Of a DNA stretch of 64,000 nt, positions 1 through 64,000 are shown piece after piece. Numbering within the stretch: the stretch's first letter is position 1; each line of letters opens with the position of its first letter. The position numbers and the translations under genes are program-made. Source of the stretch: Paracoccus aerius (GTDB taxonomy: Bacteria; Pseudomonadota; Alphaproteobacteria; Rhodobacterales; Rhodobacteraceae); NCBI RefSeq assembly GCF_014656455.1, contig NZ_BNCL01000012.1:1-64000 (forward strand), given 5' to 3'. A model generated the notes under the pieces. That model was given only the letters and a program-made list of their open reading frames with translations, did not search any database and had not been told where the DNA came from.

Positions 1-28
1 CATGGGCGGCATGGGCGGCATGATGTAA
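1..28 (+). CDS. groEL: GroEL chaperonin, C-terminal tail only (partial)
   Basis: Only the last eight codons and the TAA stop lie in the window. They read Met-Gly-Gly-Met-Gly-Gly-Met-Met, the flexible GGM-repeat tail that ends most bacterial GroEL subunits inside the folding cavity. A strong terminator follows 30 bases later. Identification rests only on this tail, but few other proteins end in GGM repeats. Confidence 0.8.
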
Positions 29-57
29 GCAAACGCCTGCATCAGGAAAAACACGGG

Positions 58-84
58 AAAAGGGCGCCAGAAGGCGCCCTTTTT
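58..84. terminator. Rho-independent terminator, bidirectional
   Basis: A perfect 7-bp GC-rich stem (GGGCGCC at 62-68 with GGCGCCC at 73-79) closes an AGAA loop. It has four A residues on the left and five T residues on the right, so it can end both groEL on the plus strand and the E2 gene, whose stop codon touches its right edge, on the minus strand. Confidence 0.9.
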
Positions 85-1274
85 CAGTCCTGCCAGCCCT
101 CCAGGGCGGCCACGAAGGCCGTCAGCCAGCCATTGGTCTGGTGCCCGTCCAGAACCCGGTGGTCGATCGTCAGCGAGACATAGGCCATCGGCCGGATCTG
201 GATGGTGTCGATGCCGCCCACCTCGCGCACCACCACCCGCTTTTCCAGCTTGCCCACGCCCAGGATGGCCGATTGCGGCTGGTTGATGATGATCGGCGCC
301 GCCAGCAGCGATCCCGACACCCCGTGGTTCGAGATGGTAAAGGTGCCGTCGCGCATGTCGGCGGGCGTCAGCCTGTTGTCGCGCGCCCGCTGCGTCACGT
401 CCTGAAGGCGGGCGGCCACGCCGCGCAGCGACAGGTCCTGGACGTCCCGGATCACCGGCACGACCAGCCCCTTGTCGCCAAGCGCGGTGCCGATGCCGAT
501 ATTGACCTGGTCGAAGATCTCTAGCCGGTCGGGATGCCGGCGGCTGTTGACCTGGGGTACCGATCGCATCGCGCGGGCGGCCGCCAGGACGATATAGGCC
601 GTGTAGGACAGCGGGATCCCGTCCGCCGCGAAGGCCGCCTTGTGGCGGTTGCGATGGGCCATGATCGCGCTGAAATCGGCCTCGAAGACGGCTGTCACCT
701 GCGGGGCCTCGGTCACGGACTTCAGCATGTTGCGCGCAATGGCAAGGCGCATTGCGTCATGGGCCACGGACCGGCCCGCAAGCTGCGGTCCGGCGGCAGG
801 AACAGGAACAGGGGCGGCGGGCGGTTCGTCCTGCAAACGGGCTGCCGCGGCATCCACGTCCGCGCGGGTCAGCCGCCCGTCGCGGCCGCTGCCCTGCAAG
901 GCCTGAGGATCCACGCCCGTCTCCGCAAGCGCCTTGCGCACGGCAGGGGAATGCCAGGACGACATGTCGCGCCGCGCGGGCTGGACCGCAGGGGTATCCT
1001 CTGCCGCATCCGGGGCCGCTGTGTCATGGGCAGGCGCGGCATCGGCAGCCTCGATCCGCGCCAGGACAGATCCCGGCACCGCCTTCTGCCCGGCCTCGAT
1101 CAGGATCTCGGCCACGCGTCCGGATGTGGGGGCCGGAACTTCAACCGACACCTTGTCGGTCTCCAGTTCCAGCAGCGGGTCGTTTTCCTGCACCAGATCG
1201 CCGATCCGGCGCAGCCAGGATGACACAACGGCCTCGGTGCCTTCCTGTTCAAGGGGGACCAGAACATCAACCAT
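84..1274 (-). CDS. 2-oxoacid dehydrogenase E2, dihydrolipoamide acyltransferase (396 aa)
   Basis: This is the acyltransferase core of a 2-oxoacid dehydrogenase complex. It transfers the acyl group from its lipoyl arm to CoA in the cytoplasm. The order is a lipoyl domain (about 1-75, lipoylated Lys in ETDK at residue 41), a linker rich in Ala and Pro, an E1/E3-binding domain (near WHSPAVRKAL) and the catalytic domain ending with the DHRVLDG motif. The ATG at 1274 is chosen because it lies two bases after the E1 stop; the reading frame stays open 21 codons further upstream, inside E1. Its substrate class (branched-chain, pyruvate or other) cannot be fixed from sequence alone. No E3 gene is in the window. 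Confidence 0.9.
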   Translation of the reverse strand: MVDVLVPLEQEGTEAVVSSWLRRIGDLVQENDPLLELETDKVSVEVPAPTSGRVAEILIEAGQKAVPGSVLARIEAADAAPAHDTAAPDAAEDTPAVQPARRDMSSWHSPAVRKALAETGVDPQALQGSGRDGRLTRADVDAAAARLQDEPPAAPVPVPAAGPQLAGRSVAHDAMRLAIARNMLKSVTEAPQVTAVFEADFSAIMAHRNRHKAAFAADGIPLSYTAYIVLAAARAMRSVPQVNSRRHPDRLEIFDQVNIGIGTALGDKGLVVPVIRDVQDLSLRGVAARLQDVTQRARDNRLTPADMRDGTFTISNHGVSGSLLAAPIIINQPQSAILGVGKLEKRVVVREVGGIDTIQIRPMAYVSLTIDHRVLDGHQTNGWLTAFVAALEGWQD

Positions 1275-1276
1275 CT

Positions 1277-3355
1277 TCAGAACCCCACCAGATCGTTCAG
1301 CTTCGCGCGGATCGCCGCGACCGAGGGCACGGCCCAATCCAGATAGACCGGATTATGCGGGCTGGGGATGTCGGGCATCGTCAGCCTCTCGACCGGGGCA
1401 TCAAGGTCGGTGAAGCCTTCGGATGCGACTACGGCGGCAATCTCCGCGCCAAAGCCCGCCGTCTGCAGATCCTCGTGGACGATCAGGCAGCGATGCGTCT
1501 TGGCGACCGAGGCCAGCACGGCCTCGCGGTCCCAGGGAACCAGTGTGCGCAGGTCGATCACATCGACCGACAGGCCCTGCGCGGCTTCCTGGCAGCGATC
1601 CACAAGGCCGCCCCAGGTGACGATCGTGGCCTGCGTCCCCTCGGCCACCAGACGGGCCTTGCCGAAGGGCAGCGCGAAGTCGTCGCCGGGCCAAGGCCTC
1701 CGTGCCCAGGAATGATCCAGCATCGCGCGATGTTCGAGGAAGATCACCGGGTCGTTGCCGCGCAGGGCGCTGCGCAGCAGGCCCACCGCGTCCTCGGCAT
1801 TGGACGGCGAGGCGACCTTCCAGCCAGGACTGTGGACGAAGGCGACCTCGTTCGTCTGGCTGTGCCAGGGATCGCCGCACTTGAAGAAGCCGACCGGCAT
1901 CCGCACCACCATCGGCGCGGCGAAGCGGTTGTTGGTCCGCCACCGCATCGAGCCGCAGTCGTTCAACTGCTCGGTCGCGGGTTCGGCGTATTTCCGGAAC
2001 TGGATTTCCGGCACGGGCAGCAGCCCGGCCAAAGCCATGCCCACCGCGCGACCGATGATGCCTTCTTCCGATAGCGAGGTGTCGAAGACCCGGTCGGCGC
2101 CATGCTTGTCCTGAAGGCCCAGCGTGACGGCGTGGACCCCGCCCTTGGGACCGACATCCTCGCCGAACACCACCATCCGGGGGTTCAGGGTCAGTTCCTG
2201 GTCCAGCACGCGGCGGATCGCGGTGACCATGTTGATGCGCTGCCCTTCGGGCCGGGCCTGGTCGGTCGAAGGCGGCGGGGTCCAGCCCAACGGCATCAGG
2301 CCGCCCAGGTGCTGCATCTCTCCGTCATGGAACACGTGCCGCAGGACCGTGGCCGGATCGCCCACCGGCCGCGCCTCGGCCGCCTCGCGCGCGGCTTCGG
2401 CCCGCTCGGCTGCGTCCTTCACCGCCCCGTCCCAATCCGACTTGCTCAGGATGCGCGGCACCAGATGGGCCTGCAGCTTGCACCAGGGATCGCGGGCGCG
2501 TTCGGCGGCGACGACGGTTTCCGGCTTGTAGGCCTGCGTGTCCTGGAAGCTGTGGCCCTGAAGCCGCGGCACGGTCAGCCGCAGCATCGCCGGGCCGCGT
2601 TCCTCGCGCACGAAGGCCACGGCCTCGGCCACCAGTTGCGCGGCCTCGACCGGGTCGGTGCCGTCGCCCGCGAAGATGCGCAGGCCGTTCCACGACGCCA
2701 GGTTGGCCGCGATGTTGCCGCCCGGCGTCTGCACCGTCGAGGCGACCGAGATGCCGAAGCCGTTATCCTCGACATAGAACAGCATCGGCAGCTTCTGGGT
2801 GGTGGCGATGGTCAGCGCGGACCAGAAGCCGTTGGACGCGACCGATCCGTCGCCCCCCAGCACGACCGCGATCGAACGGCCATGCGCGTCCGAACCCAGC
2901 ACCTTCGCCTGGTATTCAAGCGCCTGCGCCCAGCCCGCCGTGGGCGTGTATTGCGCGCCGACACCGCCACACATCGGCAGGGCCGTGGCGCCGTCGCGGT
3001 TGGGGTGGTTGAAGACCACGCCGATGTCGCGCCCGTCAGAATAGCCCCCCGCGCGCCCCATGGCCGAGCCGAGCGCATCGACCGGATCCACGCCAAGCGC
3101 CAGCAGCAGCGGCCGCGACCGGTAATAGCCGCAGACCGCGTCATGGCGTTCGGTCAGCTGCATCCCCAGAAGGATCTGCGCCATGTCATGCCCGCGCGCC
3201 GAGAACTGGTAGAGCACCTTCTTTTCGGGAACGAGGCGGGTTTCCTCCATCTCGTCCAGGGCGCGGCTCAACGCCATGTGACGCAGCACCGTGGCCCAGT
3301 CGACATCGGCATCGGGTGCGTTGCGGAACGCCGTGGCGGCTTGCGATCTGGCCAT
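1277..3355 (-). CDS. 2-oxoacid dehydrogenase E1, alpha and beta subunits fused (692 aa)
   Basis: This is a thiamine-diphosphate-dependent decarboxylase that feeds the E2 encoded just downstream. The N-terminal half is the E1-alpha (dehydrogenase E1) domain, with the ThDP motif from GDG at 168-170 to the Asn of EDNGFG near 198. The C-terminal half, from about residue 375, is the transketolase-like pyrimidine and C-terminal domain of E1-beta. Most complexes carry these as two proteins. The fused form resembles proteins annotated as alpha-ketoacid dehydrogenase alpha/beta in Rhodobacteraceae. An AAGGGG ribosome site precedes the ATG. The neighbouring Lrp regulator and lysine genes suggest an amino-acid-derived 2-oxoacid substrate; this is inference. 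Confidence 0.9.
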   Translation of the reverse strand: MARSQAATAFRNAPDADVDWATVLRHMALSRALDEMEETRLVPEKKVLYQFSARGHDMAQILLGMQLTERHDAVCGYYRSRPLLLALGVDPVDALGSAMGRAGGYSDGRDIGVVFNHPNRDGATALPMCGGVGAQYTPTAGWAQALEYQAKVLGSDAHGRSIAVVLGGDGSVASNGFWSALTIATTQKLPMLFYVEDNGFGISVASTVQTPGGNIAANLASWNGLRIFAGDGTDPVEAAQLVAEAVAFVREERGPAMLRLTVPRLQGHSFQDTQAYKPETVVAAERARDPWCKLQAHLVPRILSKSDWDGAVKDAAERAEAAREAAEARPVGDPATVLRHVFHDGEMQHLGGLMPLGWTPPPSTDQARPEGQRINMVTAIRRVLDQELTLNPRMVVFGEDVGPKGGVHAVTLGLQDKHGADRVFDTSLSEEGIIGRAVGMALAGLLPVPEIQFRKYAEPATEQLNDCGSMRWRTNNRFAAPMVVRMPVGFFKCGDPWHSQTNEVAFVHSPGWKVASPSNAEDAVGLLRSALRGNDPVIFLEHRAMLDHSWARRPWPGDDFALPFGKARLVAEGTQATIVTWGGLVDRCQEAAQGLSVDVIDLRTLVPWDREAVLASVAKTHRCLIVHEDLQTAGFGAEIAAVVASEGFTDLDAPVERLTMPDIPSPHNPVYLDWAVPSVAAIRAKLNDLVGF

Positions 3356-3457
3356 GTTTTCCCCTTGGTATCGTTTGGATCATCATTGCGCGAAAGGGGT
3401 GAAATGGGCTTTCAAAACGGGGCAGGATCAGCCTAATGATGATGGGTTCGTTTCAAG

Positions 3458-3940
3458 ATGATCCACTACATGAACCAGACATACCAACTGGACCAGATCG
3501 ACCGGAGAATCCTGCAGGAGCTTCAGGTGGACGCGGGCCTGTCGAACCAGGACCTTGCGGAACGGGTCGGGTCATCGGCCGCCTCGTGCTGGCGCCGGGT
3601 CAAGGCCATGCAAGAGGCCGGCGTGCTGGGCCCGGCCGTGCGGCTTGTGGATCCGGCGGCCTTGGGGCGCGGCCTCGATATCTTTTGCGAGATCCGCATG
3701 AAGTCGCAGAACCGCGCCAACCGCGCCGCCTTCGAGTCCTTCATCGCCGCACAAGAGGATGTCGTGGCCTGCTATTCGATCAGCGGGGACTGGGACTATC
3801 TGCTGCACATCGTCGCCCGCGACATGGCGGATTACGAAAAGGTGCTGATGCAGGGCATCCTGAACCATGACGCCATCGCGAACTCTTCGTCGAAATTCGT
3901 CCTCAGGCGCATCAAGCACCAGACTGCGCTGCCGGTCTGA
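3458..3940 (+). CDS. Lrp/AsnC family transcriptional regulator (160 aa)
   Basis: The protein has an N-terminal winged helix-turn-helix (about 12-60, with the LSNQDLAERVG core) and a C-terminal AsnC/RAM ligand domain that usually binds amino acids and forms octamers. It is divergent from the E1-E2 operon with a 102-bp gap, so it probably controls that operon and itself. The gap has a loose inverted pair CATCATT (3381-3387) / AATGATG (3435-3441). The ATG at 3470 (MNQTYQLDQIDRRIL) is an equally plausible start, since Lrp proteins usually begin close to the first helix. Confidence 0.88.
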   Translation: MIHYMNQTYQLDQIDRRILQELQVDAGLSNQDLAERVGSSAASCWRRVKAMQEAGVLGPAVRLVDPAALGRGLDIFCEIRMKSQNRANRAAFESFIAAQEDVVACYSISGDWDYLLHIVARDMADYEKVLMQGILNHDAIANSSSKFVLRRIKHQTALPV

Positions 3941-3949
3941 CGGGCAGGC

Positions 3950-5161
3950 CTAGGTCAGGCGGCCGCAGGCGTCACCGATGCGGGTCATGGCTTCGGTCAA
4001 CTCGGCCGCCGATGTCGCGTAGGATATGCGGAAATAGGGCGAAAGCCCGAAGGCCGACCCGGGCACAACGGCCACATCCACCTCGTCCAGCAGCCAGGCG
4101 CAGAAGTCGCGGTCGCTTTCCAGCACCTTGCCACCTGGCGTGGTGCGGCCCAGGATGCCTGCGCAACTTGCAAAGGCATAGAACGCGCCCTCGGGGCGGC
4201 GGCACTGGATGCCGTCGATCCTGTTCAGGGCATCGACCACAAGGTCCCGCCGCGCCGCGAAGCTGTCGCGCCGGGCGGCCAGGAAGTCCTGCGGCCCGTC
4301 CAGTGCCGCGATGGCCGCTGCCTGCGTCACCGAACAGGGGCAGGATGTCGACTGGCTTTGCACCACCGCCATCCCCGCGATCAGCCCAGCAGGACCACCG
4401 GCATATCCAAGGCGCCATCCGGTCATGGCATAGGCCTTGGACACCCCGTTGATCGTCAGGCAGCGGTCCTTCAGCGACGGGTCAAGCGCCAGCGGCGTTA
4501 CAAAGCGGAACCCGTCATAGACAAGATGTTCGTACATGTCGTCGACCATCAGCCAGACATGCGGGTGGCGGTCCAGAACCTCCAGCAGCGCGCGATAATC
4601 CCGCTCGGCATAGGCGGCGCCGGTCGGATTCGAGGGCGAATTCAGCAGCAGCCATCTTGTGCGCGGCGTGATCGCGGCCTCCAATGCTGCCGGCGACAGG
4701 CGGAAGCCGCCCTCGCCGGGGCAAGGGATCGCGACGGGCACGCCGCCCGCGATCCGCACGATGTCGAAATAGCTGGTCCAGCAGGGGGTGGGGATGATGA
4801 CCTCGTCCCCGGGGTCAAGGCTGGCCATCATCGCGTTGTAGAGCATCTGCTTGGCGCCCGCGCCTGCCGTCACCTCGTCGGGGCCGAAGTCCAGCCCGTT
4901 CTCTCGCAAGAACTTGTCGCGGATGGCGCGCTTCAGCAGGGGCGAGCCGTCGAGGTTGGTGTATTTCGTCTCGCCCCGCCGGATCGCGGCGATCGCGGCC
5001 TCCTTGACATGGTCGGGCGTGTCGAAATCGGGCTCGCCCGCCCCAAGGGCGATGACGGGCCGCCCGTCGCGCTTCAGGGCGGCGGCGCGTGCGGTGATCG
5101 CCAGGATCTCGGACACGCCGAGATCCTCGATCCGGCTGGCGGGCCGGAAGATGCTGTTCAT
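3950..5161 (-). CDS. PLP-dependent class I/II aminotransferase, probably 2-aminoadipate or lysine (403 aa)
   Basis: This is a fold-type I aminotransferase of usual length. The PLP-binding Lys is K242 in NGVSKAYAMTGWR, and the NSPSNPTG motif (174-181) and Asp207/Tyr210 pocket residues are present. It is the last gene of a four-gene operon, nine bases after the semialdehyde dehydrogenase. From context I infer that it converts 2-aminoadipate to 2-oxoadipate, the substrate of the HglS enzyme encoded first in the operon. The family is broad (aspartate, aromatic and aminoadipate enzymes), so substrate assignment rests on the operon. Confidence 0.85.
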   Translation of the reverse strand: MNSIFRPASRIEDLGVSEILAITARAAALKRDGRPVIALGAGEPDFDTPDHVKEAAIAAIRRGETKYTNLDGSPLLKRAIRDKFLRENGLDFGPDEVTAGAGAKQMLYNAMMASLDPGDEVIIPTPCWTSYFDIVRIAGGVPVAIPCPGEGGFRLSPAALEAAITPRTRWLLLNSPSNPTGAAYAERDYRALLEVLDRHPHVWLMVDDMYEHLVYDGFRFVTPLALDPSLKDRCLTINGVSKAYAMTGWRLGYAGGPAGLIAGMAVVQSQSTSCPCSVTQAAAIAALDGPQDFLAARRDSFAARRDLVVDALNRIDGIQCRRPEGAFYAFASCAGILGRTTPGGKVLESDRDFCAWLLDEVDVAVVPGSAFGLSPYFRISYATSAAELTEAMTRIGDACGRLT

Positions 5162-5170
5162 GCCGGTCCC

Positions 5171-6682
5171 TCAGATGTCGAAGACGACACCCTGCGCCAG
5201 GGGCAGCGCGCGGGAATAGTTGATGGTGTTGGTCGCCCGGCGCATATAGGCCTTCCACGCGTCCGATCCGCTTTCGCGCCCGCCGCCCGTTTCCTTTTCG
5301 CCGCCGAAGGCGCCCCCGATCTCGGCTCCGGATGTGCCGATGTTGACATTGGCGATGCCGCAATCGGACCCGGATGCGGACAGGAACAATTCGGCCTCGC
5401 GCAGGTCGGTCGTGAAGATCGACGACGACAGGCCCGCCGCGACGGCATTGTGTTCCTGAATCGCGGCAGGCAGGTCGGCATAGCGCATGACATAGAGGAT
5501 CGGGGCGAAGGTTTCCTCAAGAACCGGACCCGTCTGCGACGGCATTTCCACCAGGGCGGGCCTGACATAGAAGGCCGCACCGGGACCGGCATCGGTGACC
5601 CGTTCGCCGCCGTGGACCGTTCCGCCGGCTGCTTGCGCTTGTTCCAGGGCGGCCTGCATGGCTTCAAAGGCATCCCGGTCCACCAAGGGTCCGACCAAAG
5701 CCTGCGTCGTCAGCGGATTGCCGACCGACACCGAGGCATAGGCCTTGATCAGCCGCGGCACCAGGGCGTCGTAGATGCTGTCATGGACGAACAGACGCCG
5801 CATCGTGGTGCAGCGTTGCCCGGCTGTGCCCATCGCGCCAAAGGCGATGGCGCGCAGAGCCATGTCCAGATCGGCCGACGGGCAGACGATGCCCGCATTG
5901 TTGCCGCCCAGTTCCAGGATCGTGCGCCCGAAGCGGGCCGCGACCCGGGGACCGACCTGCCGACCCATCCGCGTGGACCCGGTGGCCGAGACGAGCGCGA
6001 CGCGCGGGTCGTCAACAAGCGCCTCTCCGGTCTCGCGCCCGCCGATCACGACCTGGCTCAGGCCTTCGGGGGCGTCGCCGAACCGGGCCAGGGCGCGGTC
6101 CAGGATCGCTTGGGACGCCAAGGCTGTCAGGGGCGTCTTCTCGGACGGCTTCCAGACGACAGGATTGCCGCAGACCAGGGCCAGGGCCGTGTTCCACGAC
6201 CAGACGGCGACCGGAAAGTTGAAGGCCGATATCACGCCCACCACCCCCAGCGGATGCCAGGTTTCCATCATGCGGTGGCCTGGACGTTCTGTGGCGATGG
6301 TCAGGCCGTAGAGCTGGCGCGACAGGCCTGTGGCAAAGTCGCAGATGTCGATCATCTCCTGCACCTCGCCCGCACCTTCGGAGGGAGACTTGCCCGCCTC
6401 GATCGAGACAAGGCGCCCCAGATCGTCCTTGGCGGCGCGCAGTTCCTCGCCCAGCAGGCGGACCAGTTCGCCGCGGCGCGGGGCAGGCACGTCGCGCCAG
6501 ATGCGGAAGGCGTCTGCCGCGCGGGCCACGGCGGCCTGAACCTCGGCCGCCGAATGCTGCGGCAGCTCGGCCACCCGCTCTCCGGTGACGGGGGAAAAGC
6601 TGTGAAGCGTCCCGTTCGTGTAAAGGGCCGCGTCAACGCCCAGTTTCGAAAGGATCCGGGTGCAGTCATCGGTGATCGTCAT
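5171..6682 (-). CDS. amaB: Aldehyde dehydrogenase family 7, piperideine-6-carboxylate / aminoadipate-semialdehyde dehydrogenase (503 aa)
   Basis: This NAD(P)-dependent enzyme probably oxidises 2-aminoadipate 6-semialdehyde (in equilibrium with piperideine-6-carboxylate) to 2-aminoadipate. Catalytic Cys291 sits in GQRCTT and the general base Glu257 in LELGGNN. The long stretch around SRQLYGLTIATERPGHRMME and the LGVVGVISAFNFPVAVWSWN core are typical of the ALDH7/antiquitin/AmaB group rather than general ALDHs. It begins eight bases after the D-2-hydroxyglutarate dehydrogenase gene. I considered ketoglutarate semialdehyde dehydrogenase for the hydroxyproline genes, but the sequence type and operon favour lysine catabolism. 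Confidence 0.88.
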   Translation of the reverse strand: MTITDDCTRILSKLGVDAALYTNGTLHSFSPVTGERVAELPQHSAAEVQAAVARAADAFRIWRDVPAPRRGELVRLLGEELRAAKDDLGRLVSIEAGKSPSEGAGEVQEMIDICDFATGLSRQLYGLTIATERPGHRMMETWHPLGVVGVISAFNFPVAVWSWNTALALVCGNPVVWKPSEKTPLTALASQAILDRALARFGDAPEGLSQVVIGGRETGEALVDDPRVALVSATGSTRMGRQVGPRVAARFGRTILELGGNNAGIVCPSADLDMALRAIAFGAMGTAGQRCTTMRRLFVHDSIYDALVPRLIKAYASVSVGNPLTTQALVGPLVDRDAFEAMQAALEQAQAAGGTVHGGERVTDAGPGAAFYVRPALVEMPSQTGPVLEETFAPILYVMRYADLPAAIQEHNAVAAGLSSSIFTTDLREAELFLSASGSDCGIANVNIGTSGAEIGGAFGGEKETGGGRESGSDAWKAYMRRATNTINYSRALPLAQGVVFDI

Positions 6683-6690
6683 GTCATTCC

Positions 6691-8091
6691 TCAGTCAAAA
6701 CGGGCCGCGCCGATCCCGGCGCCGCCAAGGGTCCGCAAAAGCCCGCCTGCCAACCCGCGCAGCACCGGATCGGCATAGGCGTCATAGTAGGCCTGGTTGC
6801 GCCGACCGATCGCATGTTCGGCGCTGAAGCTGCCACCGAAATCGCGCACCGCGACCCGCACGACGCGGTCCCGCAAGGCTGCCTCGGCCGCGGGATCGGT
6901 GGCGCAGGGGCTGCCGGGCGGCACGACCAGATTGAAATGGACGCCCCCGTCGCCGATATGGCCGAAGTCGCAGACGACCGCTTCGGGATGGGTCAAGGAC
7001 AGTTCCTCGCGCATCCGGGCGCAAAAGCGCATGGTGTCGCCTCGACGGAAGGACAGGTCGAAGGCGATCAGCTTGCCGGCCGCCCTGACCCCTTCGGACA
7101 GGGCATGGCGCAAGGCCCAGCCCTGCCCCGGCCGCCCGAAGCGGGCATCGGCAAGAAGCTCGGGGGCCTCCTCGGTCAGGGCGCCAAGGCTGCCTTGCAG
7201 CAGATCGTCAAGGGGCGGATCGCCCGGCATTGCGGCGGTCCGGGAGACCTCCATGAGGATAGCGTAATCGGGCACGGGATCCGGCGCGAAGGGATCGCGA
7301 AGCGACGGAACATGGTCCAGGGCCGCACGGATGGCCGCGCCGGACATTCCTTCGAAGGCTGTCAGCATCGTGCCGAACCGGCGCTCGGCCTGCCGCAGCA
7401 GGGGCAGGATCGTGTCCGGTCCGGCGGGGACAAGGATGGCGACCGCCGTGTCGCCGGGCAGGGGCGACAGGCGCAGTTCGACCTCGGTGACAATGCCGAA
7501 GACGCCGCTGGTGCCGATCAGCAGGTGCTTCCAGTCGGGGCCGGTGTTGTCCTTGCGCAGCCCACGGCCCATCGACAGGACGCGGCCGTCCGGCAGCACG
7601 GCGCTCAGGCCCAGCACATTGGCACGCATGTCGCCATAGCGCAGGAACCGTGCCCCACCCGTATTGGTCGCGACCATCCCCCCGACCGAAGGGTCGGCGC
7701 CCAAATCGATGGGCAGGGCATAACCCTCGGCCGCGGCCTGCGCGTTCAGGTCGGACAAAAGCACCCCCGCCCCGACACGGGCGGAAGCATTGTCACCGTC
7801 GATCGCGATGTCCTTGAGCCGCTCCAGCGACAGGATCAGATCCGTGCCGCTGTCATCGGGCGTGGATCCTGCCACAAGCCCCGTGTTCGCGCCTTGCGGC
7901 ACGATCCGCGCACCATGCCGTGCCGCAGCGGCGACGCAGGCTGCGACCTGCCGTGTGTCGGCAGGGCGCAGCACCGCAAGGCTGACGCCCCGGTCATAGC
8001 GCGCACCCTGGTCATAGCGCGCGCGGTCCGCGTCCTGCCGGATCAAACCCTCCGGGCCAAGGATCGCCTCCATCTTCGCCAGCAGGGTCAT
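6691..8091 (-). CDS. FAD-linked D-2-hydroxyglutarate dehydrogenase (466 aa)
   Basis: This is a flavoprotein of the D-lactate / D-2-hydroxyglutarate dehydrogenase family. It has an N-terminal FAD_binding_4 domain (the GANTGLVAG loop near residue 70 and DLGADPSVGGMVATNTGG) and a C-terminal FAD-oxidase domain with the metal-binding GHIGDGGVHFNL motif. Its ATG overlaps the HglS stop by four bases (ATGA), which indicates translational coupling. The HglS product is D-2-hydroxyglutarate, so oxidation to 2-oxoglutarate is the expected role. The reading frame stays open far upstream inside HglS; the ATG at 8091 fits both the family length and the overlap. Confidence 0.88.
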   Translation of the reverse strand: MTLLAKMEAILGPEGLIRQDADRARYDQGARYDRGVSLAVLRPADTRQVAACVAAAARHGARIVPQGANTGLVAGSTPDDSGTDLILSLERLKDIAIDGDNASARVGAGVLLSDLNAQAAAEGYALPIDLGADPSVGGMVATNTGGARFLRYGDMRANVLGLSAVLPDGRVLSMGRGLRKDNTGPDWKHLLIGTSGVFGIVTEVELRLSPLPGDTAVAILVPAGPDTILPLLRQAERRFGTMLTAFEGMSGAAIRAALDHVPSLRDPFAPDPVPDYAILMEVSRTAAMPGDPPLDDLLQGSLGALTEEAPELLADARFGRPGQGWALRHALSEGVRAAGKLIAFDLSFRRGDTMRFCARMREELSLTHPEAVVCDFGHIGDGGVHFNLVVPPGSPCATDPAAEAALRDRVVRVAVRDFGGSFSAEHAIGRRNQAYYDAYADPVLRGLAGGLLRTLGGAGIGAARFD

Positions 8092-9458
8092 GCGCGGCCG
8101 ATCGCCTGCAAGCTGGCTTTCAGGGATGCGGCTTCGATGCCGGCGTAATGGGCGAACTCGTCCAGGACAGGGGCGCCAAGATCGTCCTCGAACTGGCGCT
8201 GATTGCGGCTGGCCGCGAAATCCTGGACCGCCTCGTCGCCCAGGTTGGACTGGAAGATGCCGGCGGCCGATACCGGCAGGAAATCCTCGTAGATGATCGG
8301 ATCGCAGCGCAACGCGCCTTGGGCCAGCAAGGCTTCCGGGTCGTCCCCGGCTGCCGGCCTGCCCGTCGCGGACCATTCGAAATAGCCCAGCCCCTGGCTG
8401 CGGATCGCGTCCCAGTCGTCGGGGAAGGCTTCGAAGACATCGCCAAGGATGCGCATGTATTCGGACGCATTCGATCCGTCGGCTGCGGGGACGATGCGGG
8501 CGCGAACCTGGTCCAGCAGGCTGTCGTAAAGCGTGCGCCCCTTGGGCGTCAGCGCGATTCCCCTGGCCTCGATCTCTCCGAACCGGGCGGTATGCGACCC
8601 CTCGACAGCCGCATCGCCCGGAAACCTCACTGCCTCCTGCAGCGCCTTGAACGAGGTCTGGCGCAGCAGGATCGGGCAGTGGCGCCGGGGCGGACCCTCG
8701 ATCACCGCCTTCGGTGCGATGCCAAGCGCGGGCATGCGGGCCTGCACCGCGTCGATGTCCAGCGTCCGCGGCGTCAGGTGGTTGATATGGGGCCCCTTGA
8801 AGGACACGACATCCGCGACCAGCCGGTGCGCGCCGTGCAGCCGCTTGTAGAGGTCGGCCAAAACCAGGGCGTCGGAATGCCAGCGGAAGGTTTCGACCGC
8901 CTCGGCCACGAACTGCTCTGCCTCGCTGTCGGACAGGCCGCCGTCGCATTCGGCCCTGTCGATCAGCGACAGGCAGGCGGGGGTGAAGATGTCGCGCCGG
9001 GCCAGGATCGCCGCCGCCTCGTTCCGCAGCGCGCGGTCCGAGATCAGGTCCAGCCGCAGAAGCGAGGTGAAGACCCGGAACGGGTTGCGGCGCAGGGCCG
9101 CCTGCCCGACTGGCCGGAAGGCCGTAGAATGGACGGGAACGCCCGCCTCGCTGAGGTCGTAATAGCCGACCGGATACATGCCCATCACTGCGAACAGGCG
9201 GCGGATCGTCGCAAGCTCTTGCGCGGTGCCAAGGCGGATGGCGCCGTGCCGTTCCTCGGAGATGCGGTCAATCTGGTCGGTGGCAGCAAGATTGGCAGCC
9301 AGGACCGGGTCACGGTCCAGAACCTCAGCATTCACCTCGGCCACAAGCGACAGCAGCGTTCCATAGGCTGGCACCTCGTCGCGATACATGGCCGACATGG
9401 CCGATGAAAAGCGGGCGCGGATGTGGTCAGGCGAAAGCCGGGGGATGCGGGATGACAT
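8088..9458 (-). CDS. hglS: 2-oxoadipate dioxygenase/decarboxylase, HglS family (DUF1338; 456 aa)
   Basis: HglS enzymes are Fe(II)-dependent and convert 2-oxoadipate plus O2 to D-2-hydroxyglutarate and CO2. With the start at 9458, the likely metal triad is His71 (EERHGAIR), His227 (GPHINHLTP) and Glu295 (RFGEIEARG). Each is one residue off my recollection of the Pseudomonas putida enzyme (70, 226, 294), and Arg75 matches its substrate Arg. In-frame ATGs at 9491 and 9497 would add 11-13 residues. This is the first gene of the lysine-type operon and is divergent from a LysR gene. Its presence indicates the route that bypasses glutaryl-CoA. Confidence 0.9.
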   Translation of the reverse strand: MSSRIPRLSPDHIRARFSSAMSAMYRDEVPAYGTLLSLVAEVNAEVLDRDPVLAANLAATDQIDRISEERHGAIRLGTAQELATIRRLFAVMGMYPVGYYDLSEAGVPVHSTAFRPVGQAALRRNPFRVFTSLLRLDLISDRALRNEAAAILARRDIFTPACLSLIDRAECDGGLSDSEAEQFVAEAVETFRWHSDALVLADLYKRLHGAHRLVADVVSFKGPHINHLTPRTLDIDAVQARMPALGIAPKAVIEGPPRRHCPILLRQTSFKALQEAVRFPGDAAVEGSHTARFGEIEARGIALTPKGRTLYDSLLDQVRARIVPAADGSNASEYMRILGDVFEAFPDDWDAIRSQGLGYFEWSATGRPAAGDDPEALLAQGALRCDPIIYEDFLPVSAAGIFQSNLGDEAVQDFAASRNQRQFEDDLGAPVLDEFAHYAGIEAASLKASLQAIGRA

Positions 9459-9490
9459 GGGGCCTGCGAACGGGAGATTTGCGTTGTTCA

Positions 9491-9539
9491 TCACCATAGC
9501 GTATCGGATCAAGGCCGAAACGCGCTGATTTTGGCTATG
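9491..9539. promoter_or_regulatory. Inverted half-sites between hglS and the divergent lysR gene
   Basis: CATAGC at 9495-9500 and GCTATG at 9534-9539 are inverted copies. The match extends to TCAnCATAGC on both arms. They sit between the two divergent genes, where a LysR dimer pair would bind, but their wide spacing makes this only a candidate operator. Confidence 0.35.
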
Positions 9540-9555
9540 TTGATGTGGATTCGGA

Positions 9556-10443
9556 ATGAAGTTGAGCCGCAGCCTTGTCCCCGACATCCTGTCGCTGCAG
9601 TCTTTCGAAGCCGCCGCCCGCCACGGCAGCTTCACCCGCGCGGCCGAGGAATTGAACCTGACGCAAAGCGCGGTCAGCCGCCAGATCAAGGATTTGGAGG
9701 CGCAACTGGGCGTCGCGCTGTTCGAGCGCGTGCGCCAACGGGTCGTCTTGTCGAATGCCGGAACGCGGCTGCTGCCCGACGCGATGCGCCTGATGCGCCA
9801 GGTCGAGACGCTTGCCCTGCGCGCGGCGGGATCGCGCGACGTGCAGGGCCACCTGTCGATCGCGACCCTGCCCACCTTTGGCAGCCGTTGGCTGGTTCCG
9901 CGGCTGGCCGGGTTCCTGGAACGGAACCCGGGCCTGCAGGCCCAGGTCATCAGCCGGTCCGAGCCGTTCGATCTTGGCGAAGCTGGCGTGAACGTCGCGA
10001 TCCACTATGGCCAGCCGGTCTGGCCGGGCGCGACCTGCACCTATCTGTGCAGCGAGACGGTTGTCCCGGTCGCCTCTCCCGCCTTTGCGGAACGCCAGGG
10101 GTCCGCGCCCCTGACGCCCTTCCTGCTGCACATGGAGTCGCGGCCGATGCTGTGGTTCGATTGGCTGACCGCCAATGGAGAGGGCGTCGATGACGCCTTC
10201 CGCGGGCACCGCTTCGACCAGTTCGCGCTGCTGATCGAGGCGGCGGTGGCGGGCTTGGGCGTTTCCCTGGTTCCGCCCTATCTGATTGAACGCGAACTTC
10301 GCGAGGGCAGCTTGCAGGTGATGCGCGATGCACCCATGACGACCGACGCGGCCTATTACGTGGTGCTTCCCGATGACCGCAAATCAGACCCCGCCTGCAG
10401 CGCCTTTCTGAAGTGGATCACCGAAACCGTCGCGACCCGTTAG
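9556..10443 (+). CDS. LysR family regulator, GcvA-like (295 aa)
   Basis: The N-terminal winged helix-turn-helix (about 10-68, with GSFTRAAEELNLTQSAVSRQI) and the C-terminal periplasmic-binding-protein-like effector domain are both complete. The gene is divergent from hglS with about 97 bp between starts, so it is the likely regulator of the 2-aminoadipate/2-oxoadipate operon, with a pathway intermediate as a plausible inducer (inference). It ends 60 bases before the convergent serine hydrolase gene. Confidence 0.88.
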   Translation: MKLSRSLVPDILSLQSFEAAARHGSFTRAAEELNLTQSAVSRQIKDLEAQLGVALFERVRQRVVLSNAGTRLLPDAMRLMRQVETLALRAAGSRDVQGHLSIATLPTFGSRWLVPRLAGFLERNPGLQAQVISRSEPFDLGEAGVNVAIHYGQPVWPGATCTYLCSETVVPVASPAFAERQGSAPLTPFLLHMESRPMLWFDWLTANGEGVDDAFRGHRFDQFALLIEAAVAGLGVSLVPPYLIERELREGSLQVMRDAPMTTDAAYYVVLPDDRKSDPACSAFLKWITETVATR

Positions 10444-10502
10444 GGTGGCCGGCCGTGAGCGAGCTTTCGGAAGGCAATGACCCCGTTGGGCCGCCGCCCG
10501 AC

Positions 10503-11729
10503 CTATTCCAGGGCCTTTGCCACGGCGTCGAAGAACACCAGGGGGTCGATCGGTTCCTTGCCGACCGGCTTGGGCTGCGCCATGTGGGTGGCGATGACGA
10601 TGTTCTTCGCCGGGTTGATATAGATGTTCTGGCCCTGGATGCCGATGGCCGCGAAGGCCTTGTCGGCGATGGACGGCTCGGTCCAGCCGGGCCACCACAT
10701 CAGCCCGTATTCGATCACGCTGCCATCCTTCAGCGTCTGCGGCTTGCCCGCATCCTCGGTCCAGCCGTCCGGAAGGACGGGGGTGCCGTCGATCACGCCG
10801 CCTTCCAGGAAGAACTGCCCGAAGCGCGCGAAATCGCGCAGCGTCGCGGACAGGCCGCTGCCGCCGATCTCGACCCCGTCCGGGGAATCCAGCCACCATG
10901 TCGCGTCGGCTTCCATTCCATAGGGCTGCCAGATCGTCTCGGACAGGTAATCGGCAAGGGGCTTGCCCACCGCGCCACGCAGGATCTCGGCCAGAACCTG
11001 GGTTTCGCCGGTGGAATAGGTATGCTGCGTGCCCGGCTCGGCCGCGCGGGGCAGCGCCGCCATGACCTTCATCGCGGCGCCCGGTTGCTGGGCGATCTGC
11101 GCGCGCAGCAGGTCGCGGCGGTCCGATTGCGGGTCGGTATAGGTCTCGTTCCATTCCACGCCCGAAGCCATGCGCAGGATGTCCAGGATGCTGACCCCGT
11201 CATAGGCGCTGCCCTTCAGGCCGGGAACATAATCGACCACCATGTCGTCGACGCTGCCGATATGGCCGTCACGGATCGCCGCGCCCACAAGGGTCGAGGT
11301 GATGGACTTGGCCACCGACATCGACATCCAGCGGGTCTGTGGCGTGTTGCCGCGCTGATAGGTTTCATAAACGACGGCGCCGTCCTTCAGCACGATCAGG
11401 CCCGTCACATTGTCAAGCGCCAGGAAGTCATAAAGGTCATAGGCCTGCCCCTCGATTTCGAAGGATACCATTGCGGGCAGATCCTGCGGCGCCTCGGGCA
11501 GGGCGCGGGGGCTGTCGCCGGCCTCGATCGTGCGGACAGGGAACAGGCGGTCGATATTGCGGAAGGTGCTGACCGCCAGGTCGGGGGTCAGGTGACCGTC
11601 ATAGATCTGCTCGACCGTGCCAATGGGCTCCTCTGCATGAGGATAGCCCTGTGCCGCAACCGGCCCCGGAAGCGCAAGGCACAGCAAGGCGCCCGCCAGA
11701 AAAGCCCAGTTTTTCCCGCCCGTCAGCAT
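10503..11729 (-). CDS. Secreted serine hydrolase, class C beta-lactamase family (408 aa)
   Basis: An N-terminal signal peptide (about 1-27, ending PGPVAAQG) sends this protein to the periplasm. The beta-lactamase/esterase fold is shown by the SxxK motif S138-V-A-K141 in WMSMSVAKSITS and a later YST motif (HTYSTGET) at the usual Tyr position. Members include carboxylesterases, D-aminopeptidases and 6-aminohexanoate-dimer hydrolases; nothing here shows beta-lactam hydrolysis. The ATG at 11729 is chosen over upstream in-frame starts because a GGAGGA ribosome site precedes it and the signal peptide begins there. Confidence 0.85.
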   Translation of the reverse strand: MLTGGKNWAFLAGALLCLALPGPVAAQGYPHAEEPIGTVEQIYDGHLTPDLAVSTFRNIDRLFPVRTIEAGDSPRALPEAPQDLPAMVSFEIEGQAYDLYDFLALDNVTGLIVLKDGAVVYETYQRGNTPQTRWMSMSVAKSITSTLVGAAIRDGHIGSVDDMVVDYVPGLKGSAYDGVSILDILRMASGVEWNETYTDPQSDRRDLLRAQIAQQPGAAMKVMAALPRAAEPGTQHTYSTGETQVLAEILRGAVGKPLADYLSETIWQPYGMEADATWWLDSPDGVEIGGSGLSATLRDFARFGQFFLEGGVIDGTPVLPDGWTEDAGKPQTLKDGSVIEYGLMWWPGWTEPSIADKAFAAIGIQGQNIYINPAKNIVIATHMAQPKPVGKEPIDPLVFFDAVAKALE

Positions 11730-11815
11730 TCCACTCTCCTCCGGTTGACAGATATTGGTCCCCCGGATCAGGCTGCGATGCAAGGACAGGTTGTCGCTGG
11801 ACATGCCCCTGCCGG

Positions 11816-12412
11816 TCAGGTCCAGTTCAGCAGCGGATAAAGCGAGGCGATCAGCAGCGCCGCCATCCCGACGTTGAAGGCGCGCAATCGGGCGGCGCTG
11901 GACAGCCATTGCCGGATCACCGTGCCCAGCCAGGCCCAGACCGAGATCGCCGGAAACGCGACAAGGGCCAAGGCCCCCGTGACGATCGCGACCGACAGGA
12001 TGGACCGGTCAGGGGCGTAAAGCGTCACAGCCGACAGGCACATCGCCCAGGCCTTGGGATTGACCCACTGGAACGCCGCCGCCTGCCAGACGGTCATCGG
12101 GCTTCCTGCCGCCGCGCTGTCGCCAAGCGGCGCGGCGGTGGCGATCTTGAAGGCCAGCCACAGCAGATAGCCGACAGACAGGATGCCAAGCGCCATCTCA
12201 AGCGCCGGAACCGTTTCGAAAAGCGCCATCAGCCCCGCCCCTACCAGGAACGCCATCAGGCAGACCCCGCCGACGATGCCCAGCATATGCGGCAGCGTGC
12301 GGCGGAAGCCGAAATTGGCGCCCGAAGCCATCAGCATCAGGTTGTTCGGCCCCGGCGTGACGGTGGTGACGAATGCAAACCCCAGAAGGGCGGAAAACAA
12401 TGCTAGGGTCAT
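11816..12412 (-). CDS. LysE family amino-acid exporter (198 aa)
   Basis: This small inner-membrane exporter has about six hydrophobic segments. The family signature near the N-terminus is present (FVTTVTPGPNNLMLMASG, residues 14-31), as is the QWVNPKAWAM motif in the middle. LysE/RhtB proteins export basic amino acids, threonine, homoserine or similar. The divergent Lrp gene next door is the usual partner and supports amino-acid-responsive export. An in-frame extension upstream would run into that regulator, so the ATG at 12412 is used. Confidence 0.88.
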   Translation of the reverse strand: MTLALFSALLGFAFVTTVTPGPNNLMLMASGANFGFRRTLPHMLGIVGGVCLMAFLVGAGLMALFETVPALEMALGILSVGYLLWLAFKIATAAPLGDSAAAGSPMTVWQAAAFQWVNPKAWAMCLSAVTLYAPDRSILSVAIVTGALALVAFPAISVWAWLGTVIRQWLSSAARLRAFNVGMAALLIASLYPLLNWT

Positions 12413-12521
12413 GTGGCTTGCCTTGGGTCTTGCCGATGCAGGATGTTTCGCTGGACATCTATCCTGCCCGCACCGCAATGATGCGCCAGAAGTTGATCCT
12501 TTCGTAGTTAATCGACAACAA

Positions 12522-12977
12522 ATGATCGCTGTTTCCGGCATGGACCGAAAGATATTGCATGAACTGGCGCGCAATGGCCGGATCAGCAACGTGCAACTGG
12601 CCGAGCGCGTCGGCCTGTCGCCCTCGGCCTGCCTGCGCCGTGTCCAGGAACTCGAGCGGTCGGGGATCATCAGGGGCTACCGCGTCGTCACCGATCCCGA
12701 AAAGATGGGCCGCGGATTCGTGGCCTATGTGATGGTGGGCCTGTCCTCGCACACCAAGGCCGCGCAGGAAGGCTTCGAGCGGGCAATGTCAATCGCGCCC
12801 GAGGTCGCCGAATGCCACAATATCGCGGGGGCCTTCGAATACCTGCTGCGGGTGGAATGCGCGGGCCTTGCGGACTATAAGCGTTTTCACACCGAAGTTC
12901 TGGGCACGCGGTCCCATGTCAATGCCATCACGTCCTATATCGTGATGGGCTCGCCCAAGGATGATCGCGCGACCTAG
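12522..12977 (+). CDS. Lrp/AsnC family transcriptional regulator (151 aa)
   Basis: It has a helix-turn-helix ([20 protein letters not shown] through SPSACLRRVQ) followed by the AsnC ligand domain. It is divergent from the LysE exporter gene with about 109 bp between starts and is probably its activator. The ATG at 12540 (MDRKIL) is an alternative that would shorten the protein by six residues; neither start has a strong ribosome site. Confidence 0.87.
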   Translation: MIAVSGMDRKILHELARNGRISNVQLAERVGLSPSACLRRVQELERSGIIRGYRVVTDPEKMGRGFVAYVMVGLSSHTKAAQEGFERAMSIAPEVAECHNIAGAFEYLLRVECAGLADYKRFHTEVLGTRSHVNAITSYIVMGSPKDDRAT

Positions 12978-13054
12978 CACCGCAGGGCGGGCGGTTGACC
13001 GCGCCCCGGAAGACCCCACCTTGCAGGGGAAGACGCCGCATTCACAGGAACCCG

Positions 13055-13738
13055 ATGACCAAAGCCTGGCCCATTACCCTTTCCGATTGCCATGTGGCGC
13101 GGGTTCCCGCGGCCGACGGGCCGCTCTACGATCCTCGGTGGCGGATGCTGGACGACGGCGATCTTGACCTGCTGGCGGCCCGGCTGACTGCGGGGCGCGC
13201 GCGGCCCATCCCGATCTTCGCCTATGGCTCGCTGATCTGGAACCCCGGCTTTGCAGTGGGCGGGCAAAGGCGGGGGACTGCGAACGGCTGGCATCGCAGC
13301 TTCTCGATCCCGCTTGAGCATTTCCGCGGCTCGCCCGACCGGCCGGGGCTGATGCTTGCGCTTGCCTCGGGCGGGCAATGCGAGGGGCTGGTCCTGGACA
13401 TCGCCGCCGGGACCGAAACCGAATCCCTGCGCGCCATCCTGAAGCGCGAGTTGGTTGCCCATGAACTGGCCGCCAATGCCTGCTGGATCACCGTCGAGAC
13501 CGACCGCGGCATCGAGGAGGCGCTGACCTTCTATGCCGATCCCGTGGGCACGCCGGTCGAGCGGCTGACGATCCCCCAGCAGGCCCGGCGCCTTGCCCAT
13601 GCCGCCGGTGCCGCCGGATCGGGCGCGGAATATCTTCTGCGCACCGTTCGCGGTCTGGCGGAACACGGCATCCACGACGATTACATCTGGACCTTGCAGC
13701 ACCAGGTCGCCCGAGAAATCGAGGCGGCAGCCGCCTGA
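13055..13738 (+). CDS. chaC: ChaC-like gamma-glutamylcyclotransferase (227 aa)
   Basis: ChaC-type enzymes cleave glutathione to 5-oxoproline and Cys-Gly in the cytoplasm. The nucleotide-like loop FAYGSLIWNPGF (about 54-65) is the family hallmark, and the GSPDRPGLMLAL stretch matches the GTPexPGrva segment of the family. The length is typical. A start at 12995 is possible, but the ATG at 13055 has an AGGAA ribosome site and agrees with family length. It does not appear to be in an operon. Confidence 0.85.
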   Translation: MTKAWPITLSDCHVARVPAADGPLYDPRWRMLDDGDLDLLAARLTAGRARPIPIFAYGSLIWNPGFAVGGQRRGTANGWHRSFSIPLEHFRGSPDRPGLMLALASGGQCEGLVLDIAAGTETESLRAILKRELVAHELAANACWITVETDRGIEEALTFYADPVGTPVERLTIPQQARRLAHAAGAAGSGAEYLLRTVRGLAEHGIHDDYIWTLQHQVAREIEAAAA

Positions 13739-13791
13739 CCGGTCAGGGCCGAGGATGCCCGGGCCTTGCACCGGCGGCGGCAATGGCCTTG

Positions 13792-15192
13792 TCAGACCGG
13801 CCGTTCCAGCCCGTGGATCGTGACCGGCAAGTCGTGGCGCAGAAAGCGGTCGCGCACCTTGTCCACCGCCGCCAGGGCCGTGATGTCCCACAGCCTGGCG
13901 CGCGACAGGTCGATGGTGACCGGACCGTCGTGGTCGATGGGGTCGAAGGCCTCGATGAAGGCCTCGGCCGAGGCGAAGAAGATCTGCCCCTCGACCACAT
14001 ATCGGTCGCCCTCGCGGCGGACCTGCTGCATCGCGGCCACCTTGGCGGTAAAGAACAGGCCGCTCATCAGCACGCCGACCAGCACGCCCAGCGACAGGTT
14101 GTGGCTGAGGATCGTCACCGCAACCGTCGCCAGCATGACCAGGTTCGACAGCGCGGGCGTGGTCCGCAGCTGCTTCAGCGAGGCCCAGTCCAGCGTGTCG
14201 ATCGACACGGTGATCATGATCGCCACAAGCGCCGCCACCGGCACCTGGGCGATCAGGTCGCCCGCCGCGACCATGAACAGCAGCAGCAGGCCGCCGGCCG
14301 CCATGGTGGAAAGCCTGCCACGCCCGCCATATTTCACGTTGGATACGGTCTGGCCGATCATCCCGCAACCCGCGATGCCTCCGAACAGGCTGGCCGCGAC
14401 ATTGGCAAGGCCCAGGCCCCGCGCCTCGGCATTCTTGTCCGAGGGCGTGCCGGTCTGGTCGTCGACCACCCCCGCCGTCATCAGGCTTTCCAGAAGCCCC
14501 ACCATGGCGATGGCCAGGGCAGGCACGAAGATGATGCCCAGCAGGTCCAGGCCCAGCGGCACATCGGGAATATGCAAGACCGGCAGCCCGTCGGGAAGCG
14601 CCCCGAGATCCGCAACCCGGGCCACGTCGACGCCCAGTCCTGCGCAGGCCGCCGTCAGCAGCACCACGCAGATCAGCGGCGCCGGAACCGCGGTCGTCAC
14701 GCGCGGCGCCAGGTAGATGACGCCAAGCCCCGCCGCGATCACGGCGTAACCGGCCAGGCCGGCGTTCAGGATATGCGGCAGTTGGGCTGCGAAGATCAGG
14801 ATCGCCAGGGCGTTCACGAAGCCCGTGCGCACCGAGTTCGAGACATAGCGCATCAGCGTGGCCAGCCGGGCAAAGCCGAACAGGATCTGGAAGACCCCCG
14901 CCAGCAGTCCCGCCGCGAACAGGTACTCGACGCCGTGATCGCGCACCAGGGGTGCCACGACCAGGGCGATCGAACCCGCCGCGGCCGAGATCATCGCGGG
15001 CCTGCCGCCGAACAGGGCGATGACGATGCTGATGACGAAGGATGCGTAAAGCCCGACCGCCGGGTCGATCCCGGCGGTGAAGGAAAAGGCAATGACTTCG
15101 GGGATCAGGGCAAAGGTCGCCACCGCCCCGGCCAGGATTTCGCGGACAGGATTGTCCCGCCACTGGCGCAGATAGTGCCGTGTCAAGGTCAT
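13792..15192 (-). CDS. SulP family anion transporter with STAS domain (466 aa)
   Basis: This integral membrane protein has about 10-12 hydrophobic segments and the sulfate-transporter core ([20 protein letters not shown] near residue 45). The C-terminal STAS domain (about 375-466) is recognisable by [25 protein letters not shown]. Bacterial SulP proteins carry sulfate, bicarbonate or dicarboxylates. It is shorter than many plant-type SulP proteins, like the bacterial bicarbonate/sulfate group. No carbonic anhydrase or sulfur-assimilation gene is adjacent, so the substrate is open. The reading frame stays open far upstream, but the protein core begins at the ATG at 15192. Confidence 0.87.
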
Positions 15193-15423
15193 GATGATAT
15201 GGGTGCGACGGACGCGTCTTGGATGCGTTGTCCGGCGGATCGGCGGCCGGAATAGCCACCCGGGCTTGCACCGGGTCCATGCGATTGCCGCTGTCCTAGC
15301 CGCAAATGCCGCCCCTGCCAAGCTGGTATGTCCGGCAGGCGCCCTTCCGCGCCACGGGCCGCAATGCGGTTGCACACCGGCCCCGCCTGCGAAAGGATCG
15401 GTCCGCAACGGAAAGGATCGAAC

Positions 15424-16527
15424 ATGGACCGCGACAGCCTTGAACTCAGATCGACCGTGACAGCCGACGGGACGCTGCGGCTCAACCTCGAAAAGGTCAG
15501 CCTGCCCGAACCCGGACCCGGCCAGGTCCTGGTGCGGGTCGAGGCCGCGCCGATCAACCCGTCCGACCTGGGCCTGATGTTCGGCCCGGCGGACATGTCC
15601 ACGCTGGCGCGCGACGGCGACGCCCTGACCGCCCGCATCCCCGATGCGGCAATGGCCTCGCTGAAGCCACGGCTGGGCCAGTCGATGCCCGTGGGCAACG
15701 AAGGCGCGGGCACGGTTATTGCCGCCGGGCCCGACCAGCAGGGCATGATGGGCAAGCGCGTGGCGATGCTGGGCGGCGCGATGTATGCGCGACTGCGCCT
15801 GATCGCTGCTGCCGAGTGCATGGTCCTGCCCGAAGGGGCGACGGCCGAACAGGGGGCGGCGCTGTATGTGAACCCGCTGACCGCGCTCGGTTTCGTGGAA
15901 ACCATGCGGGCGGAAGGGCACAAGGCGATCGTCCACGCGCCCGCGGCCTCGAACCTGGGGCAGATGCTGGTCAAGATCTGCAAGGCCGACGGCATCGGCC
16001 TGGTCAACATCGTCCGCAGCCCCCGGCAGATGGAGCTGCTGCGCGGACTGGGCGCGACCCATGTCGTGGACAGCAGCAGCGACACCTTCCGCAGCGACCT
16101 GACCGAGGCCATCGCGGAAACCGGCGCAACGCTGGCCTTTGACGCCATCGGCGGGGGCGAGACGACCAGCATCATCCTGAACGCCATGGAGACAGTCGCC
16201 TCGCGCGATGCGGCGGCCTATGACCGCTACGGCTCGGCATCGGCCAAGCAGGCCTATATCTATGGCGCGCTTGACACGGGGCCGACGATCCTGCGGCGAG
16301 GCTTCGGCTTCAGCTGGAACATCGGCGGCTGGCTGCTGTTCCGCGCGCTGCAAAGGCTGGACCCGGCCGCCGTGCAGCGGATGCGCAAGCGCGTCGCGGA
16401 TGAGATGACGACCACCTTCGCCAGCCACTATACCGCCCGCATCCCGCTGGAGCAGGTGCTGGAGCCCGAGACGGTGGCGGCCTATGTCCGCAAGTCGACG
16501 GGCGAGAAATACCTGATCACGCCCTGA
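15424..16527 (+). CDS. Zinc-type alcohol dehydrogenase-like oxidoreductase (MDR superfamily; 367 aa)
   Basis: This is an NAD(P)-dependent medium-chain dehydrogenase/reductase. It has a GroES-like N-terminal domain (LPEPGPGQVLVRVEAAPINPSD near 25-45) and a Rossmann domain (the HAPAASNLGQMLVKIC region). The Cys/His structural zinc cluster is absent, so it looks more like the quinone-oxidoreductase/enoyl-reductase branch. An AAGGA site precedes the ATG at 15424. Substrate unknown. Confidence 0.82.
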   Translation: MDRDSLELRSTVTADGTLRLNLEKVSLPEPGPGQVLVRVEAAPINPSDLGLMFGPADMSTLARDGDALTARIPDAAMASLKPRLGQSMPVGNEGAGTVIAAGPDQQGMMGKRVAMLGGAMYARLRLIAAAECMVLPEGATAEQGAALYVNPLTALGFVETMRAEGHKAIVHAPAASNLGQMLVKICKADGIGLVNIVRSPRQMELLRGLGATHVVDSSSDTFRSDLTEAIAETGATLAFDAIGGGETTSIILNAMETVASRDAAAYDRYGSASAKQAYIYGALDTGPTILRRGFGFSWNIGGWLLFRALQRLDPAAVQRMRKRVADEMTTTFASHYTARIPLEQVLEPETVAAYVRKSTGEKYLITP

Positions 16528-16534
16528 TCCCAGC

Positions 16535-16561
16535 ACGCCCCGTCGCAGGCCGGCGGGGCGT
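16535..16561. terminator. Hairpin between convergent genes
   Basis: ACGCCCCG (16535-16542) and CGGGGCGT (16554-16561) form a perfect 8-bp stem with an 11-base loop. It lies between the convergent oxidoreductase and kup stops. There is no clear T tract, so it may be a weak or Rho-assisted terminator. Confidence 0.6.
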
Positions 16562-18495
16562 CAGATGTTCTTTTGCTGCCCCAGTTCCACCACCCGGTTC
16601 GACGGCAGGCGGTAATAGTTCGTGGGTTCCGCCGCCGAACGATACAGCCGCACGAAGACCCTGCTCATCCAGTGGGGCATCAGGGTTCCCTTGCCCGACC
16701 GCAGGATGCGGCGGTTCAGGAAGAACGAGGTGGACATGATGTCGAACTTCTGCCCCTGGCGCTTGGCCTCGGCCAGGGCACGGGGGACATTGGGCTGTTC
16801 CATATAGCCGAAGGACAGCCAGGCCCGCCAGAAGCCAGTGGCGATCTGTTCCAGCCGCAGGCGCGTGTCGTCCGACACGCGGGGCGTGGTCGCGCTTTCG
16901 ACCTTCACGATGAAGTTGCGTTCATGCAGGACGCGATTGTGCTTGAGGTTGTGCAGCAGCGCGGGCGGCCCGATCATCGGATCGGCGGTCAGGAACACTG
17001 CCGTTCCGGGCACGATGGTGGGCGGCGACTTGGCCAGCTTCGCGGCCAGCATGTCCATGCTGATGCTTTCCTGCGCCAGCTTGTCCTGAAGGCGGCGCAT
17101 TCCTTCGACCCAGATCATCATCATGGCGATGGCCAGGGCCGCGAACAGCAGGGGGATATAGCCCCCATCCAGCAGCTTTATCAGGTTGGCGGAAAAGAAG
17201 ATCAGCTCGATCCCCAGGACCGGCACCATGACCAGGGCGATCAGCGGCCAGCCCCAGTTCCAGGACCAGCGGAACACGATCACCGCCAGAAGCGAGGTGA
17301 TGACCATGTCCCCCGTCACCGCGATCCCATAGGCACTGGCCAGCCGGGCGGACGACCCGAACGAGATCACCAGGGCCACGACCCCCAGCAGAAGGACGAA
17401 GTTGACCTTGGGCAGGTAGATCTGGCCCGCCTGCTGGTCCGAGGTGTGCTGGATGTGCAGCCGGGGCAGTAGGCCCATCTGCACCGCCTGCGCCGCGACC
17501 GAGAACGCGCCCGAGATCACCGCTTGCGACGCGATCACCGTGGCCGCCGTCGCCAGGATCACCAGCGGCACCAGGAACCAGTCGGGCGCCATCAGGAAGA
17601 ACGGATTGGACACCCGTTCGGGATGGGCCAGGACCATTGCCCCCTGCCCCAGATAGGACAGCGCCAGGGCGGGAAAGACCAGCACGCTCCAGGCGGTGCG
17701 GATGGCGCTGCGGCCGAAATGACCCATGTCGGCGTAAAGCGCCTCGGCCCCGGTGACGGCCAGGAAGACCGATCCCAGCACCGGCATCGCGGCGATGCCG
17801 TAGTCGGTCAGGAAACTGGCCGCCCGCAGCGGGTTCAGCGCCTGCAGGATGCGGGCGTCGTCCGCGATATGGCTGATCCCCAGGATCGCCATGGTCGTGA
17901 ACCACGCCAGCATCACCGGCCCGAACAGCCGCGCGATCCTGTCGGTGCCGCCGCTCTGCACCCAGAACAGCGCCATCACGATGCCCAGCGTGACCGGGAC
18001 CACCCAGGGCTGGAAGGCCGGCTGGACAAGGGTCAGGCCTTCGACCGCGGACAGGACGGAAATGGCGGGGGTGATCATGCTGTCGCCGAAGAACAGCGAC
18101 ACGCCGACGATCCCCAGCAGCAGAAGCAGCCGCCGCCTGCGCGCGCGCGGCCCGACCTTCAGCGCGCCCTGCGCCTTGGCGACCAGCGACAGGGTGCCGC
18201 CTTCGCCATTGTTGTCGGCCCGCAGGATCAGGATGACATACTTGATCGTGACGATCAGAACGACCGTCCAGAACAGCAGCGACACGATGCCAATGACCGA
18301 GGTTTCGGGCAGCCCTTCCTCGTGCGCGTGGACCAGCGATTCGCGCAGCGCATAAAGCGGCGAGGTGCCGATGTCGCCATAGACGACGCCCAGGCAGGCC
18401 AGCACCAGGGCGGGCGTCAGGCGGGACGGTTGATGATGCTGGGGGGTTGCGCTGTCCGATGCCCGGGGGCTGGACGCGGCTTCTTCGCTGGCCAT
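16561..18495 (-). CDS. kup: Low-affinity potassium uptake protein Kup (644 aa)
   Basis: This is a K+/H+ symporter of the KUP/HAK family in the inner membrane. The family signature GVVYGDIGTSPLYALRE is at residues 36-52, and about 12 transmembrane segments are followed by a cytoplasmic C-terminal domain, as in full-length Kup (about 620-700 aa). The first 30 residues are polar and His/Gln/Ser-rich. It stands alone on the minus strand, and its regulation is not visible. Confidence 0.93.
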   Translation of the reverse strand: MASEEAASSPRASDSATPQHHQPSRLTPALVLACLGVVYGDIGTSPLYALRESLVHAHEEGLPETSVIGIVSLLFWTVVLIVTIKYVILILRADNNGEGGTLSLVAKAQGALKVGPRARRRRLLLLLGIVGVSLFFGDSMITPAISVLSAVEGLTLVQPAFQPWVVPVTLGIVMALFWVQSGGTDRIARLFGPVMLAWFTTMAILGISHIADDARILQALNPLRAASFLTDYGIAAMPVLGSVFLAVTGAEALYADMGHFGRSAIRTAWSVLVFPALALSYLGQGAMVLAHPERVSNPFFLMAPDWFLVPLVILATAATVIASQAVISGAFSVAAQAVQMGLLPRLHIQHTSDQQAGQIYLPKVNFVLLLGVVALVISFGSSARLASAYGIAVTGDMVITSLLAVIVFRWSWNWGWPLIALVMVPVLGIELIFFSANLIKLLDGGYIPLLFAALAIAMMMIWVEGMRRLQDKLAQESISMDMLAAKLAKSPPTIVPGTAVFLTADPMIGPPALLHNLKHNRVLHERNFIVKVESATTPRVSDDTRLRLEQIATGFWRAWLSFGYMEQPNVPRALAEAKRQGQKFDIMSTSFFLNRRILRSGKGTLMPHWMSRVFVRLYRSAAEPTNYYRLPSNRVVELGQQKNI

Positions 18496-18634
18496 TCAGG
18501 CGCTCCGACTGCGATTTGGCGGAGGTATGCGCGCGCCGGCGGGGGTGTTCAAGAAGAATCGGATCGTGCCGTGGCGTCCGCGGCACCGGCCGCCCCGCCA
18601 AGTCGCCGGCAAAGGCAGGCGACGGGACGAATGC

Positions 18635-18763
18635 CTAGTGCCACGTCACCACATAGGGTCCGAAGCAGTATCGGCGGGCGGTCACGTTCCCGCGCTCATC
18701 GGTGTCGGAAAACACGCCGACGGTCCATTCAAGGGGGCTGGGGGCGAAGCTGAAGACGGGCAT
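18635..18763 (-). CDS. Small hypothetical protein (42 aa)
   Basis: This short ORF has an AAGGAT ribosome site about seven bases before its ATG. The peptide ends CFGPYVVTWH and contains DTDERGNVTARRY. It follows the esterase gene on the same strand after 77 bases and could be its third cistron. I recognise no domain. The clear ribosome site and its position in a gap that is otherwise empty make it plausible but not certain. Confidence 0.45.
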   Translation of the reverse strand: MPVFSFAPSPLEWTVGVFSDTDERGNVTARRYCFGPYVVTWH

Positions 18764-18840
18764 TGGGCTGATCCTTGCACCACGATTTCGAAAGACCAAC
18801 ACCCGCAGCCCGCCCTCGGGTTCCGGCGGATGATCATTTG

Positions 18841-19914
18841 TCAGGCCGCCTTGCCGCTGCCCCCACGCGGTTGCGCCAGGAAGAACCGCACCATTTCCGC
18901 GCTTGCATCGGGGCCTTTCGGATCGGTGTAGGATCCGCCGGCACGTCCGCCCGACCAGGCATGGCCCAGCCCCTCGACCGTCCAGTGATCGACGATCACC
19001 TGCCCGTCCAGGGTCGAGGTGATGTCGCGCCGGTGGCTGCGCCCGCCGGTGGTGGCGGTTGCCTGATCGGCGATCGTCTGGTCCGGGCCTGCAGCCAGCG
19101 TGTCGGCCGCGATGCTGGCGGCGTTCTGGGGATGCACGGTCCGGTCGGCGCTGCCGTGGAAGATGATCGTGGGCGTGGCAGTGGCGGCGCGCGGCCGCGC
19201 GGAATCGGCCATGCCGGTGCCGTTCATCGCCGCAAAGGCGCCGGGCACGTCGCGGGCCGCGCCAAAGGGCAGGCCCGAATGGGCGCCGATGGCCGCGAAG
19301 ACCTCGGGATGGGTCTGCCCCAGGATCACCGCCATCGCCGCGCCTGCCGAAAGGCCCGCCGCGAAGATCCGGTCCGACGGCACGCGATGCAGCGCCGCCT
19401 GGGCCTGCGCCATCTGCGCCAAGATCTCGGGTTCGCCGCGGCCGCGACGCTGGTCGCCGATGCTGAACCAGTTCCAGCACGACTGGGCATTGTCGCCCCG
19501 CGCCTGCTGGGGATAGACGACGATCAGGCGATGGCGTTCGGCCAGGTCGTTCATGCCAGTGCCGCGGGCGAAATCCGCATGGGTCTGGGTGCAGCCGTGC
19601 AGCATCAGGACCAGACCTTCCGCCCCCTGCCCCGCCGCGACCGAAGCCGGGACATAGACCATCATTTCCCGGCTGCCTGCCGGGCAGGTGAATCGATCGG
19701 TCGTGAAGCTGGCCCCCTGCGGGATCGTTCCGCCGCCAGGCTGCGCGCCGGCTGCCGGAAAGGGCCGCGCCCCGCCCGCCGCCTGTGCCGGCATGGACAA
19801 GCCGTGCTGCGCCAGGGTGCGTTCGACAAGCGATTGGGCATTGCCTGCGCCGAATCCATCAAGGCGCAAGCCCTCCATGGCCTGGCGCATGGCGCCAAGG
19901 TTCAGTGTCTTCAT
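18841..19914 (-). CDS. PHB depolymerase family esterase (357 aa)
   Basis: This is an alpha/beta-hydrolase of the LpqC/PHB-depolymerase (esterase_phb) family. The oxyanion segment LMLHGCTQTH, the nucleophile elbow GLSAGAAM (Gly-x-Ser-x-Gly) and the His in the C-terminal VEGLGHAWSGG motif are all present. No classical signal peptide is seen; the first 40 residues look amphipathic, as in intracellular depolymerases or feruloyl-esterase-like members. AAGGAG precedes the ATG. It follows the ribbon-helix-helix gene by 21 bases, so the two are probably one operon. Confidence 0.85.
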   Translation of the reverse strand: MKTLNLGAMRQAMEGLRLDGFGAGNAQSLVERTLAQHGLSMPAQAAGGARPFPAAGAQPGGGTIPQGASFTTDRFTCPAGSREMMVYVPASVAAGQGAEGLVLMLHGCTQTHADFARGTGMNDLAERHRLIVVYPQQARGDNAQSCWNWFSIGDQRRGRGEPEILAQMAQAQAALHRVPSDRIFAAGLSAGAAMAVILGQTHPEVFAAIGAHSGLPFGAARDVPGAFAAMNGTGMADSARPRAATATPTIIFHGSADRTVHPQNAASIAADTLAAGPDQTIADQATATTGGRSHRRDITSTLDGQVIVDHWTVEGLGHAWSGGRAGGSYTDPKGPDASAEMVRFFLAQPRGGSGKAA

Positions 19915-19935
19915 CTGCTTTGCTCCTTGCGGGAT

Positions 19936-20352
19936 TCAGGATATCCGGTCGGCCAAGGCCGCCTTGATGTCGGGACTTGCCTGCAACGCGCCCAGGACCG
20001 AGATCGATCCGATCGTGGCGCGAACCAGGTCGGGCGTGACATCGGGGGCAAAGCGCGCAAGCCCCACGACCTTGACATGCAGCACCTCGCCCTTGTCGCG
20101 CAGGGCTTCAAGTTCGGCTCGGTTGTAATCGCGCAGGCCCAGTTCCATCGTGTGCCGTTCCAGCGACTTGCTGACCACGTCGCGGTGGCTGTCCAACTGG
20201 CCGCGGATGGCGGTGCGGATGAAGTCGCTGCGGTTTGAATAAAAGCCTTCCTGCACCAGCAGATCGATCCGCCCCAGGTCCACATAACCCAGGTTGATCG
20301 TGATCTTTTCGGTCTCGGGTACCCTGTCGCGAAGGGTTCTGATATCGGCCAC
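19936..20352 (-). CDS. Ribbon-helix-helix (CopG-type) regulator (138 aa)
   Basis: The segment EKITINLGYVDLGRIDLLVQ followed by GFYSNRSDFIRTAIRGQL is a ribbon-helix-helix DNA-binding domain (about 15-60). The C-terminal half is unassigned and may bind a ligand or mediate oligomers. The only in-frame start with a ribosome site (GGAG) is the GTG at 20352; the nearby ATG at 20357 is out of frame. It is co-transcribed with the esterase and probably represses its own promoter through the repeats at 20361-20387. Confidence 0.78.
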   Translation of the reverse strand: MADIRTLRDRVPETEKITINLGYVDLGRIDLLVQEGFYSNRSDFIRTAIRGQLDSHRDVVSKSLERHTMELGLRDYNRAELEALRDKGEVLHVKVVGLARFAPDVTPDLVRATIGSISVLGALQASPDIKAALADRIS

Positions 20353-20360
20353 AGCATTTC

Positions 20361-20387
20361 TCCATCTGTATGGATGGTATATGGATG
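20361..20387. promoter_or_regulatory. Candidate RHH operator: tandem TATGGATG repeats
   Basis: TATGGATG occurs at 20369-20376 and again at 20380-20387, 11 bp apart, which is one helical turn. A TCCAT-CTGT-ATGGA inverted repeat (20361-20374) overlaps the first copy. Direct repeats at one-turn spacing just before the start codon are typical of autoregulated ribbon-helix-helix proteins. Confidence 0.5.
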
Positions 20388-20461
20388 TATCTTAGATGAT
20401 TGCAAGGTCGGTTGCGGCTGTTTCTGGTTGCAGGCAGGATGAAGGCCAAGGGGGTCCAAGC

Positions 20462-21133
20462 ATGTGCAATCTGTATTCCAACCGGATGAGCCAGCACGAG
20501 ATGCGGCGGATCTTCGACGTGGTGCCGGGCCTGGACCACTTGGGCAATGCGGCTGAATGGCCGGCGGTCTGGCCGAAATACGAGGCCCCGGTCGTCCGGT
20601 TGGCGCCCGACGGTGCGCGGGAACTCGTCAGCGCCCATTGGGGCTTTCTGACGCCCGCGGTGTCAAAGAAGACCGGCAAGCCGATCGCGCCTGTTGCCTG
20701 GAACAACGCCCGTGACGACAAGATGACAGGCGGGCTGTGGAAGGACAGTTTCCTGAACCGCCGCTGCCTGATCCCCGCCACCAGCTTCCGCGAGGCCAAG
20801 GGCCGCAGCCCAGCAACCGATGTCTGGTTCGCCCTGGCGGGTGATGACGACCGGCCGCCCTTCGCCTTTGCCGGGTTGTGGCGCGCGGGCCAGCCGGGCG
20901 TGGCGGGGGACCAGGGGGCGTGGCTGACCCATACGATGATCACCACCACCGCCAACGACCTGGTCAGGCCGGTGCATCCCACGCGGATGCCGGTGATCCT
21001 TGACCCGCAGGACCATGAACAGTGGCTGAAGGGCAGCCCCGCCCAGGCCATGGCGCTGTTGCGGCCCTATCCCGCGGACCGGATGCGCATCGTGCGCGAG
21101 GGGGTGGGGATCTTGGCCGACGGTTCGCCATGA
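20462..21133 (+). CDS. yedK: SOS response-associated peptidase, HMCES/YedK family (223 aa)
   Basis: SRAP proteins crosslink to abasic sites in single-stranded DNA through Cys2. Here the sequence begins Met-Cys-Asn-Leu-Tyr, so Cys2 is free after Met removal. The Glu in LIPATSFREAK and the His in RPVHPTRMPVIL match the other active-site residues. The start at 20462 has an AAGGGGG ribosome site. It is divergent from the ribbon-helix-helix gene, and no LexA box was recognised in the 109-bp gap. Confidence 0.9.
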   Translation: MCNLYSNRMSQHEMRRIFDVVPGLDHLGNAAEWPAVWPKYEAPVVRLAPDGARELVSAHWGFLTPAVSKKTGKPIAPVAWNNARDDKMTGGLWKDSFLNRRCLIPATSFREAKGRSPATDVWFALAGDDDRPPFAFAGLWRAGQPGVAGDQGAWLTHTMITTTANDLVRPVHPTRMPVILDPQDHEQWLKGSPAQAMALLRPYPADRMRIVREGVGILADGSP

Positions 21134-21225
21134 TGCCGCAAGGCCGCAACGGAACCTGCGCAGCCCCGCGGCCATTTCCCTTCCGCTTCCTCCGCCGGAG
21201 GAGGCCAGCAAACGGGGACGACAGG

Positions 21226-22722
21226 ATGATCGAACTGAAGCCGGGGCGGAACTGCTGGCGGATCGAGACGGCCGAGCGCCTGTCCGTCATCATCGATGGC
21301 CAGGCCTATTTCCGCGCCCTGCGCGAAGCCATGCTGAAGGCCCAGCGGATGGTCATGATGATCGGCTGGGATTTCGACTTCGAGATCGAGATGCTGCCCG
21401 GCGAAAGTGATGCGGACGGGCTGGCCCCGGACGGCTTTCCGAACAAGGTCGGACCGTTTCTTGAAGCCATCGTGGACCGTCGCCAGGATCTTGACATCTA
21501 CCTGCTGAAATGGAGCGGGGGTGCCCTGATCGCGCCCGGCGGCATCCTGCCCGCGCTTGCCGTCAAGCTGATGTCGCCCGACCAGATTCACCTGGCCTTT
21601 GACGGCCGCCATCCGATCGGCGCCTGCCACCACCAGAAGATCGTGGTGATCGACGACAGCCTGGCCTTCTGCGGCGGGATCGACATGACCGACGGCCGCT
21701 GGGACGACCGCGAGCATCTGGACGACAACCCGCTGCGCTGCCTCAAGAACGGGGCCGAGGCCCAACCCTGGCACGACGCCTCAACGGTGATGTGCGGGCC
21801 CGCGGCGGCGGCCATGTCGGAACTGGCCCGCGCCCGCTGGGCCCGCGCCCATGACGCCGAGGTCGACGAGGACTTCGCGCCGGGCGCCAATCTTTGGCCC
21901 GACAGCATCAATCCCGCCTTCCACGACATCCCCGTGGCCATCGCCCGTACCGCCCCGCCCGAGGCAGGCCGATCCGGCATCCACGAGATCGAGGATCTGT
22001 ATCTGGACGCGATCCGCGCGGCCCGGGACTGCATCTATATCGAATCGCAGTATTTCTGCGCAGGCAGCATCACCCGCGCGATCCGCCGCCGCTTGTCGGA
22101 TCCCGATGGCCCCGAGGTGGTGGTCATCAACCCCTATGCCGCCCAGGGCCATGTCGAGGATCAGGCGATGCATGTCACCCGCAGCCGGATGGTCCGCACG
22201 CTGCGCCAACACGACCGCTATGGCCGGTTCCGCATCCTGTATCCCGTCACGGACAGCGGCCAGCCGATCTATGTCCATGCCAAGATCATGATCGTCGACG
22301 ACATGCTGCTGCGGATCGGATCCAGCAATATCGACCGCCGGTCCATGGGCTTCGACACGGAATGCGACGTGGCGATCCAGGCCCGGGACGATGCGACGCG
22401 CGACCTGATCCGCGATTTCCGCGACGGGCTGCTGGCGGAACACCTGGGGCGCGACAAGACCGAGGTGGCGCGAGCGATCGACCGGCACGGGCGGGTCGTG
22501 CCCGCACTCGACGGCCTGATCCGCGACACAGGCCGCAGCCTGCGCCCCCTGCCGTTGAGGCGAGAGTCATGGCTGGGCAGCCTGCTGGCCAACACGCGCT
22601 TCTTCGATCCACGCTATCGCCGCAGCGCGCACGCGCGCACCGGCATCACGGCGCGCCACCTGATGCTGGGCGCAGGCGTGCTGGCAGGCGGAGCCTGGGC
22701 CTGGCGGCGGCTGCGACGCTAG
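21226..22722 (+). CDS. Phospholipase D-like phosphodiesterase/transphosphatidylase (498 aa)
   Basis: Two HKD motifs are present: His136-x-Lys138-x4-Asp143 (HHQKIVVID) and His351-x-Lys353-x4-Asp358 (HAKIMIVDD), giving a PLD active site. The C-terminus (about 470-490, HLMLGAGVLAGGAWAW) is a single hydrophobic segment followed by Arg residues, which suggests membrane anchoring. There is no signal peptide. It resembles PLD-type enzymes rather than cardiolipin synthase, which has N-terminal membrane segments. It converges with the glycosyltransferase gene, and the two stops overlap in CTAG. Confidence 0.85.
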   Translation: MIELKPGRNCWRIETAERLSVIIDGQAYFRALREAMLKAQRMVMMIGWDFDFEIEMLPGESDADGLAPDGFPNKVGPFLEAIVDRRQDLDIYLLKWSGGALIAPGGILPALAVKLMSPDQIHLAFDGRHPIGACHHQKIVVIDDSLAFCGGIDMTDGRWDDREHLDDNPLRCLKNGAEAQPWHDASTVMCGPAAAAMSELARARWARAHDAEVDEDFAPGANLWPDSINPAFHDIPVAIARTAPPEAGRSGIHEIEDLYLDAIRAARDCIYIESQYFCAGSITRAIRRRLSDPDGPEVVVINPYAAQGHVEDQAMHVTRSRMVRTLRQHDRYGRFRILYPVTDSGQPIYVHAKIMIVDDMLLRIGSSNIDRRSMGFDTECDVAIQARDDATRDLIRDFRDGLLAEHLGRDKTEVARAIDRHGRVVPALDGLIRDTGRSLRPLPLRRESWLGSLLANTRFFDPRYRRSAHARTGITARHLMLGAGVLAGGAWAWRRLRR

Positions 22723-23765
22723 GGGGCGCAGTCCGACAGCACAAGACTGGCGCTGTCTGCCATGTCCTGCCATGACGGCAGCCCCTGCCCTGCCTCGCGT
22801 GCTGCACGGGCAATGGCTTGCCGCCGCGCCGGGTCGACCAGCAGCATCCGCAGCGCATCAGCCAGGGCAGCCGGATTGCCCGGCAGCACCAGCAGCCCCG
22901 CGCCGGGCGGCACGGTATCGGGCACGGCGCCGGTATCGCAGGTGACGACCGGCAGGCCGCGCGCCAAGGCCTCGTCGAAGACGATGCCGTGGCCTTCGTA
23001 CCAGGTCGCCAAGGCAAAGATCGAGGCGCGGGCGTAAAGCTCCTCAAGCTCATCCGCGGACACGCGACCCGCCAGCCTGACACGATCGGCCACCGGGCTT
23101 GCCGCCCGCTGGCGTGACAGGGCAGCCGCGTGATCGGCGTCCCAGGGATTGCCCACGATCACCGCCCGCCAGTCCAGATCCGCCAGCCGCGACAGCGCGT
23201 CCAGCAGGATGTCATGGCCCTTGCGCGGATGCAGGATGCCCACCGACAGGATCAGCGGCATGGGATCGGGCGCGGGCGGCAGACGGGGCCGGTCCACGCC
23301 GGGCCGCAGGATGGTGATCGCGCGGGGATCGGCGCCGTATCGGTCCACGAGGATCCGGCGGGTATGGGGGCTGGGCACCAGCACGTGCCGGGCCAGGCGC
23401 AGGTTGTCACGCTCGGTCTGGAACAGGTGGTCCTGCCGGTCGGAGGACAGGCCGGTTTCCAGGGCCAGCGGATGGTGGATCATCGCCACCAATGGCGCGC
23501 GGACCCGCGCCAGCCCGGTGGTGTCGATGGACCCGAAGACCAGTCCGTCCAGGATCAGCGGCCGGTCCGGGGACACTGCCGCCAGCATCGCGACGGCCTC
23601 GGTCATGTCCGCTGCCGAAGGGTCGGGAAAGCTGGCCGCAAGCTGCAGGTGCTGCACGTCATGGCCCGCCTGGCGCAGTCCTTCAAGCAGGCGGCGTTCA
23701 TAGATATAGCCGCCGGTCAGCGTGGCGATGTCGCCGGGGATGGCAAAGGCCAGCGGGGGCTTCAC
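22719..23765 (-). CDS. Glycosyltransferase family 4 (GT-B fold; 348 aa)
   Basis: This is a retaining glycosyltransferase with a GT-B fold. The C-terminal nucleotide-sugar domain contains LHPRKGHDILLDAL and the E-x7-E motif in YEGHGIVFDEALARGLP. The GTG start at 23765 overlaps the permease stop as GTGA, and the frame remains open upstream inside the permease. It is the last gene of a six-gene operon with lipid-headgroup-type enzymes, which suggests a glycolipid or exported glycan acceptor; this is inference. Donor and acceptor are unknown. Confidence 0.85.
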   Translation of the reverse strand: MKPPLAFAIPGDIATLTGGYIYERRLLEGLRQAGHDVQHLQLAASFPDPSAADMTEAVAMLAAVSPDRPLILDGLVFGSIDTTGLARVRAPLVAMIHHPLALETGLSSDRQDHLFQTERDNLRLARHVLVPSPHTRRILVDRYGADPRAITILRPGVDRPRLPPAPDPMPLILSVGILHPRKGHDILLDALSRLADLDWRAVIVGNPWDADHAAALSRQRAASPVADRVRLAGRVSADELEELYARASIFALATWYEGHGIVFDEALARGLPVVTCDTGAVPDTVPPGAGLLVLPGNPAALADALRMLLVDPARRQAIARAAREAGQGLPSWQDMADSASLVLSDCAP

Positions 23766-25297
23766 GCGCGCACCTGCTCGGGCGCCATGACCGCCAGCAC
23801 CCGCGTCTCGGCCCCGGCCACGACGGCATAAAGCAGCGCCGACATCGCCGTCACCGCCACCATCGTCAGCCACAGCATCGCATAGTCCGAGACCGAGGCC
23901 GACAGCGCCATCAGGTTGCCCAGACCCCGCCCGGTCGCCAGCCACTCGACAACCGTTGCGGCCAGGATTGCCGCAGGCACCCCCATCCGGGCCGAGGCGA
24001 ACAGCGCGGGCAGCATCGCCGGGATGCGGACATGCAAGGTCTGGCGCAGCGGCCCGGCGCAATAGCTGCGGAACAGATCCAGGATCGGCCCCGGCGCCTG
24101 CCGCAGCCCCTCCTGGCAGGCTGCGAAAGTCGGGAAGAACACCATCAGAGCGACAAGCGTCACGGTGCCCGCGGCGCCCCGTCCCAGCAGCAGGACGATC
24201 AGCGGCGCGGTGGTGACGATGGGGATCGACCGCAGGGCCACTGCCCAGGGCGTCATCACTGCCGACAGCCCCGGTCGAAGGGCCAGCAGGATCGCAAGCC
24301 CCGCGCCCAGGGCCAGCCCGGCCAGATATCCCGGCACCGCAAGCGCCAGCGTCTGCATCATCGCCGTCATCAATGCGGCCCGCGTCATGGCCGCGTCCGG
24401 CGCCCAGATCACGGCGGCCGCGACATCGGCGGGCCGCTTGGCGAAGAACGGATTCAGCCCCGCCACGGCCACCCACCACAGCACCAGGATCAGCGCGACC
24501 AGCAGCGCCGCGTGGGCCGCCTTGCGCCCCGGCGATCCGCGCAACAGGCGCGGCGGGGCCAGGATCACCGGCGGCGCGTCGGGCAGCGCGCGGCGGCCCA
24601 GCCAGCCGACCGCGGCATGAACCGCGATCGCCAGTCCCGCCGCCACCGCCGCCACCGACCACAGCGCCGGCACGTCCAGATCGCGGCTAAAGCGGATCGT
24701 CAGCACGCCCAGGCCCCGCTCGGCCCCCGTGAACTCGCCCACCATGGCCCCCAGGATCGCTGCGGGCGCGGAAATCCGCAGCCCCGCCAGCAGATAGGGG
24801 ACCGAGGCGCGCGCGCGGACATGGACCAGTTCGGCCCAGCGGCCCCGGCCATAGATCTGCACCAGATCCAGCCAGGCCGAAGGCATCGCCCGCAGGCCAG
24901 CCAGCAAGGGGATCAGCGTGGTGTAATAGACCGCAAGCGCGGCCAGCACGATCTGCGGGCCGTTCCCCGGCCCCATCAGCACCCGCAGGATCGGGCCGGT
25001 GGCGATCAGCGGCAGGCAGAAGACGACAAGCGCCAGGCCCGCCACCAGGTTCAGCGTGCGCGGCCACAGCGCCGGGATCGCAGCCAGCAGGATCGCCGCC
25101 AGGTTGCCAAGCACGAAGCCGCAGGCCGCATTGGCCAAGGTGACGGCGGCGGCGCGCGCCATCAGGCCGGGATGGGCGGCCAGCCATTCCAGCACGCCCA
25201 CCGGCCCGGCCAGAAGCCAGCCACCCGCCAGCAGGGCAAGCCCCTGCCACAGGCCCAGAAAGGTCGCCAACCCGAACCAACGGGTGCGGGCTGTCAT
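23762..25297 (-). CDS. ABC transporter permease, two fused permease domains (511 aa)
   Basis: Two BPD_transp_1 domains lie in tandem in one protein, each with its own EAA coupling loop. These are around GRGRWAELVHVRARASVP and, in the second half, CAGPLRQTLHVRIPAM. TauC/SsuC/ThiX-type importers normally use one permease gene that forms a homodimer, so a fused pair is unusual for this class. Its ATG overlaps the ATPase stop by four bases, and it in turn overlaps the glycosyltransferase. About 11-12 hydrophobic segments are visible. Confidence 0.85.
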   Translation of the reverse strand: MTARTRWFGLATFLGLWQGLALLAGGWLLAGPVGVLEWLAAHPGLMARAAAVTLANAACGFVLGNLAAILLAAIPALWPRTLNLVAGLALVVFCLPLIATGPILRVLMGPGNGPQIVLAALAVYYTTLIPLLAGLRAMPSAWLDLVQIYGRGRWAELVHVRARASVPYLLAGLRISAPAAILGAMVGEFTGAERGLGVLTIRFSRDLDVPALWSVAAVAAGLAIAVHAAVGWLGRRALPDAPPVILAPPRLLRGSPGRKAAHAALLVALILVLWWVAVAGLNPFFAKRPADVAAAVIWAPDAAMTRAALMTAMMQTLALAVPGYLAGLALGAGLAILLALRPGLSAVMTPWAVALRSIPIVTTAPLIVLLLGRGAAGTVTLVALMVFFPTFAACQEGLRQAPGPILDLFRSYCAGPLRQTLHVRIPAMLPALFASARMGVPAAILAATVVEWLATGRGLGNLMALSASVSDYAMLWLTMVAVTAMSALLYAVVAGAETRVLAVMAPEQVRA

Positions 25298-26079
25298 TGC
25301 GCCGCCAGCGCTTGCGCCTGTTCGCCCCCGCGGATCAGCAGGGCCAACACCTCGGCGGACAGGCGGCGGAAAGCGGCGGATTCAGGGTCGCGCGACCGGG
25401 GCAGGGTCACGTCCAGATCGGCCATCACCCGGGCCGGGCGGGGCGACAGGACGACGATGCGGTCTGCCAGCATCACGGCCTCGTCCACGGAATGGGTCAC
25501 CAGAAGCGTGGTGGCCTGCTGCCGCTGCCACAGGGGCGGAAGGTCATGGGCAAGCTGGCGGCGCGTCAGGGCGTCAAGCGCACCGAAGGGCTCGTCCAGC
25601 AGCAGGACGCGGGGGCGGGTGACCAAGGCGCGGGCGATGGCCGCGCGCTGCCGCATTCCGCCGGACAGGGCGGCGGGACGGGCGTTCTGGAAACCGCCCA
25701 GGCCCACCAGGTTGATCATCTGATCCACCGCCTGCGGGTCGGGCGCCTGCCGCGCAAGCCTTAGGCCAAGCGCCACGTTGCGCGTCACCGTCAGCCAGGG
25801 CAGCAGGCAAGGATCCTGAAAGGCGACGGACAGACCGCCCTGCTTGCACAGTGCCTGGGGCGGCTGGCCTGCGATCAGGACCTGGCCCGCCGTCGGATCC
25901 TCCAGCCCCGCGATCAGGCGCAGAAGCGTGGACTTGCCGCAGCCCGATGGTCCCAGAAGCGCCGTGGTGCGGCCTGCAGCGAAGGTCAGGTCAATGCCGT
26001 CCACGGCCAGGATGCTGCCGTCGAAAAGCCTCGAGACGCCGGAACACTGGATATCGGCCGGGACGGCGGCCTCAGCCAT
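25294..26079 (-). CDS. ABC transporter ATP-binding protein, SsuB/TauB type (261 aa)
   Basis: It has Walker A GPSGCGKSTLL (near residue 43), Q-loop FQDPCLLPW, signature LSGGMRQR and Walker B VLLLDEP. The PCLLPW and DALTR features are those of nitrate/sulfonate/thiamine-precursor importers. Its start overlaps the binding-protein stop by eight bases, and its stop overlaps the permease start, so the three subunits are coupled. Confidence 0.9.
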   Translation of the reverse strand: MAEAAVPADIQCSGVSRLFDGSILAVDGIDLTFAAGRTTALLGPSGCGKSTLLRLIAGLEDPTAGQVLIAGQPPQALCKQGGLSVAFQDPCLLPWLTVTRNVALGLRLARQAPDPQAVDQMINLVGLGGFQNARPAALSGGMRQRAAIARALVTRPRVLLLDEPFGALDALTRRQLAHDLPPLWQRQQATTLLVTHSVDEAVMLADRIVVLSPRPARVMADLDVTLPRSRDPESAAFRRLSAEVLALLIRGGEQAQALAAQ

Positions 26080-27064
26080 GGATTTCCTCGAGGATCGACC
26101 GATCCCACAGATCCGGCGTCACGCTGCGGCCCAAGAGGGCCAGCGTCTCGATGTTCTGGGCGACGGTTTCCTCGGACCACCAGCCAAAGCCGTTGGCCTG
26201 GGTCAGGTCGGAAAACATCAGCGGGACCTGTCGGCGGGCCTGCAGCTTCTGGGTCTCAAGGTCCAGCCCGGCATCCGGGAACGTCTCGACCGTCAGAACG
26301 GCCGCGGCATCGGTGTCGGCGCGATAGGTGTCCCAGCCCCGCACCTCTCCGCCCAGCAGGGCCACAAGCTCGGCCCGGCGGTTGGCGATGCTGTCGGTCG
26401 TGGCGATATAGGTCTGGGAATGCAGCGCATAGCCGTGATCGGCCAGCAGCATGGTTTCGGCCGGGACGCCCTGCATCTCCATCGCGACAGGCAGGTCGGT
26501 TTCCCAGCACAACAGGCAATCGACCTCGCCCGCCAGCAGGGGCTGGGCCGAATATTGGGTGGGGACGACCTGGACCCCGCCGATGTCGACGTCGTTCAAC
26601 GTGCAGAGCGCCTGCAGGACAGGCGTGTTCGCCACCGCCATGCCGATCCGCTTGCCCACCAGGTCAGCGGGCACCCGCACCGGGTTCGCAGGCATCGAGG
26701 CGATGGCAAAGGGGTTCTTCTGCATCGCCACGCCGATGATCCTGAAGGGCGCACCCTGGGCGACAGCAGCGGCGGTATAGTCGGCGGCGGAAATCCCGAT
26801 CAGCGCCGTCCCCGCCACGACCGGAGGCTCGACCGGGGCGTTCGGTCCGCCCTGCAGCAGCGTCACCTCCAGCCCGGCATCGCGCCACCAGTTGTTCTTC
26901 CGGGCGATATAGCTGCCGGCGAACTGCACCGAATGCAGCCATGACAGTTGCAGCCCGACCGGCACCTGCGCCGCAGCGGGCCGCACCAGCCCCAAGCCCC
27001 CCAGGGCAAGCCCCGCCGCCCCCGCTTGCATCAGGCGGCGCCGTGTCAGGGGGATAGGGGTCAT
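26072..27064 (-). CDS. ABC substrate-binding protein, NMT1/THI5-like (330 aa)
   Basis: A twin-arginine signal (LTRRRLMQAGAAGLALGG, about 6-23, ending AAAQ) suggests Tat export to the periplasm. The mature part is an NMT1/THI5 domain (QLSWLHSVQFAGSYIARKNNWWRDAGL). This family binds thiamine-pyrimidine precursors, riboflavin, nitrate, sulfonates or others. An unusual Cys pair occurs in EVDCLLCWETD. A GGAG ribosome site precedes the ATG. No thiamine or sulfonate gene is nearby, so the ligand is unknown. Confidence 0.83.
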   Translation of the reverse strand: MTPIPLTRRRLMQAGAAGLALGGLGLVRPAAAQVPVGLQLSWLHSVQFAGSYIARKNNWWRDAGLEVTLLQGGPNAPVEPPVVAGTALIGISAADYTAAAVAQGAPFRIIGVAMQKNPFAIASMPANPVRVPADLVGKRIGMAVANTPVLQALCTLNDVDIGGVQVVPTQYSAQPLLAGEVDCLLCWETDLPVAMEMQGVPAETMLLADHGYALHSQTYIATTDSIANRRAELVALLGGEVRGWDTYRADTDAAAVLTVETFPDAGLDLETQKLQARRQVPLMFSDLTQANGFGWWSEETVAQNIETLALLGRSVTPDLWDRSILEEIHG

Positions 27065-27126
27065 GGCAATTCTCCGACAGGAAACAGGATCATCATGGGG
27101 CGCAAGGGCATGGGCAGGCAAGACTT

Positions 27127-28677
27127 TCATGCCTGCGGCAGTTTGCCGCCGAAGCCGCGCAGGATCAGGTCGCGCATCCGGTCCATCGGCATCGCCGTGC
27201 TGCCCTCGGCCGGCACCAGGCCCGGCTGGAACCCCCATTCGGCGGCGCGATCCACCAGGTGGGGTGGGCCGATCAGGTGGATCGCAACATCGGGGCCGCC
27301 GTCCTGCGCGACCCAGGGGGCGGGCTGGTGATCGCCCAGCACGATCATCAGCGGCGGGTCGCCCGCGTGCAGCAGGGCGTAATCCATCACGGTGGACAGG
27401 CTGTAATCCACCGCATCCCGATAGGCGGCCCGGACCCGGTCGCGGTCGCGCCAGACCACCTCGGGCGGATCGCCCGCCACCGCCATGGGGTCGAAGACCC
27501 TGCCGTCGCCAAGGCGGTCCCAGGGCAGCAGATCGGGCACCGGCACCCAGGGCGCGTGCGATGAGATCAGCGCCACCTGCGCGAACAGGTGCGGCGGCCC
27601 GGCCCCGTCGCGCAGCAGCCTGTCCGTCGCCGCCAGGGTGAACTGGTCGGGCATGGTGACCCAGTTGAACGGCAGCCCGCGATAGCCCAGGTCGGAGGCC
27701 GCCAGCACGCGGTCAAAGCCCATCGTCGCGGCCTCGGGCCAGGGGCGGGTAATGGCGGGCATGACCGCCGCCGTGCGAAAGCCCGCACGGCGCGCATGGT
27801 GGAACAGCCCCTGCCGCCCGCTGGCCAGAACGGCGGCATGGCTTGCCTGGTCCGCGATCCACAGCCCATTGGCGAAGGTCGCATGGGACAGCCAGCTTTG
27901 CCCGCCCTGCGTCGGCGCCGCCAGGAAACCTGACCGCATCGCCAGCCCCGCCCCGGCCAGCCGGCTTTCGGCGCGGCGCAGGGTCGGCAGGTGCCGCCCG
28001 GCATGGAAGGGCACGTCAAAGCTGGCCCTGCCATAGCTTTCGACAAAGACCACCAGCACGTCGCGGTCGATCGCGGACAGCAAGCCCGGCGCATCGGCCA
28101 GCGGATCCTCGGCCGCAAGTTGCCGGATCCGGCGCAGATCCTGCGCGGTTCGGCCCAGGACCTCGGCCCGCGCAAGGACATAGGGCCCGTTCCCCGGCCA
28201 GGCCTGCCCCAGCCAGGCAGCGCCCAGGGCCAGCGCCGCCGTCAGGCAAAGGGCCAGCCGATGCGAAGGAGGCCAGCGTCGCCGTGCCCAGACCCCCGTC
28301 GCCCACCACAAGGCCGCGCCTGTCGCCAAGGCTGCGGCCGCGACGCCAGCCGTCATGGCCAGAAGCCGCCAACCGCCTGTCGCGTCGACCAGAAGCTCGA
28401 TTCCCGATCCGATCAGGGTCACGTCGGTCAGCAGGTTGAACGGCCGCCCCAGGGCCGAGATCATTGCCAGATCGGCGATCTTCTGCACCGCCAGCAGCAA
28501 CAGGGCCGCCATGACCAGCAGCCGGCCCCAGCGGCCCAGCAGGGCCAGCCCCAGCAGGATCAGCGGCAGTTCGGGGGAAAGGCGGATCAACGCCTGGGCC
28601 GCGGGCATCGGCGCCGGCGGCAGGACCAGCAGCAGGTGGATCACGAAAGCCGCAGCCAGCAGGCGCAGGGCGGTCAA
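27127..28677 (-). CDS. LtaS-like membrane sulfatase-fold phosphotransferase (516 aa)
   Basis: The N-terminal 170 residues hold about four to five hydrophobic segments. The C-terminal domain is a sulfatase/alkaline-phosphatase fold with VVFVESYGRA (metal Glu), a candidate nucleophile Thr in AAPTQGGQSW and the GDHQP metal motif. This matches lipoteichoic-acid synthase-like and OpgB/phosphoethanolamine-transferase-like enzymes that move polar head groups onto exported lipids or glycans. The start is inferred as TTG at 28677: it has GGAGG five bases upstream and overlaps the preceding stop as TTGA. A GTG at 28689 is the alternative. Confidence 0.78.
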   Translation of the reverse strand: MTALRLLAAAFVIHLLLVLPPAPMPAAQALIRLSPELPLILLGLALLGRWGRLLVMAALLLLAVQKIADLAMISALGRPFNLLTDVTLIGSGIELLVDATGGWRLLAMTAGVAAAALATGAALWWATGVWARRRWPPSHRLALCLTAALALGAAWLGQAWPGNGPYVLARAEVLGRTAQDLRRIRQLAAEDPLADAPGLLSAIDRDVLVVFVESYGRASFDVPFHAGRHLPTLRRAESRLAGAGLAMRSGFLAAPTQGGQSWLSHATFANGLWIADQASHAAVLASGRQGLFHHARRAGFRTAAVMPAITRPWPEAATMGFDRVLAASDLGYRGLPFNWVTMPDQFTLAATDRLLRDGAGPPHLFAQVALISSHAPWVPVPDLLPWDRLGDGRVFDPMAVAGDPPEVVWRDRDRVRAAYRDAVDYSLSTVMDYALLHAGDPPLMIVLGDHQPAPWVAQDGGPDVAIHLIGPPHLVDRAAEWGFQPGLVPAEGSTAMPMDRMRDLILRGFGGKLPQA

Positions 28678-29408
28678 CGGTGCCTCCACAGCCAGCGGAT
28701 GTCCACCGCGAAGGATCCGACCAGCAGCAGGGCGGCGATCCGGGCCAGGACGATCCCCTGACCGGGCGAAAGCAGCGGCGTCTGCAGCACGATCAGCGCG
28801 GCGATCTGGATCACGCAGATGGCCTTGCGCCAGCGGCGGACAGGCAGCGCGCCTTGCAGCCAGGGCAAGACCCAGCTCGCCAGCACGAAAACATAGCGGA
28901 TCAGTCCCAGCACCAGGACCTCGGCCCCTACGACGGTTCCGGCAATGACGTGTAGCGCTAGGACCAGGGCCAGGGCCGCGTCCACCTCCATGTCGAAGCG
29001 GGCGCCGAAGGCGGAAACAAGGCCGCTGCGGCGGGCCAGGAACCCGTCCAGCCCGTCCATCGCCAAGCCGATGCCGGCCACCAAGGCCACGGTCCAGCCT
29101 GCGGGCCGGTCCGCCATCAGCGGCATCAACAGCGCACAGACCAGCCCCGCCCGCAGCAGCGTCACGACATTGCAGCCGCCGATCCGGCGGTGCGGATAAT
29201 AGCGCCGCATCAGGACCGCAACCGCCGTGCTTGCCAGAAGGAAGGCCAGAACCGCGCCCAGCAGTCCTGGCGCCGTTGCAGGCAGGACAGCGGTCAGGGC
29301 CGCGATCGTCGCGACGCCGGCCATGGCCGTCGCCGCCACCTGCGCGGGGATGGTCCCTGCAAGGTACCGTTGAAGTCCTGCAAGCTGGAAGGCGTGGGTG
29401 CCGCGCAT
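28674..29408 (-). CDS. CDP-alcohol phosphatidyltransferase (244 aa)
   Basis: This membrane enzyme makes a phosphodiester-linked lipid from a CDP-activated donor. The signature D-G-x2-D-G-x3-A-R-x8-G-x3-D-x3-D is seen from DGLDGFLARR to GARFDMEVD (about 126-150). There are six to seven hydrophobic segments. It is first in the six-gene cassette, and its product may be the head-group donor or acceptor for the LtaS-like enzyme next to it (inference). It is divergent from the cytochrome b561 gene. Confidence 0.85.
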   Translation of the reverse strand: MRGTHAFQLAGLQRYLAGTIPAQVAATAMAGVATIAALTAVLPATAPGLLGAVLAFLLASTAVAVLMRRYYPHRRIGGCNVVTLLRAGLVCALLMPLMADRPAGWTVALVAGIGLAMDGLDGFLARRSGLVSAFGARFDMEVDAALALVLALHVIAGTVVGAEVLVLGLIRYVFVLASWVLPWLQGALPVRRWRKAICVIQIAALIVLQTPLLSPGQGIVLARIAALLLVGSFAVDIRWLWRHR

Positions 29409-29513
29409 GACGGAAGCCTAGGGAAAGGCTGCAATCCGTCAAGCGCGTCCTGCAATCCCGCTTCGCGGAGGGCGGCTTTTCTGCTAGCCTTGGCCCGACA
29501 AAGGAGCCCAGTC

Positions 29514-30092
29514 ATGGCCGATCCCCAGCCGGGCTATCGCCCGGCCGCCCGATGGTTGCACTGGATCGTCGCGGCGGTCGTGCTGCTGATGATCCCTGCA
29601 GGCCTGATCATGATCCGGGACGGGATTTCCCGCCCCGTGCAGGACGCGCTGTTCCTGTTCCACAAGAACATGGGCGTGCTGCTGGTGCCGGTGATCCTGG
29701 TGCGGATCCTGTATCGCCTGACGCACAAGGCACCGCCCCTGCCGCGCACTGTTCCCGGCTGGCAGAGGATTGCGGCGCGGCTGTCGCATGTGATGCTTTA
29801 CCTGCTGCTGGTGGTCATGCCGGTCAGCGGCTTTGTCCGCGTCCGCGCGGGCGGCTTTCCGATCGAGCTTCTGGACCGGCTCGGCGTCGGGCCATGGCTT
29901 CCGAAATCGGAACGGGTGGCCGAGGTCGCCCAATCCATCCATGCGATCGGCGCCTATGCCCTGATCGCGGTTCTGGCGATCCACGTCGCCGCCGCCATCC
30001 AGCACGCCCTGATCCGCCGCGACGGCGTCTGGTCGCGCATGTGGCCCCCGGCGGGGCCGGGCAAGACCCGTGCCGTCAGACCAGGGCGATGA
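29514..30092 (+). CDS. Cytochrome b561 family protein (192 aa)
   Basis: This four-helix di-heme membrane protein moves electrons from the quinone pool, for example to oxygen or periplasmic oxidoreductases. Candidate heme His residues occur in AARWLHWIV, FLFHKNMG, RLSHVMLY and in the last helix (LAIHVAAA). The ATG has an AAGGAG ribosome site. Its 3-prime end overlaps the end of the convergent cyclase gene by 17 bases. Confidence 0.88.
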   Translation: MADPQPGYRPAARWLHWIVAAVVLLMIPAGLIMIRDGISRPVQDALFLFHKNMGVLLVPVILVRILYRLTHKAPPLPRTVPGWQRIAARLSHVMLYLLLVVMPVSGFVRVRAGGFPIELLDRLGVGPWLPKSERVAEVAQSIHAIGAYALIAVLAIHVAAAIQHALIRRDGVWSRMWPPAGPGKTRAVRPGR

Positions 30093-30891
30093 TCCGCGCA
30101 GGACCACCGGTGCCGCCGCGGTGCTTGGGCGCGCCGATGAAGACGGTGGCCCCCGTCGCGGGAAGCTGGTCCAGGTTCGCCAGCCCCTCGATCCCGAACC
30201 GGCCAGACGGCAGCCAAGAATAATGCACCGCGAAATCGGCCGAGTTTCCCGGATCCAGCGACAGCGTATCCACCCCGATCGACGCCGCGCCTGCATCGGC
30301 CAGCAGATCCGTCGCGGCCTTGGAAAAGCCCGGAAAGGCCAGCGTGCCGTCCGGCAGGTTGCGCCAGGACGGATCGCCCATCCGTGCGGACCAGCCCGAA
30401 TTCATGGCCACGCAGGCGCCCGCCGGAAGATCGCCATGGGCCGAGATCCAGGCCTCGACATCGGCAGGCTCGACGGTGGCATTCGGGTCTTCAGCGGCCT
30501 TGGCCGAGATGTCGATGATGCAGAGGGGGGCGATCAGGTTCTCGACCGGAAGGGCATCGACCGAGATGCCGCCTTGCGCGAAATGCAGCGGGGCGTCGAT
30601 ATGGGTGCCGGTATGTTCGAAGATGGTCAGCTTGAACAGGTGATAGCCGTCCGGGTCGAAGTTCTTGTCCGGCTCGAAAAGGATGCCCGGCTTGCCGTCG
30701 AAGGTCGGGAAGTCGCTGTCATAGGCATGGGTCAGGTCCACCACCCGCCCGCTTGCCTGCGCCATGGCGGGCCTTGCGGCCGCCAGGCCCGCCGCGGCAC
30801 CAAGGGCTGCGGTGGCGGCCGCGCCCGAAAACAGCCTGCGACGCGACATCATGTGGTGTTTCACGTTCTCGATCAGGCAGGCGTTGCACAT
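30076..30891 (-). CDS. Cyclase/kynurenine-formamidase family metal hydrolase, Tat-exported (271 aa)
   Basis: The HTGTHIDAP motif (near residue 94) is the metal-binding signature of the cyclase family that includes kynurenine formamidase. The N-terminus begins MCNACLIENVK and then has a twin-arginine signal (SRRRLFSGAAATAALG, ending AMAQA), so the enzyme is probably exported. An AGGGAG site precedes the ATG at 30891. No tryptophan-pathway gene is adjacent. The divergent hydratase gene starts 130 bp away. Substrate unknown. Confidence 0.82.
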   Translation of the reverse strand: MCNACLIENVKHHMMSRRRLFSGAAATAALGAAAGLAAARPAMAQASGRVVDLTHAYDSDFPTFDGKPGILFEPDKNFDPDGYHLFKLTIFEHTGTHIDAPLHFAQGGISVDALPVENLIAPLCIIDISAKAAEDPNATVEPADVEAWISAHGDLPAGACVAMNSGWSARMGDPSWRNLPDGTLAFPGFSKAATDLLADAGAASIGVDTLSLDPGNSADFAVHYSWLPSGRFGIEGLANLDQLPATGATVFIGAPKHRGGTGGPARIIALV

Positions 30892-31020
30892 CGCGCTATC
30901 TCCCTCTGCGGCTTCGCCATGGAACCGCCTGTGGGGCGAGCCTGTCAAGCGCCGCCAAAAGGGTGACGGTTCGGCCCGGCGCGGCTTGCAGGACAAGCGG
31001 GCTTGTGATCCCCTGCCCCC

Positions 31021-31848
31021 ATGACCCAGACCCAAACCCGTTCCATGCCAGACGACGCGCTTTCGGCCGAGATTATCCGCTCCTTGGCGGAAGGCCGGCA
31101 GATCCCCTGCCTGACCACACGGGACGGCGGCCTGAGCCTGAGCCGCGCCTATCGCATCGGCGCGCTGATCGAGGCCGCGCGCGTCGGGCAGGGCAGCCAG
31201 GTCGTGGGGCGCAAGATCGGCTTCACGAACAAGACGATCTGGGACGAATTCAACGTCTCGGCCCCGATCTTCGGGCCCATGTATGACAGCACCGTCCGGC
31301 CGCTGGGCGTACCTTTCCCGCTGACAGGGCTGATGGAGCCCCGCATCGAACCCGAGATCGCCTTTCGCCTTGCCGCAGCGCCGGGACCGGGAATGGCGCC
31401 CGACGCGCTGATCACCTGCATCGGGGGCATCTGCGCGGGGTTCGAGATGGTCCATTCGATCTTTCCGGGCTGGCGGTTCGAGGCTGCGGATACCGTGGCG
31501 GGCTTCGGGCTGCATGGCGCCTTCCTGCACGGCCCGATCCGGGATCTGGATCCGTCCGAACGGTTTGACTGGGTGGAACGGCTGCGGGATTTCGAGACTA
31601 CCTTGTCGCGGGACGGGGTGGTTCTGGACCGGGGCCATGCCCGCAACGTCCTGGGTGGCGGGCCTCTGGTCGCCTTGGGCCATCTGGCGGATCTCCTTGC
31701 AACGATGCCCGACGCAGCCCCTTTAATGCCGGGCGACATCGTCACGACCGGCACCTTGACGCAAGCCCTTCCTGTACGCGCGGGCGAGACCTGGCAGGCG
31801 GATTTCGACAGGCTGCCGCTGGACAGCATCCGCATCGACCTGATCTAA
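31021..31848 (+). CDS. 2-keto-4-pentenoate hydratase / fumarylacetoacetase-superfamily protein (275 aa)
   Basis: The protein belongs to the MhpD/HpaH hydratase group of the FAH superfamily. The core GRKIGFTNKTIWDEFNVSAP and the metal-binding EPRIEPEIAFRL segment are conserved, and the GDIVTTGTLTQALPV end is typical. Hydratases of this kind add water to 2-hydroxy-dienoates in meta-cleavage pathways, and some members are decarboxylases. It is followed after 57 bases by an SDR gene on the same strand, but no ring-cleavage dioxygenase is near. Confidence 0.8.
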   Translation: MTQTQTRSMPDDALSAEIIRSLAEGRQIPCLTTRDGGLSLSRAYRIGALIEAARVGQGSQVVGRKIGFTNKTIWDEFNVSAPIFGPMYDSTVRPLGVPFPLTGLMEPRIEPEIAFRLAAAPGPGMAPDALITCIGGICAGFEMVHSIFPGWRFEAADTVAGFGLHGAFLHGPIRDLDPSERFDWVERLRDFETTLSRDGVVLDRGHARNVLGGGPLVALGHLADLLATMPDAAPLMPGDIVTTGTLTQALPVRAGETWQADFDRLPLDSIRIDLI

Positions 31849-31905
31849 GGTCCGCAGGCTTGCGGCGCGGCCCCTGGTCCGCCGCCCAATGGCAAGGAGG
31901 ATGGG

Positions 31906-32655
31906 ATGGTCAACCTGCAGGGCAAGGTGGTTCTGGTTACCGGGTCAAGCCGGGGCATCGGCGCGGCCGCGGCGCGGGCCTTTGCCCAGGCCGGGGCCCG
32001 CGTCGGCGTGATGGCCCGCAGCGAATCCGCCGTGAACGACCTAGCGGCCCAGATCGGCGGCATCGCCCTGTCAGGCGACGTGGCCAGCCCCACGGACATG
32101 GAACGCGCGGTCGCCACGCTTGTCGAACAGGCGGGACGGCTGGACGTCCTGGTGAACAACGCGGGCCTGATCGGGCCCATTGCCGGGATTTCGGCGGCCG
32201 ATCCCGGCGAATGGGGCCAGGCCATCGACGTGAACCTGAAGGGCGTCTTTCACGGGATGCGCGCCGCGCTGCCGGTGATGAGGGCGCAGGGCGGCGGCAC
32301 GATCCTGACCGTCGGATCGGGCGCGGCCCACAATCCCCAGGAAGGATGGAGCGCTTATTGCGCCAGCAAGGCAGGCGCCTGGATGCTGACCCGCGCCCTG
32401 GATCACGAGGCGCGAAGCCAGGGGATCCGCGCCATCAGCCTGTCCCCCGGCACCGTCGCGACCGACATGCAGGACGCCATCCGCAAAAGCGGCGTCAACC
32501 CGGTCAGCCGGCTTGACTGGTCTGTCCACATTCCGCCCGAATGGCCCGCCCGTGCCCTTGTGTGGCTGTGCGGCCCTGACGGCGACGAGTTCCTGGGGAC
32601 CGAGGTATCGCTGCGGGACGAAGCCATCCGCCGCCGTGTCGGGCTGATCCCCTGA
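31906..32655 (+). CDS. Short-chain dehydrogenase/reductase (249 aa)
   Basis: This classical SDR has the cofactor motif TGSSRGIG (about 12-19), NNAG, a catalytic Ser in VGSGAA and the Tyr-x3-Lys pair in YCASKAG. It has a strong AAGGAGG ribosome site. It follows the hydratase and probably forms a two-gene operon with it. Substrate unknown. Confidence 0.85.
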   Translation: MVNLQGKVVLVTGSSRGIGAAAARAFAQAGARVGVMARSESAVNDLAAQIGGIALSGDVASPTDMERAVATLVEQAGRLDVLVNNAGLIGPIAGISAADPGEWGQAIDVNLKGVFHGMRAALPVMRAQGGGTILTVGSGAAHNPQEGWSAYCASKAGAWMLTRALDHEARSQGIRAISLSPGTVATDMQDAIRKSGVNPVSRLDWSVHIPPEWPARALVWLCGPDGDEFLGTEVSLRDEAIRRRVGLIP

Positions 32656-32787
32656 TCGCGGCAGGGGTCGTCCTGCCGCGCCGCAGATTCTGATCGTTCC
32701 GTGACTGGAGGAGAAAGACGCAAGCGGATAAGCAGCAAGCGACCCTGCCCCTCTTTCCCGGCCCGGGGCGGAACCGAAAGGCCTGTC

Positions 32788-33876
32788 ATGCACGCAAACC
32801 CGGCGTCATCGCTCGAGCTTGAAGCCATCTCGCGCCATTTCGAGGGGCGGGCCGTCCTGTCGGACATCTCTCTGTCGATCCCGCCGGGCCGGATCACCTG
32901 CCTGCTGGGACAATCGGGTTGCGGCAAGTCGACTCTGTTGCGGATCATCGCGGGCGTGGACCGGCCCGACCCCGGCGGCCGCATCCGGGTGGGCGGCGTC
33001 GATGTAGTGGGTCCGGGCATGTTCGTCGAACCCGAGGACCGCAAGATCGGCTTCATGTTCCAGGATTACGCGCTGTTCCCGCATCTTAGCGTGGCCGACA
33101 ACCTGGCCTTCGGGTTGCGCGCCCTGCCGCGGGCCGAACGCCGCAAGCGCGTGGCAAGGGTGGCCGAACGCATCGGCATCACCGGCCTTCTGGACCGCTA
33201 TCCCCATTCGCTGTCGGGGGGCGAACAGCAGCGCGTGGCCCTGGCCCGCGCGCTTGCCCCCGAACCAGCGATCCTGCTGATGGACGAGCCGTTTTCAAAC
33301 CTTGACCAGGGGCTTCGAGAAAAGGTCCGGCGCGAAACGGTGGAAACCCTGCGCCGCATCGGCACCACCGCGATCATCGTCACCCATGACCCGCAAGAGG
33401 CGCTTGCCGTGGGCGACCTGATCGTCCTGATGCGCGCGGGCCGGATCGAACAGGCAGGCACACCGTTCGAGATCTATGACCGCCCCCATTCGCCCTATGC
33501 CGCCGAGTTCATGGGGCCCTGCAACCGCCTGACCGGCATCTGGTCCGACGGCAGGATCGAGACGCCCATCGGCACCTTCCCCGCCGATCTGGACCTGCCC
33601 GACGGATCCCTGGCCCTCGCCTGCATCCGGCCGCAGGCGCTGTCGATCGGGCCGGACGGGCAGGGCATCTCGGCCCGCGTCGTGGCTAAGACCTTCACGG
33701 GAGAAAGCGAACAGATCGACATCATGGTCCATCCCTTGGCGCAGACCTTGCGGATGCATTCCCATTTCCGCATTCCCATGGCGATCGGGGAAAAGGTCAG
33801 CCTGCAACTGAACGGCGCGCAGATCCATGTTTTCCCCGAGCCTCCGGCCGTCGACCCGCTGCAGCCGGAAACTTGA
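32788..33876 (+). CDS. fbpC: Ferric iron ABC transporter ATP-binding protein, FbpC type (362 aa)
   Basis: Walker A GQSGCGKSTLL, signature LSGGEQQR and Walker B LLMDEP mark an ABC ATPase. A C-terminal TOBE-like extension (from about residue 245) and the PYAAEFMGPCNRLTG linker are typical of FbpC/PotA-class importers. It is first in an operon with the binding protein and permease. The order ATPase, binding protein, permease is less common than fbpABC. The ATG at 32788 is used; an open frame extends upstream without family similarity. Confidence 0.85.
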   Translation: MHANPASSLELEAISRHFEGRAVLSDISLSIPPGRITCLLGQSGCGKSTLLRIIAGVDRPDPGGRIRVGGVDVVGPGMFVEPEDRKIGFMFQDYALFPHLSVADNLAFGLRALPRAERRKRVARVAERIGITGLLDRYPHSLSGGEQQRVALARALAPEPAILLMDEPFSNLDQGLREKVRRETVETLRRIGTTAIIVTHDPQEALAVGDLIVLMRAGRIEQAGTPFEIYDRPHSPYAAEFMGPCNRLTGIWSDGRIETPIGTFPADLDLPDGSLALACIRPQALSIGPDGQGISARVVAKTFTGESEQIDIMVHPLAQTLRMHSHFRIPMAIGEKVSLQLNGAQIHVFPEPPAVDPLQPET

Positions 33877-33948
33877 CGAAAATACTAGACTACCCGTTGC
33901 CGGCTGCGTAAGACCCTTTGCAACGGAACAAACGTCGGAGGGAACATC

Positions 33949-34953
33949 ATGAAACTTGCACCCGTCATTCTTCTTGCCACCTTCGGGGCCGGCGCGGCCC
34001 AGGCCCAGGAACTGAACCTCTATACCTCGCGCGAACCCGGCCTGGTCGAGCCGCTGCTGGCGGCCTTCACCGAATCCACGGGGATCAAGGTGAACACGGT
34101 GTTCCTGAAGGACGGCCTGGCCGAGCGCGTGGCTTCCGAGGGCGAAAGCTCGCCCGCCGACCTGCTGATGGCCGTGGACGTGGGCAACCTGACCGACCTG
34201 GTCGACAAGGGCCTGACCCAGCCCGTCGAATCCGAGGTGCTGTCTTCGTCCATCCCGGAAAACCTGCGCGATCCTGCCAACCAGTGGTTCGCCCTGTCGA
34301 TGCGCGCCCGCGTGGTCTATGCGGCCAATGACCTGGACCTGGACAGCATCACCTATGAGGATCTGGCCGATCCGGAATGGAAGGGCCGCATCTGCATCCG
34401 GTCGGGCCAGCATCCCTACAACACCGCGCTTTTCTCGGCCTTCATGGCCCATCACGACGCGGCCCAGACCGAGGAATGGCTGACCGGCCTGAAAGCCAAC
34501 CTGGCCCGCCAGGCGGGCGGCGGCGACCGCGACGGCGCCAAGGACATTCTGGGCGGCATCTGCGACATCGCGATTGCCAATTCCTACTACGTGGGCCTGA
34601 TGCGGTCCGGCAAGGGCGGCGACGAACAGAAGGCCTGGGGCGAGGCGATCAAGGTGATCCTGCCCACCTTCGAGGATGGCGGCACCCATGTGAACATCAG
34701 CGGCGCGGCCGTCGCCAAGAACGCGCCGAACCGCGACGAGGCTGTGCAGCTGCTGGAGTTCCTCGTGTCCGACGAGGCGCAGAAGATCTATGCCGAGGCG
34801 AATTACGAATATCCGGTCAAGCCGGGCGCGGCCATCGACCCGATCATCGCATCCTTCGGCGAGTTGAACGTCGATCCCGTGCCCCTGACCGACATCGTCA
34901 AGAACCGCCAGCAGGCAAGCGAGCTGGTCGACCGCGTTGGCTTCGACAACTGA
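33949..34953 (+). CDS. fbpA: Ferric iron-binding periplasmic protein FbpA (334 aa)
   Basis: A signal peptide (about 1-19, ending AAQAQ) sends the protein to the periplasm. The class II iron-binding fold is shown by NLYTSREPGLVEPLLAAF and the Tyr-Tyr pair in IANSYYVGLM that ligates Fe(III) in this family. GGAGG precedes the ATG. No Fur, Irr or RirA box was recognised in the 72-bp leader. Confidence 0.87.
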   Translation: MKLAPVILLATFGAGAAQAQELNLYTSREPGLVEPLLAAFTESTGIKVNTVFLKDGLAERVASEGESSPADLLMAVDVGNLTDLVDKGLTQPVESEVLSSSIPENLRDPANQWFALSMRARVVYAANDLDLDSITYEDLADPEWKGRICIRSGQHPYNTALFSAFMAHHDAAQTEEWLTGLKANLARQAGGGDRDGAKDILGGICDIAIANSYYVGLMRSGKGGDEQKAWGEAIKVILPTFEDGGTHVNISGAAVAKNAPNRDEAVQLLEFLVSDEAQKIYAEANYEYPVKPGAAIDPIIASFGELNVDPVPLTDIVKNRQQASELVDRVGFDN

Positions 34954-36640
34954 CGACGGGGCCGCAGGGCGGCAACGGACGCTTGCGCCGCCATTCCGGA
35001 CCCTCCGCTTTCGCGGGGGGTCTTGGGTCATTGCAAGCCTGCTCATTGCAGGGCTTGTCTCGGTGCCGATCCTGGCGCTTGCCTGGCAGGCGGCGCAGGG
35101 ATCGGACGGCTTGTGGACGCATCTGGCCCGCCATGTCCTGCCCCATGCGCTGACCCAGACGGCCATCCTGATGGCTGGCGTGGGCGTGCTGACCGCCGGC
35201 ATCGGCACCACCGTCGCCTGGCTGGTGACGGCCCATGACTTTCCGGGGCGGCGGATGCTGGAATGGGCGCTGCTGCTGCCGCTGGCGGTGCCGACCTATA
35301 TTGTGGCTTACGCCTATCTGGACATGCTGCACCCGCTGGGACCGTTCCAGTCGGCAGTCCGCGCCGTGCTGGGCTATGACAGCCCGCGCGACTTTCGCCT
35401 GCCCGACATCCGGTCGATGCCAGGGGCGATCCTGTTGATGGGGCTGGTGCTTTACCCTTATGTCTATCTGCCGGTGCGGGCGATGTTCATGACACAGGCC
35501 GCCAACCTGGTCGAGGTTGCCCATACGCTGGGCACCACCCGGGGCCAGATCTTCCACCGGGTCGCCCTGCCCCTGGCCCGGCCCGCCATTGCCGTGGGCG
35601 TCAGCCTGGCGCTGATGGAGACGCTGAACGACATCGGCGCGTCCGAGTTCCTGGGCGTGCGGTCGCTGACGATCTCCGTCTATACCACCTGGGTCACGCG
35701 GTCCGATCTGGCCGGTGCCTCGCAGATCGCGCTTGCGATGCTGGTGCTGGTGGTGGCGCTGATCTCGCTGGAACGATGGGCGCGGCGCAAGCAGCGGTAT
35801 TCGGTCAACGCGCAGCGCGCCCGCCCGATGGCCCGCCAGCCGCTGACCGGCCCCCTCCGCTGGGTCGCGCTTACCGTCTGCTTGGTGCCGGTGCTGCTGG
35901 GCTTCGTGCTGCCCGCGATCTATCTGTCGGTCGAGGCCTGGAAGCGCTTCCAGTTCGCGGGCCTGTCGTCCCGTCTGATGGGCGAAGCCTGGAACACCTT
36001 CGCCTTGTCGGCGGTGGCGACCGTGGCCGTGCTGGTCTGCGGCCTGACGGTGGCATATGCCGCGCGTATCTTCCCGCAGCGCGGCATGGCGGTGATCCAC
36101 CGCATGGCCTCGCTGGGCTATGCCATGCCGGGGACGATCCTGGCGCTTGGCATCCTGATCGCCGCCGGGGGGGTGGACCGCTGGATCGGCCGGACCGCGA
36201 AGTCTTGGCTGGACATCGATCCGGGGCTGGTCCTGATCGGGTCAGGCGTGGCCCTGGGCTATGCCTATCTGGCGCGGTTCCTGGCGATCTCGGTCGGGTC
36301 GGTCGAGGCCGGGCTGACGCGCATCCCCCGCAGCTATGACCAGTCGGCGCGCACCCTGGGCCACGGCATCGGCAGCACGCTGCGCAATGTCCACCTGCCG
36401 CTGTCCAAGGCAGCGCTTGCCGCCGGGGGACTGCTGGTCTTTGTCGATTGCATGAAGGAACTGTCGGCCACGCTGCTGCTGCGCCCGCTGAACTTCGAGA
36501 CGCTGGCGACCCATCTTTACGGCGAGGCCGCGCGCGGCACCTATGAGGAAGCGGCGATCGCGGCGCTTGCGATCGTGGTGGTGGGCATCCTGCCGGTGAT
36601 CCTGCTGGCCCGCGTCGGCTCGGGCCGAGGCCGGTCCTGA
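34937..36640 (+). CDS. fbpB: Ferric iron ABC transporter permease FbpB, double-domain (567 aa)
   Basis: This is a fused two-domain permease, the normal form for FbpB, with two EAA loops (AHTLGTTRGQIFHRVALPLARP and ARTLGHGIGSTLRNVHLPL) and about 12 hydrophobic segments. The frame opens with a TTG at 34937, 17 bases inside the end of fbpA, and no ATG or GTG lies before the first membrane segment, so a TTG start with coupling to fbpA is inferred. Its stop is two bases from the stop of the convergent acnX gene. Confidence 0.85.
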   Translation: MASTTDDGAAGRQRTLAPPFRTLRFRGGSWVIASLLIAGLVSVPILALAWQAAQGSDGLWTHLARHVLPHALTQTAILMAGVGVLTAGIGTTVAWLVTAHDFPGRRMLEWALLLPLAVPTYIVAYAYLDMLHPLGPFQSAVRAVLGYDSPRDFRLPDIRSMPGAILLMGLVLYPYVYLPVRAMFMTQAANLVEVAHTLGTTRGQIFHRVALPLARPAIAVGVSLALMETLNDIGASEFLGVRSLTISVYTTWVTRSDLAGASQIALAMLVLVVALISLERWARRKQRYSVNAQRARPMARQPLTGPLRWVALTVCLVPVLLGFVLPAIYLSVEAWKRFQFAGLSSRLMGEAWNTFALSAVATVAVLVCGLTVAYAARIFPQRGMAVIHRMASLGYAMPGTILALGILIAAGGVDRWIGRTAKSWLDIDPGLVLIGSGVALGYAYLARFLAISVGSVEAGLTRIPRSYDQSARTLGHGIGSTLRNVHLPLSKAALAAGGLLVFVDCMKELSATLLLRPLNFETLATHLYGEAARGTYEEAAIAALAIVVVGILPVILLARVGSGRGRS

Positions 36641-36642
36641 CG

Positions 36643-38316
36643 CTATCGGCCGATCCAGCCGGGCAGATCCTTCGCGGCCTGCCCGGTCAACGCGGCACGG
36701 ATGCACTGGTCCAGGTTGCCGAAGCGGACCGCGCATCCCGACAGGCCTGGCCCGTAATGGGCGTATTTCCCCGAATTGGTCATCAGGGTCCGCGTCCGCT
36801 CCGGAAAGACCGGGCGAGAGATCGAACACCAGCACAGATCGGGAAGCACCTGCACCCCCGCGGCCTCCAGCCGGTCCAGCACGCCTTCGGCGCGGGCGCG
36901 GTCGATGGTGTCGCGGCCCGCCGTGACGATGGTGGGAACCTGCACCCGGCGGCCCGCCAGCCCGTCTGCCAAGGCGCGGCATTCGGACAGCGAGGCATGG
37001 GGGCTGCCCAGGGCGACCAGGTCGATCCCGTCCAGGGCGTCGTTCAGCAGACGCCACCCCTCGGCCATGTCGGCGGCCGTGATCCGGCGGCGGTCGGCGT
37101 CGGGGGCGACATGGCCCGCCTCGGACGTGACACCCTGAACATGCAGCATGGGCGCGGCGGATGTGGTGCCAAAGGCCGCGCACAGCGCCTTCAGCGCATC
37201 CGCATCGGGACGCGCGGGGGCCAGGCCGCGCAGCAGCGGGATGCGGTCGGGCGACAGCCGTCCCGCCAGCCAGCCGATCAGCGGCCAGAAGGCGTCGTCG
37301 GGTGCATGGGGCAGGTCGATGTCGATGATGCGGCGCGCCGCGCGCTGATCGTCCAGATAGACGCCCGCCAGCGGCGCCCGGCCAGTGACTGCGATGCAGA
37401 GGTCCAGGAAATCGGGATGCTTGGCCGTTCGCGCGCCAAGGATGCTGTTGGCATAGATCACCGCGTTCGATTCCGCCCAGGCCACGGCTTCTCCGCTGCC
37501 GGGCGCGCTGTCCAGCAGATAGGGCGAACAGGTGAAGGTCGGCCGGCAGCCCATCGCGACATAGGCATCGGCCAGCCGCTGCGCCGGCCCGCCGAAGTCG
37601 GGCGGCACCCCTTGGGCGCGCCAGTTCTCTCGGTCCACCGAGATCGCGTTCATCGTGGTCGGCACCCGCACCCTTGCCCCCAGCGACGCCATCTTCCGGG
37701 CAAAGGTCAGGTTGGCGGGGCTGGCATAGATGCAGCCGTCGATATGGGCCTGCGTCACGTCGATCAGCCGTTCGGCCCCCTGCTGGGCCGCCATGGCGCA
37801 GATGATCCGCATGGCCTGGGCAACGGCCTCTCCGTCCCGGCCCGCCAGCATCGCCCGGTCGTCGCTGGTCAGGTCAAGCGACGCCGTGGCGGGCGGCAGC
37901 ACGGGCAGCGACAGTCCACCTGCCGTGATGGCGTCGGCGCCGATCCGGGCCTGGGTCTCGCGCGCAAGGGCCGCGAAGCCGTCGGGCGGCAGGCGCAGGA
38001 CCGGCAGGGCATGGCCGAACATCTCGGAGGCGATAAGGGCGCCCAGGGTCACGACATCCTCGGGTTCGGAAAAGATCAGCGCCGCCGGGCCGCGGTCCGA
38101 CAGGACCAGATCCAGCAGCACCCCCGACCCGGTGCAGGATCCGCGCGTGGACGGCATCATCAGCACCGCCCCGGTGATCGCCTGCCCGTTCAGCGGGTGA
38201 TGCACGTCGATGACCCGCCCCGTCGCCGGATCGACCCCGCCCCAGAAGCTGAGCGGTTCGCCGGACGCGACCACCGGGCCCTCGGCCGTTCCTGGCAGGA
38301 TCGACAGCGCCGTCAT
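36643..38316 (-). CDS. acnX: Aconitase X, cis-3-hydroxy-L-proline dehydratase, fused DUF126-DUF521 (557 aa)
   Basis: AcnX enzymes are distant aconitase relatives with an Fe-S site. Bacterial members dehydrate cis-3-hydroxy-L-proline to delta-1-pyrroline-2-carboxylate. The small swivel domain (DUF126, about 1-125, with [15 protein letters not shown]) is fused ahead of the large catalytic domain (DUF521, about 135-557), where Cys residues in [11 protein letters not shown] and [10 protein letters not shown] are candidate cluster ligands. It is the last gene of the hydroxyproline operon, and its ATG overlaps the preceding stop (ATGA). The reductase needed for the product is encoded at 44707-45738. 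Confidence 0.87.
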
Positions 38317-39353
38317 TGCTTCAGCGTCGGCGTGACGCCCCAGGTGTCGGACAGCATGTAGCCCGCCTGCCACGGATCCTCGGGGTCGAGGTAGTAGCTG
38401 TGCTGCCCGGTGATCCAGGCCCGGCCGGTGATCTGCGGGATGATGCTGGTGCGCCCGCCATCCTGCCGGACCTCCAGGATTTCGCCGGTGAAGCGCGACC
38501 CGATGATGGATTCATGGATCAGCACGTCGCCCCGCCCCATCAGCCCCCGCGCCTGCAGCACTGCCATACGGGCCGAGGTGCCGGTCCCGGTGGGCGATCG
38601 GTCGGACCGCCCCGGCGCCACGATGCAGGTGTTGCGCGCGACCTGGCCGCTGCCCGCGAAGGGCATCGCGAACTGCACGATTGACACGCCCCGCACGTTC
38701 GGGAAATCCGGATGGACCACGTCGAACTGTTCCCGCGCGGCCTTGCGGATCCTCTCGCCCAGGATGGCCAGGTCGCGGGCTTCGTCCGGGCGGACCTGGA
38801 AGCCCAGGGCCTGCGCATCGACAATGCCGAAGAACATGCCGCCATAGGCGATGTCCAGCGGGATGGTCCCCTGGCCCTCGACCTCCAAGGCGCCATCCAG
38901 CACGGCGGCAAAGGCCGGCGCGTTGCGGAAGGTGACAGACCGGCACTTGCCGCCCTGGCAATCCGCCGTGACCTCGATCACGCCGCCGGGCATGTCCAGC
39001 TTGAAGCGGGTCACGGGTTCCTGCATCGGCACCATGCCGGTTTCAAGCAGGACGGTCGCGATGCAGATCGTGTTCGACCCCGACATGGGAACGTATTCCG
39101 TGGGCTCCATCACGATGGCGCCCGCCGCGCATCCCGGCGTGATCGGCGGCACGATCAGGTTCACGTGGCGCGCGACCGAGCCCCGTGGCTCGCAGATCAG
39201 CAGGCGGCGGATGTGGTCATGGTCGCGTTCCATCGCGATCATCCGCTCCATCATCGTGGCGCCTTCCGGGGGCAGCACGCCGCCGACGATGACATCGCCG
39301 ATCTCGCCCTCGGCATGGCAGCCGATGACCGAGATGGAAAGACTGGTGCGCAT
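38313..39353 (-). CDS. Proline racemase family; probable trans-3-hydroxy-L-proline dehydratase (346 aa)
   Basis: The fold and motifs are those of the proline racemase superfamily. The two catalytic acid/base positions are Ser91 (PMSGSNT) and Thr255 ([11 protein letters not shown]) instead of Cys/Cys. Thr at the second position marks the trans-3-hydroxyproline dehydratases, which cannot racemise. Ser at the first is less usual, since most such enzymes keep Cys there. It would make delta-1-pyrroline-2-carboxylate, as AcnX does. It is coupled to acnX and follows the 4-hydroxyproline epimerase by 21 bases. Confidence 0.83.
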
Positions 39354-39374
39354 GGTGGTCCTTTCCGGGGACGT

Positions 39375-40379
39375 TTACTTGACCACGAAGCCGTGGGCGA
39401 AGGGGTCGCGCTCGGCGTCGATATAGATGGTGTTCAGCCCTGTCTGGCGGGCCCAGCCGGCGATGGAGGGGATGATCGCGTCGCGGCCCGCCACGGTCGT
39501 CGCGGCCTCGACCCGGCCCTTGAAGATGCTGCCGATGATGGATTCGTGGTGGAATTCGTCGCCCACCGCCAGCTTGCCCCGCGCCACAAGCTGCGCCATC
39601 CGGGCCGAGGTGCCAGTGCCGCAAGGGCTGCGGTCGATGGCCTTGTCGCCATAGAACACCGCGTTGCGCGCATGCGCCCCGGGCTGGGTCGGCTGTCCGG
39701 TCCACAGGATATGCGACAGCCCGTTGATGGCGGGATGTTCGGGATGGACGAAGTCGTATTTCGCATTCAGCGCCGCGCGCAGTTTCGGCGACCAGCCGAT
39801 CAATTCGCCCGCCGTGTGGTCGGCCATGTCGCGGAAGTTCTTCTGCGGCTCGACGATGGCATAGAAGTTGCCGCCATAGGCCACGTCCACGACGATCTCG
39901 CCCAAACCCTCGACCTCGGCGGTCAGGCCTTCGGCGTAAAGGAAGCCCGGCACGTTGGTCAGGCGCACTTCCTCGACATAACGGCCCTCCTGGCGGTATT
40001 CGATGTCGACCTTGCCGGCCGGCGTTTCGATGGACAGGCGCCCGGGGGTGCGTGGGGTGATCAGCCCGTTCTCGATCCCCATTGTGATGGTGCCGATGGT
40101 GCCGTGGCCGCACATGGGCAAGCAGCCCGAAGTCTCGATATACAGCACCGCCACGTCGCAATCCGCCCGCGTCGGCGGATACAGGATCGAGCCCGACATC
40201 ATGTCATGACCGCGCGGCTCGAACATCAGGCCGGTACGGATCCAGTCGAAGTCGCGCAGGAAATGGGCGCGCTTTTCCAGCATGTCAGTGCCCTCCAGCC
40301 GGGGTGCGCCGCCCGCGACAAGGCGGACGGGGTTGCCGCAGGTGTGGCCGTCGATGCAGGGGAAGATGTATTGGGTCAT
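39375..40379 (-). CDS. 4-hydroxyproline 2-epimerase (334 aa)
   Basis: This proline racemase family member has the full Cys pair: Cys90 in PMCGHGT and Cys253 in RSPCGTGTSA. The enzyme interconverts trans-4-hydroxy-L-proline and cis-4-hydroxy-D-proline, the first step of hydroxyproline catabolism. The neighbouring D-amino-acid dehydrogenase takes the next step. The ATG at 40379 overlaps that gene's stop by four bases; an ATG two codons upstream (40385) is an alternative. Confidence 0.88.
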   Translation of the reverse strand: MTQYIFPCIDGHTCGNPVRLVAGGAPRLEGTDMLEKRAHFLRDFDWIRTGLMFEPRGHDMMSGSILYPPTRADCDVAVLYIETSGCLPMCGHGTIGTITMGIENGLITPRTPGRLSIETPAGKVDIEYRQEGRYVEEVRLTNVPGFLYAEGLTAEVEGLGEIVVDVAYGGNFYAIVEPQKNFRDMADHTAGELIGWSPKLRAALNAKYDFVHPEHPAINGLSHILWTGQPTQPGAHARNAVFYGDKAIDRSPCGTGTSARMAQLVARGKLAVGDEFHHESIIGSIFKGRVEAATTVAGRDAIIPSIAGWARQTGLNTIYIDAERDPFAHGFVVK

Positions 40380-41608
40380 GTCCATTTTCCGAAACGCGCA
40401 GGCGAAAAGGGCGCAAGGCCGATGGGGGGCACGGCACCTGTGGCAAGATCCGCCACGATCCGCGCGGTGCCCCCCGATTGGGTCAGCCCCAGATGGCCGT
40501 GGCCGAAGGCGCAAATGACGTGGGGATGGCCTGGCAAAGGTCCGATGGCTGGCAGGCTGTCGGGCAGCGAGGGGCGGAAGCCCATCCACTGCTTGCCGCC
40601 GGTGGTGCGCAGGCCCGGAAGGAAGGCGGCCGCCTTGTCCAGCATCGCCTGCGACCGGCGGAAGTTCGGGGGCAGGTCCAGCCCGCCCAGTTCCACCGCG
40701 CCTCCGACCCGGATGCCGGACGACAACCGCGTCACCACGAAGCCGTGGCCCCCGAAGGTCACCTGGGTGCGCAGGTCGAATGCCTCGCCCGGCAGCGTGG
40801 TGTTGTAGCCGCGCTCGGTTTCCAGCGGGATGCGGATGCCCAGGGTCCGCGCCAGCCGGTGCGAGAACGCCCCCGCCGCCAGCACGACCCGGCCTCGCAG
40901 CGGGCCGGTCGCGGTCAGCACGCCGTCGGCGGTCAGCCCCGTCGCCTGCGCGATCACGATCCGCCCGCCACCCGCGCGGAAGCGGTCGGCCAGGGCCAGC
41001 ACATAAACCCGGGGATCGGCGATGGAATACCAGCCTGGCGTGAAGGTGCCGTGGGTGAAGCGCGGCGACAAGCCCGGCTGGATCTCGGCCATCTCTTCGG
41101 GCGTCATGTGGCGGAAGTCGATTCCGTGCTCGGCTCGCGCTTGCCAGCCGGGCAGCGAGGCGTCGAATTGCCGCTGCCCCTCATAGACTTCCAGGTTGCC
41201 CTCCTTGCGCAGCATCGGCAGTGTGCCAGTGGCGGTCAGGAAGGGCTCAAGCTCGGCCTTGGACAGATCCATCAGCGCCGTCTGCGCCCGGGCCGAGGCG
41301 GCGACGCGGGCGGGCGAACAGGCCCGCCAGAAGCGCAGCATCCAGGGCGCGATCCGCAGCCCATAGGCGGGCGGCACCGACAGCGGCCCCAGCGGGTCCA
41401 GCAGCCAGCGAGGCGCCTTGCGCATGATCCCGGGCGAGGCCAGGGGCAGGATGTCGGTAAAGGCGAAGGCCCCCGCGTTCCCGGCGGATGCCCCGGCAGC
41501 GGGGCCTTCCCGGTCGATCACCGTCACCGGCACCCCGCGTGCCTGCAAGGCCAAAGCCGCCGATAGGCCGACGACACCGGCCCCGATCACGATCACGTCC
41601 TGGGTCAT
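40376..41608 (-). CDS. FAD-dependent D-amino-acid dehydrogenase, probable cis-4-hydroxy-D-proline dehydrogenase (410 aa)
   Basis: This DadA/DAO-family flavoprotein has the dinucleotide motif VIGAGVVGLSAALALQARG at residues 6-24 and a C-terminal FAD contact (GFRPSLPDSLPAIG with FGHGHLGLT). It would oxidise cis-4-hydroxy-D-proline to delta-1-pyrroline-4-hydroxy-2-carboxylate, passing electrons to the respiratory chain. It lies between the ABC ATPase and the epimerase. DadA acting on other D-amino acids is possible, but the operon argues for hydroxyproline. Confidence 0.86.
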   Translation of the reverse strand: MTQDVIVIGAGVVGLSAALALQARGVPVTVIDREGPAAGASAGNAGAFAFTDILPLASPGIMRKAPRWLLDPLGPLSVPPAYGLRIAPWMLRFWRACSPARVAASARAQTALMDLSKAELEPFLTATGTLPMLRKEGNLEVYEGQRQFDASLPGWQARAEHGIDFRHMTPEEMAEIQPGLSPRFTHGTFTPGWYSIADPRVYVLALADRFRAGGGRIVIAQATGLTADGVLTATGPLRGRVVLAAGAFSHRLARTLGIRIPLETERGYNTTLPGEAFDLRTQVTFGGHGFVVTRLSSGIRVGGAVELGGLDLPPNFRRSQAMLDKAAAFLPGLRTTGGKQWMGFRPSLPDSLPAIGPLPGHPHVICAFGHGHLGLTQSGGTARIVADLATGAVPPIGLAPFSPARFGKWT

Positions 41609-41611
41609 GGC

Positions 41612-42334
41612 CTAATGGGTCGCCGACAGGAACTTCTGCAGCTCGGGGTCCCGGGGCGCGCCGAACAACTGGTCTGGGGGCGCGATCTCGGCCATGACGC
41701 CCTTGTGGAAGAAGGCCACGCGGTCCGACACCTCGCGCGCGAACTTCATCTCGTGCGTCACGCAGATCATCGTCATCCCCTCGCGCGCCAGCATCCGCAG
41801 CGTGTCCAGCACCTCGCCCACAAGCTGGGGGTCAAGGGCCGAAGTCACCTCGTCAAACAGCATGTAGTCTGGCGACATCGCAAGCGCGCGGGCGATCGCC
41901 ATGCGCTGCTGCTGGCCCCCCGACAGGCGCGAGGGATAGACCTTCAGCTTGTCGCCCAGGCCCACGTGGTTCAACTGCTTCACCGCCTCGGCCTCGGCCT
42001 CGGCCTTGGGGCGCTTCAGAACCTTCACCTGCGCCAGCATCACGTTTTCCAGCACGGTCAGGTGCGGGAAGGCGTTGAACTGCTGGAAGACGATGCCGAT
42101 CTTGCGGCGCAGCTTGTTCAGGTCGGTGGACTTGGCGTGAACTTCGGTCCCGTCGACGGTGATGCGGCCGGAATCGATCGGCTCCAGCCCGTTGATGCAG
42201 GTCAGCAGCGTCGATTTGCCCGACCCAGATCCGCCGATGATCGTCACCACCTCGCCCTTCTGGACGGTCAGGTCGATGCCCTTCAGCACCTCCAGCGAGC
42301 CGAAGGACTTGCGGACGTTTTCGATCTCAATCAT
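41612..42334 (-). CDS. Polar amino-acid ABC transporter ATP-binding protein (240 aa)
   Basis: This GlnQ/HisP-type ATPase has Walker A GGSGSGKSTLL, Q-loop QQFNAFPHLT, signature LSGGQQQR and a D-E-V-T variant at Walker B (LFDEVTSALDP), normal for the family. Its ATG overlaps the permease stop by eight bases, and the D-amino-acid dehydrogenase starts three bases after its stop. It is probably the energy subunit for hydroxyproline uptake. Confidence 0.9.
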   Translation of the reverse strand: MIEIENVRKSFGSLEVLKGIDLTVQKGEVVTIIGGSGSGKSTLLTCINGLEPIDSGRITVDGTEVHAKSTDLNKLRRKIGIVFQQFNAFPHLTVLENVMLAQVKVLKRPKAEAEAEAVKQLNHVGLGDKLKVYPSRLSGGQQQRMAIARALAMSPDYMLFDEVTSALDPQLVGEVLDTLRMLAREGMTMICVTHEMKFAREVSDRVAFFHKGVMAEIAPPDQLFGAPRDPELQKFLSATH

Positions 42335-42980
42335 TGGACCACCGTTTTTCCAGATAGCCGCCGAACCGGGCCAGCGGGAACGAGATGACAAAGTAGAAGG
42401 CGCCGCAGATCATCAGCAAAAGCAGCGGTTCCTGAAGCCGGGTGATCAGGATCTGCGTCGATTTCAGCAGTTCCGTCACCTGCACGATATAGACAAGCGC
42501 GGAATCCTTCATCACCCCAAGCGCCAGCCCGATCCAGGACGGCAGCGCCACCCGGGTGGCCAGGGGCAGCACGATGGAGCGCATGTCTTGGCCCCAGGTC
42601 ATGCCCAGCGACCGCGCCGCGCGGCGGGTGGTCATGGGCACGGCCTCGATCCCGCCGCGCACGATCTCCGCGCAGAAGGCGGCGGTGTACAGCGACAGGA
42701 TGATGCAGGCCACGGTGAAGCCCGACATGTTCAGCCGCAGGATCGTGCCCAGGAAGGCATTGGCAAGCACAAGCTGGATCAGCAGCGGGATGGACCGGAA
42801 CACGTCCAGCACGAAGGTCAGCGGCGCGGCCCAGATGGGACCCACCTGATAGCGGAAGACGCCGAAGACGATGCCCAGGATGGTTCCCGCGATCACCGAG
42901 ATCAGCGTGACCACGATGGTCATCCCCGCGCCGCGGGCAAGAAAGGCGAAGTCGGCGGCAGTCAGTGCGGTATCGAACAT
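42327..42980 (-). CDS. Polar amino-acid ABC transporter permease (217 aa)
   Basis: This is a HisM/GlnP-type permease with about five hydrophobic segments and the EAA loop (VPMTTRRAARSLGMTWGQDMRSIVLP region, before residue 145). It pairs with the permease encoded 13 bases upstream to form the channel. It is the third gene of the operon. Confidence 0.88.
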   Translation of the reverse strand: MFDTALTAADFAFLARGAGMTIVVTLISVIAGTILGIVFGVFRYQVGPIWAAPLTFVLDVFRSIPLLIQLVLANAFLGTILRLNMSGFTVACIILSLYTAAFCAEIVRGGIEAVPMTTRRAARSLGMTWGQDMRSIVLPLATRVALPSWIGLALGVMKDSALVYIVQVTELLKSTQILITRLQEPLLLLMICGAFYFVISFPLARFGGYLEKRWSND

Positions 42981-42993
42981 CGGCCAGGCCCCT

Positions 42994-43659
42994 TCAATAC
43001 CGGAACAGGCGGGTCGCGATCAGCCGCGCCCCAAGGGTGATGGTCTTGGTGATCAGGTAGAAGATCACGGCGGCCAGGGCAAACAGCTCGAAGGTGCGGA
43101 AGGTCAGCGCGTTCAGACCCTGGGTGACGCCGTAAAGGTCGGTGTTCATCCCCACCGTCACGCCAAGCGAGGTCATCAGGATCGCCCAGACCATCTGGTT
43201 CGTCATCGGCAGGAAGGCGATGCGCAGCATCTGCGGCAGCACGACGTACCGAAACGCCCCGCCCTGTCCGAAGCCCAGCGACCGCGCGGCGCGGGCCTGG
43301 GTGTCGGGAATGGCCTTCAGCGCGCCCCGGAAGTTTTCCGTCAGGTAGCCCGCGTTGTTGAAGGTGATCCCCAGCAGGATGGACGCGAAGGGCGACAGGT
43401 GGATGCCGAAGCTGCCCAGCCCGAAATGCGCCATGTAGATCTGGAACAGCGCGGGCGTGTTGCGGGCAATCTCGACCCAGGTCTTCGAGACGGCCGACAG
43501 CACGCGGATGCCCGACAGTCGGAACATCGTCAGAAGGATCGCCAGAAGGATGCCGATCACCATCGACAGGACGGCGATCTGCATGGTCACAAGCGCGCCA
43601 TCCAGCATCTGCGGAAGCCGGGCCAGGGCCTGCTTCCATTGGAAGGTATAGTTGAACAT
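42994..43659 (-). CDS. Polar amino-acid ABC transporter permease (221 aa)
   Basis: This is the second HisQ/HisM-type permease with about five hydrophobic segments. Its EAA loop (IPDTQARAARSLGFGQGGAF) matches that of its partner. It lies 58 bases after the binding-protein gene. Two different permease genes are usual for histidine/arginine/octopine-type importers. Confidence 0.88.
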   Translation of the reverse strand: MFNYTFQWKQALARLPQMLDGALVTMQIAVLSMVIGILLAILLTMFRLSGIRVLSAVSKTWVEIARNTPALFQIYMAHFGLGSFGIHLSPFASILLGITFNNAGYLTENFRGALKAIPDTQARAARSLGFGQGGAFRYVVLPQMLRIAFLPMTNQMVWAILMTSLGVTVGMNTDLYGVTQGLNALTFRTFELFALAAVIFYLITKTITLGARLIATRLFRY

Positions 43660-43717
43660 GGGCCGTCCCGCGGCTGCCGGAAAGCGTCAGGGCGGCGGGA
43701 TGCCGCCCCGGCAGGGA

Positions 43718-44530
43718 TCAGCGGTAAACGCCGGGAATGGTCAGATCCGCAGGCTCGCCCTCGCCGATCCACTTCTCGTACAGTTCGGCATAGCGGCCGG
43801 TGCGGACCTGCTGGTTCACGAACAGGTTCAGATAGTTGATCAGCCCGTATTCCTCGCGCAGCGTGAACAGCGACACATAGTCCGGCACCATCGGCGCCTT
43901 GTCGACGATCTTGATGCCCGGGAAATTGCCCGAGGCGACATTGGCATTGGCCACCTCGACGGTCGAGACGGTGGCGTCAAGCTGGCCCTGGCTCAGCGCC
44001 AGGAAGACGTCGGCCTGGGTCTGGTAGGGACGGAAAGTGCCCTCGCCCCATTCGGTGATCTGCTTTTCAAGCCAGATCGCCTCGTAGGTGCCGGCGGTGG
44101 CGCCGACGGTCTTGCCCTTCATGTCCTCCCATGTCGCCATCTCGACGCCCTCGTTGGCGACCACGGCGTTCTCGAAGGCGTAATAGGGGATCGACATGCC
44201 CACGGTCTTGGCCCGTTCCAGCGTGTCCGAGGTCGAGGCGACGCCCACGTCCACCCGGCCCGACATCAGCGCGGGAATGCGTTCGGGGAAGGGCGTTTCC
44301 ACGATCTCGGCCGTGACGCCCAGGGCGGCAGCCAGGTCGTTGCAGTAGTCGACGTCAAAGCCGATCGGGTTGTTGCTGTCGTCGCGCATCCCCATCGGCG
44401 GGAAGTCCAGCACCACCGCGCAGCGCAGCGTGCCCGAGGCGATGATGTCATCAAGCTTGTCGGCATAGGACGGTGCCGCCATGGCCGCGGTCGCGGCCAG
44501 CAAGCCAAGCCCAAGCGTGGTCTGTTTCAT
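43718..44530 (-). CDS. Amino-acid ABC transporter substrate-binding protein (270 aa)
   Basis: This is a family 3 (SBP_bac_3) protein with a signal peptide (about 1-23, ending PSYADK). The ligand-binding segments GTLRCAVVLDFPPMG and GRVDVGVASTSDTLERA are conserved. It is the first gene of the eight-gene operon that continues into hydroxyproline enzymes, so the ligand is probably a hydroxyproline or related imino acid (inference). Confidence 0.88.
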   Translation of the reverse strand: MKQTTLGLGLLAATAAMAAPSYADKLDDIIASGTLRCAVVLDFPPMGMRDDSNNPIGFDVDYCNDLAAALGVTAEIVETPFPERIPALMSGRVDVGVASTSDTLERAKTVGMSIPYYAFENAVVANEGVEMATWEDMKGKTVGATAGTYEAIWLEKQITEWGEGTFRPYQTQADVFLALSQGQLDATVSTVEVANANVASGNFPGIKIVDKAPMVPDYVSLFTLREEYGLINYLNLFVNQQVRTGRYAELYEKWIGEGEPADLTIPGVYR

Positions 44531-44627
44531 GAACTTTCTCCCTGTGGATCACTGTCGGCCTTTTTCGGCCGATTCCTGCCTGTCACTATCGGGCAGAAGA
44601 CCCCGCGACGCAAATTAAAAATACAAA

Positions 44628-44637
44628 CAGTATACAA
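44628..44637. promoter_or_regulatory. Candidate GntR operator in the divergent importer/reductase promoter
   Basis: On the minus strand this reads TTGTATACTG, which resembles TTGTCGACAG before the gntR gene and TTGTCGACAA before the deaminase gene. It lies between the divergent binding-protein and reductase starts. Confidence 0.5.
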
Positions 44638-44706
44638 TGCGGGTGCCCGATCTGCTATGACCCCGGCAGGTTGCAGAGCCATCGGTTGAAGGGGACGGAC
44701 AAGGGC

Positions 44707-45738
44707 ATGAACAGCACGCTTTCCATGACGGAACTGGAGGACAGGGTCCAGCGGATCTTCCTGCGGGCGGGAATGAACGCCATGCAGGCGGGACCGCTGG
44801 CGCGCGTCATCTCGGCCGGTGAACGCGACGGTTGCAAATCGCACGGCATCTATCGGATCGAGGGAGTGCTGCGGACCTTGAAGGCGGGCAAGGTTTCGGG
44901 AACGGCAAAGCCCTTTGCAGAAGGGGCCGACAACGGCGCCATCGTCAGGGTGAATGCCGGTGGCGGGTTTTCCAATGCCGCCTTTGAACTGGGCCTGCCG
45001 GTGCTGGCGGATCGCGCCCGCGACCTGGGCCTGGCTGCGATGGTGGTGAATGATTGCGCCCATTTCGCAGCGTTGTGGCCCGAGGTCGAGGCGGTGACGG
45101 CCCACGGCCTGGCCGCGATGGTGATGTGCCCCAGCTACGCGACCGTCGCCCCTGCGGGCGGCACGAAGCCGCTGCTGGGAACCAACCCCTTTGCCTTCGG
45201 CTGGCCGCGGCAGGGGCAACAGCCCTATGTCTTCGACTTCGCCACCTCGGTCGCCGCGCGGGGCGAGATCGAGTTGCACCGCCGCGCCGGAAAGTCCCTG
45301 CCGGAGGGCTGGGCCATCGACGCGGACGGCCAGCCCACCACCGACCCCGAGGCGGCGCTTGGCGGGGCGATGCTGCCCTTTGGCGGGCACAAGGGATCGG
45401 CCATCGGCACCATGATCGAATTGCTGGCGGGGGTCATGATCGGCGACCTGACCAGTCCCGAGGTGCTGGATTTCCTGGGCACGACCACGCTGGCACCCTT
45501 CCACGGCGAGCTGGTCATCGCCCTGTCGCCGGAACGCTTTGCGGCGGGCCGGCGCGGCGATCCCTTCGCGCGGGCGGAACTGCTGTTCGAGGCGATCCAG
45601 GGCCAGGGCGCCCGCCTGCCCTCGCAACGCCGCTTCGCCGCCCGCGCGAGATCCCAGGCCGAGGGGGTGGACCTGACCCAGGCCGAACTGGCGCAACTCG
45701 ACCGTTTCCTGGCGCTCGGGCTGGATGCGATTGCCTGA
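44707..45738 (+). CDS. LDH2/MDH2 family reductase, probable delta-1-pyrroline-2-carboxylate reductase (343 aa)
   Basis: This NAD(P)H-dependent enzyme belongs to the malate/L-lactate dehydrogenase type 2 family. That family includes delta-1-pyrroline-2-carboxylate and piperideine-2-carboxylate reductases. Conserved segments are CKSHGIYRIEG (about 41-51), NDCAHFAALWPEVE and PFGGHKGSA. It would reduce the product of the 3-hydroxyproline dehydratases to L-proline. It is divergent from the hydroxyproline operon. The ATG at 44707 is preferred over 44671, because family similarity begins there. Confidence 0.83.
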   Translation: MNSTLSMTELEDRVQRIFLRAGMNAMQAGPLARVISAGERDGCKSHGIYRIEGVLRTLKAGKVSGTAKPFAEGADNGAIVRVNAGGGFSNAAFELGLPVLADRARDLGLAAMVVNDCAHFAALWPEVEAVTAHGLAAMVMCPSYATVAPAGGTKPLLGTNPFAFGWPRQGQQPYVFDFATSVAARGEIELHRRAGKSLPEGWAIDADGQPTTDPEAALGGAMLPFGGHKGSAIGTMIELLAGVMIGDLTSPEVLDFLGTTTLAPFHGELVIALSPERFAAGRRGDPFARAELLFEAIQGQGARLPSQRRFAARARSQAEGVDLTQAELAQLDRFLALGLDAIA

Positions 45739-45744
45739 AGGCGA

Positions 45745-45770
45745 AAGGCCCCCGGATCGCCGGGGGCCTT
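45745..45770. terminator. Strong hairpin terminator between convergent genes
   Basis: A perfect 11-bp stem (AAGGCCCCCGG at 45745-45755 with its complement at 45760-45770) closes a four-base ATCG loop. It lies between the reductase stop and the convergent deaminase stop and probably serves both. The outer AA/TT pairs are the only tract. Confidence 0.8.
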
Positions 45771-45777
45771 GGCAGGG

Positions 45778-46740
45778 TCAGGGCTTGCAGGCCTGGACCG
45801 CGCCCGGAAGCTTGCTCCATTCCCCGTACCAGGCCTGGAACTGGCGCAACTGGCGTTCGGCCCACCCCTTCTGGCTGGGGGTCAATTCGTCTGTCTCGTT
45901 GAAGTGCAGGCTGTATTCCGGGTCGCCCTGCAGCACCATCATGTGCTTGTAATACAGGACCAGGTCGGTCCCCTCGTCCCAGGACGACAGCACCTCGAGC
46001 GCCTCGCCCATCTCCTTGGCGCGGGCGCGGGCGTCCAGGTCGCCGTTTGCCGCGGCCTTGGCAAGGGCCACGAAATGCAGGATCTCGCGCGGGATGACGT
46101 TGCCGATGCCGGTGATCGTGCCGGTCGCGCCGCATTTGACATAGCCGTGGAAGACGCCGGTATCGACACCCGCCATCAGCACCACGCCGTCATCCGAACT
46201 GGTGATATGCTCGGCCGCATAGGTCATGGCCTTGGCGCCGCCGAATTCCTTGAAGCCCACAAGGTTCGGATGTTCGGCCCGCAGGGCGAAGAACAGGTCG
46301 GCCTTGGTCTCGAACCCGTAATAGGGGCTGTTGTAGATCACGGCGGGCAGGTCCGGCGCGGCGGCGAGGATTGCCTTGAAATGGTGGCGCTGCGCGGTGG
46401 CCGACAGCCCGCGCGACAGGACCCGCGGGATCACCATCAGCCCTGCCGCGCCGACCTTCTGCGCGTGCGCCGCGTGCGCCACCGCCAGCCGGGAATTGAC
46501 CGCCCCCGTGCCCACGATCACCGGGATGCCCGCGCCGACAAGGCGTTCCACCCCCTCCATCCGCTGTTCGTCCGTCAGCAGCGGCCAATCGCCCATCGAC
46601 CCGCAATAGACGACGGCCGACATGCCTGCCGCAACCAGTTCCTGCGCCTTGCGGACAAGCGCGTCGTAATCGGCTTGGCGGTCGGCGGTGCAGGGCGTCA
46701 TCAGGGCGGGAATGACGCCGGTGAAGATCTGGGTGTTCAT
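45778..46740 (-). CDS. DapA family lyase, probable pyrroline-4-hydroxy-2-carboxylate deaminase (320 aa)
   Basis: This dihydrodipicolinate synthase/N-acetylneuraminate lyase family enzyme has the Schiff-base Lys164 in VGFKEFGG and Tyr136 in IYNSPYYG. In hydroxyproline catabolism such a protein deaminates delta-1-pyrroline-4-hydroxy-2-carboxylate to 2-oxoglutarate semialdehyde, after the D-hydroxyproline dehydrogenase. The chain is about 20 residues longer than DapA, which fits that group. It follows the gntR gene on the same strand but has its own candidate operator. Confidence 0.83.
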   Translation of the reverse strand: MNTQIFTGVIPALMTPCTADRQADYDALVRKAQELVAAGMSAVVYCGSMGDWPLLTDEQRMEGVERLVGAGIPVIVGTGAVNSRLAVAHAAHAQKVGAAGLMVIPRVLSRGLSATAQRHHFKAILAAAPDLPAVIYNSPYYGFETKADLFFALRAEHPNLVGFKEFGGAKAMTYAAEHITSSDDGVVLMAGVDTGVFHGYVKCGATGTITGIGNVIPREILHFVALAKAAANGDLDARARAKEMGEALEVLSSWDEGTDLVLYYKHMMVLQGDPEYSLHFNETDELTPSQKGWAERQLRQFQAWYGEWSKLPGAVQACKP

Positions 46741-46811
46741 CGGGGATCCTTTCGACAGGCAGGCGGCATCGGCGCCGATTCTTTCACCGGCACTCTAGCA
46801 TTTGCATTTTA

Positions 46812-46823
46812 CTTGTCGACAAG
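46812..46823. promoter_or_regulatory. Palindrome CTTGTCGACAAG, candidate GntR operator
   Basis: This perfect 12-bp palindrome lies about 72 bases before the deaminase start, in an AT-richer gap. Its core TTGTCGACA is repeated in front of gntR (47556-47564), which points to control by that regulator. Confidence 0.6.
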
Positions 46824-46832
46824 AATTGACTG

Positions 46833-47531
46833 CTACAGCGTCACCGGCTGCCGTTCGTCGCGGGCCAGGAAATGCTGGATCTGCCGGATGATCTGGTCGG
46901 CATGGCCCTTGCCCAGCCGGTCGCACAGGTCGATGTCGCGAGCGGTGATGGCGGCGATAATGTCCTCGTGTTCCTGCACGAACTCCTGCGGCAGGCGGTC
47001 GTCGAAGGATTGGTAATACAGCCGCAGCAGGCGCCGCCCTTCGTCCAGGATCCGGAGGAACAGGCTGGTGTAATAGGGGTTGCGGCCGGCCTCGGCGATG
47101 GCGGCGTGAAAGTCGCGGTTCGAGGCGATCATGGCCAAGGCGTCCTGCGCTTCGACGGCCTTTGCAAAGCGGGCCTGATGCTTGCGGATCGTCTTGAGGT
47201 CGGCAGGCCGGTGATAGGTCGCGGCCAGCCTTGTCGTCACCCGATACATCAGCGTCATCGCGTCGAAGAAGGTGTGCAGGTTCAGGAAGTCGATGTTGGA
47301 CACCATAGTCGAGCGGTTGGGTAGCGTCTCGACCAGCCCCTCGCCCGCCAGGCGCACCAAGGCCTCGCGGATGGGCGTGCGCGACATGCCGAAGCGTTCG
47401 GCAAGCTGGACCTCGTCGATGGGGCTGCCGGGCAGCAGTTCCAGATCCAGGATCTCGTCGCGAAGCTGGTCATAAACCATCCTGACGCCCGAGCCGCGCC
47501 TGCGTTCCGGAAGGGCTGCGCTGTCGGGCAT
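46833..47531 (-). CDS. GntR family regulator, FCD/FadR subfamily (232 aa)
   Basis: It has an N-terminal winged helix (about 18-82, with AERFGMSRTPIREALVRL) and an all-helical FCD ligand domain (about 90-220) with the metal-type Asp/His positions (SNRDFHAAI, EHEDIIAAI). The gene lies inside the hydroxyproline region, and operator-like TTGTCGACA palindromes flank it, so it is the likely hydroxyproline regulator. A site 25 bases before its start suggests autoregulation. Confidence 0.88.
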   Translation of the reverse strand: MPDSAALPERRRGSGVRMVYDQLRDEILDLELLPGSPIDEVQLAERFGMSRTPIREALVRLAGEGLVETLPNRSTMVSNIDFLNLHTFFDAMTLMYRVTTRLAATYHRPADLKTIRKHQARFAKAVEAQDALAMIASNRDFHAAIAEAGRNPYYTSLFLRILDEGRRLLRLYYQSFDDRLPQEFVQEHEDIIAAITARDIDLCDRLGKGHADQIIRQIQHFLARDERQPVTL

Positions 47532-47555
47532 CGTCCGATCTCCAGATCATGAGGA

Positions 47556-47565
47556 TTGTCGACAG
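47556..47565. promoter_or_regulatory. TTGTCGACAG, candidate autoregulatory GntR operator
   Basis: This site sits 25 bases upstream of the gntR ATG and shares the nine-base core TTGTCGACA with the palindrome before the deaminase gene. An AT-rich stretch (AGTATAAATAC) overlaps and could be part of the promoter. Confidence 0.55.
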
Positions 47566-47608
47566 TATAAATACACGCGGTGCCTGGGCAGATCAATCAA
47601 GCCTTGCG

Positions 47609-48502
47609 TCAGACCGCCAGCGTCAGACCGCCCTGGCGCGAGATCTCGGCCTCGATCCCCTTGACCATGCTGTCGAGCGCGGGATTGCGCGCCTTGCGGG
47701 CACGGCGAATGACATAGGCCAGGGGCGGCGGATCGGGCAGGCGGTCGCGGATGACCTCCATCTCGGGGCGCAGGTGGCGGCGGTTCAGCAAGGCGACGCC
47801 CAACCCGGCGGACACGGCGGCGGCGATGCCCGCGGCGCTTGAACATTCGAAGACGATGTCCAGGCTGGCGCCGCCGTCCTGCCCGATGTCGACCGCCCAG
47901 CGGCGATAGAAGCACTGTTCGTCGAAGGACAGGAACGGGATCGCGCCGCCTTCGGGCGGCAGCGGCAGCGCCGGGGATTTGACCCAGTGCAGGCTTTCGC
48001 GAAACAGCACGATGTCGGTCGGCCGCACCTCATGGGCGAAGACCTGCAGAATCGCGGCGTCAAGTTCCTGGCGGTCCAGCATGGCGCGCAGCACAAGGCT
48101 CATCCGGACCTTGGTGCGGACGCTGACCTGCGGGTGCAGCCGGCGGAAGCGGCCAAGAATGCGCGAAAGGTCGCTGCAACTGGTGTCCTCGGTCAGGCCC
48201 AGCATGATGCGCCCGGCCAGCGTCGTCCGGGTCAGGCTGGTCAGCGCCTCGTCATGCAGATCCAGGATGCGATCCGCATAGTCTAGCAGATCCTGCCCGG
48301 CAGGCGTGAAAAGCGGCGCTCCGGGCCTGCGCGACAGAAGATCGCAGGCCAGGCTGGTTTCCAGCCGCTTGATCTTGTGGCTGACCGCCGATTGCGTCAG
48401 CCCAAGCGCCTGCGCCGCCCGTGTGATCCCGCCATGCTGGCGGATCGCCCGCAAGGCGCGCAGCGCGTCGATCTCGAGCCGGGCGATCATCTGGTCGGAC
48501 AT
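47609..48502 (-). CDS. LysR family regulator (297 aa)
   Basis: The helix-turn-helix (about 12-70, with GGITRAAQALGLTQSAVSHKIKRL) and the effector-binding domain are complete. It is divergent from an EamA transporter gene with a 169-bp gap that holds tandem TTGTCATGTC repeats, so it probably regulates that exporter. It is upstream of, but separate from, the hydroxyproline gntR gene. Confidence 0.88.
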   Translation of the reverse strand: MSDQMIARLEIDALRALRAIRQHGGITRAAQALGLTQSAVSHKIKRLETSLACDLLSRRPGAPLFTPAGQDLLDYADRILDLHDEALTSLTRTTLAGRIMLGLTEDTSCSDLSRILGRFRRLHPQVSVRTKVRMSLVLRAMLDRQELDAAILQVFAHEVRPTDIVLFRESLHWVKSPALPLPPEGGAIPFLSFDEQCFYRRWAVDIGQDGGASLDIVFECSSAAGIAAAVSAGLGVALLNRRHLRPEMEVIRDRLPDPPPLAYVIRRARKARNPALDSMVKGIEAEISRQGGLTLAV

Positions 48503-48580
48503 GAGCGGCCTCTGATTGTTGCAAGTCTAGTATGACAGATCACTGCCAAAATGCACACTGATATGACGGGGCTTAATGGC

Positions 48581-48611
48581 TTGTCATGTCCGTATCGGGA
48601 TTTGTCATGTC
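48581..48611. repeat. Tandem TTGTCATGTC repeats, candidate LysR sites
   Basis: TTGTCATGTC occurs at 48581-48590 and 48602-48611, exactly 21 bp apart (two helical turns). Inverted relatives ATGACA (48532) and ATGACG (48563) lie upstream in the same gap. The arrangement suits cooperative binding by a LysR tetramer. Confidence 0.45.
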
Positions 48612-48671
48612 TCGGGCGGGCAGTTCGAAGGTTATGGTCCTGAAGACCGCCCCCGAACGGACAAGCACACC

Positions 48672-49562
48672 ATGACCACTGTCGCCGCCCCCGCTGCCGA
48701 CCGGCACCCCCTTCTGTGGCCCATCATGGCCGGGCTGCTGATCCTGGGATGGAGTTCGGGCTATGTCGGAATCCGCTATGCCAACCAGGAAGCCGGGATC
48801 GTCCTGCTGCTGTTCTGGCGGACGCTGCTGTCGGGACTGATCCTGATGCCCTTTGCCCTGGCCTTCGGGCCGCGGCTGGAATGGCGGGCCGTCCTGTCGC
48901 AGATGGGTTTCGGCGTCATGGCGGTGTTTCTTTACCTGGGTGGCTTTGCCCTGGCGATCGGGCGGGGGGTGCCGACCGGCCTTGTGGCGCTGATGGCCGA
49001 TCTTCTGCCCCTGGCCATTGCCGCCCTGTCTCAGCCGGTGCTGGGCGAAAGGCTGAGCCCGCGTCAATGGCTGGGCACCGCCGTCGCCGTCACAGGGGTG
49101 CTGATCGTGTCGCTGGACAGCCTGGCCTTTGGGGCCGCCCCGGTCTGGGCCTATGGGCTGACGGCGGGCTCGATGCTGGTCTTTGCCTTGGCATCGGTCC
49201 TGCTGAAGGGCCGCAGGTCGCTAGACATGCCGGTTCATCAGGCGCTGTGCATCCATTCGCTGACCGGCGCGGCCTTGTTCGGGATCTGCGCCCTGGCGAC
49301 AGGCGACAGCCTGGCCCCGCCCCTGACCCGCGACTTCGCCATCGGCATCGCCTGGCTTGTGCTGCTGGGGACCTTCCTGGCCTATTCCGTCTACTACACC
49401 AGCCTGCGCCTGTTTTCCGCAGCCCGCGTCAGCGCCGCGATCTATCTGTGTCCGCCCGTCACGATGGTCTGGGACTGGGCGCTGTTCGACGAGCCGCTGA
49501 CCGCGCTGATCTTCGCGGGCCTTGCGGTGACGATGCTGGGCGTCTGGCTGACATCAAGGTGA
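48672..49562 (+). CDS. EamA/DMT family transporter (296 aa)
   Basis: Ten hydrophobic segments in two EamA repeats are visible. The first repeat starts at ILGWSSGYVGIRYANQE, and the second ends with LCPPVTMVWDWALFDEPL. Such proteins export amino acids or metabolites through the inner membrane. The ATG at 48672 is chosen because the membrane core begins shortly after; an upstream frame opening lacks family similarity. Substrate unknown. Confidence 0.85.
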   Translation: MTTVAAPAADRHPLLWPIMAGLLILGWSSGYVGIRYANQEAGIVLLLFWRTLLSGLILMPFALAFGPRLEWRAVLSQMGFGVMAVFLYLGGFALAIGRGVPTGLVALMADLLPLAIAALSQPVLGERLSPRQWLGTAVAVTGVLIVSLDSLAFGAAPVWAYGLTAGSMLVFALASVLLKGRRSLDMPVHQALCIHSLTGAALFGICALATGDSLAPPLTRDFAIGIAWLVLLGTFLAYSVYYTSLRLFSAARVSAAIYLCPPVTMVWDWALFDEPLTALIFAGLAVTMLGVWLTSR

Positions 49563-49569
49563 TCGCCAG

Positions 49570-49995
49570 TCACTCGGCGTGCTGCGCCAGACGCAGCAGC
49601 GCGCGGCGGAAGGCCGGACCGTCCTCGCCCAGTTCGGCAAGAAGCTCGGCCTGATAGGCCCGCGCGATCCGGCCCAGCCTTTCCATCAGGGCGTGACCCT
49701 GCGGGGTCAGTTGCAGCGCCACAAGCCGCTGGTCGCGGTCGTGGCCGGACTTGAGGACATGGCCCGCTTCCTCCAGCCGGCTTGCCGCCCGGCTGACGAT
49801 CGACTTGTCCAGGTTCACGCGCCGGTTGATGTCGCGGATACTGACCGTGCCCGACCGTGAAAGATGCGCCAGGACCCGCCATTCGGGGATCGTCAGCCCC
49901 GCTTCGGCCGCATAGCGTTCGGCGAAGCGGCGGCTGACATGGGCGGCCGCGACCGACAGGCGGTAGGGCAGGAAATCGTCGAGTTCGAAGCTCAT
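49570..49995 (-). CDS. MarR family regulator, probable homogentisate pathway repressor (141 aa)
   Basis: This winged-helix MarR protein has the recognition region VSIRDINRRVNLDKSIVSRAASRLEEAG (about 51-78) and the DRDQRLVALQLTPQG wing. It is divergent from hmgA with 105 bp between starts, and the gap holds a perfect inverted repeat. It is likely the repressor of hmgA-fahA-maiA, relieved by homogentisate, as HmgR-type proteins are in other bacteria (known for a different family, inferred here). Confidence 0.85.
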   Translation of the reverse strand: MSFELDDFLPYRLSVAAAHVSRRFAERYAAEAGLTIPEWRVLAHLSRSGTVSIRDINRRVNLDKSIVSRAASRLEEAGHVLKSGHDRDQRLVALQLTPQGHALMERLGRIARAYQAELLAELGEDGPAFRRALLRLAQHAE

Positions 49996-50060
49996 CGTGA
50001 TCCGGAAGAAATGGCTGAAGCCGGCAAGCCCCAGCAGATCATCATTGACACCGTTGCGCA

Positions 50061-50080
50061 AGCAACGATAATTCGTTGCA
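50061..50080. promoter_or_regulatory. Inverted repeat in marR-hmgA gap, candidate operator
   Basis: AGCAACGA and TCGTTGCA arms (GCAACG at 50062-50067, CGTTGC at 50074-50079) flank an AT-rich centre. This 7-bp-arm palindrome is about 20 bases before the hmgA ATG, a place where repressor binding would block transcription. Confidence 0.6.
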
Positions 50081-50100
50081 TCAGCAATGAGTCTTGAGGG

Positions 50101-51438
50101 ATGGCCATGACCCGATCCGCTGCAACCCGCGCCACGGCAGGCTATATGCCGGGCTTCGGAAACGACTTCGAGACCGAGGCGCTGCCGGATGCCCTGCCCC
50201 AGGGCCAGAACAGCCCGCAGAAATGCAACTATGGCCTTTACGCGGAACAGTTGTCGGGCACCGCCTTCACCGCGCCGCGCGGCCAGAACGAGCGGACCTG
50301 GTGCTATCGCATCCGTCCATCGGTCCATCACACGGGACGCTTTGCGCCCATCGATGTTCCTTATTGGAAGACGGCGCCGCATATCAACGACGGCATCACC
50401 AGCCTGGGCCAGTATCGCTGGGATCCGATCCCGGTGCCGGATCAGGATCTGACCTGGATCACCGGGATGCGCACCATCACCACGGCGGGCGATGTGAACA
50501 TCCAGGTCGGCATGGCTTCTCATGTCTACCTGGTCACGCGGTCGATGCAGGACGAATACTTCTTTTCCGCCGACAGCGAGCTGCTGGTCGTGCCCCAGGA
50601 AGGCCGGCTGCGGTTCTGCACCGAACTGGGCGTCATCGACCTTGAGCCTAAGGAAATCGCGATCATTCCGCGCGGCCTCGTATACCGCGTCGAGGTTCTG
50701 GAGGGGCCGTGCCGCGGTTTCGTCTGCGAGAATTACGGCCAGAAGTTCGATCTGCCCCATCGTGGCCCGATCGGTGCCAATTGCCTGGCGAACCCGCGCG
50801 ACTTCAAATGCCCGGTCGCGGCCTTCGAGGATCGCGAAACACGGTCGCGCGTGGTGATCAAGTGGTGCGGCCAGTTCCACGAAACCTGGATCGGTCATTC
50901 GCCCCTGGACGTGGTGGCCTGGCATGGCAATTACTGCCCCTACAAATACGACCTGCGGACCTATTCTCCGGTGGGCGCGATCCTGTTCGACCATCCCGAC
51001 CCATCGATCTTCACAGTGCTGACCGCGCCCTCGGGGCAGGAGGGGACGGCCAATATCGACTTCGTGCTGTTCCGCGAACGCTGGATGGTGGCCGAGCATT
51101 CCTTCCGCCCGCCCTGGTATCACAAGAACATCATGTCCGAGTTGATGGGCAACATCTATGGCGTCTATGACGCCAAGCCCCAGGGCTTCGCGCCGGGGGG
51201 CATCAGCCTGCACAATTGCATGTTGCCCCACGGTCCCGACCGCGACGCCTTCGAGGGCGCCAGCAATGCCGACCTGAAGCCGCAGAAGCTGGAGGACACC
51301 ATGTCCTTCATGTTCGAAACGCGCTTTCCCCAGCACCTGACGGAATTCGCCGCCAAGGAGGCGCCGATGCAGCAGGAATACATAGAAGTCTGGCAACGCC
51401 TGGAAAAGAAGTTCGACGGCACGCCCGGCGTGAAGTGA
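50101..51438 (+). CDS. hmgA: Homogentisate 1,2-dioxygenase (445 aa)
   Basis: This Fe(II) enzyme opens the ring of homogentisate to 4-maleylacetoacetate. The iron ligands match the known set: His in RPPWYHKN, Glu in IMSELMG and His in [11 protein letters not shown]. Length and the N-terminal [13 protein letters not shown] block are typical. It is first in the operon hmgA-fahA-maiA and links to HPPD encoded 8.6 kb to the right. Confidence 0.96.
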
Positions 51439-51453
51439 GGATCCCGAAGACGA

Positions 51454-51491
51454 GGGGTTTCACACCCCCTGACCCCTGTGGGATATTTTTT
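51454..51491 (+). other. Hairpin plus T-rich leader between hmgA and fahA
   Basis: GGGGT (51454-51458) and ACCCC (51464-51468) form a short stem, followed by GGGATATTTTTT and the fahA ribosome site. The gap is 75 bp, wide for this operon. It could act as a weak attenuator or as the fahA promoter. Confidence 0.35.
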
Positions 51492-51513
51492 CCAAGATGA
51501 AAGGAGGCCGGGA

Positions 51514-52719
51514 ATGGCCTTGATCCGGTCCTGGCTGGACAGCGCGAACGATGCCGGCTGCCCGTTTCCCCTGAACAACCTGCCCTATGGCGTCTTTTCC
51601 GTGGCAGGGGACATGCCGCGCTGCGGGGCGGCCATTGGCGACATGATCGTGGATCTGGCGGAATGCGAGACCAGGGGCCTGCTGGATGCGGGCGGCACCT
51701 TCGCCCGACCGCAGTTGAACGACTTCATGGCGCTTGGGCGTGCCCGATGGGACAAGGTGCGCGCGCGCCTGACCGATCTGCTGGCCGAGGGCAGTGCGGG
51801 GGACGTGCCGCTGGTGCCAATGGCGGATGCCACGCGGCACCTGCCGATCCAGGTTACGGAATACACCGATTTCTATGCGTCACGGAACCATGCCTTCAAC
51901 GTGGGCGTGCTGTTCCGGGGGCCGGAAAACGCCCTGCCCCCGCAATGGACGCATATGCCCATCGGCTATAACGGGCGGGCGTCGTCGGTTGTCGTCTCGG
52001 GCACGCCGGTCCGCCGGCCGATGGGTCAGGTGAAGGGTGAGAGCGGCCCGGAATGGGTTCCCTGCCGCAGGCTGGATCTGGAACTGGAGCTGGGGGCCAT
52101 CGTGGGCCAGCCAAGCCAGATGGGCAGCCGCGTCAGCGTCGATGGGGCCGAGGACATGATCTTCGGCTATGTCCTGCTGAACGACTGGTCGGCCCGCGAC
52201 ATCCAGGCTTGGGAGTATCAGCCGCTGGGTCCATTTCAGTCCAAGGCCTTCGCCACCACCATCAGCCCCTGGATCGTCACCCAGGCCGCATTGGAGCCGT
52301 TTCGCTGCAAGGGGGCAGAGCGGGCAAACCCTTTGCTGCCCCATCTTCAGGAAAGCCGTCCCGGCCTTTATGACCTGGCGGTCGGCTGGTCCATGAACGG
52401 ACAGGTGATGTGCCGGACGAATTACAACGTCATGTATTATTCATCCGCGCAGCAACTGGCCCATCACAGCAGTTCCGGCTGCCCAATGCGGGTTGGCGAC
52501 CTCTTGGGGTCGGGCACGATCAGCGGCCCTTCGCCGGATCAGGTGGGCGCGCTGCTGGAGATGACGGAAGGTGGCAAGACGCCCATCACGGTCGCCGGTC
52601 GGGCCCGCATCTTCATCGAGGACGGCGACGAAGTCACGCTGTTCGCAACTGCCCAGGGCGACGGCTACCAGATCGGCTTTGGTCCCTGCACCGGCACCGT
52701 GCTGCCCGCGCAGCCGTGA
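51514..52719 (+). CDS. fahA: Fumarylacetoacetase (401 aa)
   Basis: This enzyme splits 4-fumarylacetoacetate into fumarate and acetoacetate, the last step of tyrosine breakdown. It has an N-terminal FAH_N domain (about 15-110) and the catalytic FAH domain with DFYASRNHAFNVGVLFRGP, DLELELGAIVGQ and the Lys/Asp metal region. It starts at the ATG after AAAGGAGG and overlaps maiA by four bases (GTGA). Confidence 0.94.
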   Translation: MALIRSWLDSANDAGCPFPLNNLPYGVFSVAGDMPRCGAAIGDMIVDLAECETRGLLDAGGTFARPQLNDFMALGRARWDKVRARLTDLLAEGSAGDVPLVPMADATRHLPIQVTEYTDFYASRNHAFNVGVLFRGPENALPPQWTHMPIGYNGRASSVVVSGTPVRRPMGQVKGESGPEWVPCRRLDLELELGAIVGQPSQMGSRVSVDGAEDMIFGYVLLNDWSARDIQAWEYQPLGPFQSKAFATTISPWIVTQAALEPFRCKGAERANPLLPHLQESRPGLYDLAVGWSMNGQVMCRTNYNVMYYSSAQQLAHHSSSGCPMRVGDLLGSGTISGPSPDQVGALLEMTEGGKTPITVAGRARIFIEDGDEVTLFATAQGDGYQIGFGPCTGTVLPAQP

Positions 52720-53375
52720 AGGTAGTTTTGCACGATTACTGGCGTTCCTCGGCATCCTATCGGGTGCGGATTGCCTTGGCACTGAAAGGGGTCGCCTATC
52801 ACCGGGCGCCGGTCGACCTGATGGCGGACGCGCAGCGCAGTCCCGACCATCTGACCATGAACCCACAGGGCCTGGTTCCTGTCCTGCAGATCGACGGTCT
52901 GGTTCTGACGCAATCCCTGGCGATCATCGAATACCTAGACGAGACGCGGCCTGGCCCCCGACTGCTGCCCTTGGACCCGGCCGGGCGGGCGCGGATCCGC
53001 GCCTTGTCGCAAACCGTCGCAAGCGAGATCCACCCGATCTCAAATCTCCGCGTGCTGAAGCGGGTCGAGGCGCTTGGCGGGTCCATGGCGCGGGAAAGGT
53101 GGAACACCGACAACATCCGCAGCGGCCTTGCGTCCTTCGAGGCGTTGCTGGCCAAGGGGGCGACCGGCTGCTTCTGCCACGGCGAGGGGCCCACCATGGC
53201 TGACTGCGTGCTGATCCCGCAGCTTTACAATGCCAGCCGCTGGGGCGTGGACTATAGCCACCTGCCCCGCATTGTGGCCGTGGCACGGAATTGCGCTACG
53301 TTACCGGCCTTTGCTGCCGCGCACCCCGATTGCTTCGATCCGGACAAGCTTCCTGCAACTGATCCTGAACATTGA
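52716..53375 (+). CDS. maiA: Maleylacetoacetate isomerase (zeta-class GST; 219 aa)
   Basis: This glutathione-dependent enzyme isomerises 4-maleylacetoacetate to 4-fumarylacetoacetate. The zeta-GST active-site segment SSASYRVRIALALKG is at residues 11-25, with Ala where many have Cys in SSCSYRVRIAL. The GTG start overlaps the fahA stop as GTGA. The C-terminal GST domain (TMADCVLIPQLYNASRWGVD) is intact. Confidence 0.9.
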   Translation: MKVVLHDYWRSSASYRVRIALALKGVAYHRAPVDLMADAQRSPDHLTMNPQGLVPVLQIDGLVLTQSLAIIEYLDETRPGPRLLPLDPAGRARIRALSQTVASEIHPISNLRVLKRVEALGGSMARERWNTDNIRSGLASFEALLAKGATGCFCHGEGPTMADCVLIPQLYNASRWGVDYSHLPRIVAVARNCATLPAFAAAHPDCFDPDKLPATDPEH

Positions 53376-53406
53376 TCCCCTTCGGCGCCCGCCGCCCGAT
53401 CCATCG

Positions 53407-54360
53407 TCATCGAGCCTGTCCCCCTGATCCCGTCAGGCTTTCACCCGGCCATCGACCGTCGGCGACAGCCTCATCCAGGACGGCAAGAACAAGCTTGCTC
53501 ATCTCGTCATCCGCCCGTCGCCTTGGCTGGTTTGCCATCGTGACAAGATACAGGGTGCGGTTCAATTCGGGATGGATGATCTTGCGGGCGTGAAGGCCAC
53601 CCTTCGCAAGATCATCGGCCACCGTCGCGCGGGCAAGGATGGAACAGCCCAAGCCCGCGCGCATCGCCTGGATCAGCGCGCTGAGCGATTCGATTTCAAG
53701 CTGGGGGTGCGGGATGATCTGGCGGCGCAGGAACTGGCTGTGCACGATCGAGCGCGAGGATCGGACCAGGTTCAGCGCCAGCACTTTCCCTTGTGGCAGG
53801 TCATCGAAGGAGATCGGGGCATCCTGGGCACCGATCATCTGCGGAAGCCCCACCAGATAGAGATGTTCGTTCAGGATCGGCAGGGTGTGGAACCGGCTGT
53901 CGTCAGGCGGCTGATAGGCGACGGCCAGGTCGATCTCGCCCCGCAGCATCATCGCCAGCAGGTTGCCGCTGACACTTTCGACGATGCTCAGGTGCAGGCC
54001 GGGCAGTTGCTCGGCCACGCGCTGCATGATCCCCAGGGCGGCCACCTCGGTCGCCGTGTGGCACAAGCCCAGCACAAAGGGGCCGGAAACCTGTTCCGTG
54101 AAGTCGCGAACGTCCGTCTCGGCACGTTCCAGGGCGCCGAGGATGGCTTGGGCATGTTCAAACAGCCGCTCGCCCGCGGGCGTCAGCGTCACGCCGCGCG
54201 GGCGACGGTCGAACAGGCGCACGCCCAGTTGCGATTCAAGCTCGGACATATGATGGCTCAGCGCAGACTGCGCGACGCCCAGCTCCTCGGCCGCGTGGCC
54301 CATCACGCCGATCCGGGCAATCTCGGCGAAATAGCGAAGCTGGCGCAGGTTCAACGGCAT
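53407..54360 (-). CDS. LysR family regulator (317 aa)
   Basis: The helix-turn-helix (about 5-65, with LRQLRYFAEIARIGVMGHAA) and effector domain are present. The segment LRQLRYFAEIA resembles the Cbl/Nac/CatR-type LysR group. It is divergent from the CoA-transferase operon with a 105-bp gap, so it likely controls that operon. It converges with maiA and ends 31 bases after it. Confidence 0.86.
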   Translation of the reverse strand: MPLNLRQLRYFAEIARIGVMGHAAEELGVAQSALSHHMSELESQLGVRLFDRRPRGVTLTPAGERLFEHAQAILGALERAETDVRDFTEQVSGPFVLGLCHTATEVAALGIMQRVAEQLPGLHLSIVESVSGNLLAMMLRGEIDLAVAYQPPDDSRFHTLPILNEHLYLVGLPQMIGAQDAPISFDDLPQGKVLALNLVRSSRSIVHSQFLRRQIIPHPQLEIESLSALIQAMRAGLGCSILARATVADDLAKGGLHARKIIHPELNRTLYLVTMANQPRRRADDEMSKLVLAVLDEAVADGRWPGESLTGSGGQAR

Positions 54361-54465
54361 CCGGTCAGCCTTCTGTTTATCTGAAACCGCATATCTGAAT
54401 CTTCTATTTGTGCGAAGCCCCGGCGCTTGGCAACGTCCGAGGCCAGAGGAACGGGAGGATAACCG

Positions 54466-55608
54466 ATGCATCTGCCCCTGGACGGCATCCGCGTCGTCGA
54501 GATGAGCCACATGGTCATGGGACCGTCCTGCGGGATGTTCCTGGCCTTCCTGGGCGCCGAAGTCATCAAGATCGAACCGCCCGAGGGTGACAAGACTCGC
54601 AACCTGACCGGCATGGGCGCGGGTTTCTTCCCCACCTTCAACCGGGGCAAGAAATCGGTGGTGCTGGACATCAAGATGCCCGAGGGCCGCGCTGACCTGG
54701 AGCGCCTGCTGGCCACGGCCGACGTCTTCGTCGAGAACTTCCGCACCGAAAGCTTGGCGAAGATGGGTCTGGATCCCGAAAGCCTGCGCAAGCGCTTTCC
54801 CCGGCTGATCGTGGCGTCCTGCAAGGGCTTCCTGGAAGGACCATACGAAAACCGCGCCGCCATGGACGAACTGGTGCAGATGATGACCGGCATGGCCTAT
54901 ATGACCGGGCCGACCGGCCGTCCGCTACGGATCGGATCCTCGGCCAACGACATCATGGGGGGGTTGTTCGCAGCCTACGGCGTCTTGGCGCAGATCATCG
55001 CGCGGGAACAGGACGGCAAGGGCAGCATCGTGCGCGCGGGCCTGTTCGAAAATTGCCTGCTGCTGGTCGCGCAGCACATGGTGCAGTTCGACATCGAGGG
55101 CACGGAAAGCCCGCCGATGCCGGAACGCATCTTCTCGTGGCCTGTTTATGACCTCTTCCAGACCCGCGATGGCCGCCAGATTTTCCTGGGCGCCGTGACC
55201 AAGACGCAATGGACGGCGCTGTGCCGGGTGCTGGGGCTGGAGGCAATGCTCTTGGATCCGCGGCTTCAGACCCGCCCCGACCAGATCGCCGCGCGAAGCT
55301 GGACCCTGCCCATGGTCGCCGAGGCCGTCGCCACGCGCGACTATGCCGACCTGCTGGCCGCCTGCGAGGCCGCGGCCCTGCTGTGTTCGCCGATCGCGCG
55401 CCCGGCCGAGATGTATGACGATCCGCATGTGACCCGCCCCGGCGGCCTGATCCATTCGCGCTATGCCGACAAGAAGGACTTCCGCGCGCCGGGCCTGCCC
55501 TTCTCGGTCGATGGGGAGGCGCCGAGGCCGGTTGACGCGGACCTGCCGTCGGTCGGGCAACACACGTCCGAGATCCTGTCCGCCCTGCCGCAGATGGAGC
55601 GCGCGTGA
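54466..55608 (+). CDS. Class III (CaiB/BaiF) CoA-transferase (380 aa)
   Basis: The protein moves CoA between carboxylates through a glutamyl/aspartyl-CoA route. The catalytic Asp is probably Asp134 in NRAAMDELVQMMTGMAY, and the N-terminal GIRVVEMSHMVMGP with FNRGKKSVVLD is typical. It is first in an operon with HMG-CoA lyase and TRAP genes. Because the lyase acts on 3-hydroxy-3-methylglutaryl-CoA, I infer an HMG-activating (SUGCT-like) role; other dicarboxylates remain possible. Confidence 0.85.
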   Translation: MHLPLDGIRVVEMSHMVMGPSCGMFLAFLGAEVIKIEPPEGDKTRNLTGMGAGFFPTFNRGKKSVVLDIKMPEGRADLERLLATADVFVENFRTESLAKMGLDPESLRKRFPRLIVASCKGFLEGPYENRAAMDELVQMMTGMAYMTGPTGRPLRIGSSANDIMGGLFAAYGVLAQIIAREQDGKGSIVRAGLFENCLLLVAQHMVQFDIEGTESPPMPERIFSWPVYDLFQTRDGRQIFLGAVTKTQWTALCRVLGLEAMLLDPRLQTRPDQIAARSWTLPMVAEAVATRDYADLLAACEAAALLCSPIARPAEMYDDPHVTRPGGLIHSRYADKKDFRAPGLPFSVDGEAPRPVDADLPSVGQHTSEILSALPQMERA

Positions 55609-56561
55609 TGGCGGGCGATGCGGAACGCGTCTATCCGGCCGACCGGGTGATCCTGCGCGAGGTGGGCCTTCGCGACGGGCTGCAACTGACGCAAAGCTTC
55701 CCTTCGACCGAAGCCAAGGCGGATTGGATCCGGCGCGAACATGCCGCCGGCGTGCGCCACTTCGAGGTCGGGTCGTTCCTGCCCTCCAGCCGTTTTCCGC
55801 AATTCGCGGACGTGCGCGAACTGACCGATCTGGTCAACAGCCTGGGCGCGCATTCGCTGGGGCTGGCGCTGAACGGGCGGGGTGCTCGGGACGCGTTGGA
55901 GGCGGGCGTGACGGAACTGACCGTAGTGCTGTCCGCCACGGAAGCCCATAACATGGCCAATGCCCGCCGCCCGCGCGAGCAATCGCTGTCCGAAATCGCC
56001 GCAACAGTCCGTCTGCGCGATGAGATCCGATCCCCTGCCCTGATCAACGTGGGCATCGCGATGGCGACCGGCTGTTCGCTGGCGGGTCCTGTCGATCCCG
56101 CCGAAGTCGAACGCTTGGCCGAGGCCTGCCTGAGGGCGGGCGTCGATCTGGTCGGCATCGCGGATACCGTGGGCTATGGCGGGCCGCGCCAGATCGCGGA
56201 GCTTTGCCGCCGCATGACGGCGCTGATGGGCGACCGGCCTTATGTCGTTCACCTGCATGATACGCGGGGTCTGGGTCTGGCCAATGCCTTGGCGGCCTAT
56301 GACGCGGGGGCGCGTGTCTTCGACGCCTCGCTTGCAGGACTGGGGGGCTGCCCCTTTGCGCCAGGCGCCACCGGCAATGTCGTTTTCGAGGACTTGGTCT
56401 ACCTGTTCGAGACGGCGGGGATCAGCACCGGCATCGACCTGGAGGAGGTTATCGCCATCCGCGAGATCCTGTCGCGTGAGATGCCTGATGAGACGCTGCA
56501 CGGCACCTTGGCGCAGGCCGGGCTGCCCAAGGGAATGACTTGGCAGGCCCACGCGGCCTGA
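55608..56561 (+). CDS. Hydroxymethylglutaryl-CoA lyase (317 aa)
   Basis: This TIM-barrel lyase of the HMGL-like family cleaves HMG-CoA to acetyl-CoA and acetoacetate. The catalytic Arg-Asp pair is Arg22-Asp23 in LRDGLQ, and the signature ASLAGLGGCPFAPGATGN with the reactive Cys is near residue 250. The ATG at 55608 overlaps the CoA-transferase stop by one base (TGATG); a GTG one codon upstream is also possible. HMG-CoA lyase is common in leucine degradation, but no leucine gene is adjacent. Confidence 0.9.
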   Translation: MAGDAERVYPADRVILREVGLRDGLQLTQSFPSTEAKADWIRREHAAGVRHFEVGSFLPSSRFPQFADVRELTDLVNSLGAHSLGLALNGRGARDALEAGVTELTVVLSATEAHNMANARRPREQSLSEIAATVRLRDEIRSPALINVGIAMATGCSLAGPVDPAEVERLAEACLRAGVDLVGIADTVGYGGPRQIAELCRRMTALMGDRPYVVHLHDTRGLGLANALAAYDAGARVFDASLAGLGGCPFAPGATGNVVFEDLVYLFETAGISTGIDLEEVIAIREILSREMPDETLHGTLAQAGLPKGMTWQAHAA

Positions 56562-56592
56562 CAGGACAACAACACGGGGAGGAGGAACCCAC

Positions 56593-57585
56593 ATGAACGC
56601 ACGCACGATCCTTGCCGGCACGGCCTTGGTCGCCCTGACCGCGATCCCGGCTCTGGCGGAAACGCCCATCCGCTGCAGCCACCAGCTGCCGCCCCAGCAC
56701 GAGGTGGCGCAGGTCATCGAACGCTGGGCTGCCGAGGTCGAGACGCTGTCGAACGGCGAACTGGACGTCCAGCTTTTCGGAGCCAACGCCCTTGCAAAGC
56801 CCGAGGAGAACATCCCCTCGGTCGCGAAGGGCAGCTTCGAATGCGCCTTCTCGGTCAACTTCCAGTGGGGCAAGACCATGCCCGCCATGAACGTGACCCT
56901 GCGCCCCTATGCCTTCAGCGATCCCGAGATCTGGCGCAAATGGCCCGATTCCGAACCCGCCGCCTATCTGGAAGGGCTGATGGAGGAAAAGCGGCTGAAG
57001 AACATCGCCTGGCTGTTCCAGACCCGGATGAGCGTCTTCACCTCGAACGGCAAGTCGCTGATCGCGCCCGCTGATTTCCAAGGGATCAAGATCCGCGGGC
57101 TGAACCCGGCTTTCGATACCAGCCTGACCGCCATGGGGGCCGCGACCAGCTCGATGCCGGGGTCCGAGGTCTACCAGGCGCTTTCCACCGGCGTCATCGA
57201 CGCGGCCATCACCGATGTGGCCGCCGCCTATTCCCGCAAGTACTACGAGGTTCAGGACCACATGACGGTATCGCCCGTCATCTCGGTCTTTTTCAACGGC
57301 TACATGAACCAGGCCTTCTATGACGGACTGTCGGATACGCAAAAGGCAGCCCTGGACGAGGCCGGCAGGAAGGCTGCTGTCTGGGCGGTCGAAGACGGAC
57401 TGGCCGCCGAACAGGCAGCGCCCGCCCAACTGGAAGCCGAGGGCGTGACGCTGCATGTTGCAACAGACGCGGAAAACGAGGCGATGCGCGCCGTGATGCA
57501 GCCCGCCTTCGACCACGCCTTCACCGAAGAGGGTGGCGAGGACGTCGCCGAACTGCTGCAGCTGGTCGATGGAATGGTGCAATGA
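56593..57585 (+). CDS. TRAP transporter substrate-binding protein, DctP family (330 aa)
   Basis: The protein has a signal peptide (about 1-22, ending PALAE) and a DctP fold. The conserved Arg in KIRGLNPAFDTS and the segment SGNGELDVQ-like (SNGELDVQLFG) are in place. It binds an organic anion through that Arg. It is co-transcribed with the membrane subunits, and a GGAGG ribosome site precedes the ATG. The ligand is probably the substrate of the CoA-transferase. Confidence 0.9.
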   Translation: MNARTILAGTALVALTAIPALAETPIRCSHQLPPQHEVAQVIERWAAEVETLSNGELDVQLFGANALAKPEENIPSVAKGSFECAFSVNFQWGKTMPAMNVTLRPYAFSDPEIWRKWPDSEPAAYLEGLMEEKRLKNIAWLFQTRMSVFTSNGKSLIAPADFQGIKIRGLNPAFDTSLTAMGAATSSMPGSEVYQALSTGVIDAAITDVAAAYSRKYYEVQDHMTVSPVISVFFNGYMNQAFYDGLSDTQKAALDEAGRKAAVWAVEDGLAAEQAAPAQLEAEGVTLHVATDAENEAMRAVMQPAFDHAFTEEGGEDVAELLQLVDGMVQ

Positions 57586-58118
57586 CGATGGCCCGTCCGT
57601 CCGGGGACCACAAGGTTGCGGCGGGCCGGCACGGTTCGGCCTGGACCCTTCTGGCCTGGCCGATCCATGCGCTTGCGGCCGTTTCGGCAGCGCTTGTGGC
57701 GGTGGGCTTTGCCGCCGTGGTGGTGGCGGTCTTCTATCGCTATCTCCTGGGCGCTCCGCTGAACGGGGTGGACGAATTGACCGGCTATCTGGTCGTCGCG
57801 ATCGCCTCTTGCGGGCTGGGCAGCGCGCTTCTGCTGGACCAGCATATCGGCGTCGACATCCTGACCGCCTCGACCGGACCGCGGGCCCGCCGCGGGCTTG
57901 AAATCTGGGCCGCGCTCTGCGTGCTGGGATGCGCCGCGATCCTGACCTGGTCGGCCTGGCATACCGTCATGTTCAACCGCGACTTCGGCACCTATTCCAC
58001 CGGCCCCCTCGAGGTCCCGGTCTGGTGGGTGCAGGCGCCGATGGTTCCGGGTGCCATCGTTCTGGGCCTTTCCGCACTGCTGCGCCTGCTGCGCGCCATG
58101 AAGGGGGACGAGACATGA
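57582..58118 (+). CDS. TRAP transporter small permease, DctQ family (178 aa)
   Basis: Four hydrophobic segments fit the small TRAP membrane subunit, which binds the large permease. Its ATG overlaps the binding-protein stop (ATGA), and its stop overlaps the large subunit start (ATGA). Family identity is mostly from context and topology, with some DctQ features such as GVDELTGYLVVAIA. Confidence 0.87.
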   Translation: MTMARPSGDHKVAAGRHGSAWTLLAWPIHALAAVSAALVAVGFAAVVVAVFYRYLLGAPLNGVDELTGYLVVAIASCGLGSALLLDQHIGVDILTASTGPRARRGLEIWAALCVLGCAAILTWSAWHTVMFNRDFGTYSTGPLEVPVWWVQAPMVPGAIVLGLSALLRLLRAMKGDET

Positions 58119-59401
58119 CGGGAATCCTGATCGTCATCGGGCTGATCGCGCTGCTTCTGTCGGGCATCCCGATCTTCGCGGCGCTTCTGCTGACCGGCTC
58201 GGCGGTGCTGTTCTTCTTCGAAGGCTCGGTCGAAAGCGTGGCGGACACGGTCTTCGCGCATCTCAATTCACCCGTGCTGCTGACGATCCCGCTGTTCATC
58301 CTGATGGCGCAGCTGATGATCCGGTCGGGCGCGGTGGACGACCTGTTCGGGATGGCCAACACGCTGATCGGCCACGTCAAGGGCGGCATCGGCGTCGCGA
58401 CCATCCTCAGCTGCACGATCTTCGCAGCCATCTCGGGCTCGTCGGTCGCCACGGCCGTGTCCATCGGCCAGACGGCAATCCCGCAGATGAAGCGCTATGG
58501 CTTCCCCGAGCGCAGCGCATTGGGCCTGGTGGCGGCCGGCGGGACGCTGGGCATCCTGATCCCGCCATCCGGCCCGATGATCCTTTACGCGGTCGTCGCC
58601 AATGCCTCGATCGGCGCCCTGTTCCTGGCGGGCATCATTCCGGGCCTGCTGCTGGCCCTGGTCTTCGCGGTGTTCTGCCTGATCAGCGCGCGTGGCTCCA
58701 GCGACATCGATCGTGCGCCCTTTCCCGGCTGGCGGGCGGTGCTTGCGGCGATGAACAAGTCGATCTGGGCGCTGCTGATGCCGCCCGTGGTCATGGGAGG
58801 CATCTACTTCGGCATCTTCACCGCAACCGAAGCCGCGGCCGTCGGCTGCCTTTATGCGCTGCTGGTCGGTGCCCTGGTGTATCGCAACCTGGGACCACGC
58901 GTCCTGACGGCCTGCCTTAAAGACACGGTCCTGACTTCGCTGATGGCCTTTGCCATCATCGCGGGTGCCGCCGTCTTCGGAAATGCAATCACCATCATCC
59001 GTTTGCCGAACCAGGTATCCGAACTGATCGTGGCGATGAACCTGACGCCGCTGGTCTTCATGCTGGTCGTCATGGCGATGATCTTCGTGATGGGCATGTT
59101 CCTGGAAAGCATCGCGATCATCCTGATCACCACGCCGATCCTTTTGCCGGCACTGATCGCGCTCGACATCGACCTGATCTGGTATGGCGTCCTGCTGATG
59201 ATCAACCTGGAACTGGCCATGATCACGCCGCCCGTCGGCATGAACCTGTTCGTCATCAAGGGGATTACCGGCAGCCCCCTGTCGACCGTCATCCGGGGCG
59301 CAGCGCCCTTCGTGCTGCTGATGATCGGCGGGATGCTGGCCATCCTGGCCCTTCCCGATCTGGCCACATGGTTGCCGCGCCTTGCCGGATACAAGTTCTG
59401 A
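58115..59401 (+). CDS. TRAP transporter large permease, DctM family (428 aa)
   Basis: This Na+-coupled large subunit has 11-12 hydrophobic segments. It shows DctM family features: the GGTLGILIPPSGPMILYAVV motif (about 144-163) and ISGSSVATAVSIGQTAIP before it. It is the last gene of the operon that starts with the CoA-transferase. An in-frame opening upstream lies within dctQ and is not used. Confidence 0.92.
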   Translation: MTGILIVIGLIALLLSGIPIFAALLLTGSAVLFFFEGSVESVADTVFAHLNSPVLLTIPLFILMAQLMIRSGAVDDLFGMANTLIGHVKGGIGVATILSCTIFAAISGSSVATAVSIGQTAIPQMKRYGFPERSALGLVAAGGTLGILIPPSGPMILYAVVANASIGALFLAGIIPGLLLALVFAVFCLISARGSSDIDRAPFPGWRAVLAAMNKSIWALLMPPVVMGGIYFGIFTATEAAAVGCLYALLVGALVYRNLGPRVLTACLKDTVLTSLMAFAIIAGAAVFGNAITIIRLPNQVSELIVAMNLTPLVFMLVVMAMIFVMGMFLESIAIILITTPILLPALIALDIDLIWYGVLLMINLELAMITPPVGMNLFVIKGITGSPLSTVIRGAAPFVLLMIGGMLAILALPDLATWLPRLAGYKF

Positions 59402-59471
59402 TGGCGCCGGCAGGGGCAACCGAAAGAGTGCTAGGCGTCAAGGGTGGACCGACCACCCGTTGACGCGGTCT

Positions 59472-59957
59472 TCAGGATGGATCTGGCGTCGCGACCAGAC
59501 CGGGCGCCACGCCCTTTTCGTCCTTCAGCGTCTTCAGCACGATCTCGGACCGCACCTGCGACACCTGGGGATGGGGCAGCAGGTGGCGGTGGACGAAGTC
59601 GGCAAAGGCTTCCAGATCGCGCACGCGCACATCAAGGATGTAATCCGCATCGCCCGACACCGAGAAGGCCGAGCGTATCTGCGGATGCGTCGCGACGAAG
59701 CGCGCGAATTCGTCTTCCTTCTGCTGGCCATGGCTGGACAGGTTGACGCGGATGATCGCGCGCATTCCGTAGCCCAGCTTGGCCGCGCCAAGCCGCGCCG
59801 AATAGCCCTCGATCACGCCCGCCTCCTCAAGCGCCGCTCGTCTGCGCGAGCATTGGGACGGTGACAGCTTCACGACTTCGGCCAGGGCGGCATTGGTCAT
59901 CGCGCCGTCCCGCTGCAAGGCCGTCAGAATGGCGATATCGAATCCATCCAGCTTCAT
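59472..59957 (-). CDS. Lrp/AsnC family regulator, divergent from HPPD (161 aa)
   Basis: The N-terminal helix-turn-helix begins MKLDGFDIAILTALQRDG and contains NAALAEVVKLSPSQCSRRRAAL; the AsnC domain follows. The ATG at 59957 has an AAGGA site at good spacing and matches the usual Lrp N-terminus; an ATG three codons upstream (59966) is the alternative. It is divergent from HPPD, with a palindrome in the gap, and probably responds to an aromatic amino acid. Confidence 0.88.
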   Translation of the reverse strand: MKLDGFDIAILTALQRDGAMTNAALAEVVKLSPSQCSRRRAALEEAGVIEGYSARLGAAKLGYGMRAIIRVNLSSHGQQKEDEFARFVATHPQIRSAFSVSGDADYILDVRVRDLEAFADFVHRHLLPHPQVSQVRSEIVLKTLKDEKGVAPGLVATPDPS

Positions 59958-59980
59958 CCGTCGCATCCTTTTCCATTTTC

Positions 59981-59997
59981 ATGCACGTTCCGTGCAT
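59981..59997. promoter_or_regulatory. Perfect palindrome ATGCACG-TTC-CGTGCAT, candidate AsnC operator
   Basis: Seven-base perfect arms with a three-base spacer lie 23 bases before the regulator start and 90 bases before HPPD. A degenerate copy (ATGCAC at 60032-60037, GTGTCAT at 60045-60051) follows, which suggests more than one binding site. Confidence 0.6.
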
Positions 59998-60087
59998 ATA
60001 TCGCCGTTCTGCGCGATACTTCGCAACCCTCATGCACAAAACCCGTGTCATTCTGACATGGAACCGCAGCGAACAGGAGGAGCGCGC

Positions 60088-61200
<1,113 letters not shown>

Positions 61201-61223
61201 GCCCGGCTGCGGACGCGGGCGGG

Positions 61224-61583
61224 ATGGCCTGGACCGACTATTCCTCTGCCCCCGCGCCGGGAACGCGGGTCTGTCCGCTGGCCCAGGTTGCGGGCGTGCT
61301 GTCGCTGTCTGTTGTCACCGACAAGGGCAGCTTTCCCTTGCTGGTGACGCAGGCGGGCGGCCTGCGGGCCTATGTGAATGCCTGCCCGCACCAGTATCTG
61401 CCGCTGGATTACCGCAGCGACCAGCTGCTGTCGGCGGATGGCACGATGCTGATGTGTTCAGCCCACGGCGCCCGCTTCGACATCAGCACCGGCGCGGCAC
61501 TCGGGGGGGCGGATTGCGGGCTGGACGCGGTTCCGGTGGCGGTCGTCGATGGGATGGTCGTCATCGGGCAAGACCCGGACTAG
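61224..61583 (+). CDS. Rieske [2Fe-2S] ferredoxin-like protein (119 aa)
   Basis: The cluster ligands are complete: Cys54-x-His56 (CPHQ) and Cys78-x2-His81 (CSAHG). The chain has no signal peptide or membrane segment, so it is a soluble single-domain Rieske protein like ferredoxins of ring-hydroxylating or nitrite-reductase systems. It lies 23 bases after HPPD and may be co-transcribed, but HPPD needs no ferredoxin, so its partner is not known. Confidence 0.85.
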   Translation: MAWTDYSSAPAPGTRVCPLAQVAGVLSLSVVTDKGSFPLLVTQAGGLRAYVNACPHQYLPLDYRSDQLLSADGTMLMCSAHGARFDISTGAALGGADCGLDAVPVAVVDGMVVIGQDPD

Positions 61584-61591
61584 ATAAGCCC

Positions 61592-61619
61592 CGGGCGCGC
61601 GGCCCGACCCGCGCGCCCG
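61592..61619 (+). terminator. Strong GC hairpin after the Rieske gene
   Basis: An 11-bp stem (CGGGCGCGCGG from 61592 and its complement to 61619) with a six-base loop sits eight bases after the stop. No T tract follows, so termination may be partial or Rho-dependent. Confidence 0.6.
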
Positions 61620-61783
61620 ACCGTCCATGTGTCAGGGCGGACGGCCGTTACCTCCAGTTGAGCTGCTTGATCGGCACAACGTGCACGAAACCGACGCCGA
61701 AGTTTCATATCCAACTTCATCGATTTACCACGTTCACGTGCAAGCTGTGGCGACCGCGCACCTGCAGGGCGGCAGGTCTTTCC

Positions 61784-61809
61784 GGAACAAAAGCCCCCCG
61801 AGGCCGGTT
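61784..61809 (+). promoter_or_regulatory. Candidate ECF-type stress promoter GGAAC-N17-GGTT
   Basis: GGAAC (61784-61788) and GGTT (61806-61809) are 17 bases apart, about 48 bases before the small-protein ATG. This resembles the EcfG general-stress promoter GGAAC-N16/17-CGTT of alphaproteobacteria, with one mismatch at -10. The rest of 61620-61783 shows no ORF or RNA that I can support. Confidence 0.45.
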
Positions 61810-61857
61810 CGGACATTGTCTGAACACCTGTCGCATGACAGGAAATGGAGGTTGCAG

Positions 61858-62070
61858 ATGCCCGGCACGAACCAAGAACTCCACGGTGCTCCCCTTGAAA
61901 CGACCGATCCCGAAGGGATCCTGCCCGATGGCGTAAGGGGCACGACGCGGGACACGGCCTATACCCGACCGGCTGACGAACACGCAGGCTACAAGGATCC
62001 GACCGAGCCTGACCTGCGCAAGCCGTCCGAACAGTTCGAAGACGACGCGGAACAGACACCCAAGCGTTAG
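61858..62070 (+). CDS. Small acidic hydrophilic protein (70 aa)
   Basis: This short ORF has a GGAGG ribosome site, about 48 bases after a possible stress promoter and just before a strong terminator. It is rich in Asp, Glu, Thr and Pro (EGILPDGVRGTTRDTAY, DPTEPDLRKPSEQFEDD). It has no hydrophobic core and is likely disordered. I recognise no family. The promoter-ribosome site-terminator arrangement makes it a real transcription unit. Confidence 0.65.
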   Translation: MPGTNQELHGAPLETTDPEGILPDGVRGTTRDTAYTRPADEHAGYKDPTEPDLRKPSEQFEDDAEQTPKR

Positions 62071-62096
62071 AACCGGCAGGGGCCACGACAAACGGC

Positions 62097-62132
62097 AAGG
62101 GACCGGCCTTCCGATCAGGCCGGTCCCTTTTT
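62097..62132. terminator. Rho-independent terminator
   Basis: A 13-bp perfect stem (AAGGGACCGGCCT from 62097, complement to 62129) has a seven-base loop and is followed by TTTT-rich sequence to 62132. It ends the small-protein gene and may also serve the opposite-strand gene that ends at 62150. Confidence 0.9.
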
Positions 62133-62149
62133 CCGTGGTGCAAGATGCC

Positions 62150-62662
62150 TCAGCGCAGGTGGCGGCGGCTTGGGCTGCGGTTGCGGCCAAGCAGCGCGAC
62201 TGCGACCACGGCGATGCCTGCGCCAATGGCCGCCTTCTTGACCAGGCCGTTGCGGTTGTGGCGCATCTCGGCCCTGACGCCCATCTCGCCCGGCACGTTC
62301 GGCAGATGGCCATGGGTCAGGTCGTCCACGATCCCCTCGACCATGTTGACCCGGTCGGCGCCCAGCAGCATCAGCCAATGCCGCCAGTCGGATTCGCTAT
62401 AGCCGAAGGCTGCGCGGCGGATCATGCCGCTGAGGCCCGAAGGCGCGACCGAGGTTCCGAACACCGCCGGACGGCGGTTGTATTCCATCGATTGCAGCAC
62501 CTCGATATCGGTGCGCTGCGACTTGGGACGGTTCCAGTCGGACCCGGTTTCAACGGTCCTGTCCCGCATCGGATAGGTCGGGTCGTTCCGCGAATCCGCG
62601 TCCACCCCCCAGCCGATGACATCTTCCGGGTTGATCGTCTGGGAAGTAATCTGGCGTGCCAT
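62150..62662 (-). CDS. Hypothetical protein with C-terminal hydrophobic segment (170 aa)
   Basis: I do not recognise the family. The N-terminal part is polar (QTINPEDVIGWGVDADSRND), the middle has Trp/Arg-rich helices (YSESDWRHWLMLLGAD), and the C-terminal region holds one hydrophobic segment (AAIGAGIAVVAVALLG, about 142-157) followed by basic residues. It is downstream of the alcohol dehydrogenase by 10 bases and has an AGGAG site, so the two form an operon. Confidence 0.7.
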   Translation of the reverse strand: MARQITSQTINPEDVIGWGVDADSRNDPTYPMRDRTVETGSDWNRPKSQRTDIEVLQSMEYNRRPAVFGTSVAPSGLSGMIRRAAFGYSESDWRHWLMLLGADRVNMVEGIVDDLTHGHLPNVPGEMGVRAEMRHNRNGLVKKAAIGAGIAVVAVALLGRNRSPSRRHLR

Positions 62663-62672
62663 CGTCACTCTC

Positions 62673-63824
62673 CTAGCGGCCGTTGTTGGGGTAAAGGACC
62701 GGCTTGATGCATTCATCCAGCTTGGCCGAGAACAGGTGATAGGCATCGGGCAGGTCTTCCAGCGGCACGCGGTGGGTGATCAGCGCCTTGGGGTCGATCC
62801 GCCCCTCCTTCACATGTTCCACCAGGCGGGGCAGCAGCCGCTTGACCGAGGCCTGGTTGGCGCGGATCGTCAGCCCCTTGTTCAGCACGTTGCCCATCGG
62901 CACCATGTTGCCCGTGGGCCCATAGACGCCGACGATGGACACGACGCCGCCCTTCTTGGCCGAGTTGATGGCCCAGTGCAGCACGATGGCATTGCCCGCC
63001 TCGATCTTCATCTTCTTGCCCAGCACGGTGCGCAGCGCGCTGCCAGCCGCATCACCGCCAACCGCATCGATGCAGACATCCGCGCCCAGCCCGTCGGTCA
63101 CTTTCTTGATGAAGACCGCCATGTCGTCGATGGACTGGAAGTTGTAGACCTCGGCCGGGCAGTAATGGCGGGCGAAGTCCAGCCGGTATTCCACATGGTC
63201 GATGACGATCACCCGGCCCGCGCCGAACAGCCAGGCGCAGCGGGCGGCCATGATGCCCACGGGGCCGGCACCGAAGACCACCACGGTGTCGCCCATCTGG
63301 ATGCCGCCCATCTCGGCCGCCTGATAGCCCGTCGGCACCACGTCCGTCAGCAGGACCGCGTCGTCGGGATCCATCCAGTCCGGGATCGGCATCGGCCCCA
63401 CGTCGGCATAGGGCACCCGGACATATTCCGCCTGCCCGCCGTCATAGCCCCCGGCGGTGTGGGAATAGCCGAAGATGCCCCCCACGGCGGTGGCCTGCGG
63501 GTTCGATTCATGGCAGTTGCCGAACAGCCCCTGCCTGCAGAAATGGCACTGCCCGCAGGCGATGTTGAAGGGCACCAGCACATGGTCGCCGGCCTTCAGG
63601 GTCTGGACCTCGGGTCCGACCTCCTCGACGATGCCGCAGAACTCGTGCCCGAAGGTGGTTCCGATGCGGGTGTCGGGAACAAGGCCGTTGTAAAGATGCA
63701 GATCGGACCCGCAGATGCAGGACCGGGTGACACGCACGATGGCGTCGCGCGGATGCTGGATGACCGGATCGGCCTTCGAGGCCACGCGCATCCGGCGCGG
63801 TCCCCTGTAATCGGCTGCAAGCAC
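62673..63824 (-). CDS. Zinc-dependent alcohol dehydrogenase, formaldehyde-dehydrogenase-like (383 aa)
   Basis: This MDR family enzyme has both zinc sites. The catalytic zinc ligands include Cys38 in CICGSDLH and His60-Glu61 in FGHEFCG; the structural zinc is bound by Cys90, 93, 96 and 104. The Rossmann motif is VVVFGAGPVGIMAARC. The GTG at 63824 is preferred over the ATG at 63851: AAGGAGG lies seven bases before it, and the possible promoter ends at 63854, leaving no leader for the ATG. Confidence 0.85.
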   Translation of the reverse strand: MLAADYRGPRRMRVASKADPVIQHPRDAIVRVTRSCICGSDLHLYNGLVPDTRIGTTFGHEFCGIVEEVGPEVQTLKAGDHVLVPFNIACGQCHFCRQGLFGNCHESNPQATAVGGIFGYSHTAGGYDGGQAEYVRVPYADVGPMPIPDWMDPDDAVLLTDVVPTGYQAAEMGGIQMGDTVVVFGAGPVGIMAARCAWLFGAGRVIVIDHVEYRLDFARHYCPAEVYNFQSIDDMAVFIKKVTDGLGADVCIDAVGGDAAGSALRTVLGKKMKIEAGNAIVLHWAINSAKKGGVVSIVGVYGPTGNMVPMGNVLNKGLTIRANQASVKRLLPRLVEHVKEGRIDPKALITHRVPLEDLPDAYHLFSAKLDECIKPVLYPNNGR

Positions 63825-63853
63825 GTCGGTTCCTCCTTGTCGACCTGTCATGC

Positions 63854-63878
63854 AACCGTGCAGGGCCAGGACAGTTCC
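63854..63878 (-). promoter_or_regulatory. Candidate ECF-type stress promoter before the alcohol dehydrogenase
   Basis: On the minus strand GGAAC (63878-63874) and GGTT (63857-63854) are 16 bases apart, 30 bases before the GTG start. It matches the element at 61784-61809, so the two units may share one sigma factor. Confidence 0.5.
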
Positions 63879-63898
63879 CGGATCGGGGGAAACCGTCT

Positions 63899-64000
63899 CT
63901 ATTCCTGCGCGCGAAGCACCCGCGCGGGCCGCGCCGACAGGGGTCGCAGCGCGAAGGCCAGGCCCGCGGCCATCGTGGCGATGATGCCGCCCGTAATGAC
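63899..64000 (-). CDS. FtsX-family ABC transporter permease, C-terminal fragment (partial)
   Basis: The last 33 residues include a hydrophobic helix (ITGGIIATMAAGLAFALRP) followed by SARPARVLRAQE and a TAG stop. The R-P-A-x-V-L-R tail after a final helix is typical of FtsX/MacB-type ABC permeases. Only the end of the gene is in the window, so this identification is tentative. Confidence 0.5.
   Translation of the reverse strand, partial: VITGGIIATMAAGLAFALRPLSARPARVLRAQE

Follow-up and report, generated by a model that had tools for sequence, protein, structure and literature searches.

The operon studied here, which lies in a 64,000-nucleotide stretch of contig NZ_BNCL01000012.1 from Paracoccus aerius (the window), is best read as a copy of the lower aerobic lysine pathway, probably plasmid-borne, that leads from L-piperideine-6-carboxylate (P6C) to 2-oxoglutarate (probability about 0.82). 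In the proposed route, AmaB would convert P6C or 2-aminoadipate semialdehyde to 2-aminoadipate, and an AatB-type aminotransferase would convert the latter to 2-oxoadipate. HglS, with Fe(II) and O2, would then decarboxylate and hydroxylate 2-oxoadipate to 2-hydroxyglutarate (2HG), which an FAD-dependent dehydrogenase would convert to 2-oxoglutarate; the substrates of the aminotransferase and the dehydrogenase are predicted. The P6C would most likely come from L-lysine through an enzyme resembling lysine 6-dehydrogenase (LysDH), of predicted activity, that is encoded next to a second, distinct hglS operon on contig C14 (operon 2). A divergent LysR-family regulator probably activates the window operon. 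Gene identities, the HglS active site, the gene order, and the presence of a second copy are read from the sequence itself, and flux through the pathway in vivo is a prediction from them.

The pathway and the gene order are already known elsewhere. New are the second operon with its probable entry enzyme, the link to AatB, and the observation that the hglS-linked dehydrogenase lacks a substrate-binding lysine. In this light, the HglS lysine route is a compact module, often plasmid-borne, with a patchy occurrence across Alphaproteobacteria, and AatB is given a suggested physiological setting. The hglS-linked dehydrogenase also offers a simple test of a 2HG dehydrogenase that lacks the canonical carboxylate-binding lysine. 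D-2-hydroxyglutarate is an oncometabolite, which lends broader interest to enzymes that clear it.

Gene content and enzyme assignments

The four genes of the operon are all on the minus strand, from 9458 to 3950. The first, hglS (8088..9458), encodes a 2-oxoadipate dioxygenase/decarboxylase of the VOC superfamily (PF07063); in-frame upstream ATGs, near 9497, make an alternative start possible. It overlaps by 4 bases (ATGA) the gene for an FAD-dependent 2-hydroxyacid dehydrogenase with FAD_binding_4 and FAD-oxidase_C domains (6691..8091). After gaps of 8 and 9 bases, respectively, follow amaB (5171..6682), for an ALDH7-type L-piperideine-6-carboxylate/2-aminoadipate-6-semialdehyde dehydrogenase, and the gene for a class I/II PLP aminotransferase of the AatB type (3950..5161). 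On the opposite strand, lysR, which encodes a GcvA-like LysR-family regulator (9556..10443, plus strand), starts 97 bases from hglS. The coupling of the four genes described in an earlier note on this DNA is thus borne out by the ATGA overlap and the short gaps, and the divergent LysR gene that it reported is present, just beyond the 3950-9539 range that it covered.

HglS exceeded the curated cut-off of NCBIfam NF049974 (730.6 bits; cut-off, 550), scored 536.8 bits against Pfam HGLS, and is identical to Pseudomonas putida HglS (6W1G) at 268 of 446 aligned residues. In the P. putida enzyme, His70, His226, and Glu294 are described as metal ligands, and Arg74 (the substrate arginine) and Val402 and Ser403 (two loop contacts) as substrate contacts; the reaction on 2-oxoadipate is described as dependent on Fe(II) and O2 (PMC7286885). 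All six of these active-site residues are kept in the window protein. His71, His227, and Glu295 (numbered from MSSRIP), which had been proposed as the metal triad, align with 6W1G His70, His226, and Glu294, and Arg75, Val396, and Ser397 align with Arg74, Val402, and Ser403. These matches support the identity of the window protein as a 2-oxoadipate dioxygenase/decarboxylase. The assignment of AmaB as a P6C dehydrogenase is supported by its score against NF050084 (825.2 bits; curated cut-off, 730), and its solved relatives include 6RTR ("Semialdehyde dehydrogenase Pcd") and 4X0T (alpha-aminoadipic semialdehyde dehydrogenase).

The aminotransferase belongs to the AatB type by its closeness to 6F35 ("Aspartate aminotransferase B"), with 71.6% identity over 398 residues. 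Among NCBIfam models, aspartate transaminase PRK06107 matched it best, with a score below the cut-off (543.1 of 617 bits). Because this model falls short and the solved relative is named an aspartate aminotransferase, activity on 2-aminoadipate rests on context, and the conversion of 2-aminoadipate to 2-oxoadipate is predicted from operon position and conservation. In Sinorhizobium meliloti 4H41 (L040), the hglS operon includes an aminotransferase gene whose product shares 97.5% identity with 6F35, which is consistent with 6F35 being, as we presume, an S. meliloti protein. From this identity, aatB appears to belong to the hglS operon in Sinorhizobium, which suggests that AatB may act on 2-aminoadipate. 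A limited search of the literature on AatB in Sinorhizobium found nothing relevant. Overall, the earlier assignment of the four genes to the pathway stands for HglS and AmaB, both over curated cut-offs; the aminotransferase is placed by operon conservation only, and the dehydrogenase assignment stands in part.

Comparison of hglS loci

The order of divergent lysR, hglS, FAD dehydrogenase, amaB, and aminotransferase was found in 25 of 101 hglS loci, window included; these 101 rows represent at most 99 distinct loci (L105 and L005, and L084 and L011, are each probably the same record twice), and 80 of them are the best 80 of at least 584 confirmed matches. The set leaves out L001 and L002 (short pieces of the operon 2 locus, L003, and of the window), L085-L102 (short pieces, replaced by L104-L121), and L103 (partial, below the cut-off). 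In short or cut loci, such as L006, L043, L046, L084, and L112, missing genes are no sign of absence. The novelty that had been implied for the compact operon is not upheld by these counts, as the same order recurs with the divergent LysR gene. Comparison of the neighborhoods indicates that this operon form is common in Rhizobiaceae and in some Paracoccaceae, and is not unusual.

The hglS operons of Rhizobiaceae, including those of S. meliloti 4H41, Shinella (L012), and Mycoplana (L014), have the same five-gene order and orientation as the window, and their FAD dehydrogenases are 52–57% identical to that of the window. Unlike the window, L012, L014, L016, and L025 have a LysDH-like gene nearby. 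Such a gene is found in 19 of the 101 loci, and L119 and L121 have amaB, LysDH, aminotransferase, hglS, and FAD dehydrogenase genes within one neighborhood. A limited literature search found no earlier description of hglS gene clusters in these bacteria, and no priority is claimed.

The corresponding genes of P. putida had been described as scattered, which would be only partly right: we take amaA, amaB, lysR, and hglS to be adjacent there, with the aminotransferase gene and the gene for a 2HG dehydrogenase, presumably of the YdiJ type, located elsewhere. The window differs from P. putida in having all four steps in one operon and in its single-domain FAD dehydrogenase. The P. putida pathway, as described in PMC7286885, shares the identical HglS metal and substrate residues, and also has AmaB, an aminotransferase, and a 2HG dehydrogenase.

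A second hglS operon

On contig C14, lysR, hglS, amaB, and the aminotransferase gene follow the order of the window, and a YdiJ-type FAD/Fe-S dehydrogenase gene comes last (860.1 bits against NF049975, below the cut-off of 1350). Operon 2 further differs from the window operon in being flanked by a LysDH-like gene and an Lrp-type regulator gene; for the latter, the LysM family, below its cut-off, was the sole match among those listed. The genome has exactly two P6C dehydrogenases over the cut-off, one for each operon. Between the two operons, the proteins of shared genes are 65–85% identical, and four-fold degenerate sites are 45–57% identical in all four shared genes.

Two explanations for the pair were rejected. 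Gene conversion between the operons is contradicted by the divergence at four-fold sites, with no stretch of near-identity in 30-codon windows. A recent duplication within the genome is contradicted by the trees, in which the window and operon 2 copies have different nearest relatives; these trees (42 rows for hglS, 36 for amaB, and 26 for the aminotransferase) were built from loci chosen by hand among the 101, with weaker aminotransferase hits dropped. The window hglS, amaB, and aminotransferase genes each cluster with Frigidibacter L004 and L109 in a starred group. The amaB and aminotransferase genes of operon 2 group with Paracoccus rhizosphaerae (L007). Unlike these neighbors, operon 2 hglS groups weakly with L110 (87/64), which suggests that operon 2 may be a mosaic. 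The two operons reflect either separate acquisition or a long-ago duplication with later losses.

Source of piperideine-6-carboxylate

The entry enzyme that makes P6C was not found in the window, in line with the earlier note, and the sole strong LysDH-like match in the genome is on contig C14. The search elsewhere in the genome that the note proposed yielded this candidate (C14:90718-91785), which adjoins operon 2 and encodes a protein with saccharopine-dehydrogenase Pfam domains. From the gene context, we read this protein as a putative lysine 6-dehydrogenase. It had no NCBIfam family match at an E-value of 1e-20, and its solved relatives are all distant (best, 2.4e-16). The gene probably encodes lysine 6-dehydrogenase, the missing entry enzyme. 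As other candidates for this step, neither a lysine 6-aminotransferase (best match, 159.3 of 520.8 bits) nor AmaA was found over the cut-off in this genome. Because the genome has a single strong LysDH-like gene and no match over the cut-off for lysine 6-aminotransferase, L-lysine via LysDH is the best guess; L-lysine is likely the main input, and pipecolate is a possible second source. In the three other hglS-bearing genomes of the genus from a search of relatives, LysDH matches are traces (5.7e-5 in G020 and 5.4e-5 in G033) or none (G058), and species may therefore vary in the input that they use.

Alternatively, the window operon may mainly serve L-pipecolate (or D-lysine via pipecolate), which would be converted to P6C by an AmaA-type oxidase whose gene lies elsewhere, and operon 2 would be the one for L-lysine. 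AmaA-like oxidase genes are indeed located beside lysR-hglS in two loci of the same genus (L106, 466 bits; L104, 449.9 bits; model NF050086), both from genomes without a strong LysDH match, and the window genome has an AmaA-like gene of its own (C21:10784-12025, 397.5 bits). However, every AmaA-like match is below the AmaA cut-off of 600 bits, and no AmaA-like gene was seen adjoining the window operon. Moreover, a fragment that resembles AmaA (50% identity over 50 residues) lies next to operon 2 as well, at the contig edge. We consider this arrangement rather unlikely, and prefer L-lysine, through the LysDH-like enzyme, as the main source for the window operon.

The FAD dehydrogenase

The nearest solved relatives of the FAD dehydrogenase are 3PM9 and human D2HGDH (6LPN). 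Like the human enzyme, the window protein has Arg386, His434, His441, Asn443, Glu475, and His476 (human numbering). All 41 hglS-linked proteins, that of the window among them, retain these residues (at most 40 distinct proteins, as two rows are probably one record). Apart from Asn443, they comprise the Zn ligands, the arginine for the C1-carboxylate, and the catalytic histidine. The window protein differs from human D2HGDH in having Ala for Lys401, Phe for Tyr432, and Ser for Thr390. In the human enzyme, Lys401 is reported to bind the C5-carboxylate, and its mutation to abolish activity (PMC7801405). The salt bridge that this lysine forms with the substrate has no counterpart at the aligned position of the window protein. 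Among the hglS-linked proteins, the Lys401 position is Ala in 40 of 41, the window protein among these, and Gly in the remaining one, and the Tyr432 position is Phe in all 41. The lysine is retained in 3PM9, and five other relatives in the window genome (at least 95 bits) have Arg, Ser, Asp, Ile, and Cys at this position. Positions that are basic throughout the clade (41 of 41) and non-basic in human D2HGDH include four that correspond to Arg284, His329, Arg350, and Arg407 of the window protein. The earlier call of a D-2-hydroxyglutarate dehydrogenase thus agrees with the fold family and with the metal and C1-carboxylate residues, but not with the Ala at the C5-carboxylate lysine.

The window protein does not belong to the YdiJ type (40.6 bits against NF049975, below the cut-off of 1350). 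Window-type FAD dehydrogenase genes are present at 41 of the 101 loci and YdiJ-type genes at 16, which leaves out a YdiJ-like gene about 6 kb off and on the other strand in L039. Both types occur together at none of the loci, versus 6.5 expected (hypergeometric P of about 9e-5, a statistic that ignores the kinship of loci). Because the two types alternate among hglS loci, they likely share the same role, with the substrate specificity of the hglS-linked type being predicted. Taken together, the window protein probably acts as a D-2-hydroxyglutarate dehydrogenase and represents a subclass linked to hglS.

It is improbable that this dehydrogenase acts on some other 2-hydroxyacid, with D-2-hydroxyglutarate being oxidized elsewhere, e.g., by the YdiJ-type protein of operon 2. 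Such a role would fit the Ala or Gly at the Lys401 position and the Phe at the Tyr432 position, and glycolate and D-lactate dehydrogenases are reported to have small residues in place of Lys401 (PMC7801405). However, the same source describes the Asn443 position, at which all 41 proteins keep Asn, as hydrophobic in those dehydrogenases. The gene also lies directly after hglS and alternates with the YdiJ type, and the four clade-specific basic residues might replace Lys401 in carboxylate binding. Extending the D-2-hydroxyglutarate assignment, it may be proposed, tentatively and at somewhat less than even odds, both that the hglS-linked FAD dehydrogenases are an unrecognized, pathway-dedicated class of 2HG dehydrogenases that bind the distal carboxylate by means other than the canonical lysine (with Arg284, His329, Arg350, and Arg407 as candidates for its function) and that Sinorhizobium AatB is the physiological 2-aminoadipate aminotransferase of lysine breakdown.

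Genomic context and regulation

The lack of glutaryl-CoA noted earlier is a property of the encoded route only. That the neighboring 2-oxoacid dehydrogenase E1 (1277-3355) and E2 (84-1337) of the window convert 2-oxoadipate to glutaryl-CoA, making the cluster a branch point, is very improbable: although E1/E2 adjoin the operon in both the window and plasmid pAK1, and A. tumefaciens, also an alphaproteobacterium, is described as forming glutaryl-CoA from lysine (PMC7645780), neither L004, the nearest locus, nor the other Paracoccaceae loci compared (several of them short) showed E1/E2 in the vicinity of hglS, and the window E1/E2 genes are accompanied by a separate divergent gene for an Lrp-type regulator, which points to branched-chain oxoacids as likely substrates. 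An exception among the loci is L113, which has a partial E1-like match (42%) about 4 kb from hglS.

The 471,727-bp plasmid pAK1 of Paracoccus sp. AK26 matches positions 20001-40000 of the window at 98.8% identity over the full length of the segment. The HglS proteins of the window and pAK1 are 97.8% identical, and the annotated hglS region of pAK1 has the operon and flanking genes as in the window. These similarities suggest that the window operon is probably located on a plasmid. Another strain, Paracoccus sp. Arc7-R13, has a 33-kb plasmid, typed as mobilizable, with the order lysR-hglS-amaB-aminotransferase-FAD/FeS dehydrogenase, and with recombinase and MobV relaxase genes farther along. 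In total, HglS relatives were found on 77 of 72,556 plasmid records. Among the 394 genomes of the family, 17 have hglS, counting that of the window, and 16 of these matches exceed the cut-off. A search of relatives gave 5 of 101 genomes (four of the genus, the window's own counted), and the window genome alone has two matches among the hglS-bearing genomes of these surveys. Horizontal spread would account for this patchy distribution.

Of the 101 loci, 80 have a divergent LysR gene immediately before hglS. The window lysR product scored 236.6 bits against NF008352, below the cut-off of 288. In the gap between hglS and lysR, a block at 9517..9545 (strand not set) is largely conserved, in an alignment of nine such gaps, with that of operon 2 and with seven more from Paracoccaceae. 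This block is a possible LysR operator, and it is plausible that both operons share a LysR response.

Genes adjoining the hglS operons

A 2-oxoacid dehydrogenase E1 (692 aa, with fused alpha and beta parts) and an E2 are encoded at positions 84-3355 of the window, accompanied by a divergent Lrp-type regulator, and the E1/E2 genes are likewise adjacent to the hglS operon on pAK1, a plasmid of Paracoccus sp. AK26. Past the other end of the window operon, lysR is followed by a serine hydrolase gene and then by a LysE-family translocator with a divergent Lrp/AsnC regulator (11816-12977; names taken from the collinear pAK1 genes). A connection of this pair with lysine export is possible.

Next to the second hglS operon of the same genome (contig C14), the stretch L003:1-5628 encodes an ABC transporter of the amino-acid type, a member of the enolase superfamily, a DadA-like FAD dehydrogenase, and a TPP enzyme resembling acetolactate synthase. 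The same four kinds of genes adjoin the hglS operon of locus L109, and the ABC, DadA, and TPP members are present at locus L035. This neighbor set may possibly represent another feeder into the pathway. Also beside the second operon, at the edge of the contig (G000:C14:100047-100196), lies a fragment that shares 50% identity across 50 residues with an AmaA-like oxidase.

In genome G058, which belongs to the same genus, hglS is followed by a short open frame of 181 aa (L104:10520-11065) that by eye resembles the start of the FAD dehydrogenase, as if the gene behind hglS had been reduced there. Among the 14 control genomes, the HglS cut-off was exceeded in one, Escherichia coli, by a protein that we take to be YdcJ.

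A 3-hydroxyproline-type gene cluster

The window also contains a 3-hydroxyproline-type gene cluster (36643-46740), which includes genes for a cis-3-hydroxy-L-proline dehydratase (910.6 bits against a cut-off of 700) and a protein resembling trans-3-hydroxy-L-proline dehydratase (441 bits, below the cut-off of 550). It also encodes a DadA-like dehydrogenase and a protein with a weak match to L-sulfolactate dehydrogenase. An ABC transporter and a protein resembling DapA were recognized by eye in this cluster.
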